Positions 1 through 44,814 of a stretch of 44,814 nt of DNA are shown here, in pieces; the first letter of the stretch is position 1; each line of letters begins with the position of its first letter. The stretch is taken from the IMG/VR virus record IMGVR_UViG_3300005913_000014, positions 1-44,814 of that record; one strand, written 5' to 3'. The notes below the pieces were generated by a model. The model saw only the letters and a program-made list of their open reading frames with translations. It was not told the DNA's origin and did not search any database. The translations under genes and the position numbers were made by a program. Origin of the DNA: a virus.

Positions 1-1040
1 GAAAGGAACTGAGTCCGTTTCCAAGTCTGATTCCGACGGAACATTGTTCGATAAGTCATCTTCTCGGAAAGGAACTGAGTCCGTTTCCAGGTCTGATTCC
101 GACGGAACATTGTTCGATAAATCATCTTCTCGGAAAGGAACTGAGTCCGTTTCCAGGTCTGATTCCGACGGAACATTGTTCGATAAATCATCTTCTCGGA
201 AGGGAATTGAGTCCGTTTCCAGGTCTGATTCTGATGGAACATTGTTCGATAAGCCGTCTTGTCGGAAGGGAATTGAGTCCGTTTCCAAGTCTGATTCCGA
301 CGGAACATTGTTCGATAAATCATCTTCTCGGAAGGGAATTGAGTCCGTTTCCAGGTCTGATTCTGATGGAACATTGTTCGATAAGCCGTCTTGTCGGAAA
401 GGAATTGAGTCCGTTTCCAAGTCTGATTCTGACGGAACATTGTTCGATAAGCCGTCTTGTCGGAAGGGAATTGAGTCCATTTCCAAGTCTGATTCTGACG
501 GAACATTCTTAGCGAGTTGGTCATCTCGAAGTGATGCTGTGTCTGCTTCAAGGTCTGATTCTGACGGAACATTGTTTGATAAGCCGTCTTCTCGGAAGGG
601 AGCTGAGTCCGTTTCCAAGTCTGATTCTGACGGAACATTGTTTGATAAGCCGTCTTCTCGGAAGGGAACTGAGTCCGTTTCCAAGTCTGATTCTGACGGA
701 ACATTCTTAGCGAGTTGGTCATCTCGAAGCGATGCTGTGTCTGCTTCAAGGTCTGATTCTGACGGAACATTCTTAGCGAGTTGGTCATCTCGAAGCGATG
801 CTGTGTCTGCTTCAAGGTCTGATTCTGACGGAACATTGTTCGATAAGCCGTCTTCTCGGAAGGGAACTGAGTCCGTTTCTAGGTCTGATTCTGACGAAAC
901 ATTTTTTGATAGCTGTCCATCTCTAAAGTCTTGAGTATCCTCGATTACATCTGATGTGTTCGACACATTCTTAGCAAGTTGGTCATCTCGAAGCGATGCT
1001 GTGTCTGCTTCTAAGTCTGATTCCAACGGAACATTTTTAG
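1..1040. repeat. Tandem 66-bp repeat array inside the repeat-protein gene
   Basis: A GGAACATT-like landmark (plus strand) recurs at 38, 104, 170, 236, 302, 368, 434, 500, 566, 632, 698, 764 and 830. Altered forms follow at 896, 962 and 1028. Spacing is exactly 66 bp, so the frame is kept and unit number can vary without disrupting translation. Weaker copies with the same period continue to about 1340. Confidence 0.95.
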
Positions 1041-1482
1041 ACAGCATTTGCTCTCTAAAGTCTTTTGATTTTTTTAAATGAGGTTCTGTGCTAATTGTTT
1101 CATTTTTAGCGAGTTGTTCAAGTCGATATTTTTTAGATATCTCTAAAACAGAGGTCTCGCTAATAATGTTCCTTGTAAGCTGAGCTGCTCGATATGTTTC
1201 AGACAACTCTTTAATATCGGAGATAGCTGGAACAATTTTAGCTAAAGCTGCTTGACGATAAACCTCAGTATCTTCAATGATATCTGTGTTTTTTGGTACG
1301 TTTTTAGAAAGAAGATTTTCTCTCGCCTCTGGATACAAAACGTCATATACAGACGTTGGTATCTGCACATTTCTTGACTGCATATCCTCGCGAACATCGT
1401 CTGAAAACTCACCATAGTACTTAGTGAATTTCTCGAATAATCTTTCCTTATCGTCGTTTGGGTCCCAAAGTGTGTTGTACAT
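1..1482 (-). CDS. 22-residue-repeat protein, partial (C-terminus beyond window)
   Basis: An open minus-strand frame of 494 codons runs from ATG at 1482 to base 1 without a stop, so the C-terminus is missing. From about residue 45 the protein is built of 22-residue units with consensus K/N-NVPSESDLE-x-D-x4-R-x2-x-L-S/A. The first six or so units are diverged; the last fourteen are nearly identical. Two unit types alternate irregularly: one ends in DSVPFREDGLS, the other in DTASLRDDQLA. The gene starts 41 nt downstream of the tape-measure stop, so a tail or baseplate role is likely, but I do not recognise the family. The long plus-strand frame opposite (44-934) is an antisense shadow of the repeats. 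Confident that it is a gene; function unknown. Confidence 0.8.
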   Translation of the reverse strand, partial: MYNTLWDPNDDKERLFEKFTKYYGEFSDDVREDMQSRNVQIPTSVYDVLYPEARENLLSKNVPKNTDIIEDTEVYRQAALAKIVPAISDIKELSETYRAAQLTRNIISETSVLEISKKYRLEQLAKNETISTEPHLKKSKDFREQMLSKNVPLESDLEADTASLRDDQLAKNVSNTSDVIEDTQDFRDGQLSKNVSSESDLETDSVPFREDGLSNNVPSESDLEADTASLRDDQLAKNVPSESDLEADTASLRDDQLAKNVPSESDLETDSVPFREDGLSNNVPSESDLETDSAPFREDGLSNNVPSESDLEADTASLRDDQLAKNVPSESDLEMDSIPFRQDGLSNNVPSESDLETDSIPFRQDGLSNNVPSESDLETDSIPFREDDLSNNVPSESDLETDSIPFRQDGLSNNVPSESDLETDSIPFREDDLSNNVPSESDLETDSVPFREDDLSNNVPSESDLETDSVPFREDDLSNNVPSESDLETDSVPF

Positions 1483-1523
1483 GCCTTGCTAATATCTTTC
1501 CCATAAATAACTGGGAGAAAAAA

Positions 1524-4500
1524 TCATCGACCACTTTGAGTAGCAGTGTCTTTAAGGATTTTGTGTTTAATTTCTCTACCATTTTCTCCAATGAGTTTAA
1601 TTTCGATTTTTCTAACATCTCCACTAGCTCCTCCAGAGCCTCCAGACACAGCACTACTAAGTGCTGCAGCTAAAGCGTTTAAAGAGTTTGCGCTAGACGA
1701 TGTCGACATTGCATCTGCTATTTTCTGCATTTCCTCAAGCTTCTTTGTGTCAATTTGGCCCAAAGTGGCTTTTAATTCCTTCATAGAATCTGCAAACTTA
1801 CTCATTGCTTCGGCTGCTCTTTCTAGATTTGTAGCCAACGGGTCCAGCGCATGGCCCATCATTAATATACTACCTGCCATTGCCATCATACCTAATAACA
1901 CTAATGGGTTAGCAAAAACTAAAGAAGCAAGACCAAACGCAGCTATTCCTGGGGCTGCACTCAATAATGCACCGCCCATTGCTGAGATGCCATCCCAATT
2001 TACATTTGCTAATCGCTCAAATGCTACCGCAGCTATCATTAAAGACACAGCCATAAGAACCATCATTCCGCCAATAGCGAGAATCACCCCTATCCCTATT
2101 GCTAAAAGGATTGCTTGAGGACCTGCTAATAGAGCTCCTATGGCAAATACCATCCCTATTGATGCAGCCATAAAAACAAGAGATGCTATCACAGCGGGCC
2201 ATTTCACATCACTCATCATTTGTAGAGCAAATGCAAACGGTACCATAGCTGCGCCGATTATAAACATCGCCAAAGAACCTCTAACAACTCCTTTCATGTC
2301 AGTCTTTGCACCAATTGCAGCCATCGCAGCTACACCTCCCGCCAGTATCAAAAGAGATACAGCAGATGTAGCCATTTGGTCTGCAGATGCCTCCCCGCCC
2401 CATTGAGCCATTGCTGCTGAAAAACCAACAACAGCGCCGCCAATTAAGACTACAGCAAGAGCAAACCTCGCTACGCCTGGTATACTAATTTTAACTTTTG
2501 AAAGTGCGCCAAGACTTTTAGCTAGCGCTGTTATACCTGAGCCAGCGCTTTTTGACATCTTGCCAGCAAACGCAATACTTATACCTCTTCCTATGATTAA
2601 GCCAATCAACGGCACTGCTACCACAAGAGCTGCTGTAATTGACTTTGTAAAAGTGCCACCTAAAGAGCTAAACCAGCTAATAGCTTGAGTCATCCATTCC
2701 AGCATTGGTTGAAACACGGTTATAGTGTTTGTCAGGCTTGCAATAAAAGCGTCCATTGACTGTCTGAAAGACATATTAGAAGCTGCTTGGGCGTCAATGT
2801 TTTTTTGGTCTTCTTTCTTTTGCTGGAAAGCCGCTGCTAAATTTGTAGAGTTTACATTAGCTAAGCTATTGATATCGTTCTTATCCAAAAATGCTTGACC
2901 ATCAGTTGTTAATTTAAACCCTCCTTTACCGTCTGATTCCATCATGTCGGCAAAAGAGCTTCTTAACGCTTCTGGGTCCATATCTAAGCCTTTAGCCATT
3001 TCAGTAAAGTCTAATCCACCGTTAAACATTTTAAGCTTCTCCATATCAAGAGCGTTTCTTTCGATTATAGAAAACATTTCTTCATATTCTAAACCAACAG
3101 CCTGAGCTGCTATCCTTAGCCTGTCTCCATCAATTGGGTCAAGACTGAATTTACCATCGTTATTCACTCTTCCAATGTCCGCGCCCATTGTTGCAATAAT
3201 TTTTTGCAACTCTTTTGGCCCTTTACGCGACGCAGCCAACAAGTCCATCGGGTTTAAATTTGAAAATGAGCCAGCAGCAAGTTGTAAGTCAGCCGCCATT
3301 TGCATCGCTCCCTCTATTGTTCTTGCTTTTTCTGCAACATTAAAAATGCTATCAACACTAATTCTTAATTGTTCAGCTCTTGCAGCCATTTTTGCAAGAG
3401 ACTCTTCTCCGTCAGTAAAGCCAAAAGACTTCATTTTTGTGAGATTCTTATTAATAGACTGAAGCACGTTTTTTGAATTAACCCCAAGCATCCTAGCTTC
3501 GCTGTTTGCTTCTTCAAAATATTCTTTTACCCCTTCTGTGCTATAACCCATTTTGATTAGGTTAGCTCCCAGCTCGGCTACTTCCTTTGTAGCTACTCCT
3601 GTAGCCATAGAGATTGCTCCCCAAGAAAGCGCCATGTCCTTAGTGGCCATGCTAGTGGTTTGAAGCTCCTCCCCGATTTCTCCAACCATTTGGCCTGCAT
3701 CTGCTAAAGACATTCCAAACTCAGCCATACCTGATGTGAAATCAGCATTGGCTACTGAATCCATTTCAGAAAGCAGTATACCAGAATCTCTCTGGATGCC
3801 ATTTGAGACTTTGTCCCACTCAAACAACCCTTTAATCATTGAGTTTCTGAAATTCTCAGACATCTCATTGAGTCCACCCATTATGTCTAGCCCTTTCTCG
3901 CTGGTCTTGTTTGCCTCTAAAAGTGCTTCATTGTACTCAAGTTGAACGTTGATTAAGTTTTCGTGCCCATTACTCAAAGAACTTAGTAGGCCCGTGTTTA
4001 AAAGTATGGACTCTCTTGTCTCTTCAGAATAACCTGCAATAGCTTCTCCATTTGAGCTAGCAAGGTCTTCAAGCACTCTAAACTGCTCCTCTAGGGTGTT
4101 AAATCCTTCAAGAGTTTCCGCTAATGAGCCTCCGCTTCTAGATATTTTGTCAATCTCATCCTGAAGCTTAGTTAGGTTAACATCTTCAAACTTTTCACCA
4201 AGCGCACCAGCGTCATATAAAAGACTAGCTGAGTTATCAGATATGACTTTTAGACTGCCTTGCAATTGAGCCGTAATATCCCTGCCTAGAGCTAGTTTAG
4301 CGTCTTCTAGGTTGCCTTTTAGTTTGTTAGACTCCTTTGCAAGTGTCTCCATCGTTTCAGCAGAGCGCTCTATTTCGCCAAAAAAAGCAGCCCCAGAAAC
4401 ACCGAACACCTCACTTGTAATCGACTTCCATACATTCAATAAAGCGTTAGAGTCCTGTTTCTGCTTTCGCTGAAACTCTTCATACTTTTTGAAACTATCT

Positions 4501-4532
4501 TCGTTAAATACTTCTCCCGTGTTGTCGGCCAT
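1524..4532 (-). CDS. Tail tape-measure protein
   Basis: A 1002-residue protein, about the size expected of a tape measure for a long contractile tail. The N-terminal ~600 residues are Ala/Glu/Lys/Leu-rich and helical. A large block at about residues 640-900 holds many hydrophobic Ala/Gly/Ile/Leu/Met segments, as in other tape measures, which determine tail length and pass through the host membrane during DNA entry. The C-terminus is Ser/Ala/Gly-rich and then charged. I chose ATG 4532 (MADNTGEV) over an upstream in-frame start at 4577, because a TTATTTATA element ends 15 nt before it and the upstream start would lie before that element. Neighbours are baseplate-type genes. Homology is inferred from size, composition and context, not from a specific motif. 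Confidence 0.75.
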   Translation of the reverse strand: MADNTGEVFNEDSFKKYEEFQRKQKQDSNALLNVWKSITSEVFGVSGAAFFGEIERSAETMETLAKESNKLKGNLEDAKLALGRDITAQLQGSLKVISDNSASLLYDAGALGEKFEDVNLTKLQDEIDKISRSGGSLAETLEGFNTLEEQFRVLEDLASSNGEAIAGYSEETRESILLNTGLLSSLSNGHENLINVQLEYNEALLEANKTSEKGLDIMGGLNEMSENFRNSMIKGLFEWDKVSNGIQRDSGILLSEMDSVANADFTSGMAEFGMSLADAGQMVGEIGEELQTTSMATKDMALSWGAISMATGVATKEVAELGANLIKMGYSTEGVKEYFEEANSEARMLGVNSKNVLQSINKNLTKMKSFGFTDGEESLAKMAARAEQLRISVDSIFNVAEKARTIEGAMQMAADLQLAAGSFSNLNPMDLLAASRKGPKELQKIIATMGADIGRVNNDGKFSLDPIDGDRLRIAAQAVGLEYEEMFSIIERNALDMEKLKMFNGGLDFTEMAKGLDMDPEALRSSFADMMESDGKGGFKLTTDGQAFLDKNDINSLANVNSTNLAAAFQQKKEDQKNIDAQAASNMSFRQSMDAFIASLTNTITVFQPMLEWMTQAISWFSSLGGTFTKSITAALVVAVPLIGLIIGRGISIAFAGKMSKSAGSGITALAKSLGALSKVKISIPGVARFALAVVLIGGAVVGFSAAMAQWGGEASADQMATSAVSLLILAGGVAAMAAIGAKTDMKGVVRGSLAMFIIGAAMVPFAFALQMMSDVKWPAVIASLVFMAASIGMVFAIGALLAGPQAILLAIGIGVILAIGGMMVLMAVSLMIAAVAFERLANVNWDGISAMGGALLSAAPGIAAFGLASLVFANPLVLLGMMAMAGSILMMGHALDPLATNLERAAEAMSKFADSMKELKATLGQIDTKKLEEMQKIADAMSTSSSANSLNALAAALSSAVSGGSGGASGDVRKIEIKLIGENGREIKHKILKDTATQSGR

Positions 4533-4546
4533 TCTGTAGCTCTTTG

Positions 4547-4558
4547 CTATAAATAACC
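4547..4558 (-). promoter_or_regulatory. Late-promoter-like element (TTATTTATA) of tape-measure gene
   Basis: The minus strand reads GGTTATTTATAG, with 15 nt between the TATTTATA core and ATG 4532. It belongs to the CTATTTAT family found upstream of many structural genes in this window. Confidence 0.55.
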
Positions 4559-4565
4559 AATAAAG

Positions 4566-4598
4566 AAAAAAAGCCACCTTGGAGGGTAGCCTTTTTTC
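4566..4598 (-). terminator. Probable terminator of the 4619-5385 genes
   Basis: An imperfect hairpin (GGCTACC / GGTGGC arms, loop about six bases) is flanked by an A-run on one side and a T-run on the other. It lies between the stop of the 68-residue gene and the promoter-like element of the tape-measure gene, so it could end transcripts from either side. Confidence 0.5.
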
Positions 4599-4618
4599 TT
4601 TTCACGTAAACATTTTCA

Positions 4619-4825
4619 CTAAGCGAATTCTATTTCTTTTAAAAACATAGCTTGTATAATAGCTTCCTTGCACTGTTTAAGTGTTCTGCAGGGCCACACA
4701 AGCTTTTGAGTATTCATCAAAATACTAACTCTGTATTTGTTGCCGTTTTTAAATTTACCACGGCGAAAAGCTAGCTCATTATCAGCACATTCTTTTTTAA
4801 TACAGTCTATCGTTAGTCGACTCAT
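4619..4825 (-). CDS. Hypothetical 68-residue protein
   Basis: A small basic protein starting MSRLTIDCIKKECADNELAF, with no motif I recognise. It has three cysteines and a predicted helical C-terminus (LKQCKEAIIQAMFLKEIEF). The start lies 2 nt after the stop of the upstream membrane-protein gene, so the two are probably translated from one message, and a hairpin terminator follows. Being a short ORF tightly packed in a structural operon supports it as real. Tape-measure genes in many phages are preceded by small chaperone genes, but nothing in this sequence shows that role. Confidence 0.6.
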   Translation of the reverse strand: MSRLTIDCIKKECADNELAFRRGKFKNGNKYRVSILMNTQKLVWPCRTLKQCKEAIIQAMFLKEIEFA

Positions 4826-4827
4826 GT

Positions 4828-5385
4828 TTAATCTTTTTGATTCATCAAGAACTTTAAACCATCGCTCTGCCCCATTGCTCCTAATCTAGAATTTAGATTT
4901 GAAGCAGCTCTCTTAGAATTATGCCCTTGATAAGCTCCAGATGATATAGCATCTAGCATTGATGTTTTAACTAATATTTCCGCAGCCTCACTTTGACTCA
5001 CCGCACCCATTTTTGACTCTCTAAAAGCAATCACTCGATTAATGTTGTAATAAGAAGTTGGTCCTAAGTTTCTACCTGAGCCTTGTTGTAACATCATTGC
5101 CTGATTTCTTATAAAGTTTCCAAATGAGCCCTGATTAAAATAAATATGAAACTTACCTGTCAAAGCGTTATTTATATGTAGAAAAAAAATTACAATTTGC
5201 CAAACTACGTAAAGAGTTAAGCCATGACGAATCATTTCTCCTGCTAAGTCCCCGAATGTTCCAGTGAGCCATTTGTCTAGTTTGTAATGCTCAACAGGGC
5301 CCATCCAAAACAGCCAAATCCCGACTACGGCGGCATGCCACAGTGCGTAAATAAACTTTTCTATTCTCCAGCTTAAAGGCATCAT
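4828..5385 (-). CDS. Putative membrane protein, 185 residues
   Basis: Begins MMPLSWRIEKFIYALWHAAV. Two hydrophobic stretches, at about residues 12-28 (ALWHAAVVGIWLFWMGP) and 59-76 (LTLYVVWQIVIFFLHI), look like transmembrane helices. The remaining ~100 residues are polar with a Gln/Gly-rich region. ATG 5385 is preferred: it sits one base after the upstream gene's stop. A longer form from 5412 would overlap that gene by 26 nt. The gene is in a structural block, so it may be a minor virion protein or a membrane-acting factor. Family not recognised. Confidence 0.65.
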   Translation of the reverse strand: MMPLSWRIEKFIYALWHAAVVGIWLFWMGPVEHYKLDKWLTGTFGDLAGEMIRHGLTLYVVWQIVIFFLHINNALTGKFHIYFNQGSFGNFIRNQAMMLQQGSGRNLGPTSYYNINRVIAFRESKMGAVSQSEAAEILVKTSMLDAISSGAYQGHNSKRAASNLNSRLGAMGQSDGLKFLMNQKD

Positions 5386-5386
5386 A

Positions 5387-6379
5387 TTAAAATTTGATTT
5401 TTTGTGGAACAAATCCTGACTCTTTGTCTACAGCTTTTAAAGTTGGCAACTCAGGCTTATCGTTTGATATAACAATCTCTTGGATATCATTCATAATGTT
5501 ATCCTGAAACAGTTTTGGGATTCTCATCTCCGCTCCTATTCGGATGCTAGAGCGAGCTTCGAAGTCTATGGGGTTATAATCTGAAATCGTGCTTACTCTA
5601 AAATGATTCCAAGTCAACTTAACCTCATTCCCATCGTGCGTTAATTCTTTTAGAGCAATTGATTTCCCAGAGCTTTTATAAGACTGTAGAACTCGAAAAG
5701 AAAACACTCTTTCTTCGGTGTCTTTAAATGTTACATACTGCCCTGAATTCAAGCTAAACATTGACACTATTAAGTTAGAAGACCTATTGTCTACTTTCTT
5801 AACTCCAGATACTGGAATCCCAAATGTAGAGAGATTCATTTGACGATTGAGCATTTGAGCAACTCTTGACGCAGGGAATGACTTTATGTTCTTGGCCTCA
5901 TATGTCCCTTCAGTGAATGCTATTTCATCTTTCAATGAAAACATGCTAGGAGTTCCTAGAGTCCCTGAAACAGATGCTCCAGGACTGATTTTGTCAAATA
6001 TAGAAGAATTATTAATCACTCCCTCAACAGTTCCTCCTTTGATTGTGTCGACAAAATTATCACAAACAAGATTTCCTTGCTCCCACACACCATTAAACAT
6101 TTTAACTTTATATTCGGAAGAACCATGCTCAATAGGCGCAATAGTCATTCTATGTGCGGAGTATTTTCCGTTCTTTAGAAAAGCTAATGAACCGTTATCA
6201 AAGTCATGCGCTACAAAACCTTTTAAGTCCGCCCCATTTACAAAACGAACAGTTTTAGTTTGATTATCACCTATTGTTATAGAGTCTCCTTGAACAACCG
6301 CATTGGTATTGATTGGTTCAACTACTGGAGCTTCTGTATCGCTTAAAACCTTCTCTAATATACGTTGAATGAATCCCAT
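5387..6379 (-). CDS. Probable virion/baseplate-associated protein, 330 residues
   Basis: Unrecognised protein starting MGFIQRILEKVLSDTEAPVV. Residues ~25-150 are beta-rich with many Gly/Asn turns (VEGVINNSSIFDKISPGASV), suggesting a beta-helix or beta-sandwich. The C-terminal third is mixed (RIGAEMRIPKLFQDNIMNDI). It lies between the gp26-like baseplate genes and the tape measure, where T4-type phages keep hub and tail-tip genes. That position, with a promoter-like CTATTTATGATAAAC element upstream, argues for a structural role. There is no direct sequence evidence for a particular T4 counterpart. Confidence 0.6.
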   Translation of the reverse strand: MGFIQRILEKVLSDTEAPVVEPINTNAVVQGDSITIGDNQTKTVRFVNGADLKGFVAHDFDNGSLAFLKNGKYSAHRMTIAPIEHGSSEYKVKMFNGVWEQGNLVCDNFVDTIKGGTVEGVINNSSIFDKISPGASVSGTLGTPSMFSLKDEIAFTEGTYEAKNIKSFPASRVAQMLNRQMNLSTFGIPVSGVKKVDNRSSNLIVSMFSLNSGQYVTFKDTEERVFSFRVLQSYKSSGKSIALKELTHDGNEVKLTWNHFRVSTISDYNPIDFEARSSIRIGAEMRIPKLFQDNIMNDIQEIVISNDKPELPTLKAVDKESGFVPQKIKF

Positions 6380-6448
6380 AATTTATGTTTGTCTTATTAA
6401 CAATATACGGCAGAATCTGTATTTTGTTACAATACAAAGATTTTATAA

Positions 6449-6463
6449 GTTTATCATAAATAG
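6449..6463 (-). promoter_or_regulatory. Late-promoter-like element CTATTTATGATAAAC
   Basis: The minus strand reads CTATTTATGATAAAC, identical over 15 bases to the elements at 9402-9418 and 9436-9451. It lies about 70 nt upstream of ATG 6379, a longer leader than elsewhere. Confidence 0.5.
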
Positions 6464-6504
6464 TTTTGAATTGAAACCAACGAATTGTACGAATAAAACT
6501 AGCT

Positions 6505-7392
6505 CTAGCGATTGCTTTTGCTTGCAGCCTTTCTTTCTTGTGAATTTCTGTCATCAATTGCCTTTTTCAATCTATTCATCAGCCACATACGCTCAACTGT
6601 CGGCATTTTTACTGCCTCTGACCAAGAAACCCCGCCCTGGGAATGGTAGGAAATATTGAATATTTGCTCCATCATTCCTTGACGATAACTGTTTGGTAAT
6701 TTAAGGAAATTATGGTCTGTAGAAAATTTTTGTTTAAACTCGTGATGACAACTTTCACACTCATGGTCCACTTCTGTTTTTACGCCTGGTGTGTTTTTCT
6801 CTAAAAAGTCTTTTAGAAACCTAGAATCCTTTATAGGCATGTTGGGAACCACTCCTTTTATTTCACGAGGGTCTTTGAGGCCTCCAATCTCCACTATAAT
6901 TCGTCCGAGCTTATTAGTAAACCCTATTTTTCCTTCGCGCTCAGCCTCTACCTCTTCGACGTATGTTGGAACTCGAAGCTTTACATTCTTTTTAGAAACG
7001 GGGAGCTCTAAATTGAAAATCTGACCTTTATCTGGAAATTGCTCAACCTCTTTCATTTTAAATTGAGAGATGTAAGCATTTGCCTCTTGTTCTTTTTTAC
7101 ATTTAGGGCAACGAATATTAAGGTCAAGCTTATCTCCAAAAGCTGTGGACCTTAAAAACATAGAAATGGCTTGCACATCTCCAGGGACAAGTTTGTTTAT
7201 ATCAAAATCATCTATTATTACCGCTTCAAGAACTTTTCTAAGACCATCTCCATTTTCCATGATGGTTTGGTCTGTAAGAATGTACTCTTCTTCATACGAA
7301 AGGTATCTGACGTAAAAGAATGATTTATTTTCTGGGTAATATAATCCTTGCGATGGAACATTCACCATAGAGTATGGTCGATAATTTTCCAT
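6505..7392 (-). CDS. gp26-like baseplate hub assembly protein, copy 2
   Basis: A 295-residue protein with the features of T4 baseplate proteins of the gp26 family. An N-terminal VPSQGLYYP motif is followed by a strand-rich segment (YLSYEEEYILTDQTIMENG). Two Cys pairs, CPKCKKE (residues ~95) and CESCHHEF (~215), look like a zinc site. It is paralogous to the next gene upstream (7395-8450), sharing order: PS-x-G-x-Y-Y/F, strands, CxxC, long middle, CxxC. The C-terminal tail beyond the second CxxC is unique to this copy and helical/basic. It starts 2 nt after the upstream stop, so the paralogues are co-translated. The family call rests on motif pattern plus tail context. Confidence 0.65.
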   Translation of the reverse strand: MENYRPYSMVNVPSQGLYYPENKSFFYVRYLSYEEEYILTDQTIMENGDGLRKVLEAVIIDDFDINKLVPGDVQAISMFLRSTAFGDKLDLNIRCPKCKKEQEANAYISQFKMKEVEQFPDKGQIFNLELPVSKKNVKLRVPTYVEEVEAEREGKIGFTNKLGRIIVEIGGLKDPREIKGVVPNMPIKDSRFLKDFLEKNTPGVKTEVDHECESCHHEFKQKFSTDHNFLKLPNSYRQGMMEQIFNISYHSQGGVSWSEAVKMPTVERMWLMNRLKKAIDDRNSQERKAASKSNR

Positions 7393-7394
7393 CG

Positions 7395-8450
7395 TTAGAA
7401 TTCTGCGTCTGGATAAAATAGTTTAAGAGTAATTGGGATTGGCTTGGTTTCTACTGTTCCACAACTTGGGCATTCGAAATCATAATCCATATTTAGTCCT
7501 GGCTCAATTTTCTTGAGTTCATCTCGGAAATACTTAGAGTCTTGCATTGGCATAGCCTCCACATAGCTTTTGATATACACCTTGTCGCGCTTCCCATTTA
7601 CTTCCATGATGTGAAGAAGATATTTGTGGGTAAGTGATTTTGAAATCTTAAATCTACCTTTTTTAAAATCCTGCTGTGCATACTTGTTGATTATGGATTC
7701 ATCTGCTCCTGTCAACAGTCTAAACTTGATTGGGACTTTAAGTTGCTTCATTTGAAGTGAAAACTCTCCCATATCATCTGGCTTATGTTTTACTTCGTTT
7801 GCTTTTAACTTTGATAAATCCACTATTGGAGCATGTGCCTTGCCGCAGCTGCCACATGCTCTTGGGCCTGGCTCATAATCGTCGCCAAGTCCAGTTCTTC
7901 TAAGTTGAATCAAAACATAATTGCGGTCGCCCGTTAGCATGTCTATTGGTCTGATGTCTTTATCTATGACAGATGCATCGAGGAGCGCATCTAATTGTTC
8001 GTTAGCTCGAATCAAACCTATATCATAAAGGATGTCATCTTCTGTTGCTGTAAGATGCTTTATTGTGACGGTAGATTTTCCTCCTTTGTAAAAGTATCCA
8101 CGAGACGGGAGGTCAATTTCTTCGGTTGGTGCCTGGAAGAAATCCCCAACGTCTTCTGCTCGAATGTTGTTTCTAGTTGCGACCTGTGCTTTTTCCGCCT
8201 CTTCCTCTTGTTTCTTATCTGCTGACTCCGCTTTTGAAATCATTAGATACTTTTCAGCTTGGTCTTTAGGGATTCCCATTTTGGTTAACAAAGTAGGAAT
8301 GTCTTTGTCTTCTGTTCCTTGGTCTTTTAAAGCTTGAATTATAGCTCTAACCTCTCCTGGGTCAACATTTCTTTCAGAGAGATTTTCAAATGTATCATCG
8401 GTCTTGACAGGGTTGTCTTTTCTTTTGCCAATTTCTATTTTCTCACTCAT
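7395..8450 (-). CDS. gp26-like baseplate hub assembly protein, copy 1
   Basis: 351 residues. The N-terminal ~100 residues are acidic/helical and resemble a disordered linker (AESADKKQEEEAEKAQ). The rest parallels the downstream paralogue: LPSRGYFYKGG, a strand segment with TEDDILYDIGLI, then CGSCGK and CPSCGT Cys pairs that could bind one zinc. Length exceeds T4 gp26 (about 208 residues), mainly because of the N-terminal extension. Tandem paralogues of this baseplate family suggest a hetero-oligomeric hub or chaperone pair. A CATATTTATAGC element lies 22 nt upstream of the start. Confidence 0.65.
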   Translation of the reverse strand: MSEKIEIGKRKDNPVKTDDTFENLSERNVDPGEVRAIIQALKDQGTEDKDIPTLLTKMGIPKDQAEKYLMISKAESADKKQEEEAEKAQVATRNNIRAEDVGDFFQAPTEEIDLPSRGYFYKGGKSTVTIKHLTATEDDILYDIGLIRANEQLDALLDASVIDKDIRPIDMLTGDRNYVLIQLRRTGLGDDYEPGPRACGSCGKAHAPIVDLSKLKANEVKHKPDDMGEFSLQMKQLKVPIKFRLLTGADESIINKYAQQDFKKGRFKISKSLTHKYLLHIMEVNGKRDKVYIKSYVEAMPMQDSKYFRDELKKIEPGLNMDYDFECPSCGTVETKPIPITLKLFYPDAEF

Positions 8451-8470
8451 TAATTGAATATTTATGTTCA

Positions 8471-8483
8471 GCTATAAATATGG
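8471..8483 (-). promoter_or_regulatory. Late-promoter-like element (CATATTTATAGC)
   Basis: Minus-strand TATTTATA core, 22 nt before ATG 8450, in the 62-nt gap after the 140-residue gene. Confidence 0.5.
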
Positions 8484-8512
8484 AGTTCTAAAAAAAATAA
8501 AATAAAGGTTTT

Positions 8513-8935
8513 TTAAGTATTGGTTATACTTGAATCCAAATCTACTTGAGAAGATGTTTGTGACATCTGGTTGACCCTGTCTTTATAGTCTTTATTTTGC
8601 TGATTCATCTTCCCCATTGTGGCAAGAACTCTGCCAAGTTCTTCTTCCTGGTCATCAGTTGACTCAATTTCGTCTTCAATGCCATCCATTTTTGTTTTAT
8701 CAGTTTTTTTCATCATTGTGTTGATTGACTTATCTGGATGCACTTGAATACCCTGCTGCTTCTTTAAGCTGTTGAGACTTTTTTCTTGGTCTTTTTTTCG
8801 CTGCTGAGCCACAGCAATTAAATCCTCAATTGATTCTGGAGAATATTCTAGCTCCTCGCCATTATCTGCCCCAATATTAGAATACTCCAATAAGTATTTG
8901 CGAATTTCGCTTCGTATGTATGACTCGTTGTTCAT
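8513..8935 (-). CDS. Hypothetical helical acidic protein, 140 residues
   Basis: Starts MNNESYIRSEIRKYLLEYSN and is then almost entirely polar and charged, with Gln/Lys/Glu/Asp-rich helical segments (LIAVAQQRKKDQEKSLNSLK) and low hydrophobicity. No recognised domain. Its start overlaps the stop of the upstream endonuclease gene by one base (TAATG), indicating translational coupling. It could be a small scaffold or chaperone of the baseplate block, but this is only positional. Confidence 0.6.
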   Translation of the reverse strand: MNNESYIRSEIRKYLLEYSNIGADNGEELEYSPESIEDLIAVAQQRKKDQEKSLNSLKKQQGIQVHPDKSINTMMKKTDKTKMDGIEDEIESTDDQEEELGRVLATMGKMNQQNKDYKDRVNQMSQTSSQVDLDSSITNT

Positions 8936-9393
8936 TATTGTTCTTTATTGTATTGTTCAAAATGCTCACACACAGAACTGTAATTTTCATTGATGTCTTT
9001 TTCCCATACTCTTTCCAGAACGTAACCCAACCCCCGTGCAAGGCTGTCTTTATAGAGGTCGTTCTTTTTGTTCTTAATTTGCATATGATTTAGCTCCCCC
9101 TCGGTATAGACTTTTGGATTTCCATGGTAGTAATCTCCATCAATCTCCACTAAAACATTATAGTCTGGTAGGTAAAAATCATAAATCACATCGTTAAGAA
9201 TTCTTTGAGGTTCGCAATTCACACCCATCTTCTTCATCATCTTTTCAAATTTCTTTTCTGGGGCGGTCATCTTTTTGGTCATTGCCGCAGCTTGCCCTTC
9301 CATATATTTTTTCTTGTTTATCTCATGCTGGTCTTTATACAAGTCTTTATACATCTGCTTCTTTAACCACGCGGCTTTCTTCTGCATGCTCAT
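8935..9393 (-). CDS. Vsr-like endonuclease (stand-alone homing-type)
   Basis: 152 residues. The C-terminal ~90 form a very-short-patch-repair-like nuclease core: DFYLPDYNVLVEIDGDYYHG gives the D...E-x-D-x-Y-x-H active-site arrangement. It is followed by NHMQIKNKKNDLYKDSLARG and the terminal strand/helix VLERVWEKDI. The N-terminal ~55 residues are basic and helical, probably DNA-contacting. The same core (E-x-D-x-x-H, QIKNKK-x-D) occurs in the endonucleases inside the fractured polymerase gene, so this is likely a related stand-alone homing endonuclease placed between tail genes. It has its own CTATTTATG element 14 nt upstream of the start. Nuclease identity is fairly sure; homing role is inferred. 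Confidence 0.75.
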   Translation of the reverse strand: MSMQKKAAWLKKQMYKDLYKDQHEINKKKYMEGQAAAMTKKMTAPEKKFEKMMKKMGVNCEPQRILNDVIYDFYLPDYNVLVEIDGDYYHGNPKVYTEGELNHMQIKNKKNDLYKDSLARGLGYVLERVWEKDINENYSSVCEHFEQYNKEQ

Positions 9394-9401
9394 CGTTCTG
9401 T

Positions 9402-9418
9402 GTTTATCATAAATAGGG
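9402..9418 (-). promoter_or_regulatory. Late-promoter-like element, left half of divergent pair
   Basis: The minus strand reads CCCTATTTATGATAAAC, with 14 nt between its TATTTATG core and ATG 9393. It mirrors the plus-strand element at 9436-9451, giving an inverted repeat with 16-bp arms and a 17-bp spacer. Confidence 0.6.
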
Positions 9419-9435
9419 CAAAATGGTTTCGTTTG

Positions 9436-9451
9436 CCTATTTATGATAAAC
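9436..9451 (+). promoter_or_regulatory. Late-promoter-like element, right half of divergent pair
   Basis: The plus strand reads CCTATTTATGATAAAC, upstream of the PAS gene (ATG 9480, 34 nt after the TATTTATG octamer). Identical to the minus-strand element at 9402-9418. Confidence 0.6.
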
Positions 9452-9479
9452 CTTTAAATTAAAAAATAGTTTGCCGTTT

Positions 9480-10706
9480 ATGGAGAGCAATATTAACATA
9501 GAACTTCTTAAATCACTCACGGAAAAACTTAATCGACGCGACAAAGATATTCTTGATTCAGAAAAAATGTTTAGAGGTTTTTTTGAAAACTCTTCAGCTG
9601 GAATGTGTATAGCAAATGTTGAAGATGAAATGTTTATTAAAGTTAATTCTGTTTTTTGCAAGTGGTTAGGATACTCTGAAGAGGAATTGCTATCATCTCC
9701 TATATTGTCTTTTATTTCTCCGAACAGTGTTGATAAAACTAAAGCTGTTTTGACTAAGCTAAAAAAAGGTATTGAGAGTGTTATTGAAGGATTTGTGAAT
9801 GAATATCTCCATAAGGATGGTCATAGCGTTTGGTTAAAATGGAATTCTTCAATTCCTGATAATAATGGGATTAATTACAGCGTTTGTGCGAACATAACAA
9901 CAGAAATTCAACAAGCTATAAAAATTAGTAAACAAGATAAAATTTACAAAGTTTTAACTGAAAGTAGTCACGAAGCTATTTGCTTGCATGACACCAAAGG
10001 AAATTATATATACGTTTCTCCTTCTTACGAAAAGCTTTTTGGATACAGTCAAAGTGACATGGTTGAAAAAAATGCTTATGATTTTGTGTTGCCTGAAGAT
10101 GTTGAAAGAATAAAAAAAGAATCACACAAACCTTTGATGAAAAATAAAGATTTTCAAATTGCAAGGTTTCGACTTCGACATAAAAAAGGGTATTATGTGT
10201 GGGTAGAGTCTTGTTCGAAGCCGATACTTGAAAATGGAGAAATTACTGAAATAAGGACTAGCACTAAGGTGATTACAGAAGTTATAAAATCTGAAAAAGA
10301 AGCTTTTATAAACAGGGAAATATATGAGAAAATTCTTCATAACACTCGTGAACTTGTGAAAGTGTATAAAATAAACGATGGCCCTCCGTCTTTGGTTTAC
10401 ATATCTCCCTCTTGTTTAGAATATACTGGATATGCTCCTGAAGAGCATGTAAAACAAAGTTTATCAGAATTGATTCATCCAGAAGATGAAGAAAAAACAA
10501 TGAAAAAAATGTTAAGTGTTTTGAATACAAAAAAAACACTTATTGTAAAGTACAGAGGGAAGCATAAAACAAAAGGTTATAAGCTAGCAAGCAGCATAGT
10601 AAGTCCAATATTGAATGAAGAGGGAGAAGTGAGCTATATTGTTTTGTCTAGCAAGGTAATCCAAGAGTTAAATAACGATAAACATAACAGTGAAGATGTC
10701 GGATAA
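9480..10706 (+). CDS. Triple-PAS-domain sensor-like protein
   Basis: 408 residues consisting of three consecutive PAS/PAC units and nothing else recognisable. PAS1 (about 24-140) contains FENSSAGMCIANVEDEMFIK and LGYSEEELL. PAS2 (about 150-262) contains YVSPSYEKLFGYSQSDMVEK and the PAC-type RHKKGYYVWVESCSKPIL. PAS3 (about 275-390) contains LVYISPSCLEYTGYAPEEHV. PAS domains bind ligands or partners and normally feed a kinase, cyclase or HTH output; no such output domain is present. The next gene, overlapping by 11 nt, encodes a coiled-coil membrane protein that could be the partner. ATG 9480 is preferred over an in-frame TTG at 9471. The plus-strand pair is isolated among minus-strand genes. 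Confidence 0.85.
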   Translation: MESNINIELLKSLTEKLNRRDKDILDSEKMFRGFFENSSAGMCIANVEDEMFIKVNSVFCKWLGYSEEELLSSPILSFISPNSVDKTKAVLTKLKKGIESVIEGFVNEYLHKDGHSVWLKWNSSIPDNNGINYSVCANITTEIQQAIKISKQDKIYKVLTESSHEAICLHDTKGNYIYVSPSYEKLFGYSQSDMVEKNAYDFVLPEDVERIKKESHKPLMKNKDFQIARFRLRHKKGYYVWVESCSKPILENGEITEIRTSTKVITEVIKSEKEAFINREIYEKILHNTRELVKVYKINDGPPSLVYISPSCLEYTGYAPEEHVKQSLSELIHPEDEEKTMKKMLSVLNTKKTLIVKYRGKHKTKGYKLASSIVSPILNEEGEVSYIVLSSKVIQELNNDKHNSEDVG

Positions 10707-11127
10707 CCAAGAAAAAAATGGATGGAACGAATGGTCAAAGCACATCATTCGTGAATTAGAACGTTTAAATGAAAGCTCTGAAAAACTTCGTGAAGGCATT
10801 CAAGATAGTAATTTAGAGATAACAAAACTTAAAGGACTAGAGAAAGAAATTGTTGAGCTAAAATCAGGAGTAACGTCAATTAAAAATGAGATAGAAAAAT
10901 CCTCTTACAAATTTCAAGCCCGTGTAGATGAAAGAATAAAGACTCTGATTAAAGAAATTAACGAAAATGTAGTTGAAGTTAAAAATTCAACAGACAGCCT
11001 CATTGAAAGAATTTCTAAACTTGAAGACTACAAAAGCTACATAGTAGGGATTGGAGTTGCTGTCGGTATAATAATAACCTTTATTATATCAGTATTAGCG
11101 CTTTTTGACTGGGGTTCTATCACTTAA
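10696..11127 (+). CDS. Coiled-coil, tail-anchored membrane protein
   Basis: 143 residues from ATG 10696 (an in-frame GTG at 10690 is the alternative). Residues ~10-115 are heptad-like, rich in Glu/Lys/Leu/Ile (ITKLKGLEKEIVELKSGVTS) and predicted coiled coil. One hydrophobic helix near the C-terminus (YIVGIGVAVGIIITFIISVL) is followed by a few residues, giving a tail-anchored topology with the coiled coil in the cytoplasm. The start lies inside the end of the PAS gene (11-nt overlap), so the two products are made together. This is inferred to be the membrane partner of the PAS protein. Spanin or holin roles are less likely given the long coiled coil and absent signal peptide. Confidence 0.7.
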   Translation: MSDNQEKNGWNEWSKHIIRELERLNESSEKLREGIQDSNLEITKLKGLEKEIVELKSGVTSIKNEIEKSSYKFQARVDERIKTLIKEINENVVEVKNSTDSLIERISKLEDYKSYIVGIGVAVGIIITFIISVLALFDWGSIT

Positions 11128-11177
11128 TATTTGTCGTCTTTGACTAAAACCACAGTGTGTTGAATAGCGTATGATTC

Positions 11178-11900
11178 TTAGCAACCAGGGCCGCTCTTTG
11201 CTTTGAGTGGAAATGAGAGGAATGCTAAAAAGTTTGGCTCAACGGTAATGAATAAGTTTTTCCACCAGTATCCGTATCCGAATTTCTCTTTCATTATTTC
11301 TCCCACAACTTTCCTAGCTTTTTTAGGTACTATTACAGTCTTTACAGAAGTGCCCTCAATTATGTGTGCAGCTCTTTTTCGGCCTTTTATTCTTTCAATG
11401 TAATTCATCTTCTCCCACCATTGTATTAGCGTTTGAGATTGGGTTCTGCTAATTTCTAATTCATTGGAAATAAGCGTTACAGACATGCTCACAAATTCTC
11501 CCTTAATTTCAGTACGATTTTCTTTATTCACTTCATTGAAGCGGTTGCTAATCTCGTTCTTAAGGCTAGAGTGGACGTGATGTATCTGTCTTGCTTTGTA
11601 CTCAACTAATTTTAGAAGCAGCAGCTTCTTCATTTCAGACACAGTGGTGATATTTCTACCTTGTGTATCTATCGTGCATCGATGTTTAACTATGAGCCCG
11701 TTAATTGGCTTTTCTACTTTGTTATGAGAGACCATTTGGAGGTTGCCGTGGTGAAATTTAGCAAGACCCCATTTAATCATCGTTGGAACACATCTCCTAA
11801 GGATTGAAACGGATATACCAAGCTTTTCCGAAGCAGACCTCCAGGAAAAATTATAAATTACAGGGGATTTTTTGAATCGCCCTCGAATTAGGTAATACAA
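11178..11900 (-). CDS. Putative helix-turn-helix DNA-binding protein
   Basis: 240 residues from TTG 11900. Two segments look like helix-turn-helix units: SASEKLGISVSILRRCVPTM (N-terminal part) and LISNELEISRTQSQTLIQWW (about 145-165), each followed by a basic wing-like region. The product could be a regulator or replication-type DNA-binding protein; family not recognised. The frame stays open upstream of the TTG to about 12014 and its translation there (YYIKTNEGVIGHFHYRNALD) looks like coding sequence, yet it contains no ATG, GTG or TTG. The true start may be a rare codon such as ATT 11984, which overlaps the upstream stop, or the start may have been lost. It is convergent with the membrane-protein gene. 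Confidence 0.55.
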   Translation of the reverse strand: MYYLIRGRFKKSPVIYNFSWRSASEKLGISVSILRRCVPTMIKWGLAKFHHGNLQMVSHNKVEKPINGLIVKHRCTIDTQGRNITTVSEMKKLLLLKLVEYKARQIHHVHSSLKNEISNRFNEVNKENRTEIKGEFVSMSVTLISNELEISRTQSQTLIQWWEKMNYIERIKGRKRAAHIIEGTSVKTVIVPKKARKVVGEIMKEKFGYGYWWKNLFITVEPNFLAFLSFPLKAKSGPGC

Positions 11901-11979
11901 AGCCAGAGCGTCTAAAGCATTCCTGTAATGGAAATGACCTATAACGCCTTCATTTGTCTTGATATAATATCTCGTTTTC

Positions 11980-12342
11980 CTAATTGTCGTAAAATTGAGA
12001 GTTGTCCTCTTGTTGTTTTATATGTGGGCACACGACGATGGTCTGTTGTAAAACATTTAACACCCTCATCATAGCTCCTAAATCGTACATCTTATATTCT
12101 CGACAAAGCTTATGAAAATCATTTTCACAAACGTATCTAAATGTTGGTTGTCCGTCGATTTCAAGTCGAAGAGGAAAATAATCCCATCCGTCTTGCATCA
12201 TGCTGTTTTTGTACAATAACGTGCCATTGGCTCGCATTCGCCGAGTTGTCCCTATTGATGCGATTATACCGCCTGATTCTTTTGATTCCTCCAAGTTATT
12301 CAAGAGGTGTTTGTCAAACCAATAATGTTTCTTCATATGCAT
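11980..12342 (-). CDS. Hypothetical protein, 120 residues
   Basis: Begins MHMKKHYWFDKHLLNNLEES; a second ATG two codons on is equally plausible. Mixed alpha/beta composition with aromatic and basic residues (GWDYFPLRLEIDGQPTFRYV) and a short polar C-terminus. No domain recognised. The start overlaps the 3' end of the polymerase C-terminal fragment by 29 nt, so it is probably in the same transcription unit and might serve replication. Its TAG stop overlaps the open frame of the next gene. Confidence 0.55.
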   Translation of the reverse strand: MHMKKHYWFDKHLLNNLEESKESGGIIASIGTTRRMRANGTLLYKNSMMQDGWDYFPLRLEIDGQPTFRYVCENDFHKLCREYKMYDLGAMMRVLNVLQQTIVVCPHIKQQEDNSQFYDN

Positions 12343-13405
12343 GCATTACTGTTGTTAATTTAACTCTTCCGTTAAAGTTTAAAAATCCTTTTTCGTTTCG
12401 TTTGAATTTGCCTACGTATACAGCTTGTTTCTGTAGCTGAGGAAGAAGTTTTTCACTAATTGGAGAAAATATATTGAACTTTACAGTGTCAATACCATCG
12501 CTTCCATGTATAGAGATAAAGTCTTTTCCTTTTTTAGTTTTCTTAAATAAGATATCATTGATAATAAACCAGTAAAAACCTTCTTCAGCATAATGTGGTA
12601 GTGGAAGAATAGCTTCTTTCGACTTGTCACTCATTTCCCCCATTCGGGTGTGAATAATTGAAACTCGATTAATTTCTTCCATATCAAAACCACATACTCC
12701 CATAAATTCATCTTGCTTTTCAATATCGGAAGTTGCTGCGTATTTTAAATGGTCTATTCTATGAGTGTACTCGATATCATCCATGTCGAACATTGCAAAC
12801 TGCGAAGCGTCTTTAGGTTTTTTCTTCCTGTTTTTATCTCTTAGAAACATTAAATATTCTCTAGAAGTGCTCCAGTCATCAAACATTCCCGCTTGTAAAC
12901 AAGAACGAAAAGAAGTCTTGTTGAATTTAGTGAAGGGTATATCAAAAAAAGCAGCCATAGATATTTCGCTAAATTTCTTCCCTTTTATTGCTAAATTATC
13001 TTTCAACTCTTTATAAGCAATATCTCCCATCCCAGTCATGCTAGAGAAACCCATTGTGATTTCGTTGGGGCCAGTCATCGACCATCTCCATATTGAGAAT
13101 CTAGTCGGAGGTTTTATAGTGATTCCTCTAGATATTGCAGCGGTGATTGTCTGAGTCAGCCATTGTTTTTCTTTCTCCTTTCCAGCGTTTGAAGACTTTT
13201 GCTCGTTCAATAGCGCTGTATAAAAGTATACTGGGTAGTAATGCTTTAAGTATAAAGTTTGCATAGCGATGTATGCGTATGAAACCGAGTGACTATTTGA
13301 AACACAGATATCATTTGCATAGAAGTTGTGATGTTCATTATCGATTTCTAAATCGTAAGTATCTACCACTCCTATTTCTTCAACTTCTATAATAGATTCA
13401 AACAT
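12314..13405 (-). CDS. dnaE: DNA polymerase III alpha, C-terminal fragment with split-intein C half
   Basis: 363 residues. Residues 1-37 are an intein C-terminal half with VDTYDLEIDNEHHNFYAND and terminal VSN. From Ser38 the extein begins SHSVSYAYIAMQTLYLKHYY, which matches the conserved helix-hairpin-helix/finger region of bacterial DnaE (typical FNKSH...AYA...YLK..YP). It continues ~326 residues to a C-terminal OB-fold-like segment (INDILFKKTKKGKDFISIHG). On its own this piece lacks the catalytic palm, so it must be ligated to the 14410-16032 product. The penultimate intein residue is Ser rather than the usual His. The start overlaps the homing endonuclease gene by 19 nt. Confidence 0.9.
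   Translation of the reverse strand: MFESIIEVEEIGVVDTYDLEIDNEHHNFYANDICVSNSHSVSYAYIAMQTLYLKHYYPVYFYTALLNEQKSSNAGKEKEKQWLTQTITAAISRGITIKPPTRFSIWRWSMTGPNEITMGFSSMTGMGDIAYKELKDNLAIKGKKFSEISMAAFFDIPFTKFNKTSFRSCLQAGMFDDWSTSREYLMFLRDKNRKKKPKDASQFAMFDMDDIEYTHRIDHLKYAATSDIEKQDEFMGVCGFDMEEINRVSIIHTRMGEMSDKSKEAILPLPHYAEEGFYWFIINDILFKKTKKGKDFISIHGSDGIDTVKFNIFSPISEKLLPQLQKQAVYVGKFKRNEKGFLNFNGRVKLTTVMHAYEETLLV
13295..13405 (-). other. Split intein 2, C-terminal half
   Basis: 37 codons encode the intein C half with block F-like EHHNFYAND and terminal Asn (13297-13295) followed by +1 Ser. Its partner is the N half at 14413-14694. Length is close to other split-intein C halves (about 35-40 residues). Confidence 0.88.
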
Positions 13406-14376
13406 TTTATTTTGTTTTTTATAATTGACTCGTTATTAATTATATCATTCTCCCACAATTCTATAAGCTGAAAACTCCCGTCACTTTCAACTGCATGCCT
13501 TTTTTTTATATCTCTTTTCTTGTTCTTTATTTGAACATCATGAGTACACCCGCTATGTCTTGTATTTTGATTACTATGAAAAAAATCTCCCTGTACTTCT
13601 ATTAAAATGCTTCCTATTCTAAAGTCAAAAGAATAACCATAACAAGAAAACTCTTCTTCCCATGTACCTTTGAATTCTTTAGCGTGATTTGATTCAGAAT
13701 AAGTATCTTTTCCAAATCGTTCACTTAGCATTCTCTTTACCTCAAGATGAGGTTTTGATTGACCATGAGAATAGACACCACTTTTGTATCTAGCTATCGT
13801 TATATCTCTAAGGCGCTGTTTAGTTTCTTCTGAATGTTTAAATCCAGTATGACCATGTATTTCTCTTTTTTTAGCACTCTCTGACATGCGCTCAAGTGTT
13901 TCATTGCTGAATTCAACGCCTTTTCTGCGCTCAGAAAGCTTTTTCATGACTTCATTATTATCTTTAGTTTTTCCTTTGTTCCAAGCTTTTATACCGTACA
14001 TAGGGTTTCCTTTTCCTTTGCGTTCTTCCTTCATTCTTTCGACGTGAAGTTTATATTCTTTATTATTTTCCGCCACGTACTTAGCAGTTTCTGTTGTAGT
14101 ACAATTATTCGAAAATTTACCGAAAACAATAGAGCCTTGAAGTTTGTAACTAGGCTTATCTCCTGTAATCGGACACAAAGGAGTTGTAATGGATTCTGGA
14201 AGCAAATCTACCAAACTCTTCCCATAAACACTTTTGTGATAATAATTTGATATCTCAGAATTGTAGTAGTTGTTGTTTTGTCTAATTAAAACTAATGACA
14301 ACTTTGCCCTCCATTTTTTCATATCAATATCTTCGCCATTCACTATATCCTTTTTGAAATCGATTTTTACTTTCAT
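13387..14376 (-). CDS. Vsr-like homing endonuclease with NUMOD-type repeats (second break of dnaE)
   Basis: 329 residues between the two halves of split intein 2. The middle carries NUMOD3-like DNA-binding motifs (KGKGNPMYGIKAWNKGKTKD, about 118-138; GHTGFKHSEETKQRL, about 175). The C-terminal ~90 residues are a Vsr-like nuclease: FDFRIGSILIEVQGDFFHS supplies D...E-x-D-x-x-H and is followed by DVQIKNKKRDIKKRHA and LIELWENDI. The placement is that of 'fractured genes', where a free-standing endonuclease separates split-intein genes. Expected role: cutting intein-less alleles to spread the insertion. Starts 33 nt after the stop of the middle dnaE fragment. Confidence 0.8.
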   Translation of the reverse strand: MKVKIDFKKDIVNGEDIDMKKWRAKLSLVLIRQNNNYYNSEISNYYHKSVYGKSLVDLLPESITTPLCPITGDKPSYKLQGSIVFGKFSNNCTTTETAKYVAENNKEYKLHVERMKEERKGKGNPMYGIKAWNKGKTKDNNEVMKKLSERRKGVEFSNETLERMSESAKKREIHGHTGFKHSEETKQRLRDITIARYKSGVYSHGQSKPHLEVKRMLSERFGKDTYSESNHAKEFKGTWEEEFSCYGYSFDFRIGSILIEVQGDFFHSNQNTRHSGCTHDVQIKNKKRDIKKRHAVESDGSFQLIELWENDIINNESIIKNKIKCLNLL

Positions 14377-14409
14377 AATATATAGTATATAGACTGAGAT
14401 TTGTTAAAA

Positions 14410-16032
14410 CTAGTTTATTTTTACAGAAAGCTTTTGTTCAATAATATCTTTCAGAGGTAACATACCTTGTTCAGTCATTATTTTATGGTCCAAAGTGCAT
14501 TCTAAAATTTTCCCACTACTTGTCTTAATTCGATAAACTTTCTTTTTACCGTTGTTATGACGAGCTTTCACTGGAACCCATTCATTTTTTTTCGTGTCTG
14601 GATTATAACCTAAAATCATATCTCCTGGCCTAGTTTTTAAAAGAGATATTTTTCCCTTTTCCTTTTCTGTGACTTCACAGTTTTCAGATAAACATTTGTT
14701 AAACGAATACCCTAGATAATCAGAAAGGTATAAAAGGATTTTATCAACCTCTTCTTTCGGAACACCATTTTCCTCTGCTCCAGATACAAACTTACTCCAA
14801 TACTCTTCGTAAGCTTTATAGTTCTTACTTTCCTTTTCGTCCTGAGTGAGTTCTTCTCCTTGGTTTGTTTTTTTTATAAGCTTCGCAGCTTTATCAAGTG
14901 CACGACGCAAGTTATCACCCTCTCCTAAATCCATTCCCGCTATCTCTTTTGCGATAAATTGAATTTGCTCCTGAAACACCAGTACACCGTTAGTTTTTTC
15001 TAATATTGGCTTTATCAAATCAGATGGAAATTCAATCTGTCCTGGGAACCTCTTGTTATCAACGTATTGACGGTGGGCTCCAATTCCCATTGGGCCTGGT
15101 CGATAAAGAGCATTACAAGCAGCCATTTCTTCAAAGTTCTCAACGTTGAGTCCTCGAATCAAAGCGTTCATGCCTGGCGATTCAAATTGGAATATACCGT
15201 GGTTCTGACCAAGCATTAACTCCTTGTAAAGGTTTTGGTCATCAAACTGCTCATCAATATTCATTATTGTATCGAACAAATCAATCTTTTCACCATCCTT
15301 AACCATCTTGATACAATCCATGATGATATTAATTGTTGACACTTTCAAACGGTCAAGCTTCAATATCCCAAGATAACTCAAGTCTTTTCCAGAGCGGTCC
15401 CCCTCTTGATATGCTGATACAATTGATTTATTAGAGACAATCATATTTGTTGGGAGGTAGTCCCAAGAAGGCCCAGGAGTAATAACAACTCCAGCGGCGT
15501 GTTTACCAAAACCTCTCACTTGACCCTGAAGAGCCAGTGTTTGTTCTATAATTACTTTGTTGGATGAATCAGTAAGCCATCTTTGTACGAGTGGACTGCA
15601 ATCATCTGACTGAGCATGGTTTTCTAACCACCAAGCCAAGTTGTATTCGACTTTGTCGAACTTCGGCATCTCTTTAGTGATTTGAGCTACATCCGATTCA
15701 GTTCCTGTTGCTTCTGGCCCACGGTGTGCACGAACAACGTCCTTCAAACATCCTCTTTCATTCCATTTAGAAAAAGTACCAACACTCATTACTCGTTCTC
15801 TACCATATTTTTTGTAAAGGAAGTCATCAGTTTCATGGTCTGTTCCTGTTTGAAAATCAATATCTAAATCGGGAGGGCTATTGTGTATGATTATCAGTGA
15901 GTTACACTCTTTATTTAAAGCTTTACTAGAAGTAGATTTGACCATAAAATATGGGTCCCCTTCAAAAGATAAGTCATAAACTGGCCCGTCGTACTGTATC
16001 TTGCGTATTGACTTTATGCTGACTGTCTTCAT
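14410..16032 (-). CDS. dnaE: DNA polymerase III alpha, middle fragment flanked by two split-intein halves
   Basis: 540 residues in three parts. (1) An intein C half of 51 residues ending SLIIIHN. (2) A 395-residue extein starting SPPDLDIDF, which holds the two catalytic Asp of the polymerase palm. It contains other DnaE landmarks: FGKHAAGVVI, GILKLDRLKVSTINI (third Asp), GIFQFESPGMNALI, NALYRPGPMG and GVLVFQEQIQ. It ends YLGYSFNK. (3) An intein N half of 94 residues starting CLSENCEV with TLDH (block B). ATG 16032 is chosen because it begins the intein half and overlaps the upstream endonuclease stop as ATGA; an in-frame start at 16083 would add 17 unrelated residues. Must be spliced at both ends. 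Confidence 0.92.
   Translation of the reverse strand: MKTVSIKSIRKIQYDGPVYDLSFEGDPYFMVKSTSSKALNKECNSLIIIHNSPPDLDIDFQTGTDHETDDFLYKKYGRERVMSVGTFSKWNERGCLKDVVRAHRGPEATGTESDVAQITKEMPKFDKVEYNLAWWLENHAQSDDCSPLVQRWLTDSSNKVIIEQTLALQGQVRGFGKHAAGVVITPGPSWDYLPTNMIVSNKSIVSAYQEGDRSGKDLSYLGILKLDRLKVSTINIIMDCIKMVKDGEKIDLFDTIMNIDEQFDDQNLYKELMLGQNHGIFQFESPGMNALIRGLNVENFEEMAACNALYRPGPMGIGAHRQYVDNKRFPGQIEFPSDLIKPILEKTNGVLVFQEQIQFIAKEIAGMDLGEGDNLRRALDKAAKLIKKTNQGEELTQDEKESKNYKAYEEYWSKFVSGAEENGVPKEEVDKILLYLSDYLGYSFNKCLSENCEVTEKEKGKISLLKTRPGDMILGYNPDTKKNEWVPVKARHNNGKKKVYRIKTSSGKILECTLDHKIMTEQGMLPLKDIIEQKLSVKIN
14413..14694 (-). other. Split intein 2, N-terminal half
   Basis: 94 codons starting with Cys1 (TGT, 14694-14692) directly after extein FNK. 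Contains block A (CLSENCEVTE), RPGDMILGYN and block B CTLDHKIMT, then ends at a stop codon. It lacks blocks F and G, which are found 1 kb downstream at 13295-13405. Confidence 0.88.
15880..16032 (-). other. Split intein 1, C-terminal half
   Basis: 51 codons with GPVYDLSFEGDPYF (block F-like, but without the usual His) and terminal IIIHN, followed by +1 Ser of SPPDLDIDF. Its partner is the N half at 17422-17709. Confidence 0.88.
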
Positions 16033-17093
16033 TGAATTGCTTTTTTTAAGGTAGCTTTTACTTCTTCTCTGTTTTTGTCCCAATCATGTTCCCATATGAT
16101 AAAAACACGATATCCTGTTATCTTTTTAATTTGCTTAATTCTCTGTTCGTCAATCTCCCAAAGTTGTCCTGCTGTTTTCTTTTTATGAGGATGAAAGTAA
16201 TCTGCTTTAAACTTTAATGGATTACAGTGCCAATAGTCTCCATAAAATTCTACTATAATACGGTTTTTAGGATTATAAAAATCTACATGATATGCTTTTT
16301 TGTTTTCAACATCAGCAACTATAATTTGTTGATTTTCACTTTCATCATAAAAACTCGAATCAATAAGCTTTAAATCAGAAACAAGGTATTCAACGAGTTT
16401 TTGCTCTTTTTTAGAACTCCCACTTCCAAAGTTGACTTGGATTTCATGTTGCACATTATCACTGTGGAATATATTCTCAACTCCATATTTTTCCATCATT
16501 GTTTCAGTCACAGCACTATAATGACTTCCTCTGTTTAAAAACCAAGGCACCCCGTATTTGTCTTGAATGGATTTAGATATCTTATCTCTAACTTCTTGTA
16601 TTTGTACTGGAGAAGTTAACCCTGTTGTTCCATAAGTTTCATTTAATCCTTTTTGATATTTTTCTCTATAACCTTTTGTTCGATAGTATATTTTTTTGTA
16701 ATCACCGTGCTTCATATAAAACCCATGCTCCCAAAAAAACTTTCCCCCTCTAGAAGGATGGAGTTTGTGACGTATTTTTTTGTTATAAATTTTTGTAAAA
16801 TATTCAACTTGACTCCCAGTTAAAGGGTAGTTTTTAGTATCCACCTCCAATCTCATCTGCGTCTTACCACGGTCAATGATGTAATGAAAACCAGTGATGA
16901 CACCAGTTTTTTTATTATCTCTAATTAACATAGCTCCAATAATGCAAGAAGGAGAAACAGCTAAACCACACTTATATGGCCACTCTTTGATTTCTTTTTT
17001 TGTTGGAACAGCATGAATAAGAGAAGTCTCACGAAGTCTTTGGTCGAGTTCCGCTTTTGTAATATCTTCTATGCTTAATAATAAATCTATCAT
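16029..17093 (-). CDS. Vsr-like homing endonuclease (first break of dnaE)
   Basis: 354 residues between the halves of split intein 1. The C-terminal ~100 residues form a Vsr-like nuclease: YHVDFYNPKNRIIVEFYGDY continuing WHCNP gives D...E-x-x-D-x-W-H. It is followed by a helix with ADYFHPHKKKTAGQLWEID and the strand YRVFIIWEHDWDKN. This resembles the Vsr-type endonucleases associated with environmental split inteins. The N-terminal ~200 residues contain repeated K-x-Y-G-V/T-W motifs (DKYGVPWF, EKYGVENIF) probably used for DNA recognition. Start and stop each overlap the neighbouring genes by ATGA, so it is translationally coupled to both. Predicted to drive spread of the split intein. Confidence 0.85.
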   Translation of the reverse strand: MIDLLLSIEDITKAELDQRLRETSLIHAVPTKKEIKEWPYKCGLAVSPSCIIGAMLIRDNKKTGVITGFHYIIDRGKTQMRLEVDTKNYPLTGSQVEYFTKIYNKKIRHKLHPSRGGKFFWEHGFYMKHGDYKKIYYRTKGYREKYQKGLNETYGTTGLTSPVQIQEVRDKISKSIQDKYGVPWFLNRGSHYSAVTETMMEKYGVENIFHSDNVQHEIQVNFGSGSSKKEQKLVEYLVSDLKLIDSSFYDESENQQIIVADVENKKAYHVDFYNPKNRIIVEFYGDYWHCNPLKFKADYFHPHKKKTAGQLWEIDEQRIKQIKKITGYRVFIIWEHDWDKNREEVKATLKKAIQ

Positions 17094-17422
17094 TTTAGAA
17101 AGTCTTTATCTATAGATAGGCTCGGATTTTTAAACTCCAGTTCATACAGCCCCCAAAGCGCTTCTGCAATCTCATTTCCTCTTTCATCAATATTGTCAAA
17201 CCACCCCTTCTCATTAGAGGGTATTTTGTGGGTATCTCTCGCGTTAATTCTTCCAATATCATGAGAGCCTTTATTGGAAGACATTGACATTATAATGTGG
17301 TCTAAGAATATTCTCACCTGCTTATCCCATTCTGTTGGTTTTTGCCAAGCTGGAATTATAAGTTTAGAACCTTCTTGACACATACCTTTAAAATTAATAT
17401 CTCTACTTCCTTGTACTATCAT
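17090..17422 (-). CDS. Hypothetical protein inside first dnaE break, 110 residues
   Basis: Begins MIVQGSRDINFKGMCQEGSK; polar, with several Trp residues and a C-terminal segment NEIAEALWGLYELEFKNPS. No nuclease, intein or known domain seen. Its start overlaps the stop of the first polymerase fragment by ATGA and its stop overlaps the endonuclease start by ATGA. It is therefore part of the inserted cassette and co-translated with it. It may be cargo of the mobile element or a phage gene captured in the break. Function unknown. Confidence 0.65.
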   Translation of the reverse strand: MIVQGSRDINFKGMCQEGSKLIIPAWQKPTEWDKQVRIFLDHIIMSMSSNKGSHDIGRINARDTHKIPSNEKGWFDNIDERGNEIAEALWGLYELEFKNPSLSIDKDFLK

Positions 17423-19608
17423 AATTTTCGTATTAACATTTTATCTGTCTCTAATAACTCATCCACGCGAATATCAACACGCTCTCCTTTGCGCATCACA
17501 GGTACAATGTGATTCCCCGTCAATTTTACAATGATGGAATCTTCAGTTTCAATCTCAAACACCTCATCAGCTGGTGTGATATCTCGCTTATGCACTTGAA
17601 CCAAAACGCCGTTGCCTGATTCTGTTTCAACTGGGTCCCCAGGAACAATATCTCCGATAGGTTTCAGTGAGCCATCTTTCATCAACACCAGCCCATCTTC
17701 AGTAACGCAATTACGTGCTGGATTCAAAAAACGCTCAAAATACAGCCCGAATTGAATAGGGTCAATCTTAGTGATGTCAAGACACCATGCTAATAAAGAA
17801 CCAGCTGCAGAGCCTCTTCCACTTCCAATTTCAAAACCTCTTTTCTTATAATCTCGAATAATTTCCCAGTTTACAAGGAAGTAGTCAAGCATCTTCTTGT
17901 CCTTAATTACTTTTAACTCGTAATGGAGTCTATTTGTGTACTCATCTACAACCTCTTGTGTTTGTTGTAATTTTCCTTTGGTAAACTTACGTCCGAGCTT
18001 TTGCTTGAGTTTCGCAAAAGCCATCTTTGTGATAATGGTTTCCGTGTCCTCTGCTCCTGCCCAATCTATAATGTCTTTCGTTGGTTCGTAACGAGGGTAT
18101 TTTTCAACCCCTACTTCAAATTCAAAATTGCAACGCTCAGCCAGCTTCAAAGTGTTATCCATGAATATCTGTAGAATGTTGTGCGGGTAATTGTATCCAA
18201 ATTTTGAATTCAGAACATAGTAGTCTTTTCTCGACAAATAATACAGATTTCTTCGTTCCTCTAAACGACACTTATCCATCCCTATTTGTTGTTTTATAGC
18301 GGAAACAGTGTCTTGCAAAGACGCTTCTTTTTGCTTAACATAATGAACATCATTATCTAAAATCACCATTGCCTTCGTGGCGGATGCCATTTTTAAAACA
18401 AAGTTGTTAAATCGCTTTTGCTCACCAATCTCTGAAAACTTAATTTCTGCGATATAATCTGGGCCAAATGCTTTTTGTAATCGTTCCCAATATTTAGAAG
18501 CTGCCGTCTTTTGTCCTTTAAAAAACAAACTTGCGAGATATCCTTGGTAGTTTCCAGTGGTAACAATCAAACCTTCTTTGTTCTCAATTAACCAATCAGT
18601 GTGAATACGAGAATACATCCCATCAAAACCTTCTGAATGAGATTTAAATATCAGCTTATTAAGGTTTACAAAACCCACTTGGTTTTTAACAATGATTTTT
18701 ATTGGGTATCCACCTTTTTCTGACTCTTCGGAGCCAACAGTATCGTTGAGATAGATTTCAATTCCAAATATTGGCTTGATTCCGTATTTTTCAGCTTTCT
18801 GTGACAACTCTAGACTGCCTGACATGGTTTCGACATCAATAACAGCGAGAGATGTGTGCCCTAGTTCTTTAGCACGCTTAAGATAATTATCAATACTACC
18901 TGAGCCACGAAGCAAGCTATAGTGAGTGTGACAAGAGAAATGAACTAACGGCTTAGCTTCCTCTTCTGGGGATACCGATACGTGGGCAACACTCTCAGAA
19001 GAAAACCCATTAGAGGAATCGGAAGGAAGTTCTTTAAATCCGAAAATGCCAAGCCGTTGAAGTTCAAAAAAACATTTAGCGGTTGCTTGCACATCGAAAA
19101 ATGCGTTGTGAGCACCTAAAAAGTCTTTCCCAAAAAGCTTATTATGGAGCTCAATAAGTTTTGGAAATTTATAACCCCGACGACCCCTTAATTTACAAAA
19201 GTCAATTGTAAGCTTCATCGTGTCAACGGGAAATATTGAAGCTAGATTGTGACTCATCGATGCTCGATGAAATTCACACCCCATAATTCCAAGGTCAAAA
19301 TTGATATTATGTGCTATGAGGTAATAGTTACGCTCTAGAGCAATTTTAAACTGATTTAAGGCATCAAGCATAGAAATTCCTTCTGCGTGCGCCTTTTCGT
19401 TTGATATGCCGTGTATTTGAACGACTTCGTGAGGAATGTTGTATCCTTCAGGTTTAATTATAAGGTCGTGCCTGGATATTTCGCTGCCGTCTTGTGCATA
19501 TTCAACCCAGGCTAACTGTACTAGTCGAGGCCAGTTATCTGCATCTGTCCAAGGTGCGTTAAACCGTTTTGGCCTGCCAGTAGTCTCTGTATCGAAGACT
19601 ATATACAT
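17419..19608 (-). CDS. dnaE: Exonuclease-PHP-DNA polymerase III alpha, N-terminal fragment with split-intein N half
   Basis: 729 residues. Residues 1-190 are a DnaQ/epsilon-like 3'-5' exonuclease: FDTETTG (D6, E8), AHNINFD (D105) and H167-x4-D172 (HNAFFDVQAT). Residues ~220-290 are the PHP domain (HFSCHTHYSLL, YGIKPIFGIEIYL), but the usual TDH is VIDV, so a metal ligand is lost. Residues ~590-633 hold GSGRGSAAGSLLAW and FERFLNPARN, the region just before the polymerase active site. From Cys634 a 96-residue intein N half follows (CVTEDGLVLMKDGSLKPIGD, block B LTGNH). Built-in proofreading plus degenerate PHP suggests a self-sufficient phage replicase. A Bacteroidota-type promoter lies just upstream. 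Confidence 0.92.
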   Translation of the reverse strand: MYIVFDTETTGRPKRFNAPWTDADNWPRLVQLAWVEYAQDGSEISRHDLIIKPEGYNIPHEVVQIHGISNEKAHAEGISMLDALNQFKIALERNYYLIAHNINFDLGIMGCEFHRASMSHNLASIFPVDTMKLTIDFCKLRGRRGYKFPKLIELHNKLFGKDFLGAHNAFFDVQATAKCFFELQRLGIFGFKELPSDSSNGFSSESVAHVSVSPEEEAKPLVHFSCHTHYSLLRGSGSIDNYLKRAKELGHTSLAVIDVETMSGSLELSQKAEKYGIKPIFGIEIYLNDTVGSEESEKGGYPIKIIVKNQVGFVNLNKLIFKSHSEGFDGMYSRIHTDWLIENKEGLIVTTGNYQGYLASLFFKGQKTAASKYWERLQKAFGPDYIAEIKFSEIGEQKRFNNFVLKMASATKAMVILDNDVHYVKQKEASLQDTVSAIKQQIGMDKCRLEERRNLYYLSRKDYYVLNSKFGYNYPHNILQIFMDNTLKLAERCNFEFEVGVEKYPRYEPTKDIIDWAGAEDTETIITKMAFAKLKQKLGRKFTKGKLQQTQEVVDEYTNRLHYELKVIKDKKMLDYFLVNWEIIRDYKKRGFEIGSGRGSAAGSLLAWCLDITKIDPIQFGLYFERFLNPARNCVTEDGLVLMKDGSLKPIGDIVPGDPVETESGNGVLVQVHKRDITPADEVFEIETEDSIIVKLTGNHIVPVMRKGERVDIRVDELLETDKMLIRKL
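17422..17709 (-). other. Split intein 1, N-terminal half
   Basis: 96 codons from Cys1 (TGC, 17709-17707) after extein NPARN to the stop. Block A CVTEDGLVLM, IVPGDPVETE, and block B VKLTGNHIVP are visible. No blocks F/G follow in this gene; they are at 15880-16032. Confidence 0.9.
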
Positions 19609-19662
19609 GTTGTTGAATTAGTGTGTTGCCGAAGCAAATATAATTCAATTTTAAGTTATAAT
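19609..19662 (-). promoter_or_regulatory. Leader and promoter -7 region of dnaE
   Basis: The minus strand carries TATATTTGC (19642-19634), matching the Bacteroidota -7 consensus TAnnTTTG. GTTGG (19667-19663) lies 20 nt upstream in the -33 position. The implied leader to ATG 19608 is under 25 nt and has no Shine-Dalgarno sequence. Confidence 0.55.
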
Positions 19663-19709
19663 CCAACTTTAGTTTAAAACTAATTCATTGAATCTATGAG
19701 GATTGAAGG

Positions 19710-19728
19710 GTTAATTATACTAATTAAC
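19710..19728. repeat. Inverted repeat, possible operator
   Basis: GTTAATTA and TAATTAAC arms are perfect over 8 bp with a 3-nt spacer, about 70 bp upstream of the dnaE -7 box. Confidence 0.45.
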
Positions 19729-19803
19729 AGCTGTTTAGCCTGTCGTGAGACTACTTAAATTTATTGTTGGATAGCCGTTGTAATCCCAGTTTGGAGCTCG
19801 TGT

Positions 19804-19842
19804 TGTCATTCATCAACATAATCATACCGACGTTGATTGACA
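19804..19842 (-). terminator. Hairpin after the post-portal gene
   Basis: Nested arms TGTCA/TGACA and ATCAAC/GTTGAT enclose a 14-nt loop, directly after the stop at 19845. There is no strong T-run, so it may be a processing or stabilising structure rather than a true terminator. Confidence 0.35.
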
Positions 19843-19844
19843 AG

Positions 19845-20099
19845 TTATTCGTAATCTGAGTCGTAGTCTTGTCGTTGCTTCAGAATGTCTCTAGATAAAT
19901 CTTTTAAAGCAGCATGTATACGCCGAAGGCGGGAACGACTTCTCGTTCCCGCCGATTTCGTTTTTCGGTAGCTGTAAAATTTAGTTACATCAGTGGAATA
20001 AAGGTCCTCTAGTTCCTCTATAATCTTCGCTAGTTTACGCTTTACACTGTACGTGTCATTAACATTTGAGTGTTCATCAAACTTACTCTTCCTCGTCAT
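19845..20099 (-). CDS. Small basic protein downstream of portal, 84 residues
   Basis: From ATG 20099 (an in-frame TTG at 20111 is less likely). Highly basic and helical: VKRKLAKIIEELEDLYSTDV, then KTKSAGTRSRSRLRRIHAAL, then an acidic tail. It overlaps the portal stop by 17 nt. In T4-type phages small prohead-core genes (67, 68) follow the portal gene, so a scaffold or internal DNA-contacting protein is possible. No sequence motif proves it. Confidence 0.55.
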   Translation of the reverse strand: MTRKSKFDEHSNVNDTYSVKRKLAKIIEELEDLYSTDVTKFYSYRKTKSAGTRSRSRLRRIHAALKDLSRDILKQRQDYDSDYE

Positions 20100-23000
20100 A
20101 GTCTTCTTCAATTATTTCCATATCAGAATTTTGCCCAGTTTCAGATATTATTTGGTCAATCTCATCCATTATATCTCTAGCTTTTCTTGCTAAATCATTA
20201 CTGGTAGAGACAAGAGGGTTTCCTTGAACTCTTTCTTTTATTACTCCTTTTGGTATAATGTAATTTTCAATATTTTTCTCAGATTCTTTTAAATTTCCCT
20301 TTATCTCACTAATCATTTTATCAGTCTGACTGATAAATTCTTCGTTTGATTTAAACAAAACGTTTTTTTCTCTGTCTTTCTTTTCTTCCTCGCTTTCTTC
20401 CGTAAATACTTCTTCATCGGTTTCCTCAAGCTCTTTAAGCAAGTCATCAATTGCACTATCAACACGCTTGTTGTGACCTTCCCAAATGCGTTCTCTTTTA
20501 GTTTCTGATATAGGCTCGCTATCACTTACTGGAGGCGCTCCTCCTGCATCGCCTCCAACTTCATCTCCACCTCCCATATCAAGGTCTCCAGATGGGTCTC
20601 CAGCCAGCGAGTCTCCTCCTCCGCCAAAGCCTCCGCCGCCGCCGCCGCCGTCATCTCCCATTAAATCTTCGTTCTCAGCGTTTTGGAGTGCTTCTGCTGC
20701 TCCTGGGATTTCAAATTTATCATCCAAATCTTTGAACAATCCAATCTTTTTGTATGTCTGCGGAGCAAATTCAATCTCCGTAAACAGTTTCCTTTCAACT
20801 TTTTTCTGACGAAGCATTTTCTTGATATCCTTTTCAGAAAATCCAAGAATGTATTTCATACCCCAAGTGTAAGAAGCAGGTGAGTAGATATCTTGTGACA
20901 CAAACAATGTAAATACTTCAAGTCGAGATTTCATCGTCTCTAGCTTCAACAGCTCTTGTTGAGTAGAAGGGTTTGTGAGTTTTAAATCAAAATCATTAAT
21001 CTCGTCTTCATGCCCAAGAAACGCTAAGTGAATTTTACCAATTCGACGAAGTTCCATTAGAACTTGCTCCTGGATTCTATTAATGGTCCTAGCAAATCTT
21101 AAATCTGCTTGAGACAGTGTTGGCCCCCCAGGTAAATTCTCAGCATAATTCAAATAAGTTTTTGGAACCTTTAACGCCGCGAATAGTTTATTTTCTAAAT
21201 ATTCAATATCTTGAATGTCACCTAGATTGCTATTTTGTGTAAAAACTCCGACAGAAAGTGCAAAATTATGGTGGTCATGTAGTTCATGATTTCCATCTAC
21301 AGTTATTGTGCCTGTGTCTTGAGGTGTTTCTAGCCACTCAATCGATGCCACTTTATGATTAAATAATTCGGCTTTTTTCGTGAAATCTCTCCAGTTAGAA
21401 TACCCAAATGACTTCATCATCTTCACTAAGTTATTGTGGGTGAAAGATGACATTTTCTTCAATTGCTTGTTCCCTTTGTTTATGTTGTTAAATTCAGACA
21501 TAAACCCAGAATTAGAGACATTAATGTCTCGTAGAATGTTGGTGGCACTCATGCCGTCTTGAAAACGAGAGACCACAAACTCCAACATTACATCGTTGTA
21601 ATTTATTTCTTGTTTTTCTTGAATGGCTTCACGCAGAGAACCATCGGCCCATTGTTTAGAAGCGGCAATAGATGATTTTAGACGAGAAGAAGATGTTTTT
21701 CTTGCTTTACGATATCCAGCTATTCGTTTCTTTTCAAAATCAGCTTTAAAATCTTCATCTTGCAGTAGCTCTTGAATTCGTTCTGTTGCTTTTTCTAAGT
21801 TGATTCGTGCTACTACTCTTTTAGATTCTAATTCTTTCTCAGAGATATTATCCCAATACTTATTTCTACCTTCTTTACGCTCTTTTTTATAAGAAGCATA
21901 CATAGATTGATGAAGCATAACATGGTCATGGAAATTCATTAATTTTAAATTCTCTGGAGAATTATTGTATCGGTCAAAATCATAATGATGAATCACGTTT
22001 TTGTTTTCCACATTTTTTTGATAAACATGTTCCTTGTGCAAATTGCGCTCATACATGTAATTATGAACCATACGATGTGTATACTCCCAGGATTTGCTTT
22101 GGTGGTCCCACACTTGTTCATATGTTTTAGCTTTAGGTTTGTTTTTGAAAATCTTCTGAAACCTCTTCTCAAAACTCCACATAGAATCTCCTTCTTCAAG
22201 ATTTTGTGCTTCTTGTATACCTTTAAAACGAGTAGGGAACTTGTGGTCAGGTGTAACAATAACAGACTCTCCGTTGTCAAAAGTCAATTTCATTACTTTA
22301 GCGTCTTTACGAGTAACTCCAGCCCATGTAATTTTTCCTGGAACTATTACTCCAGTTTCTGGATTTATACTGTAAGTCCAAAGCTGTTTTCCTTCATCAC
22401 GCTCTTTAATGATTTCCTGAAGCTCAAGGCTTCGACCATCAAGAAGGTTGATTTTAGTATCTAGAGCCAAACAAGCTCCAGGAAGTGTGTCAATTTTTGT
22501 GCTCTTGTCACCACGAACTGGAATAAAATAATCTTCCGAGATATTCATTGGGTCATAACGATAACTCATATTGCCGTCGTTCTGATTCACAATAGGCTGT
22601 TTTTTAACTTGCTTTTGGATACGCTGCATGTATTGCTTAACATCAGCATCCTCCAAGTTGCCTACCTCAATGTAGAATATTCTACGCTCTGGAGCTCTTG
22701 TGATTCTATAGACCAACATTGAGTCCTCAGCGAGCTGTAGTTGCTTCCAAAGTTTTCTAGCAGGGTCTAAGATAGAGTTGTGAACGACTATCCCATTCGC
22801 ATAGAAATTATGGTGTTCATGCTCTACGTGGATATCATAAACCTGCTCTGCTTTTTCAGAGTTCTCAATAGAGATGATTGGAGATAAGATGAAACCACTA
22901 TTAATCCTATTTGATAACTCATGTTTTGCTGCTTGTTTAATTTTAGAGTCATAAAAGTAGAAGTAGAAACTTTTCTTTCTTTTGTATTCTTTTCCCCAAA

Positions 23001-24546
23001 AAACAACAGAACTTCTATCTCTTGAACAGATTTTGCCAGTCTTTCTACCTATTGATTGTAATAGCGTTTTTAAGTCTTTTACTAAAATTTCATTTGCTAA
23101 TTCTATTGTGTATCTTTTACAGTTCCACTCGTCAATATTTACAGAACCATCAGCGTCTATAATGCCTTCTATTAAAGCTTCTCTTATTTCTAATGACGCC
23201 TCAAAAATCCAACTAGGCAATCTTTTAATATAAACATTTCCTTTAAACCCGTTATTTTCGAGAATATAAGAAAGCAACTTTGAGTTACATACTGTTTGAG
23301 AAAATTCTAAACTACCCTCTAAATTTGCGTTTTTAAGGTTTATAGTGTCTTTTCCTGAAAACTTCTTCAAAAGTGAAGCGTATTTTTTATTTAAAGATTC
23401 GTCAATACCTCGTGCAAAAAAAACAGAATCGTTAAAAACCCATCCATCTCCTAGTAAAAAACCCCATAGCCTTGCAAAATCAACATCAACAACATCAGGG
23501 ATTAAATCAATGTTGTTTTTATATCCGTTGAAGTTTCTCTCTTCTTTTAGTTCTTTATTTAAAAAAATATCTACCCCTGAAGGGTTTTCTCCAGAATCTA
23601 TAACAAGCAGATTTCCTAATCTTAAATCGTCAACTTGTTTGTATACGAACCCACCATCCTCGTACACCATAAAACTGTGCTCCTCAGAGGTTTCTATTTC
23701 ATTATTCTTTGTTCTAATCTTTATAATTTCTTTTTCACCAGAACAAATTGTATCTAAGACTTTTGTGACTTCTTTTTTTTGTGTGTCAGAGTTAAATGAA
23801 AAAACTAAATCTCCTTTCTCTATATCTTTTATAAACTTATACCCTGTACTTGTCTCTATATAAGTGTCGTGCTTCAAGCACCGTCCGTAAGGAAGTTTTC
23901 TAGTATCCTCAATAAGCCTGAAATGGGCAACCTGCCACGATTCAAAGTAATCTTGCGTTGTTTCCCAGCGGAAACGTACAGAACTTGCTGTTCCATCGAA
24001 TCCTTCTTCACGGTGAATTTCTTCTTGAGGAAGAGTCATGAAGTCATAAATACCTTCGTCTTTATGGACATGTAAGTGAACGAAATAATCTCCATACTTA
24101 ATAAGGTCTCTAATCCATAAACTCAAATTGTAATCGATATTCATTCTGTTATGGAATAAATCATCTAACTTAGATTTGATTCTATCATTGGAGCTATAAA
24201 CCTCTAAAATGTTTCCACGCTCGTTTCTTGTGAGACATTCGTCTCGAATTATATCTAATGCGGCAGACACCTCTGGAGACTGGTCCATTGCACGATAATC
24301 ATGATAAGAATTGACACGGTCTGTGTCATAATAAATAGTTCTGGTGTATAGGTCATGACTGATTTTATTTACTTGCCAATCAAGGTACTGCTGTTGAAAA
24401 TCCTCTAATGAACCAAAAAGACCTTGCGAGGGAGTGGATATTCCAGGCGGTTGCCCTTGTGCGTCCATAGGAGGAGTGCGTCGCTTGTTATTGTTAACAG
24501 CGTCATAGACTCTTTGAAATATACTATTATTGCTTTCTTGTGCCAT
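20083..24546 (-). CDS. gp20: Portal protein (T4 gp20-like) interrupted by two in-frame inteins
   Basis: 1487-residue precursor; removing both inteins leaves a 705-residue portal. Exteins are residues 1-222, 591-691 and 1106-1487. Rejoined sequence at the first junction reads KLPYGR/SILDPARKLWKQL and at the second TLPGA/SNLGDIQDIEYL, both typical of T4-like portals, which form the dodecameric DNA-entry ring at the capsid vertex. A Gly-rich linker and an acidic helical C-terminus (about 1260-1487) are long for the family. Intein 1 is 368 residues with LAGLIDADG motifs; intein 2 is 414 residues with an HNH-like core. Both start with Cys and end with Asn before +1 Ser. ATG 24546 follows an A-rich leader without Shine-Dalgarno, 29 nt after the terminase stop. 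Confidence 0.93.
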   Translation of the reverse strand: MAQESNNSIFQRVYDAVNNNKRRTPPMDAQGQPPGISTPSQGLFGSLEDFQQQYLDWQVNKISHDLYTRTIYYDTDRVNSYHDYRAMDQSPEVSAALDIIRDECLTRNERGNILEVYSSNDRIKSKLDDLFHNRMNIDYNLSLWIRDLIKYGDYFVHLHVHKDEGIYDFMTLPQEEIHREEGFDGTASSVRFRWETTQDYFESWQVAHFRLIEDTRKLPYGRCLKHDTYIETSTGYKFIKDIEKGDLVFSFNSDTQKKEVTKVLDTICSGEKEIIKIRTKNNEIETSEEHSFMVYEDGGFVYKQVDDLRLGNLLVIDSGENPSGVDIFLNKELKEERNFNGYKNNIDLIPDVVDVDFARLWGFLLGDGWVFNDSVFFARGIDESLNKKYASLLKKFSGKDTINLKNANLEGSLEFSQTVCNSKLLSYILENNGFKGNVYIKRLPSWIFEASLEIREALIEGIIDADGSVNIDEWNCKRYTIELANEILVKDLKTLLQSIGRKTGKICSRDRSSVVFWGKEYKRKKSFYFYFYDSKIKQAAKHELSNRINSGFILSPIISIENSEKAEQVYDIHVEHEHHNFYANGIVVHNSILDPARKLWKQLQLAEDSMLVYRITRAPERRIFYIEVGNLEDADVKQYMQRIQKQVKKQPIVNQNDGNMSYRYDPMNISEDYFIPVRGDKSTKIDTLPGACLALDTKINLLDGRSLELQEIIKERDEGKQLWTYSINPETGVIVPGKITWAGVTRKDAKVMKLTFDNGESVIVTPDHKFPTRFKGIQEAQNLEEGDSMWSFEKRFQKIFKNKPKAKTYEQVWDHQSKSWEYTHRMVHNYMYERNLHKEHVYQKNVENKNVIHHYDFDRYNNSPENLKLMNFHDHVMLHQSMYASYKKERKEGRNKYWDNISEKELESKRVVARINLEKATERIQELLQDEDFKADFEKKRIAGYRKARKTSSSRLKSSIAASKQWADGSLREAIQEKQEINYNDVMLEFVVSRFQDGMSATNILRDINVSNSGFMSEFNNINKGNKQLKKMSSFTHNNLVKMMKSFGYSNWRDFTKKAELFNHKVASIEWLETPQDTGTITVDGNHELHDHHNFALSVGVFTQNSNLGDIQDIEYLENKLFAALKVPKTYLNYAENLPGGPTLSQADLRFARTINRIQEQVLMELRRIGKIHLAFLGHEDEINDFDLKLTNPSTQQELLKLETMKSRLEVFTLFVSQDIYSPASYTWGMKYILGFSEKDIKKMLRQKKVERKLFTEIEFAPQTYKKIGLFKDLDDKFEIPGAAEALQNAENEDLMGDDGGGGGGGFGGGGDSLAGDPSGDLDMGGGDEVGGDAGGAPPVSDSEPISETKRERIWEGHNKRVDSAIDDLLKELEETDEEVFTEESEEEKKDREKNVLFKSNEEFISQTDKMISEIKGNLKESEKNIENYIIPKGVIKERVQGNPLVSTSNDLARKARDIMDEIDQIISETGQNSDMEIIEEDYDEEE
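21232..22473 (-). mobile_element. Portal intein 2 with HNH-type endonuclease
   Basis: 414 codons from Cys (22473) to Asn (21232), then Ser. Block A CLALDTKINLLDG, block B VTPDHKFPT. An HNH-like core NVIHHYDFDRYNNSPENLKL is followed by NFHDHVMLH at about 158-189. A later segment (GMSATNILRDINVSNSGFMS) looks like a DNA-binding HTH. The C-terminal blocks are HELHDHHNFAL and VGVFTQN; the penultimate residue is Gln instead of His. Confidence 0.9.
22777..23880 (-). mobile_element. Portal intein 1 with LAGLIDADG endonuclease
   Basis: 368 codons from Cys (23880) to Asn (22777), then Ser. Block A CLKHDTYIETSTG, block B-like TSEEHSFMV. The two LAGLIDADG motifs are LWGFLLGDGW (about 138-147) and IEGIIDADGS (about 237-246). 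C-terminal blocks are VYDIHVEHEHHNFYANG and VVHN. Both acidic catalytic positions are retained, so the endonuclease may be active. Confidence 0.93.
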
Positions 24547-24575
24547 TTTTATTTTTTATTTCATGCCTCTTTGCA

Positions 24576-26333
24576 TCACCCAACCAGCCATGAAAGGTCG
24601 TTTGGGTCGTCTTCATCAGCTTCATCGTCGCTTCCTAACCATAATCCTCCTGCTCCTGGAGGGATAAAATTTTCATCAAAATCTTTTTTATCCCGCAACC
24701 TTTGTGTTTTCTCGTCTGGAGTTTCTTCTGCCCCTTCGGAAGAACTAGCGTTGAAAGTCATGGCTTCAAGCATAGATTTGTACATATTCTTAGCATTAAC
24801 CACATTATAATACTCTGTCTGTCTAATATAAAGGGCAATACCATAAGCCATAACTAAGTCATCGTGATATCCTTTCTCAGCTTCCTCTTTTCCGTTCTTT
24901 TTGAGATTTCTAACAAACGTTTCCATCTCGCCAATTAACCGAATTGAGTTCACAGTGGCTGTGGTTTCTCTAAATGCTTCACGCATAGCGTTTACTAATC
25001 CTGGTCTAGATTGTGCTGTCGTCTGAAACCCTGGAATCCCATCGCCTGGATTTACTTTATAATCAATCCATCGAACATGGATTTCTTTGATAGATTTTGA
25101 TTCATAAAGTCTTGGATATTTAAGTTGATTTCTCAGTTCAAAACATGTTACGAGGCCGTGATTGTTGGCCTCGACAACCACAAACGCCGTATTGTAGTAC
25201 ATTGCAATTTTCTCAATGTAACGAGCGAACACATCTGGGTCACATTTACCCTGGTATTCCGCTACTTGATTAAGAGTGTCTACATCTAAAACTTGAATAG
25301 TTGAATAATCATCTCCTCTATAAGCAACGTCGCAAGCCACAATATATTTAGCCTGTAGTTTTGGTGCTTCGAAAATATGACAAGGCTGGACAGTCCCAAC
25401 TAGATTATGACTTTCTGCTGTCACATCAAAATACACGACGGGCCTGATGTTTTCAGTCTCAATTCGCTGTCGTTGTCTGGCAATTAAATCTGGGTCCAAC
25501 GCTAACAACTTGGAACCTTCAAATGATAAGTCAAGCTCCTGTGCTATTTTAACTCCATCATACTGAACTTCTTTACATCGCTTTTCATACCAAGGGCTCC
25601 AAGGTTTTAAAATACCTTTTGAGTCTTCTCTATACTCTAAATCAATAGCTGATTTTGGGTTTTCGGTCCAGTGAACCTTAATTGGGTTGAAGGCACCATC
25701 TCCGCGTGCGGCGTCGACCCAGAACTTGTGATATAGATTACCTGTTCCGTTTGGTGTTGAAATAACAATACAGTCTCCTTCTGTTTGCGATAAAGAAGGG
25801 GCTGCGGCTGTCCAGATATCATCGTCGTCTTTAACAAACGCCCACTCATCTAATATTAAGAGAGTAGGAGCGTCTCCACGACCTGCGTTTTTACCAGCTG
25901 CCTTAGCGATTGCAATATTCCCATTGGCGTGCTCGATTTTCATCGTAGCCATAGAAACTTCATCGCGGTTTTTACTATAAATAAAATCAGGAAGATTGAT
26001 AAAAACATTCTTGACGTGTTTTAGAAATCTAACTGCGCCGTCTTGGTTGTTGGCGATAATTACGATTGTCTCATCCAGACCAAATATCATTCTCCAGGCA
26101 ACATAACATGCGGTAATTACTGATAAACCAGTTTGACGTGACTTTAAAATCACATTCCATTTGTGGTCCATGTATGAATCCAGAACTCTCTCTTGATAAT
26201 CAAAACACTTAATGTTGGCTTGCTGGTCTTTTAGTACATCATAGGCATAACAAAAACTGTTAATAAAGTAAATAGGGTCCATCGAACACTCCATTAATTC
26301 AGCTTCCTTGTCTAATATCTTAGTTTGTTCCAT
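24576..26333 (-). CDS. gp17: Large terminase subunit (T4 gp17-like)
   Basis: 585 residues; ATPase and nuclease halves both present. Walker A-like KSRQTGLS (64-71), Walker B LLILDE (158-163) and the coupling motif ISTPNGTG (191-198) identify the packaging motor. The nuclease half has IVACDVAYRGDD (D335), VVVEANNHG (E388) and GYHDDLVMAYG near the end, the usual three acidic positions of the RNase H-like fold. It packages DNA through the portal encoded just downstream. Start at ATG 26333 rather than GTG 26351: a CTATTTAG element lies 16 nt before it, overlapping the longer form. No intein in this copy, although terminase is a common intein target. Confidence 0.93.
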   Translation of the reverse strand: MEQTKILDKEAELMECSMDPIYFINSFCYAYDVLKDQQANIKCFDYQERVLDSYMDHKWNVILKSRQTGLSVITACYVAWRMIFGLDETIVIIANNQDGAVRFLKHVKNVFINLPDFIYSKNRDEVSMATMKIEHANGNIAIAKAAGKNAGRGDAPTLLILDEWAFVKDDDDIWTAAAPSLSQTEGDCIVISTPNGTGNLYHKFWVDAARGDGAFNPIKVHWTENPKSAIDLEYREDSKGILKPWSPWYEKRCKEVQYDGVKIAQELDLSFEGSKLLALDPDLIARQRQRIETENIRPVVYFDVTAESHNLVGTVQPCHIFEAPKLQAKYIVACDVAYRGDDYSTIQVLDVDTLNQVAEYQGKCDPDVFARYIEKIAMYYNTAFVVVEANNHGLVTCFELRNQLKYPRLYESKSIKEIHVRWIDYKVNPGDGIPGFQTTAQSRPGLVNAMREAFRETTATVNSIRLIGEMETFVRNLKKNGKEEAEKGYHDDLVMAYGIALYIRQTEYYNVVNAKNMYKSMLEAMTFNASSSEGAEETPDEKTQRLRDKKDFDENFIPPGAGGLWLGSDDEADEDDPNDLSWLVG

Positions 26334-26350
26334 AAAGGGTTGTATCAACA

Positions 26351-26358
26351 CTAAATAG
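26351..26358 (-). promoter_or_regulatory. Late-promoter-like element CTATTTAG of terminase gene
   Basis: The minus strand reads GCTATTTAGT; 16 nt separate TATTTAGT from ATG 26333. Its position also decides the start codon choice. Confidence 0.5.
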
Positions 26359-26393
26359 CTTAGAATTAGTCATTTTTGCCTTACTTTCAGCTA

Positions 26394-26702
26394 TTAGGAA
26401 CCTATATAGATGCTTGTCGATATATTTTCAGAAGATTTAAAGCTGAATATACCAGACATGTAAATTGTGTTTGTTGTGATGTTATTAAAATATATTTGAT
26501 ATTCTCCAATGGTTGAAGCTGAAAAACTTGCTGTATAAACTCCTCTTGGAGCATCAGATATGGCAAAATTAAGAGTGGCGCCAGCATATAAAGAGCCATT
26601 TCGATAAAGCTTGTTAACGAAAGTTGCCCCAGACTCCACATTATTACTGGAATCGGTTGAAACAATGTTTTGATAGATAGTGTCTCCTGTTCTATATGCC
26701 AT
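26394..26702 (-). CDS. Small beta-rich virion-type protein, 102 residues
   Basis: Begins MAYRTGDTIYQNIVSTDSSN and is dominated by short beta strands with Ser/Thr/Asn/Gly turns (GVYTASFSASTIGEYQIYFN). This resembles small Ig-like or decoration-type phage proteins. The VESGATFVNKLYRNG segment is similar in style to VESGATITNQEVG in the 28399-28800 product, suggesting a shared fold. A CCTATTTATA element is 15 nt upstream. Probably a head or tail accessory protein; exact role not shown. Confidence 0.65.
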   Translation of the reverse strand: MAYRTGDTIYQNIVSTDSSNNVESGATFVNKLYRNGSLYAGATLNFAISDAPRGVYTASFSASTIGEYQIYFNNITTNTIYMSGIFSFKSSENISTSIYIGS

Positions 26703-26717
26703 TTTAAGAGCTTTTTT

Positions 26718-26727
26718 TATAAATAGG
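26718..26727 (-). promoter_or_regulatory. Late-promoter-like element CCTATTTATA
   Basis: Minus strand; 15 nt between the TATTTATA octamer and ATG 26702. One of the best matches to the family. Confidence 0.6.
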
Positions 26728-26731
26728 CGAG

Positions 26732-27655
26732 TTATTCTATCTCACGTATTACATTCCGTTTAGAAAGTTTATACTGTCTCATATTCCCCTCCTTTGCGAA
26801 TTCATAACCTTCTTCCCACCATTTTAACATTTGTTCTTTGTCAAAAACGAGCGAATTTTCAGTTAGTCGATAAGGCGTGTATATAATGTTTATTTTAACA
26901 TCTCTCTTATTAGCTTCTAATTGAGCCATTTCAACATTCGTTTGTGATATTTTACGTTGCATCATTCGAATTAGTTTATTTGAGAGATGAATGACATTTT
27001 TTGTCTTGTTTTTAGCTGTTGCACCAAATTTTTCAGGACGTAATACAATAACATCTATTTCAGTGGCTCCCGCATCAATAGCAGCTTGTATAGGGATGTG
27101 TTGCAAAATTGCACCATCAACATATTCCTTCCCTTGATGTTCAAAAAGAGTCATAAAAGGAGGGGTATTGGCGGATGCCCACAACCACTTGCAAAACATT
27201 TCATATCCCCAATCTTTTGATGACATGTATTCAATTTTTTCATCAGTAATATTTGCGACTGCAGCAATTACTTCCTTTCCCTCACTAGTGAGTTTGTCAT
27301 AGTGTTTTTCTTTGAAAAACTTTTTAATAAGTTCTAATAAACCCTCGCTCTCGCCTAAAGTTGTTTTTAAAGTAGCTATTCTATAAGCCATTTTAAGATA
27401 ACTGGGACTTCCGTCTTTTCTAAATGGATTATAAGAGAATATGTCATCAGCGCTTACGCTGGTGTAACCTTCTTTTAAAGTGCTTATTTCACGAATAGAA
27501 GTAAGCGGAGCTAACAAGCTTCCAGTGGATGTTCCGACGTAAAGGTCGTAGTCGAGCTTTAAGTCCTCAGTAAGATATTGAATCACACCTCCTGCCCAAG
27601 CTCCTTTTGAACCTCCACCAGAAAGACAAAGAGCTCTTTTTATTTTACGTTCCAT
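26732..27655 (-). CDS. Patatin-like phospholipase
   Basis: 307 residues. Oxyanion-hole motif LSGGGSKGAWAGG (11-23), nucleophile motif VGTSTGS (Ser43 in G-x-S-x-G) and the dyad Asp180 in YVDGA are all intact, in the order and spacing of bacterial patatins. These hydrolyse acyl esters of membrane lipids. No signal peptide or membrane helix, so it is cytoplasmic or virion-packaged. It sits among virion genes next to terminase and divergent from the tail tube. Possible roles are host-membrane damage at lysis, lipid remodelling, or delivery with the particle; none can be chosen from sequence. Confidence 0.88.
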   Translation of the reverse strand: MERKIKRALCLSGGGSKGAWAGGVIQYLTEDLKLDYDLYVGTSTGSLLAPLTSIREISTLKEGYTSVSADDIFSYNPFRKDGSPSYLKMAYRIATLKTTLGESEGLLELIKKFFKEKHYDKLTSEGKEVIAAVANITDEKIEYMSSKDWGYEMFCKWLWASANTPPFMTLFEHQGKEYVDGAILQHIPIQAAIDAGATEIDVIVLRPEKFGATAKNKTKNVIHLSNKLIRMMQRKISQTNVEMAQLEANKRDVKINIIYTPYRLTENSLVFDKEQMLKWWEEGYEFAKEGNMRQYKLSKRNVIREIE

Positions 27656-27714
27656 TTGTGTAACTATTAAAACCTTGCTTATATAAGCTTAAAAATGATA
27701 ATGGTAAATACCTA

Positions 27715-27730
27715 TTTAGATTAATCTAAA
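27715..27730. repeat. Perfect 16-bp palindrome, operator candidate
   Basis: TTTAGATTAATCTAAA equals its own reverse complement and overlaps the 27711-27720 promoter-like element, a position suited to repression or activation. Confidence 0.5.
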
Positions 27731-27817
27731 AATGTATTATAAACACACTCTTAAGTACTCTTTTTAATAAATAGGTAAACTAATATCTCAAGCCGCTACA
27801 AAACTTTTTTCTGCCAG

Positions 27818-27826
27818 CTATTTATA
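27818..27826 (+). promoter_or_regulatory. Late-promoter-like element CTATTTATA of tail-tube gene
   Basis: 25 nt between the element and ATG 27852; the leader is A-rich without Shine-Dalgarno. Confidence 0.55.
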
Positions 27827-27851
27827 GGAAATAACAATAAAAGCTACAATA

Positions 27852-28340
27852 ATGGCAGATATGTTTCGACCTGTTCCTATCGAGCAGGAACCAAAATTAA
27901 AAAATCGATTTGTGCTAGAGTTCCCAACGGAGCTTGCTATCGATTCGTATATGGTTCAAACTACGAAAGCGCCTTCACTGAACATCAAATCAGTTGAGAT
28001 ACCATACATGAATACTTCGACATTCGTCGCTGGTAGAGCCGTATGGCAAACAATGGAGGTTTCATTCATTGACGTGATTGGTCCCTCTACGACTCAAAAA
28101 TTGATGGAGTGGGTACGACTTCACTTTGAATCAGCTACGGGACGTGGCGGATACGCAGTTGGATACAAAAAGAACCTTGTACTGAAAGGGGTAGACGGAC
28201 CTGGAGTTGAAATTCAAAAATGGACCCTTATCGGATGCCAAATAGTAGACGCAAGCTTTGGAGATTACGATTATAGTTCTGATGATTTGATTATGCCTAC
28301 CCTGACCCTCCAACCAGACAGGTGTATTCTCAGTAATTAA
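27852..28340 (+). CDS. gp19: Tail tube protein (T4 gp19-like)
   Basis: 162 residues, essentially the T4 gp19 length (163). Characteristic stretches are LKNRFVLEFP near the N-terminus, TKAPSLNIKSVEIPYMNTST, and the C-terminal half with YKKNLVLKGVDGPGVE, WTLIGCQIVDASFGDYDYSS and LTLQPDRCIL. The protein stacks as hexameric rings to form the inner tube of the contractile tail, inside the sheath encoded at 31645-34041. Transcribed on the plus strand, opposite to the sheath. A strong hairpin terminator follows the stop. Confidence 0.9.
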   Translation: MADMFRPVPIEQEPKLKNRFVLEFPTELAIDSYMVQTTKAPSLNIKSVEIPYMNTSTFVAGRAVWQTMEVSFIDVIGPSTTQKLMEWVRLHFESATGRGGYAVGYKKNLVLKGVDGPGVEIQKWTLIGCQIVDASFGDYDYSSDDLIMPTLTLQPDRCILSN

Positions 28341-28356
28341 GAAATTCACAACAAAA

Positions 28357-28391
28357 CACACAAAAACCCTCACAGTAGGGTTTTTTGTGTG
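28357..28391 (+). terminator. Strong hairpin terminator after tail tube
   Basis: Arms CACACAAAAACCCT and AGGGTTTTTTGTGTG pair nearly perfectly around a 6-nt loop, with a T-run in the right arm. It ends 7 nt before the ATG of the next gene, which therefore depends on readthrough or its own start site. Confidence 0.8.
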
Positions 28392-28398
28392 ATATATT

Positions 28399-28800
28399 AT
28401 GGCTGGAGTTATAAAGATATACCGACGATTCAGAGTACTCACGTTTTCAAACAGTGGGGGTACAAACATCGAGTCATATACAGTTATAAACCCAGCATCT
28501 CTTACTGCTGATGTATACAACGCATCGACTGGTGATTCCCTTGTGGAATCAGGAGCAACAATAACAAATCAAGAAGTAGGATTCTATTTCGCAGACCTCG
28601 ACGAGATTCTCTATAACACAGATGATAATTACGAGATTTATTGGAGAGTTAAGTACACTGCTGATTCCCCAGTAAAGTTACAGTATACCCGATTCAAGTT
28701 TAAGATGTCTCCGACAGTGGGACGAGAAATAGAAGTAGAAATGCTTAACAACAAACCACTAGATTTTACAGTAGTTAGTAACCAATTCACAACGTCATAA
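28399..28800 (+). CDS. Putative beta-sandwich virion protein, 133 residues
   Basis: Begins MAGVIKIYRRFRVLTFSNSG; strand-rich with Thr/Asn/Ser turns and aromatic strands (DNYEIYWRVKYTADSPVKLQ). It shares a VESGAT segment and general style with the 26394-26702 product. The short spacing to the tail-tube terminator and the one-base overlap (TAATG) with the next gene show tight coupling in a small virion-gene operon. Likely a baseplate, fibre or decoration component; family not certain. Confidence 0.65.
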   Translation: MAGVIKIYRRFRVLTFSNSGGTNIESYTVINPASLTADVYNASTGDSLVESGATITNQEVGFYFADLDEILYNTDDNYEIYWRVKYTADSPVKLQYTRFKFKMSPTVGREIEVEMLNNKPLDFTVVSNQFTTS

Positions 28801-29159
28801 TGCCTTTAAGTCAAAGAGATTTCATCATCAAGCAAAACGATACTCTGCCAGTGTTGCGAATTTGTGTGTTTGATTACTCCAATCTCACGACTAGGATACC
28901 ATTCAACATGACTGGGGCTACCGCTGTTACATTTTCAATGGTGGATAGACATGGGAATTACAAAGTAGCTGGAGCCGCTGGCTCGCTACAATCTATATCA
29001 GGCGGAACAATCCAATACAATTGGGCGGCTGTGGATACAAACGAAGCTGGTAAATACAGAGGAGAATTTCAGCTTTATTACAACGGTGGAAATAGATTAT
29101 CCATTCCTCAGCAAGGATACATCAACATCGAAATACCGCCAGACATCATTCCAAATTAA
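28800..29159 (+). CDS. BppU-like N-terminal domain protein, 119 residues
   Basis: Pattern FIIKQNDTLPVLRICVFD ... MTGATAVTFSMVDRHGNYKV ... ISGGTIQYNWAAVDTNEAG ... YRGEFQLYYNG matches the N-terminal domain of phage baseplate upper proteins (BppU_N). This is a small beta-sandwich that attaches receptor-binding assemblies. The gene encodes only this domain, so it may be an adaptor. Start overlaps the previous stop by one base. It converges with the minus-strand gene at 29146, overlapping 14 nt. Confidence 0.65.
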   Translation: MPLSQRDFIIKQNDTLPVLRICVFDYSNLTTRIPFNMTGATAVTFSMVDRHGNYKVAGAAGSLQSISGGTIQYNWAAVDTNEAGKYRGEFQLYYNGGNRLSIPQQGYINIEIPPDIIPN

Positions 29160-29475
29160 GATACGTCTTAATATAATCTGAGTTGAATATAAAATGAGTC
29201 GCCACACTCCTAAGCCCGTCAACTTTTTTATAAAACCCAAAACTTATTTGAGTTTTTTTTCGGTCCTCTTCAAAAAAGCTGAGACGAATACTTGGAAGAT
29301 ATTCATTGCTGTCAATTCCTAGCCCTTCCGAAAGAGTTTTTTGAGAATTTAGTATAAGATTTTCTACATTATCTCCACCTTTATCAAGCAATGTATTATA
29401 TGCCAAAATATTTATAGACACGACAAAAACTGAATTCCTTAGGGTTTCTAAATCTATTTTTCTATGCCACTTCAT
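29146..29475 (-). CDS. Hypothetical protein, 109 residues
   Basis: Begins MKWHRKIDLETLRNSVFVVS; mixed helix then strands (SIRLSFFEEDRKKTQISFGF). No recognised motif. Its start overlaps the upstream gene's stop by 14 nt and its end converges with the BppU-like gene, so it is the last gene of a three-gene minus-strand unit (29146-30933). Confidence 0.55.
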   Translation of the reverse strand: MKWHRKIDLETLRNSVFVVSINILAYNTLLDKGGDNVENLILNSQKTLSEGLGIDSNEYLPSIRLSFFEEDRKKTQISFGFYKKVDGLRSVATHFIFNSDYIKTYLNLE

Positions 29476-30355
29476 CCTGCTTGACTATAGGCCCTTTTCC
29501 TTTTATCCACATCCTCAACTCCTCAACAGTAAACCAGCCATAATTAACAATTCTTTGTTCAGTTGGATTCAGCCAAAAAATGACGCTGAATTTGGTTTTA
29601 TGTTTTTCCATATCCTCCTTATTCAGTTTTTTTGGAGATAAAGCAAACCAACTCTTACCAGCTTTCTTCAAACGCTTTTCAATCATTGTGAGTCGCGCAT
29701 ATTCTAACATGTTGATGTGGTTCAGGTCTGCTTGAGCCATTTCCTTAACATCATCTTCTGAATAAGCTCTAAAATCCAAGATATATAATCCCGCTCCTGC
29801 AAATGGGTTTAAACTACCTCCTAATCCTACAAGTAAATTTTTTGATTTAATCACATCCTTTAGGGCGTCAAAAATATCTTCATTGGTAAACACTGCTCTG
29901 AGATTGTTTTCATCCCACTCAGACCAAAGAAACCCTTCTGGTGGCTCTTCTCTTTCTAGTTCATAATAAGAAAGCATATTACATCGCCCTTCCCTTAAAG
30001 CACTTTCTTGGTCATCAGCATAAATCGATATGCCTTTTGTTTCGAGAAAAAAAGCAATTTTCTTTTTGTATCCATTTTTTTTCTCGTGACTTATTTGAGT
30101 CCCTTTTCGATGCCAATAATCAAACTTACCCAACACAATGTTTTCGTAGTTGTGAACCATCCTGGTTTCTGCCCCTAAAACACTTTTAGTGACAATACCC
30201 AGGGTTTTATTATAAACCCTGTCGTTTTGCTCTAGTTTTCTTCGAATGCCCTTTATTCCCCATTCATGTTCGGAGCAATGGTCATATCCAAGGCATAAGC
30301 CTTGTATTTTACTATCTTCGCCAATCACTGTGACTTCACTATATGCTTTTCTCAT
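29462..30355 (-). CDS. Hypothetical protein, 297 residues
   Basis: Begins MRKAYSEVTVIGEDSKIQGL. Alpha/beta composition with charged helices (LNHINMLEYARLTMIEKRLK) and a Gly-rich loop (NLLVGLGGSLNPFAGAGLYI). I do not recognise a family. Start overlaps the upstream gene by ATGA and the stop overlaps the downstream start, so the three genes of this unit are translationally coupled, suggesting a shared task. Not obviously structural. Confidence 0.6.
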   Translation of the reverse strand: MRKAYSEVTVIGEDSKIQGLCLGYDHCSEHEWGIKGIRRKLEQNDRVYNKTLGIVTKSVLGAETRMVHNYENIVLGKFDYWHRKGTQISHEKKNGYKKKIAFFLETKGISIYADDQESALREGRCNMLSYYELEREEPPEGFLWSEWDENNLRAVFTNEDIFDALKDVIKSKNLLVGLGGSLNPFAGAGLYILDFRAYSEDDVKEMAQADLNHINMLEYARLTMIEKRLKKAGKSWFALSPKKLNKEDMEKHKTKFSVIFWLNPTEQRIVNYGWFTVEELRMWIKGKGPIVKQDEVA

Positions 30356-30933
30356 TTTCTGTGTCTAAAAGATTTCTTTTTATCGAACCCTGCGTTCAAT
30401 AATTTTGTGGCATCATCTCGTGTGTCGGTGGTGTCGGGTTCGTTGCGAGCACTCATCCAACTATAAATTTCTTGAAACATCTCTTCTGCAGGAATATAAC
30501 CAGCGAAATTCACAACCTCAAGTTTTGGCCAATTCTTAGTATCTTGACTACTATAGCCCGTAACCCAAACAACAGCACAATTTTCTCTCGCGTTAAGGTC
30601 AGTTGGAGCTGGTTTGGGGTCAATTCGGTCTTTCCGTTTTAAACCAGCATCAAAATAAAGCATTTTCAACCCATCATCCAGCCAACTTTTTGAACGCATT
30701 TTTCCGAAAGGAATAGCACTGTCTCCCCAGTGAATTACACCTTTATGGTCAATAAGCCCTGAGTGAAGCATTCCGCACACAGCTACTTGAGCCACGCTGA
30801 ATTCGCCTTCTCGCGTTGGGTTTGAAACAAAAGGCACAAAGCCTTTGGTTCGGTCGATTGTGACTTTTTCATCTATCCCGTAATGGTCTACAAGATAATC
30901 ATAATAGTCTTTATACTTGCTAATAATTTTCAT
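30352..30933 (-). CDS. Conserved-looking hypothetical protein, 193 residues
   Basis: ATG 30933 (MKIISKYKDYYDYLVDHYGI) is preferred to an in-frame TTG at 30951. Compact alpha/beta protein with no catalytic motif recognised. The N-terminal pattern resembles cellular hypothetical proteins that begin 'MKIISKxKDYYDYL', so it may be a gene captured from a host, but the function of that group is not known to me. It heads the coupled unit 30933-29146. Confidence 0.6.
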   Translation of the reverse strand: MKIISKYKDYYDYLVDHYGIDEKVTIDRTKGFVPFVSNPTREGEFSVAQVAVCGMLHSGLIDHKGVIHWGDSAIPFGKMRSKSWLDDGLKMLYFDAGLKRKDRIDPKPAPTDLNARENCAVVWVTGYSSQDTKNWPKLEVVNFAGYIPAEEMFQEIYSWMSARNEPDTTDTRDDATKLLNAGFDKKKSFRHRK

Positions 30934-31005
30934 GTTACCATATATACGCAAGATTGAGAGTTTGGTTTCATGTAACTCTTATTTGTTTTCCCCGTATATT
31001 AAAGC

Positions 31006-31554
31006 ATGTATCCAATATCTAGAGAAACCGTTAAATCAATCGCCTCCATTGTACCTGGCGTATTCGACTCTCTTGCGTCAAATCGCAAGAGGATACCGAA
31101 AGATGTTACAATATCCACAATCGCCTCCATACTGTCTGAGCATGGATATAAAGGCGAAGCATTAGAGCTCGCGAAAAAAAGAATGGAAGATAGTTTCAAA
31201 ATACCTTTTGGAGAAGCAAAGTCGTACCCCAAAGATAGGCTTGCAGATGAAGTCCATCACATTCTTAATTTTCTCCACCTAGCTCCTTTTATGAAAACAT
31301 TTGTGTTTGTGGACAATCTGACTGAAGACATCACCTATAGAGAGATTGAAGTCAACACCACGCTGACTTCGGAGGAGATACAAGATATCTTGCCGACCAA
31401 AGTTACTCAGGAAAAATTTGAGAGGATTTTGAAAGACTCACCATACCAGTTTTCACTTCGTTGGTACAAAACTCTTTTTACCCCAATGAGTAGACTGGCT
31501 CAGTTCGAAAAGATATATGCAAATATAGCGGAAAAAAATCTCAACACAGATTAG
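31006..31554 (+). CDS. Hypothetical protein, 182 residues
   Basis: Begins MYPISRETVKSIASIVPGVF; mostly helical with a central strand pair (FMKTFVFVDNLTEDITYREI). No family recognised. Isolated plus-strand gene between two minus-strand units, divergent from 30933. Convergent with the sheath gene; their ends are separated by a hairpin terminator. Confidence 0.6.
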   Translation: MYPISRETVKSIASIVPGVFDSLASNRKRIPKDVTISTIASILSEHGYKGEALELAKKRMEDSFKIPFGEAKSYPKDRLADEVHHILNFLHLAPFMKTFVFVDNLTEDITYREIEVNTTLTSEEIQDILPTKVTQEKFERILKDSPYQFSLRWYKTLFTPMSRLAQFEKIYANIAEKNLNTD

Positions 31555-31570
31555 GGAAAAGCTGCACGCA

Positions 31571-31601
31571 CAAAAAAAGGGCTCACCGTGATGGCAAGCC
31601 C
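31571..31601 (-). terminator. Terminator of the tail-sheath gene
   Basis: The minus strand shows a GGGCT/AGCCC stem with additional inner pairing (GCC/GGT), followed by seven T. It lies 44 nt beyond the sheath stop and between convergent genes. Confidence 0.75.
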
Positions 31602-31644
31602 CTGTATATTATGTAATCTTAAGTGGATTATTACAAGTTAGTTA

Positions 31645-34041
31645 TCAAAAATCCTCAAATCGGGCCCCAGTCGGAAGGACTTGGAATATTAAGTCTATGA
31701 ACTCTACCGCTCTTGTTGGCTTGATTTGAATCTTACCAATTAACATGTTTCTATCGACTGTGTCTGACGTATTGTTAGAATCATCCATTGTGACTTTAAA
31801 AGCTGAGATACCTCTTTGATTTTGTATTTGAAGCAAAATCGGCTCAACTTTCGCTAAGAACTGGTCTCTTACTGTCTGGTCGTTTTGTTCAAACAACAGT
31901 GTAAGTGATGCAGCTGCTACAAGCCTCTGAACTCTCAACATCAGCCTTCTTACATTGATTCTGTCAAGTGCAGACTCTCTAACTTGCAATGTTTTCTGGC
32001 CTTGAATTTGAACTCCACTCTGAGTAAATGTCGCGATTGGGTTGATTCTACCTGCATATAGAGTATCACGCTGAGACTTTGTAAGCTTAACGTCTGCTCT
32101 GATAACGTTTCCTGGCATAACACCCCTAATCTGACCTGCTGGTGCAAACCATGATTGATATTTGTTATCAGTAAAGGCCATTGCACGTACTACAGCGTAT
32201 GTCGGAGACATGTATACGTAACGTCCAGTGTTGATGTCTTCAACTTGAATCCAAGGCCAGTATGTAGCTGCATATGAGCTATCAATTCCAGTTGATTCTA
32301 AGTTAGAAACAGCGGTTTCAGGGTCTCCTTTCACTGTGTCTACAGTAAGTCTTGGTGCGTCAATAACGTAGAGCAAATCAACTCTATCTTCAACAAGGTT
32401 AAGCGCATACTTAACAAGTGTTTCGTTATTAGAATAATCAATTCCTGGTGTGGTAATCAAGTTGATATCAACAGCTTCTGACGACTCCATCGTGTCAATT
32501 GCTGTTTTAAATGCGGACACATTGCTTGTATAAGCATCTGTGAATTCAGAGTACAATGAACTTGAATCAAAAGTTAAGTACTTGTTAAATCCATCAAAAC
32601 CACCATAAGGAAGAACTGTAAATTTCAATTTAGCTCTGTCAACAACTGTTGAGTTTGTCTTTGTGTATGCTGAAAGCGCTGCTTTGTCTCCAGAAGAATA
32701 AAGCGCAGCAGGAGCTGTGCTCTCCATGTGGAATCCAAGAGTAGTAGTTTTGCTTGTTGCTGTTCCTCCTGGGTATTGAAAAATATCATGTTCAACGTTT
32801 TGAGCAGCATTTTTTACAGAAACCTGAGAAGCTGTAATAGATGTGTATCCTAATTCAGATACACCCATATATGTTTTAGAAACTGTGTCATCAGAAAGAT
32901 AACTGGTTTTGAAGTATATATTTGGTGCAACTGTAGTTGAGCCAGAAGCCATACTTCTCAACGAGTACCCCTTAAACCCTGCTGGAAGAGCATCGCCTGG
33001 ATAGCTCTCTGCAAGTTCTAATTTGATAAACATAGACCTAGATGGGTAATTTCCGTCCTGCGTTCCAACTATTTTCCCACAATACCTACTTGAAGCAGGA
33101 TTCATAGATAGCCTTGAGAACCGTTCCAACACACTAAAGCTATTAGCATCACTGTCTTCGTATTTCCTAATAATTAGGTCAAACAAACTATTTGTTGTGT
33201 CGAGGTTAGCAACTGAAACTTTAACTTCTCTGTTTGACGAGTTACCATCTGAGATAGTGTGAACCTTAAATAAATTATGAACATCTCCACCAATTACCTC
33301 AGATACAATCCAAGGAGTTACAGCGTGAGTGTAGTCGCTTGCGTAATCTGTCCACGCAGAAGTTGAGTTATAAATAAGCTCTGGGTGGATTCCATATATT
33401 TCTGCTCTAGCCTTTGCCTCTCTAATAAAGTGAGGATAGATAGATTCAACATAAAAATCATAAGCACCAACTGCAACCTCAGGAGATTTTCCAAGAAGTT
33501 TAGCGATGTAGTCATTTTTAGTCTCATCTAAAGATACAGTAATACTTGAGTTTGTTAGAGCTGTAAGTGGCCCAGTTGTCGCAGAAAGAGTAAATGAAGC
33601 CGACGTTGAACCAGAGGTAGTGTTACCTATTATAATGTCTGTTTGCGTGTCATAAAATGCTACGCCAGCGTTTGACTTCTTTGAACGCAAAACCGCTAGC
33701 GTTGTTCCTGATTTACTCCCAGAAGTGCCATTACTGAAATCAGCTGTAATAATCCAAGCTGGACCATTTGTGAACCCACCTTCACCGAGAACTCTTGTCA
33801 CGGTAAGGTCATTGGACTGGCTTAAGAATGCATTGGCAACATAGGTGGAAGGATATTTAAAATCCGTTGCACCATATCTCAAAAGGAATTCATCTCCGCC
33901 ATTAACACGAATCGCTTCGCCTGCGGGACCCTTTGGAGTCTTGCCAACAATTCCAAGTCTGGTCAGACCAATTCTAGAAGCAAATGCTGTAAAGTCTTGT
34001 TCTCTTGTGTAAACTCCAGGTGATACGAAAATTGTTGCCAT
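31645..34041 (-). CDS. gp18: Tail sheath protein (T4 gp18-like)
   Basis: 798 residues, longer than T4 gp18 (659). Typical sheath N-terminus ATIFVSPGVYTREQDFT and KTPKGPAGEAIRVNGGDEFL. The C-terminal conserved half contains WPWIQVEDINTGRYVYMSPT, FAPAGQIRGVMPG, QRDTLYAGRINPIATFTQSG and RLMLRVQRLVAAASLTLLFE, the interlocking core of contractile sheaths. The middle (about 100-450) is a variable surface-exposed insertion. It polymerises around the tail tube and contracts at infection. ATG 34041 has an A-rich leader. A dedicated terminator follows the stop. Confidence 0.93.
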   Translation of the reverse strand: MATIFVSPGVYTREQDFTAFASRIGLTRLGIVGKTPKGPAGEAIRVNGGDEFLLRYGATDFKYPSTYVANAFLSQSNDLTVTRVLGEGGFTNGPAWIITADFSNGTSGSKSGTTLAVLRSKKSNAGVAFYDTQTDIIIGNTTSGSTSASFTLSATTGPLTALTNSSITVSLDETKNDYIAKLLGKSPEVAVGAYDFYVESIYPHFIREAKARAEIYGIHPELIYNSTSAWTDYASDYTHAVTPWIVSEVIGGDVHNLFKVHTISDGNSSNREVKVSVANLDTTNSLFDLIIRKYEDSDANSFSVLERFSRLSMNPASSRYCGKIVGTQDGNYPSRSMFIKLELAESYPGDALPAGFKGYSLRSMASGSTTVAPNIYFKTSYLSDDTVSKTYMGVSELGYTSITASQVSVKNAAQNVEHDIFQYPGGTATSKTTTLGFHMESTAPAALYSSGDKAALSAYTKTNSTVVDRAKLKFTVLPYGGFDGFNKYLTFDSSSLYSEFTDAYTSNVSAFKTAIDTMESSEAVDINLITTPGIDYSNNETLVKYALNLVEDRVDLLYVIDAPRLTVDTVKGDPETAVSNLESTGIDSSYAATYWPWIQVEDINTGRYVYMSPTYAVVRAMAFTDNKYQSWFAPAGQIRGVMPGNVIRADVKLTKSQRDTLYAGRINPIATFTQSGVQIQGQKTLQVRESALDRINVRRLMLRVQRLVAAASLTLLFEQNDQTVRDQFLAKVEPILLQIQNQRGISAFKVTMDDSNNTSDTVDRNMLIGKIQIKPTRAVEFIDLIFQVLPTGARFEDF

Positions 34042-34174
34042 TTTTTATAGTTTGTCGTGTTGTATTTTTTTGTCGTTTTCCTTATCTTCCAGCGTTTGTT
34101 ACGAAAACAAAAGCGCATACTTCACGCTGATATTTTATTAGTGCCATTATAGTTATAAGTGTAAACTCTTTATG
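34042..34174. other. Leader region upstream of tail sheath
   Basis: No ORF beyond 21 codons. A 9-bp imperfect hairpin (GCGTTTGTT / AACAAAAGC, about 34091-34117) could separate sheath transcription from upstream genes. I see no convincing CTATTTAT element close to the sheath start. Confidence 0.4.
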
Positions 34175-34297
34175 CTATTGAGCTACTTTCACTCTTACTT
34201 TAGTGATTGTATTGCCCTGTGTTGTATAAATAGTCAGAGAATTTAGTTGTGAGCTCCTAAAGGGGTAAGAATTGTAACTTTCAGCAACCATCTGCAT
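34175..34297 (-). CDS. Small ORF, 40 residues, upstream of sheath
   Basis: ATG CAG ATG start; MQMVAESYNSYPFRSSQLNS then LTIYTTQGNTITKVRVKVAQ. Composition (alternating Thr/Val/Ile strands) looks protein-like. It begins 36 nt after the stop of the 96-residue gene in the same direction. A CTATTTATA match inside it is explained by codons for Thr-Ile-Tyr. No homologue recognised. Confidence 0.4.
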   Translation of the reverse strand: MQMVAESYNSYPFRSSQLNSLTIYTTQGNTITKVRVKVAQ

Positions 34298-34335
34298 GGT
34301 ATTAAAAACCACACATTTTAACTTGTTGTTCGTTT

Positions 34336-34626
34336 TTAAGCTTCAATCTCCCAAGTCCCATTAGTTTGTCTTCCGACTTCTTTTAATGAATTAACCACGT
34401 GATTGTTAGCTAGCCCTGGAGTAGTAACCTCTATAAAATTAGATTCTGCTGTACCAGTACCAGAAGTGGTCCTATTCACAATGTATTGGCGAGATAAAAC
34501 CTGGTCCGCATGCGTTAAATTAGGAAGTGTTCGCTTTTCATATGCAGCAAATTTTTCTTTTTGAGTCGTATTGCTCCATTTGTACATAAAAATAGCAGCT
34601 GTAGACCTGTTGTTGGTGATTTTCAT
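34336..34626 (-). CDS. Hypothetical virion-region protein, 96 residues
   Basis: Begins MKITNNRSTAAIFMYKWSNT; polar, helix then Thr/Ser-rich strands (QYIVNRTTSGTGTAESNFIE). No domain recognised. A strong CCTATTTATA element lies 16 nt upstream of its ATG, the same spacing as for known structural genes, so it is probably a late virion or assembly protein. Sits between the 930-residue adhesin-like gene and the sheath. Confidence 0.6.
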   Translation of the reverse strand: MKITNNRSTAAIFMYKWSNTTQKEKFAAYEKRTLPNLTHADQVLSRQYIVNRTTSGTGTAESNFIEVTTPGLANNHVVNSLKEVGRQTNGTWEIEA

Positions 34627-34640
34627 TTCTAATTAAGTTT

Positions 34641-34652
34641 CCTATAAATAGG
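34641..34652 (-). promoter_or_regulatory. Late-promoter-like element CCTATTTATAGG
   Basis: Minus strand; self-complementary except at the central two bases. 16 nt between the octamer TATTTATA and ATG 34626. Confidence 0.6.
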
Positions 34653-34676
34653 ACAGAAAAGCACCAAGACTTTATA

Positions 34677-37469
34677 TTAATAATGAGTTCTTATACCGAA
34701 AATATTAGTAATTCTGTGACCAAACCCAGAGCCACCCGCTTTTGTTTGGTCTATAGTTAATTCAGGAGCCGAACTGTCAAACCCAAACATAGCTTCTGTC
34801 GCATTTTCGCTTTCACCTAAAAGGCAATACATTCTGTTATCGCTTCTTTCCCCATTAAAGAATTCTCCAGCCCAATCATATAAACCCGCCGTTAGAAAAG
34901 CGCCCATAGGACCTATGGTCATCTCATTAACGCTGTAAGGTCTCCAGTTTGAAAATCCTGAATAAGAAAAGACTTTTAAATAATCAATCCAACTTTCCCA
35001 ACTGGCCCCGTCTGATGTTGTTGTATTCATGTTAAAAGCGCTTCCGCTAGTTATGTAATTTAAATACATGCCTACACCTGTAAAATGGTCAATAACATAG
35101 TTATTTATTGCTCCCGTGTAATTATGACCATTAAAATCAACATGCGCCCACAAGCTAGAGGCGCTTGAATCACTTTTGTTTCCAAGACTATCTGTGAATC
35201 TAAACTTGTTGCCAAAAAAATTATTGTTTGACAAATAAGTCGGAGCAATAAGGTCAGTGCCATCTCCTATAGTTCCATGATAAGTTTCTCTAACGTCACT
35301 CTCGGTAGCAGTGTAACTTAGAGCAGCAGCAACAACTGTGCTAGCGGTAACTGCATTGAAATCATACGAACCATTTTTAGCATGCCACTCCGTATCGCCT
35401 GTTCGATAAACGGTCCCATCTATAAAAGGAGAGGGTCTTTGATAAATTATTTGAGTCCCACTCCCGCCTCCTGAAAAATTAGTATGAACTTGGTTATTAT
35501 AGGCAAAAGTTGTCCCTGATTGGCCATCAGAATTTATAATGGAAAATTGAGGGATTTGTATTTGTCCGTTTAAAGGGTAAATGCTTGGCATGAAAGCTAA
35601 AGTTCCACCAGTAGAGTTCCTATAAACTACATCTCCAATCGTATAAGCAGAAACTGCTGGCCACGTATCTACTGTTCCACCAGAAGAATTTAAAATGCTT
35701 ATGTCTGATAATGGATAAGTCCCAAAACTAGTATACCCAGTTACAAAGCTGCTATTTGAGTTTTCTACTGTAACTATTCCTGAAAAATTTGTATAAACAG
35801 TTCCAGACAAAACCGTATTAGCAGACATCCCTGAAGAGTCGATTATGTCAATATTAGGGGCAGTCATTTCTAAATCATAATAGATGGGCAAAAATGACAA
35901 AGACGCTCCATCGCTATTAATCCATGATATATCATCTAAGAAAAAGCTGGAACCTCCACCAGAAATTGAGAATATCTGTTTAGGTCTGTTATTTGAAATT
36001 TTTAAATCTGAGACAACATATGCAAAGCTATCACCAGGACCAAGCGTAGTATCGAGTTTTAAAACTCCAGCAGAGTTTGATACAACACCTGTAGCAGCTG
36101 CTACGGTAAACACTCCGTTTGGAGCCAAGTTCGCAAGAGTTCCTCCTGAAAAATTAAATACTACACCCGCAGACAAACTTCTAGTCTGACCCTGTTCGGC
36201 GTCATTAAAAACTGTTCCACCAGTGTGATTAAGAACTGTAACAGCCTCTAACGGGTATGAACTCGAAGGCCCTAGTGTTGCTACTGTTCCGCCTGATGAC
36301 CATAAAATATTAACAGCTTCCACTGTAAATCTTCCACTCGGCGCCAAGCTCGCAAGAGTTCCTCCTGAGTAATCGAAAACAGTAGAATCAGGAGCAAGGA
36401 ACGCGCCTTGTGCCGTTACTGTCCCAACTGTTCCACCAGTGGAATTAAATATTGTTGAATCTGTAATTGTTCCGCTTAGCCCGCCAGAAATTAAAGCTAG
36501 TGTACCACCTGTAGAATCTAATACAGTCGCATTAGCGCCTGCAGGCACAACATAAATTTCCCCTGGAGCCAGCGTTGCAAGAGTAGTCCCAGACACATTT
36601 AATACAGTCGATGCTGAGATTATGTAGCTCTGACCAGCTGCGACGGAAGATAATAAGAAATTATTGTAACTGTACACATTAACTGGGTCGCAGCTATTTC
36701 TAAATGGTCTAGCTGAGCTTTGACCGCCAAAAGTTTTTGCTACCCCCTGATTCTCAGAGCCGTCCTCACACATTTTAACGACAACCTTATTGATTGTGGT
36801 CTTTTTTTCGTGGTCAGATGGGTCAAAAAGTTTTCCATGCACCACAAGTGGAGCAGAAATCTGAAATACTCTTTCATCATCAATGCTTGATACCTGATTG
36901 TCTTCTGATGGTTCTCCTAGGATTGAACGAATCTGATGACCATTAATATTCATATATCCTTGCCCATCTGAGAAGCCATCTCTGAGAATTTCTTGATAGA
37001 AAACGTTTACGTCTACCATGTAAGAGGTGACAAGTCGAATTTCATAGTCACAATCTACCCAAGTAGCTTGTCTAACCATATACTTGTCGTACCCCATTAA
37101 GGTTCCATCAAAAGTCCTAGGTCTTGTGAACCCAAATTTTTTCATCCATGGAATAGTTCTTCTGTTGGGTGATGTACCCTGCTTAATTCCTTTTCTAGAT
37201 ACTGCTATAAACGGTCTTTGAATTTCTTCTCCGTTTTCATTAGTCAAGCTTTCCCAGTAATTCTTTCGCTGAGCAAACAACTCTTGATTAAGCCAAATAA
37301 TAGGGACGCGACGTTGACGACCACTCTGGTCCATCATCGTGATGTTGAGACCTTCAAAAAAGTTTTTTACACCAAGGTCAATATCCTCTAACTCAATTTT
37401 CTGAGGCAGGAAGTTATGGTTCTCGTGCTGACTATCTAAGTTGTCTCCAATATTGTCCAGAATTGACAT
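34677..37469 (-). CDS. Large virion protein with GGT repeats and DUF1566-like C-terminus
   Basis: 930 residues in three parts. Residues 1-250 form a globular N-terminal domain (NFFEGLNITMMDQSGRQRRV, SYMVDVNVFYQEILRDGFSD) likely anchoring to the virion. Residues ~270-660 are a beta-rich array built from N-x-S/T-G-G-T-L/V-A-x-L-A-P-like units repeated every ~25-40 residues, as in a fibrous beta stalk. Residues ~740-930 contain ASWESWIDYLKVFSYSGFSN followed by WRPYSVNEM, the W...GY/F-S-x-WR-P-x-x-x-E pattern of DUF1566/Lcl C-terminal domains. These have a C-type-lectin-like fold and often bind surfaces. Inferred to be a receptor-binding fibre or head fibre. CCTATTTACA lies 15 nt upstream. Confidence 0.7.
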   Translation of the reverse strand: MSILDNIGDNLDSQHENHNFLPQKIELEDIDLGVKNFFEGLNITMMDQSGRQRRVPIIWLNQELFAQRKNYWESLTNENGEEIQRPFIAVSRKGIKQGTSPNRRTIPWMKKFGFTRPRTFDGTLMGYDKYMVRQATWVDCDYEIRLVTSYMVDVNVFYQEILRDGFSDGQGYMNINGHQIRSILGEPSEDNQVSSIDDERVFQISAPLVVHGKLFDPSDHEKKTTINKVVVKMCEDGSENQGVAKTFGGQSSARPFRNSCDPVNVYSYNNFLLSSVAAGQSYIISASTVLNVSGTTLATLAPGEIYVVPAGANATVLDSTGGTLALISGGLSGTITDSTIFNSTGGTVGTVTAQGAFLAPDSTVFDYSGGTLASLAPSGRFTVEAVNILWSSGGTVATLGPSSSYPLEAVTVLNHTGGTVFNDAEQGQTRSLSAGVVFNFSGGTLANLAPNGVFTVAAATGVVSNSAGVLKLDTTLGPGDSFAYVVSDLKISNNRPKQIFSISGGGSSFFLDDISWINSDGASLSFLPIYYDLEMTAPNIDIIDSSGMSANTVLSGTVYTNFSGIVTVENSNSSFVTGYTSFGTYPLSDISILNSSGGTVDTWPAVSAYTIGDVVYRNSTGGTLAFMPSIYPLNGQIQIPQFSIINSDGQSGTTFAYNNQVHTNFSGGGSGTQIIYQRPSPFIDGTVYRTGDTEWHAKNGSYDFNAVTASTVVAAALSYTATESDVRETYHGTIGDGTDLIAPTYLSNNNFFGNKFRFTDSLGNKSDSSASSLWAHVDFNGHNYTGAINNYVIDHFTGVGMYLNYITSGSAFNMNTTTSDGASWESWIDYLKVFSYSGFSNWRPYSVNEMTIGPMGAFLTAGLYDWAGEFFNGERSDNRMYCLLGESENATEAMFGFDSSAPELTIDQTKAGGSGFGHRITNIFGIRTHY

Positions 37470-37484
37470 CTACAAAGTGTTTCT

Positions 37485-37494
37485 TGTAAATAGG
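37485..37494 (-). promoter_or_regulatory. Late-promoter-like element CCTATTTACA
   Basis: Minus strand; 15 nt to ATG 37469. Confidence 0.55.
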
Positions 37495-37560
37495 TTGCGA
37501 AAAGAAAGCGGATGTGCGTTATAACTCAAAAAAAAGGATTATATATTGAATCAATATTAA

Positions 37561-37920
37561 TTATTTGTAAGAGTCTTTCTTCTGAAACCCTTCGGCAATC
37601 ATTAAGTCAGTATAACTGCTTCCGTCTTCCATAAACACCTCGGCTACGTATCGATACTTCCCTTTTTTTGCAGACCTCAACACTACTTTTTTTCCTTCCA
37701 GCAATTCTTTAGCTCTAGCCTTAGCTGCTTCACCATGAGCTTCTTCCGCCTCTGTTTTAGGTCTCCAGGTTTCAGGAGTGTCAAAATAAGCTTCGTCATC
37801 TTTGATTCTAAACCTGATTCTGTTTGTTGTGTTAAACCCTAAATCAACCAAGCAGTCAATCGTGTCTCCGTCTACTACGTTTTCAACCGTAGCGTTGTAT
37901 ATGTATTCTGGCACCTTCAT
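37561..37920 (-). CDS. Staphylococcal-nuclease-like (thermonuclease) protein
   Basis: 119 residues. VENVVDGDTIDCLVDLGF opens the OB-fold. RFRIKDDEAYFDTPET supplies the R-x-R...D...D-x-P-E pattern corresponding to catalytic Arg and Glu. HGEAAKARAKELLEGKKVVL and KGKYRYVAEVFMEDG (second Arg) complete the family signature. SNase homologues cleave DNA or RNA using Ca2+; no signal peptide, so it acts inside the cell. Slightly short but with all catalytic positions. It may help host DNA breakdown. Start overlaps the upstream gene's stop by one base. Confidence 0.85.
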   Translation of the reverse strand: MKVPEYIYNATVENVVDGDTIDCLVDLGFNTTNRIRFRIKDDEAYFDTPETWRPKTEAEEAHGEAAKARAKELLEGKKVVLRSAKKGKYRYVAEVFMEDGSSYTDLMIAEGFQKKDSYK

Positions 37921-38489
37921 TATCTAGCGTTAAATTGGTCTTCATCGACTTCTTTTGCTTTTATGGTGATGTAGAATCTTCTATCACCAGCCCAAGAGTT
38001 TTGGTTGTTTATTTGAGCGTACCCATCCTCATGAATTTTGAAAAACTGACCTTTAAATTCCAGGTAGTCCCCCACTTTTAAATCCATAACGACATCTTGG
38101 TCATTCTCTAGAACAACTAAACCAAGTTCTTGTAAGTGTTCAAGGTATAAATGAGCTTCCATTGTGGCATGACCACGTTTAATTGGTCCCCCATCAATAT
38201 GCATCGTTGTATCCTCGGATTGAGTATTTATCCGTCCGAACACCTCAACAGACTCTTTATAAACTTTATGTTTGGTTTCACCATAAAGAGGGTGAACAGA
38301 GGTTTGCTGCAGGTCTATCCTGTAGAGCAAGAAACTCTCCTGCAACCATCCCTCTGTGATTTCGCGACCTAAAGAAGAAAACAACTCTGCCTCTTCCTTT
38401 CCAAAAAACATTCTTACACCTTTCTGGGTAGAATTATGGTCCTCTACTTCTTGAGGTTTTCTTCCAATATCGTTTAAATCGTCGCTCAT
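37920..38489 (-). CDS. Putative neck/tail-completion-type protein, 189 residues
   Basis: Begins MSDDLNDIGRKPQEVEDHNS. After a polar N-terminus the protein is alpha/beta with a C-terminal beta region (DLKVGDYLEFKGQFFKIHED). It lies in the cluster with the gp13-like gene and before the sheath region. T4 order (13, 14, 15) suggests a neck protein such as gp14, but I see no decisive motif. Overlaps the HNH gene by 4 nt (ATGA) and the nuclease gene by 1 nt. Confidence 0.6.
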   Translation of the reverse strand: MSDDLNDIGRKPQEVEDHNSTQKGVRMFFGKEEAELFSSLGREITEGWLQESFLLYRIDLQQTSVHPLYGETKHKVYKESVEVFGRINTQSEDTTMHIDGGPIKRGHATMEAHLYLEHLQELGLVVLENDQDVVMDLKVGDYLEFKGQFFKIHEDGYAQINNQNSWAGDRRFYITIKAKEVDEDQFNAR

Positions 38490-38920
38490 TTCTTATTATA
38501 GTTTTCCTTTGTTTTCTTTTTATGACACACAGTGCACAGGGTTTGAAAGTTATCTAGTGTGCATCCGCCACCACCATGTCTAACCTCAATGATATGGTCT
38601 GCTTGCCACACATCAGCTGGCTCGTTACATTCGGCGCAAACGTCCTTGTCTCGTTTCTGTATTTCCTCTCGGATAACCTTAGTGTCACCTTTGATTATCT
38701 TAAACTCTTTAACGACCTTGTTTGTACATTTTGTGCTTGCCCACCGTTTCTGTCTCCCTGATAGCTCTTGTCCGCATCCGCAGTCACAAAAACCGTCTTT
38801 TTTTGCAGGGTACAAATGATGAACTCGAAGCTGAGTCTGATAGCGTTTGAATTTATCAATCTCTACTATTTCTTTACTCTTCCTGCTCGCCCTCCTGCGG
38901 CCCTTCTTTCTTTTTGCCAT
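38486..38920 (-). CDS. HNH endonuclease
   Basis: 144 residues from ATG 38920; an in-frame alternative lies at 38962. The N-terminus is very basic (AKRKKGRRRASRKSKE). A Cys-rich middle (CDCGCGQELSGRQKRWASTK) is followed by a classical HNH: RDKDVCAECNEPADVWQADH, then IIEVRHGGGGCTLDNFQTLC and CHKKKTKEN. Zinc-binding Cys pairs and the His/Asn/His catalytic positions are present. Either a free-standing homing endonuclease invading the neck gene cluster or a packaging-associated HNH nuclease. It overlaps the preceding 38-residue ORF and couples to the next gene by ATGA. Confidence 0.85.
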   Translation of the reverse strand: MAKRKKGRRRASRKSKEIVEIDKFKRYQTQLRVHHLYPAKKDGFCDCGCGQELSGRQKRWASTKCTNKVVKEFKIIKGDTKVIREEIQKRDKDVCAECNEPADVWQADHIIEVRHGGGGCTLDNFQTLCTVCHKKKTKENYNKK

Positions 38921-38990
38921 TAACTTTTTCCTTCTCTGATGCTTTAAGGATACTATCCGCAATCCACCTGCTGTATTCCCCTGGCTCCAT
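38874..38990 (-). CDS. Small acidic ORF, 38 residues, between neck and HNH genes
   Basis: Starts MEPGEYSRWIADSILKASEK and ends in a Gly/Glu/Gln-rich tail. Its ATG overlaps the stop of the gp13-like gene by one base (TAATG), the same junction used elsewhere in this phage. It overlaps the HNH start in another frame by 47 nt. The amphipathic start looks protein-like; function unknown. Confidence 0.45.
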   Translation of the reverse strand: MEPGEYSRWIADSILKASEKEKVNGKKKEGPQEGEQEE

Positions 38991-40168
38991 TAGTATATCC
39001 AGATATCAAGCGGTCCGAAACTTTGAGATTTGTTGAGATTTTCTTGAATCGATGCCCTGTCTTCCATAATCTTTCGGAAGGAGAGTCTTTCGAGTTCATC
39101 CTCTAGTTTTTTATATAACCTATCCATCTCACGATTGGATATGTCAAGCAGTGTATTTGAGTTTAATCGGAGCTCCGCGTCTGGGATAGGCAATTGTCCG
39201 TCAAACTTTCCTCGAATCATTGGCCCAAGTGTTCTTGCGGCCAAAGCGAACGTATAATCCAGAACCCACTTCTTTGACTTGTCGTTTAATTGGTCATAAT
39301 TTAGATTATGGAATCCTGCATCAGCAAAAGAACTAACAAGCCCGTTTCCTTGTTCAGTGCTTGTCGATGCAGTGTAACCAGGGTTTGCTGAAGTTCCAGA
39401 ATATTCTGGGTTTCCATTTCCTGAAGTCCTATCGTAGTATCTATAGTAACATGTTCCTGGTGTTCCAGCACCACCTCCAATACCAACACTAGACCCAGCG
39501 GTCGATGTGTTTCTTGGAATTGGATATAGTCGTACTCGTTTTGTTCCATCTGGCCCTGGGTGTATACTGTACGAGTATTCGTGCCCACGAACCCTGTTCC
39601 TCATTTCCGCAGCCTGCGCAGTCATGATAGTGTCAAACACAGGCATTACGTGATACATTGAATGTCCAGCGAAAGATGCGCCGAATTCTGAAAATGCAAT
39701 ATTAGTATTAGCGAACGGGTCAAGACCAAACAAATTGATAAACGACGGAGTAAACCAAAGAATCTCGATAACTTCTCGATTCGCTTGTATAAGGTAGTCT
39801 TGAGTTCCCCCAGTAAGCTCTATAACCCCTGTTTTAAGCTCTCTATTTCCATTAGCACCTAATCCAATCTGTTCACCAATAGAAGATGCCCAAGAGCGTT
39901 CAAAATACTGCGTGTTTGCTACATATTTTAATGTCAAATCAATTTCACTAGGTACACCTAAAATTTCAGCAAGCTGATTTTGAAGAAACCAGTCTGCAAC
40001 GTGTACAGAATATTCTTCAATACTATGACATACCATCGCTTCAAATTGCTCATCACGAAGTTCAACCTTAACAACAGGCGCACCCAGCAACATCTTAATC
40101 CTGTTGTATATTCTACTCTTTTCTGATGATGTGACCCCTGTTAGGCAGCCGATTATTGATGCGCTCAT
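38990..40168 (-). CDS. Neck-type virion protein (possibly gp13-like)
   Basis: 392 residues. The N-terminal domain SRIYNRIKMLLGAPVVKVEL then DEQFEAMVCHSIEEYSVHVA fits neck proteins of T4-like phages, where a helical domain precedes a beta domain. Next come VIELTGGTQDYLI, a middle with MYHVMPVFDTIMTAQAAEMR, and a Gly/Thr/Ser-rich linker (about 245-290). The C-terminal helical region (YTFALAARTLGPMIRGKFDG) follows. Longer than T4 gp13 (about 309) because of the linker. Assigned by pattern and position, not by a diagnostic motif. Located 10 nt downstream of a small decoration-type gene. Confidence 0.6.
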   Translation of the reverse strand: MSASIIGCLTGVTSSEKSRIYNRIKMLLGAPVVKVELRDEQFEAMVCHSIEEYSVHVADWFLQNQLAEILGVPSEIDLTLKYVANTQYFERSWASSIGEQIGLGANGNRELKTGVIELTGGTQDYLIQANREVIEILWFTPSFINLFGLDPFANTNIAFSEFGASFAGHSMYHVMPVFDTIMTAQAAEMRNRVRGHEYSYSIHPGPDGTKRVRLYPIPRNTSTAGSSVGIGGGAGTPGTCYYRYYDRTSGNGNPEYSGTSANPGYTASTSTEQGNGLVSSFADAGFHNLNYDQLNDKSKKWVLDYTFALAARTLGPMIRGKFDGQLPIPDAELRLNSNTLLDISNREMDRLYKKLEDELERLSFRKIMEDRASIQENLNKSQSFGPLDIWIY

Positions 40169-40178
40169 TTGTTTTTTA

Positions 40179-40457
40179 TTATCCTAGTAATCTATTTCCT
40201 CTATTTGCTAGTGCCCTAAAGCCAACAAAAGCTCCTGAACCAACATTAACACTGCTACATAGAACATTCACATACTGTCCAGCAGCTAAAGTCACAGTTA
40301 AATTTCCTCCTCCGAGTGCTACAATTGTTACAGCGCCCCCTGATGTGCAGTATACTTGGTGCACAGTAGATGCGGAGACGCCATCTCCGCAGATGTGCTT
40401 CCCATTTGCCCCTGAAGCAAAAGGGACTATTGTGTAATTTGCGTTGTGTTGTGCCAT
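40179..40457 (-). CDS. Small beta-rich virion protein, 92 residues
   Basis: Begins MAQHNANYTIVPFASGANGK; a single beta domain rich in Gly/Val/Thr (GGAVTIVALGGGNLTVTLAA) resembling small capsid decoration or fibre-tip proteins. First gene of the neck cluster, with CCTATTTAAT 15 nt upstream of its ATG. No specific family recognised. Confidence 0.65.
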   Translation of the reverse strand: MAQHNANYTIVPFASGANGKHICGDGVSASTVHQVYCTSGGAVTIVALGGGNLTVTLAAGQYVNVLCSSVNVGSGAFVGFRALANRGNRLLG

Positions 40458-40472
40458 TTTATAAGTCTTTCT

Positions 40473-40482
40473 ATTAAATAGG
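40473..40482 (-). promoter_or_regulatory. Late-promoter-like element CCTATTTAAT
   Basis: Minus strand; 15 nt to ATG 40457. Confidence 0.55.
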
Positions 40483-40533
40483 TTGAAAATAAGCTTCTAC
40501 AGAGGGTTTGCGTTAGCAAAACCTGACCTATTT

Positions 40534-41181
40534 ATGGACATGGTGCATTTCGAGAGAAAAGATTTTAATAATAAATCTAAGCGGGAAAAAAAGGATTTTA
40601 TAGACAATCTCCTAGAAAAGGGCATTCGTTTGAATAAAGACGAAACTGTTGCAGCTACGAAAGCGCAAAAAAAGTGCTATATTAATGTTTTAATTGCACA
40701 AATAAAAGAGCTTGAACGCCACGAAATTGAAGCTGCTACTCATTCTCAAATGGAGAAATACATCGAAAAAAAGCGGTGGGTATCTATAGCTGAGTTCGGT
40801 CAATTGCCTTTCAACCTAAAAAAACTGTATATTGATGTGGTTTTGTCAAAAAAAACAGGACTTTCTGATGCTGAGTTTGATGCAGCTCCTCATAAATTAA
40901 AAAAATACTATTGCAATAAAACGCTAGAACTTGGGCGTGAAATGGGTCCTAAAATGTTTTCTTTCTTATCTAAAAAAGACCAATGTACATACATTGATAT
41001 GACTTTAGCTGACGGAAGAAAGTTAACAATAGAGTATGAGATTTTTATGAAAGTCCCAGCAAAGCTTCATTACAAGAAGGCCGTGCAGGCTCATCCTTTT
41101 ATTTGGGAAACCCAAATTAGAAATCAAATTAGAAAAATACTATTGGAGGCTGGTAAAAAAAATACCCTTGCTGGAAGCTAG
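40534..41181 (+). CDS. Helical-repeat protein, ~215 residues
   Basis: From ATG 40534 (alternatives: ATG 40540, or TTG 40483 adding 17 residues). The body consists of diverged ~35-residue helical units with pattern E-F-x4-P-x2-L-K-K-x-Y-I-x3-L. Examples are FGQLPFNLKKLYIDVVLS, FDAAPHKLKKYYCNKTLE, FSFLSKKDQCTYIDMTLA and FMKVPAKLHYKKAV. Such solenoids usually bind proteins or nucleic acid. The family is unknown. A CCTATTTATG match includes the ATG itself. First gene of the plus-strand block leading to asnS. Confidence 0.6.
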   Translation: MDMVHFERKDFNNKSKREKKDFIDNLLEKGIRLNKDETVAATKAQKKCYINVLIAQIKELERHEIEAATHSQMEKYIEKKRWVSIAEFGQLPFNLKKLYIDVVLSKKTGLSDAEFDAAPHKLKKYYCNKTLELGREMGPKMFSFLSKKDQCTYIDMTLADGRKLTIEYEIFMKVPAKLHYKKAVQAHPFIWETQIRNQIRKILLEAGKKNTLAGS

Positions 41182-41222
41182 CAAAAATATTACTGAGTTG
41201 CTAAGAAATGTAATGTAAGTTA

Positions 41223-41236
41223 TTCCAACATTGGAA
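41223..41236. repeat. Short inverted repeat, possible operator
   Basis: TTCCAA-ca-TTGGAA, 26 nt upstream of ATG 41263. Confidence 0.35.
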
Positions 41237-41262
41237 ATGATTATAATTGTAAAATAAAAAAT

Positions 41263-41643
41263 ATGGAAAAAGCAACATATATACTGAACCAAGACGATAC
41301 AAATGCAATCCAGGAGGCAGTTGAAACTTATGTATATGACAGTCCGTGGCAAAAAACAGTACTCAAAGTTTACAAAAAAACCCTAGCAAAAAACTGGGTC
41401 AAAGCAGTTTTTATTTTGATTTGGCTAATTGACAGCATTCTTTATATGAGCGGTAAATCTGGAGGGTGGGGATTATGGGTTTCTATAACTTATTTTGTGA
41501 GCCTATTTTTTGCTCTACTAGTAAGTCATTTAGTTCAAGGCTTTAGATGGAGAGCTGCTTATAGAGATTTTAAAAGAAACACTGAAATTTTTCACATTCC
41601 CTTAATAGACTTCAGAATCATGGGTCGTCGCTTTATAAAGTGA
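41263..41643 (+). CDS. Two-helix membrane protein, 126 residues
   Basis: Two hydrophobic segments, about 46-62 (VKAVFILIWLIDSILYM) and 72-92 (WVSITYFVSLFFALLVSHLV), flank a short Gly-rich loop. N- and C-termini are charged and cytoplasmic in the likely topology. No homologue recognised. Size and topology could fit a holin or a membrane-modifying protein, but there is no adjacent lysis enzyme to support that. Confidence 0.6.
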   Translation: MEKATYILNQDDTNAIQEAVETYVYDSPWQKTVLKVYKKTLAKNWVKAVFILIWLIDSILYMSGKSGGWGLWVSITYFVSLFFALLVSHLVQGFRWRAAYRDFKRNTEIFHIPLIDFRIMGRRFIK

Positions 41644-41723
41644 AACTTTATATGGTTAAAATCGTAATAATTCTGCGTATTGTAATATTTTATCTATATA
41701 CTTGCAACTGACTTCAAAAGACA

Positions 41724-41801
41724 ATGACAACATTTTCTCTAAATAACAATTTTAATAACATCGCCAATCGGCTGATGAATAAGGTTGTTATGTCCAATTA
41801 A
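41724..41801 (+). CDS. Possible 25-residue ORF
   Basis: Encodes MTTFSLNNNFNNIANRLMNK then VVMSN. It sits alone in the 235-bp gap before asnS, preceded by an AT-rich promoter-like stretch and followed 27 nt later by a hairpin terminator, so it could be a tiny independent transcript. Length alone gives weak support. Confidence 0.3.
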   Translation: MTTFSLNNNFNNIANRLMNKVVMSN

Positions 41802-41827
41802 GGGATAGAAAAACATCGATATTCAAA

Positions 41828-41850
41828 AGCCGCTACTAAGCGGTTTTTTT
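41828..41850 (+). terminator. Rho-independent terminator before asnS
   Basis: CCGCT-acta-AGCGG stem followed by eight T, 29 nt before ATG 41879. Transcription from the upstream genes should end here. Confidence 0.8.
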
Positions 41851-41878
41851 TGTGCCCAAACTTTTTTAAAATAAACAA

Positions 41879-43075
41879 ATGAAAACAAGACAAGGATGGA
41901 TTCGTTCCGTGCGTAAATCCAAAGCATTAACATTCTTAGCCGTCACGGACGGGCAAGAGGAATTTCAAGTAACAATAAAACACTCAGACTGCGAAGTCTC
42001 CCTAGGGTTATCTGCTGGAGCGTCTATTCAAATGCAGGGTGAAGATGGGAGAACCCCCAGGGGAGATTATGAATTCAAAGCAACTTCAATTGAGGTTCTT
42101 GGCGAGTCTGGAGAAGATTACCCAGTTCAGCCTAAATTTCACTCTTCAAGCTTTCTTAGAACGATTCCTCAGACACGAGGGCGAGACCGACGCATGTGCG
42201 CTATTATGCACGCACGAAGCGAAACAAGCTTTGCATTACACTCGTTTATGCATGAGGAGTCAGTATCTCAATATCACACACCGATTATGACCAGCTCAGA
42301 TTGTGAGGGTGCTGGAGAACAGTTTTCAGCCGAATCAGAATGGCTCAAACGACATTTAACGGTTTCGGGTCAGCTTCATGGAGAAGTTGGTATGATGGCG
42401 TTGGGGAAAATCTACACTTTTGGTCCATGTTTTCGAGCTGAAAAATCATCAACCAGAAAGCATTTGTCTGAGTTCTGGATGATTGAACCTGAGCTGGCTC
42501 ATTATGACTTAGAGCAAATAATGGATTTTGCCGAGTCTATGCTGAGAATGACAATTGCCAAAGTGGCTGTTTCACTTGGTAAAAGTGGCCATCAAAAAGA
42601 GTTGGGAGTAACCTTGGAATCACTTAAATCTGAGGTTGGTGCCAGGTATTCTCGAATAACATATCAAGAAGTATGTGATGAGTTTGGTTTGTCATATGGA
42701 GAAGATGTAGGAACTGAACTAGAGCGTGAAATAGTTGCGCACCACAAAGGCCCTGTGTTTATCACTCACTGGCCACAGGACCTCAAACCATTTTATATGA
42801 AGAGAGAAGGTGGAAAGGCAATTTGTTTTGACCTGGTGTTCCCAGAAGTTGGAGAGTTGATTGGAGGCTCTGTTCGAGAAGAGGACCACGATACGCTAAA
42901 AACTCAAATGGAAGAAGCTGGCGTGGATTCAAAATCTATGCAATGGTATCTAGACACTCGTAAATGGGGGACGGTTCCACATGCTGGGTTCGGAATGGGA
43001 TTTGAGCGCCTGGTTATGTTCTTGACGAAAGCGGAGAAGATTCACGATGTGATTCCTTTTCCCGTTAGTTACTAA
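41879..43075 (+). CDS. asnS: Asparaginyl-tRNA synthetase
   Basis: 398 residues, class IIb fold. The N-terminal OB anticodon-binding domain (GWIRSVRKSKALTFLAVTDG) is followed by the catalytic core: SDCEGAGEQFSAE, HLTVSGQLHGEVGMMALGKI and YTFGPCFRAEKSSTRKHLSE then FWMIEPELAHYDLEQ. The latter includes motif 2 and the AsnRS-type EFWMIEPE. The core continues with GELIGGSVREEDHD and motif 3 PHAGFGMGFERLVMF, ending DVIPFPVSY. The TSSDCEGAGE and SGQLHGE patterns favour AsnRS over AspRS. It is shorter than cellular AsnRS (about 430-480 residues), and the usual N-I/V-R-D-V-I near the C-terminus is K-I-H-D-V-I. Inferred role: charging tRNA-Asn during infection. Confidence 0.88.
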   Translation: MKTRQGWIRSVRKSKALTFLAVTDGQEEFQVTIKHSDCEVSLGLSAGASIQMQGEDGRTPRGDYEFKATSIEVLGESGEDYPVQPKFHSSSFLRTIPQTRGRDRRMCAIMHARSETSFALHSFMHEESVSQYHTPIMTSSDCEGAGEQFSAESEWLKRHLTVSGQLHGEVGMMALGKIYTFGPCFRAEKSSTRKHLSEFWMIEPELAHYDLEQIMDFAESMLRMTIAKVAVSLGKSGHQKELGVTLESLKSEVGARYSRITYQEVCDEFGLSYGEDVGTELEREIVAHHKGPVFITHWPQDLKPFYMKREGGKAICFDLVFPEVGELIGGSVREEDHDTLKTQMEEAGVDSKSMQWYLDTRKWGTVPHAGFGMGFERLVMFLTKAEKIHDVIPFPVSY

Positions 43076-43132
43076 TGTAACCCTTATTGAAAATTAACGT
43101 ATATTTTTTCATAAACACAGCGATGTTTGGAT

Positions 43133-43165
43133 TGGACCAATACAATAATACTTAAATTGGTATGA
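43133..43165 (+). pseudogene. C-terminal remnant of an array gene
   Basis: Frame W-T-N-T-I-I-L-K-L-V-stop is the same ending as the intact array genes, and its TGA overlaps the first complete ATG. A one-base loss just upstream (TGGATTGG for TGGGATTGG) and the absence of the rest show it is a truncated earlier copy. Confidence 0.75.
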
Positions 43166-43422
43166 AACTGAAAACGGCACAAACAGATGCATGCAAAAAG
43201 CAATTGCTTCGTCGTGGGTTCAAAGACGATAAGTACAGCTCGCAGGTTTTGCGTCTTGGTGGAGACAAGCCAGGTGAAGTGGTTTATGATGCGTGGTTCC
43301 CTAATGATGGATACCCCAGTGATTGGTCTGTTGAAATCGACAAAGGGACTGCTGGCCCCAAAAACAGCATCGGTTGGTATGATTGGGATTGGACCAACAC
43401 AATAAAACTTAGATTGGTATGA
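43162..43422 (+). CDS. Array paralogue 1, 86 residues
   Basis: Start MKLKTAQTDACKKQLLRRGF; core LRLGGDKPGEVVYDAWFP with one extra Val relative to its siblings; ends NTIKLRLV. The ATG is embedded in the TGA of the remnant copy. Predicted small alpha-beta domain, no signal peptide or membrane segment. Function unknown. Cys appears only in the N-terminal DACK motif. Confidence 0.8.
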   Translation: MKLKTAQTDACKKQLLRRGFKDDKYSSQVLRLGGDKPGEVVYDAWFPNDGYPSDWSVEIDKGTAGPKNSIGWYDWDWTNTIKLRLV

Positions 43423-43661
43423 GACTGAAAACGGCAAAAGATGCATGCAAAGAACAATTGATTCGTAGTGGGTTTAAAACCAAGTACAGCTCGCAGTGGT
43501 TGAGTCTTGGAGGAGACAAGCCAGGTGAGGTTTATGATGTGTGGTTCCCTCGTGGATACCGTTGGGATTGGTTCGTTCGAATCACCAAAGGGACTGTTGT
43601 TGGCTACAAAGACAACGGTGATTGGGATTCTTCCAGTACAATAATACTTACATTTGTATGA
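43419..43661 (+). CDS. Array paralogue 2, 80 residues
   Basis: Shortest complete N-terminus (MRLKTAKDACKEQLIRSGF), lacking the AQT-type insert. Core LSLGGDKPGEVYDVWFP; ends SSSTIILTFV, the most diverged tail. ATGA overlap with paralogue 1. Confidence 0.8.
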   Translation: MRLKTAKDACKEQLIRSGFKTKYSSQWLSLGGDKPGEVYDVWFPRGYRWDWFVRITKGTVVGYKDNGDWDSSSTIILTFV

Positions 43662-43933
43662 GACTAAAAACAGAAAAAACAAATGCAAAAGATGCAACAG
43701 ATGCATGCAAAGAGGCACTGATTCGTGGTGGGTGTGAAACCATGACGAACAGCACAGAGGGGCTGCATCTTGGAGGAGACAAGCCAGGCGAGGTTTATGA
43801 TGTGTGGTTCTATTGTGATGGACACCTTGAGGGTGAATTTGTTCGAATTTACAAAGGGACCGCTGCCTCCAAAACCAGCATTGGCTTTGTTTTTTGGGAT
43901 AGGACCAACAAAATAATACTTAGATTGGTATGA
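43658..43933 (+). CDS. Array paralogue 3, 91 residues
   Basis: ATG 43658 is chosen to give the array's standard ATGA overlap; a start at 43622 would add 12 residues read from the previous gene. N-terminus expanded by DA-type repeats (MRLKTEKTNAKDATDACKEA). Core LHLGGDKPGEVYDVWFY; DRTNKIILRLV end. Confidence 0.8.
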   Translation: MRLKTEKTNAKDATDACKEALIRGGCETMTNSTEGLHLGGDKPGEVYDVWFYCDGHLEGEFVRIYKGTAASKTSIGFVFWDRTNKIILRLV

Positions 43934-44196
43934 AACTGAAAACGGCACAAACAAAAGACGCAACAGACGCATGCAAAGAGGTATTGCTTCGTGGTGGGTT
44001 TGAAAACGTGACGTACAGCGTGCGTCTGTTGCGTCTTGGAGGAGACAAGCCAGGCGAGGTTTGTGAAGCGTTGTTCCCTCCTGATGGATACCGTTGGGAT
44101 TTGTTTGTTACAATCCACAAAGGGACCATTTGGCCTGCCCCCAACGGTTTGGGTAATTGGGATTGGACCAACACAATAATACTTAGATTGGTATGA
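43930..44196 (+). CDS. Array paralogue 4, 88 residues
   Basis: MKLKTAQTKDATDACKEVLL; core LRLGGDKPGEVCEALFP, where YD is replaced by CE; end DWTNTIILRLV. Differences from its neighbours are clustered in the middle third, the likely ligand-facing part. Confidence 0.8.
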   Translation: MKLKTAQTKDATDACKEVLLRGGFENVTYSVRLLRLGGDKPGEVCEALFPPDGYRWDLFVTIHKGTIWPAPNGLGNWDWTNTIILRLV

Positions 44197-44462
44197 AACT
44201 GAAAACGGCACAAACAAAAGACGCAACAGATGCATGCAAAGAGGCATTGATTCGTGGTGGGTGTGAAACCACGACGTACAGCTCGCAGGCTTTTGAGTTG
44301 CGTCTTGGAGGAGACAAGCCAGGCGAGGTTTATGATTTGTGGTTCCCTAATGATGGATACCTTGAGGGTGAATTTGTTCGAATCTACAAAGGGACTGTTG
44401 TTGGCTACAAAGACAACGGTGATTGGGATTTTTCCAATAGAATAATCCTAATATTGGTATGA
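44193..44462 (+). CDS. Array paralogue 5, 89 residues
   Basis: The N-terminal half resembles paralogue 3 (KDATDACKEALIRGGCETTT). The segment GTVVGYKDNGDWD is shared with paralogue 2, a mosaic that suggests recombination between copies. Core LRLGGDKPGEVYDLWFP. Confidence 0.8.
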   Translation: MKLKTAQTKDATDACKEALIRGGCETTTYSSQAFELRLGGDKPGEVYDLWFPNDGYLEGEFVRIYKGTVVGYKDNGDWDFSNRIILILV

Positions 44463-44710
44463 AACTAAAAACGGCAAAAGATGCATGCCAAGAGGCACTG
44501 ATTCGTCGTGGGTTCAAAAAACACAATGGGGACATGTGGCGGTTGCGTCTTGGAAACAAATCAGGTGAGGTTTATGAAGCGTGGTTTCCTGGCGATGGAT
44601 ACCGTAGGAGCGGATTCGTTCGAATCTACAAGGGGACCGTTGGGGGCTCCAAAACCATCAGCGGGGTTGATTGGGATTGGACCAGTACAATAAGACTTAG
44701 ATTGGTATGA
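44459..44710 (+). CDS. Array paralogue 6, 83 residues
   Basis: MKLKTAKDACQEALIRRGFK; the core is altered to LRLGNKSGEVYEAWFP (GGDKP shortened to GNKS). End DWTSTIRLRLV. ATGA overlaps on both sides. Confidence 0.8.
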   Translation: MKLKTAKDACQEALIRRGFKKHNGDMWRLRLGNKSGEVYEAWFPGDGYRRSGFVRIYKGTVGGSKTISGVDWDWTSTIRLRLV

Positions 44711-44814
44711 AACTGAAAACGACAACAAAAGATGCATGCGATGCAAGCGATGCATGCCAAGAGGCATTGATTCGTGGTGGGTTCGAAGACACGACGTACA
44801 GCTCGCGGGCTTTT
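44707..44814 (+). CDS. Array paralogue 7, partial at window end
   Basis: 36 codons visible: MKLKTTTKDACDASDACQEA then LIRGGFEDTTYSSRAF. The N-terminus shows hexamer expansion (GATGCA/AGCGATGCATGC). The array evidently continues beyond the window. Confidence 0.8.
   Translation, partial: MKLKTTTKDACDASDACQEALIRGGFEDTTYSSRAF

What the first reader, a model, noticed from the sequence alone, without database searches (positions are those of the whole stretch)
12314..19608. Replicative DNA polymerase split into three genes by two split inteins
Three separate ORFs encode consecutive parts of one exonuclease-DnaE polymerase. ORF1 ends with an intein N half, ORF2 begins with an intein C half and ends with another N half, ORF3 begins with a C half. 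All four halves have proper Cys1 or terminal Asn/+1 Ser. Rejoined, the exteins give a continuous 1354-residue polymerase: NPARN/SPPDLDIDF and FNK/SHSVSYAY. Single fractured genes with split inteins are known from environmental phage DNA (gp41, NrdJ and similar). A doubly fractured replicase requiring two trans-splicing events is, as far as I know, unusual.
Basis: partly seen in the sequence, partly recalled or inferred. Interest (0 to 1): 0.95.

Follow-up and report, generated by a model that had tools for sequence, protein, structure and literature searches.

The report
Phage polymerase made in three pieces
A virus of bacteria encodes its DNA-copying enzyme as three separate proteins that carry halves of two self-splicing elements and so should weld themselves into one enzyme; related viruses carry the same gene whole, split once, or split into four, so the way a vital gene falls into pieces can be followed.

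Summary
Three minus-strand ORFs encode one exonuclease-PHP-DnaE polymerase whose parts join with no residue lost (phrog_405 38-440 | 441-793 | 793-1072), interrupted by two dissimilar split inteins with the splice residues in place. This is the published "fractured gene" arrangement, twice in one gene. Three other contigs of this virus (up to 141 kb) carry both splits; no intact DnaE, PolA or PolB was found, but the records are fragments. Among 43 clusters of related phage polymerases, 27 are uninterrupted; 11 are split at site 1, 4 at site 2, 4 at a third site. L109 is a second doubly split gene. L275, 90% identical to an intact relative, is split at all three sites into four genes; its nucleases are decayed remnants while its six intein halves look intact. 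Trans-splicing was not tested. Verdict: real; a new, multiply fractured variant of a known kind, best explained by homing endonucleases that split inteins, with the enzyme rebuilt by tandem protein trans-splicing.

The parts
17710..19608 (-). ORF1 extein: DnaQ-like exonuclease, PHP domain and first part of the DnaE NTPase/palm region (633 aa)
   Evidence: RNase_T, PHP, DNA_pol3_alpha; phrog_405 38-440; coordinates
17419..17709 (-). N half of split intein 1 (96 aa, Cys1, block B TGNH) and stop; junction NPARN/C
   Evidence: TIGR01445 and Hint matches
17090..17422 (-). 110-aa ORF of unknown function; ATGA overlaps with ORF1 and with the nuclease gene
   Evidence: no family in Pfam, PHROGs or NCBIfam
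16029..17093 (-). Nuclease 1 (354 aa): N-terminal part weakly DUF7487-like, C-terminal Vsr/EDxHD-like catalytic domain; probable homing endonuclease
   Evidence: DUF7487 29.0 bits, cut-off 27; model residues 217-354 vs Vsr 1cw0 Z 11.6, I-Bth0305I 3r3p Z 10.2
15880..16032 (-). C half of split intein 1 (51 aa, ends HN, +1 Ser); ATG overlaps nuclease stop (ATGA)
14695..15879 (-). ORF2 extein: rest of the DnaE catalytic region (begins SPPDLDIDF) and fingers (395 aa)
   Evidence: DNA_pol3_finger 6.9e-40, DNA_pol3_alpha 99-259; phrog_405 441-793
14410..14694 (-). N half of split intein 2 (94 aa, Cys1, block B TLDH) and stop; junction FNK/C
   Evidence: TIGR01445 1.9e-7, PF14890 3.5e-7
13387..14376 (-). 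Nuclease 2 (329 aa): weak NUMOD3 match in the middle, C-terminal Vsr/I-Bth0305I-like domain; probable homing endonuclease
   Evidence: NUMOD3 E 0.0083, below cut-off; model vs Vsr Z 12.1, I-Bth0305I Z 11.7
13295..13405 (-). C half of split intein 2 (37 aa, ends VSN, +1 Ser); overlaps nuclease 2 by 19 nt
   Evidence: TIGR01443
12314..13294 (-). ORF3 extein: DnaE C-terminal part (326 aa, begins SHSVSYAY) and stop
   Evidence: phrog_405 793-1072

Best explanation
One polymerase III alpha-type replicase gene (exonuclease, PHP and DnaE parts) was invaded at two conserved sites by inteins (site 1 just before the catalytic PDxDxDF motif, site 2 in FNK/SHS), and each intein gene carries a free-standing Vsr/EDxHD-type homing endonuclease gene, with its own start and stop, at the usual endonuclease position of the intein. 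That breaks the reading frame, so three polypeptides are made from what looks like one operon with overlapping or closely spaced genes. Intein halves N1+C1 and N2+C2 find each other, fold as two dissimilar (so probably non-cross-reacting) inteins, and ligate ORF1-ORF2-ORF3 into a 1354-residue polymerase. The endonucleases would cut uninterrupted alleles during mixed infection and so copy the whole N/nuclease/C cassette. Shown: gene order, junctions, homology, allele distribution, constraint on the N halves. Inferred: splicing, co-transcription, endonuclease activity, homing.
For: Continuous polymerase across both junctions. Splice residues: Cys1 in 21 of 21 N halves, final Asn and +1 Ser in 20 of 20 C halves, over the three sites in all split loci extracted. 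Related phages carry the site-2 intein in one continuous piece (L020, L115, L029; 131-133 aa) and site 0 in one piece (L020; 129 aa), so these N and C halves are parts of one intein. Uninterrupted alleles exist close by: L111 vs L112 96.0%, L250 vs L275 89.7%, L185 vs L020 84.4% in ext2+ext3; L112/L111 DNA aligns up to the insertion point on both sides. Nuclease families go with sites: nuclease-1 homologue in 11 of 11 site-1 splits, nuclease-2 homologue in 4 of 4 site-2 splits. Both nucleases model with Vsr/I-Bth0305I catalytic domains. Occupancy needs at least 5, 10 and 6 changes at sites 0, 1, 2 on the tree. N halves stay constrained even where the nuclease is decayed or absent: dN/dS about 0.06-0.07 for N1 of L275 vs L234 and L247, 0.07 for N0 of L268 vs L275. 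Inteins more alike than their polymerases in some pairs, e.g. L268/L275 88% vs 53%.
Against: No experiment. Site 1 never occurs as a continuous intein (0 of 43 clusters), and its C half has a 10-20 residue insertion before the final HN in all members, so site-1 splicing is the least certain; N1 scores just under the TIGR01445 cut-off. The site-2 C half ends SN, not HN; a review passage says cyanobacterial DnaE inteins also lack that His. C-half constraint is weaker and noisy: C1 dN/dS 0.11-0.69, C0 up to 1.05 in one 35-codon pair, and dS is near saturation. Intein more alike than polymerase in only 31 of 55 (site 1) and 13 of 21 (site 2) pairs, 9 of 10 at site 0. Whole-model confidence for both nucleases is low (mean pLDDT 65 and 64; pTM 0.39, 0.36), and the Foldseek search with nuclease 1 gave no match at E <= 0.001 (best Vsr 1cw0, 3e-3).
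Confidence: 0.85

Rival explanations
1. The pieces are not spliced; they assemble non-covalently into an active enzyme, and the intein halves are leftovers (as proposed for genes-in-pieces such as a phage ribonucleotide reductase split by a homing endonuclease).
For: Split enzymes without inteins exist: a paper passage cites a ribonucleotide reductase split into two functional peptides, and phage phiT1's DnaE is annotated in pieces gp20/gp18 with gp19 between.
Against: Cys1, Asn and +1 Ser kept in all halves of all split loci examined; N halves under strong constraint; the +1 Ser and extein junctions match intact homologues exactly.
Confidence: 0.07
2. Decaying gene: the virus no longer uses this polymerase and the splits are early pseudogenisation.
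For: Whole genome not available; another polymerase could lie outside the records.
Against: All three pieces are open with conserved motifs; both splits unchanged in three further contigs; no PolA in 4 of 4 and no PolB in 6 of 6 records searched; the doubly split form recurs in the ~50% identical L109.
Confidence: 0.04
3. Assembly or sequencing artefact, or an RNA intron rather than inteins.
For: One short contig (L004/L016, 11.7 kb) lacks 1011 bp of nuclease 1, and the genome search reported its two pieces as a single 1398-aa open frame.
Against: That frame is not open: 9 in-frame stops lie between the pieces in that contig and 49 in the window. Three long contigs are identical to the window here. 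No Rfam family, hence no known intron class, reaches its threshold in 11000-25000. The protein-level intein motifs explain the junctions.
Confidence: 0.01

Closest known systems
Fractured genes (Dassa et al. 2009, NAR 37:2560; seen only as a reference and in citing passages, not held)
   Same: Host gene in separate ORFs, split intein halves at the ends, an endonuclease ORF between them, Vsr-like nuclease family named in that work's title as a new homing endonuclease family (nature of the family partly recalled).
   Different: Two breaks in one gene here (three in L275), each with its own nuclease type and its own intein; the host gene is a DnaE replicase. Whether that paper lists a multiply fractured gene I could not check.
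Split PolB of phages MIJ3 (PMC6892783), Aes123 and CP21 (PMC11923092, PMC12707363); passages seen
   Same: A phage replicative DNA polymerase in two genes with a split intein; in MIJ3 with an HNH nuclease gene between.
   Different: PolB, one break each as described in the passages seen; here DnaE/PolIII alpha with two or three breaks and Vsr-like nucleases.
Cyanobacterial split DnaE intein (Ssp/Npu DnaE)
   Same: Same host protein family; split at the same place of the intein; penultimate His missing; ORF3 aligns from residue 5 to PRK07373, and ORF2 to PRK09532 through its intein half.
   Different: From memory, the cyanobacterial site is four residues upstream (Y/CFNKSHS, against FNK/SHS here), one break only, no nuclease gene, and +1 Cys rather than Ser. 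Best solved-structure match of the continuous L020 homologue is gp41-1 (6qaz, E 5e-10); Npu-type DnaE entries follow more weakly (2keq, E 5e-6).
I-Bth0305I / Vsr (EDxHD) homing endonucleases (PMC3943268 passages)
   Same: Catalytic-domain fold and an invariant E-x3-D-x2-H with a later D in 5 of 5 nuclease-1 and 3 of 3 nuclease-2 sequences (which residues define the motif is recalled).
   Different: Different DNA-binding parts; activity untested; located between split-intein halves.
Engineered tandem trans-splicing of three segments (PMC12707363, passages)
   Same: Two orthogonal split inteins joining three polypeptides.
   Different: There a laboratory scheme; here an apparent natural case.

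Membership tests
Fractured gene with split intein | Host protein encoded in consecutive separate ORFs that align without gap to uninterrupted homologues | tested here: met
Fractured gene with split intein | Complementary intein N and C halves at the break with nucleophile, Asn and +1 nucleophile | tested here: met
Fractured gene with split intein | Endonuclease ORF between the halves | tested here: met
   both breaks
Fractured gene with split intein | Trans-splicing yields the full protein | not testable with these tools
   needs expression; only indirect constraint evidence
DnaE / polymerase III alpha | PHP, NTPase/palm and finger domains with catalytic Asp motif | tested here: met
   PDLDIDF Asp residues invariant in 5 of 5 aligned relatives
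EDxHD/Vsr-type homing endonuclease (nucleases 1 and 2) | Vsr-like catalytic fold | tested here: met
   Z 10.2-12.1 to Vsr and I-Bth0305I, models of low overall confidence
EDxHD/Vsr-type homing endonuclease (nucleases 1 and 2) | Cleaves the intein-less allele and drives homing | not testable with these tools
   only sporadic distribution and site-specific pairing seen
Cyanobacterial split DnaE intein (same allele) | Identical insertion site and intein lineage | tested here: inconclusive
   related profiles, but the cyanobacterial site was not fetched; from memory it lies four residues upstream
Group I/II intron | Intron RNA at the break | tested here: not met
   no Rfam match at gathering threshold in 11000-25000

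The most novel reading that the evidence does not exclude
In this phage family the replicase is rebuilt from three or four separately made chains by two or three simultaneous, mutually orthogonal trans-splicing reactions, including a 34-residue stretch of polymerase made as a mini-protein with an intein half on each end (L021, L275). The split state can outlive the endonucleases that caused it (decayed in L275, absent at site 0 of L268), so a selfish-element invasion hardens into an obligate multi-piece assembly of an essential enzyme: a ratchet caught at many stages.
Probability: 0.7. Interest if true: 0.85.

Novelty: new variant of a known kind. Interest (0 to 1): 0.77.

Why it matters
Split genes with one trans-splicing intein are known; a replicase cut two or three times is a much harder test of how far protein splicing can be relied on, since polymerase supply then depends on several ligations with the right partners. 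The phage series (whole, continuous intein, split with nuclease, split with decayed nuclease, up to four genes) turns the open question of how natural split inteins arise and why they persist into a direct comparison. The co-existing split inteins (two in this polymerase plus one in NrdA; three in L275) are candidate naturally orthogonal sets for joining three or four protein segments, which the protein-engineering papers seen here seek.

Tried and rejected
Assembly error: rejected by identical contigs. A continuous polymerase in contig G002, as the 1398-aa open frame suggested: rejected, 9 in-frame stops. RNA intron: no Rfam match. Another replicase in the virus: none of PF07733 beyond the two halves in 5 of 5 records, PolA 0 of 4, PolB 0 of 6; all fragments, so not excluded.

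That the 110-aa ORF is a remnant of a GmrSD/DUF262 gene, suggested by a similar IPxxQ..W stretch and by the GmrSD gene in the same break of L024: not supported, no Pfam match even at E 1.

Relatives in bacterial and archaeal genomes: none. Isolate phages: polymerase matches were all under 60% identity; nuclease 1 matched 55 records, none covering 80% of it; nuclease 2 none. Fold comparison of the N-terminal parts of both nucleases gave nothing usable.

Limits of the counts: 92 loci were classified; 82 entered the 43 clusters; 10 were dropped as incomplete or too distant (L016, L017, L021, L202, L203, L262, L276-L279). Of 67 distant loci (L118-L184) only 4 were mapped. The E0 query came from L021, and 'nuclease present' means a tblastn match at E <= 1e-5, so decayed remnants in L275 count as present. 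L117 is counted uninterrupted but has one stop. The C1 half of L109 was cut too short by my script (34 instead of about 51 aa), which affects its pairs. The tree is a quick tree with several weak forks, and the window sits on a long branch.
Full report
What is there. On the minus strand of the window, three ORFs encode consecutive parts of one replicative polymerase: 19608-17419 (exonuclease, PHP, start of the DnaE catalytic region), 16032-14410 (rest of the catalytic region and fingers) and 13405-12314 (C-terminal part). PHROG family 405 aligns 38-440, 441-793 and 793-1072 to the three, so nothing is missing or duplicated at either break. The extein parts are 633, 395 and 326 aa, 1354 in all. 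ORF1 ends in an intein N half (96 aa), ORF2 starts with a C half (51 aa) and ends with an N half (94 aa), ORF3 starts with a C half (37 aa), all with the expected Cys1, terminal Asn and +1 Ser. The N halves of the two sites are 21% identical, the C halves 34% over 35 aa.

The breaks are not empty. Break 1 holds a 110-aa ORF without family matches and a 354-aa nuclease; break 2 a 329-aa nuclease. ORF1, the 110-aa ORF, nuclease 1 and ORF2 are linked by three ATGA overlaps; ORF2 and nuclease 2 are 33 nt apart; nuclease 2 and ORF3 overlap by 19 nt. In relatives the nuclease gene overlaps the C-half start at site 2 in 4 of 4 loci, and at site 0 in 3 of 4 loci with a nuclease; at site 1 a true overlap was seen in 7 of 10 loci tested, with an 11-nt gap in L029, a 3-nt gap in L024 (same frame) and no clear result in L227. 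Structure models of the two nucleases (low overall confidence, mean pLDDT 65 and 64) place their C-terminal domains with Vsr (Z 11.6, rmsd 4.2, 119 aligned; Z 12.1, rmsd 3.5, 126) and with the I-Bth0305I catalytic domain (Z 10.2, rmsd 2.5, 93; Z 11.7, rmsd 3.5, 93).

Same virus elsewhere. Contigs of 63, 92 and 141 kb match this stretch with 0 or 1 mismatch in 17,671 bp. An 11.7-kb contig (L004) keeps the first split and the start of the second but lacks 1011 bp of nuclease 1; it also has a frameshift in the portal gene, so the deletion may be an assembly fault. The DnaE NTPase family is found only as the two halves in 5 of 5 records, PolA in 0 of 4, PolB in 0 of 6 records including two relatives. 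In the 141-kb contig the ribonucleotide reductase NrdA is fractured too: profile positions 1-395 plus an intein N half in one ORF, a 422-aa ORF between, and a C half plus positions 392-523 in the next. That would be three split inteins in one virus.

The allele series. Polymerase-based scans of viral contigs gave 82 classifiable loci in 43 clusters. 27 clusters are uninterrupted at all three sites; 26 of these have an open frame over the span tested and one (L117) has a stop. Site 1 is split in 11 clusters, never continuous. Site 2 is split in 4 and continuous in 3 (131-133 aa, no nuclease). Site 0, inside the GxGRG/SAAGS motif, is split in 4 and continuous in 1 (129 aa). Nuclease-1 homologues lie in 11 of 11 site-1 splits, nuclease-2 homologues in 4 of 4 site-2 splits, and a third type in 3 of 4 site-0 splits, with none in L268. 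Distant polymerases at 25% identity (L202, L203) are also split at site 2 with a nuclease-2 homologue; these were found through the nuclease and are outside the counts.

More than one break. L109 has the same double fracture as the window, with exteins 43-56% identical to it, and a closest relative (L110, 78%) that is uninterrupted. L021 is split at sites 0 and 1 before its contig ends, leaving a 34-residue polymerase piece between two intein halves. L275, on a 95-kb contig, is split at all three sites into four genes: 3085-5187, about 5622-6113, 6814-8418 and about 8881-9966 in locus coordinates. The DnaE NTPase profile there falls into three pieces, 2-66, 66-99 and 99-259. Its three nucleases are reduced to short fragments (98 aa; 149 and 110 aa; 74 and 68 aa), yet all six intein halves keep their splice residues. 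L250, 89.7% identical in ext2+ext3, is uninterrupted.

How it came about. On a quick tree occupancy needs at least 5, 10 and 6 changes at sites 0, 1 and 2. L111 and L112 are 96.0% identical in polymerase protein, and their DNA aligns up to the insertion point on both sides (82.1% and 80.8% identity), one empty and one split. Some inteins are far more alike than their polymerases (L268/L275 88% vs 53%; L112/L234 76% vs 52%), but over all pairs the excess is modest: 9 of 10, 31 of 55 and 13 of 21 at sites 0, 1, 2, without calibration for differing rates. The reading is repeated gain, and probably loss, by homing, with the nuclease gene sitting at the place where a continuous intein would carry its endonuclease domain.

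Why splicing is likely. Beyond the residues, the N halves evolve under strong constraint: dN/dS 0.05-0.16 for most N1 and N0 pairs that are not saturated (N0 up to 0.26), about 0.06-0.07 for N1 of L275, whose nuclease is decayed, and 0.07 for N0 between L268 (no nuclease) and L275. So selection acts on the intein half itself, not merely on a mobile cassette. C halves are shorter and noisier (C1 0.11-0.69; one C0 pair 1.05), and synonymous change is close to saturation. Site 2 is supported further by continuous homologues; a continuous L020 copy matches gp41-1 inteins (6qaz, E 5e-10). Site 1 has no continuous homologue and an odd insertion in its C half, so it is the weaker case.

Compared with what is known. 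The arrangement is the fractured-gene type of Dassa et al. 2009, which I could not read and know from citations and memory. Single breaks in phage PolB genes are in print: MIJ3 (passages), Aes123 and CP21 (passages). Joining three segments with two orthogonal split inteins appears as an engineering scheme (passages). Ten paper searches listed nothing that I recognised as a natural gene broken twice by split inteins; I saw listings, abstract starts and passages only, and most subscription papers are not held. I therefore rate it a new variant of a known kind: the components are known, the multiplicity in one essential gene, the site-specific nuclease pairing and the four-piece descendant are the new part.

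Noticed in passing
window 20083-24546 (-): T4-like portal gene with two continuous inteins, one with a LAGLIDADG match, one with a weak HNH match.
   Followed up: no
L199 1768-5957 (141-kb contig of the same virus): NrdA is also fractured: N part with intein N half, a 422-aa ORF, then C half with the NrdA C part.
   Followed up: partly
L198 2433-4250 (92-kb contig of the same virus): A 605-aa ORF, probably a prohead protease by eye, seems to hold a continuous intein.
   Followed up: no
window 17090-17422 (-): 110-aa ORF coupled by ATGA overlaps between intein half N1 and nuclease 1; a short similar stretch lies at the same place in L021; function unknown.
   Followed up: partly
L024 10226-12040: A GmrSD-type restriction-enzyme gene (PF03235, PF07510) sits in the site-1 break next to nuclease 1, a possible defence gene riding in a fractured polymerase.
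   Followed up: no
L268 and L274, locus 7221-7833: Site-0 intein split by a short gap with no nuclease between the halves.
   Followed up: partly
L004/L016: Contig variant lacking 1011 bp of nuclease 1 while both intein-1 halves remain.
   Followed up: partly
L278, locus 8173-9000: A distant polymerase (26-37% identity) classified with a 276-aa in-frame insert at site 2, perhaps an intein with an endonuclease domain.
   Followed up: no
L197 (Rossellomorea phage phiT1): DnaE annotated as gp20 and gp18 with a 150-nt gene gp19 between; not examined for intein halves.
   Followed up: no
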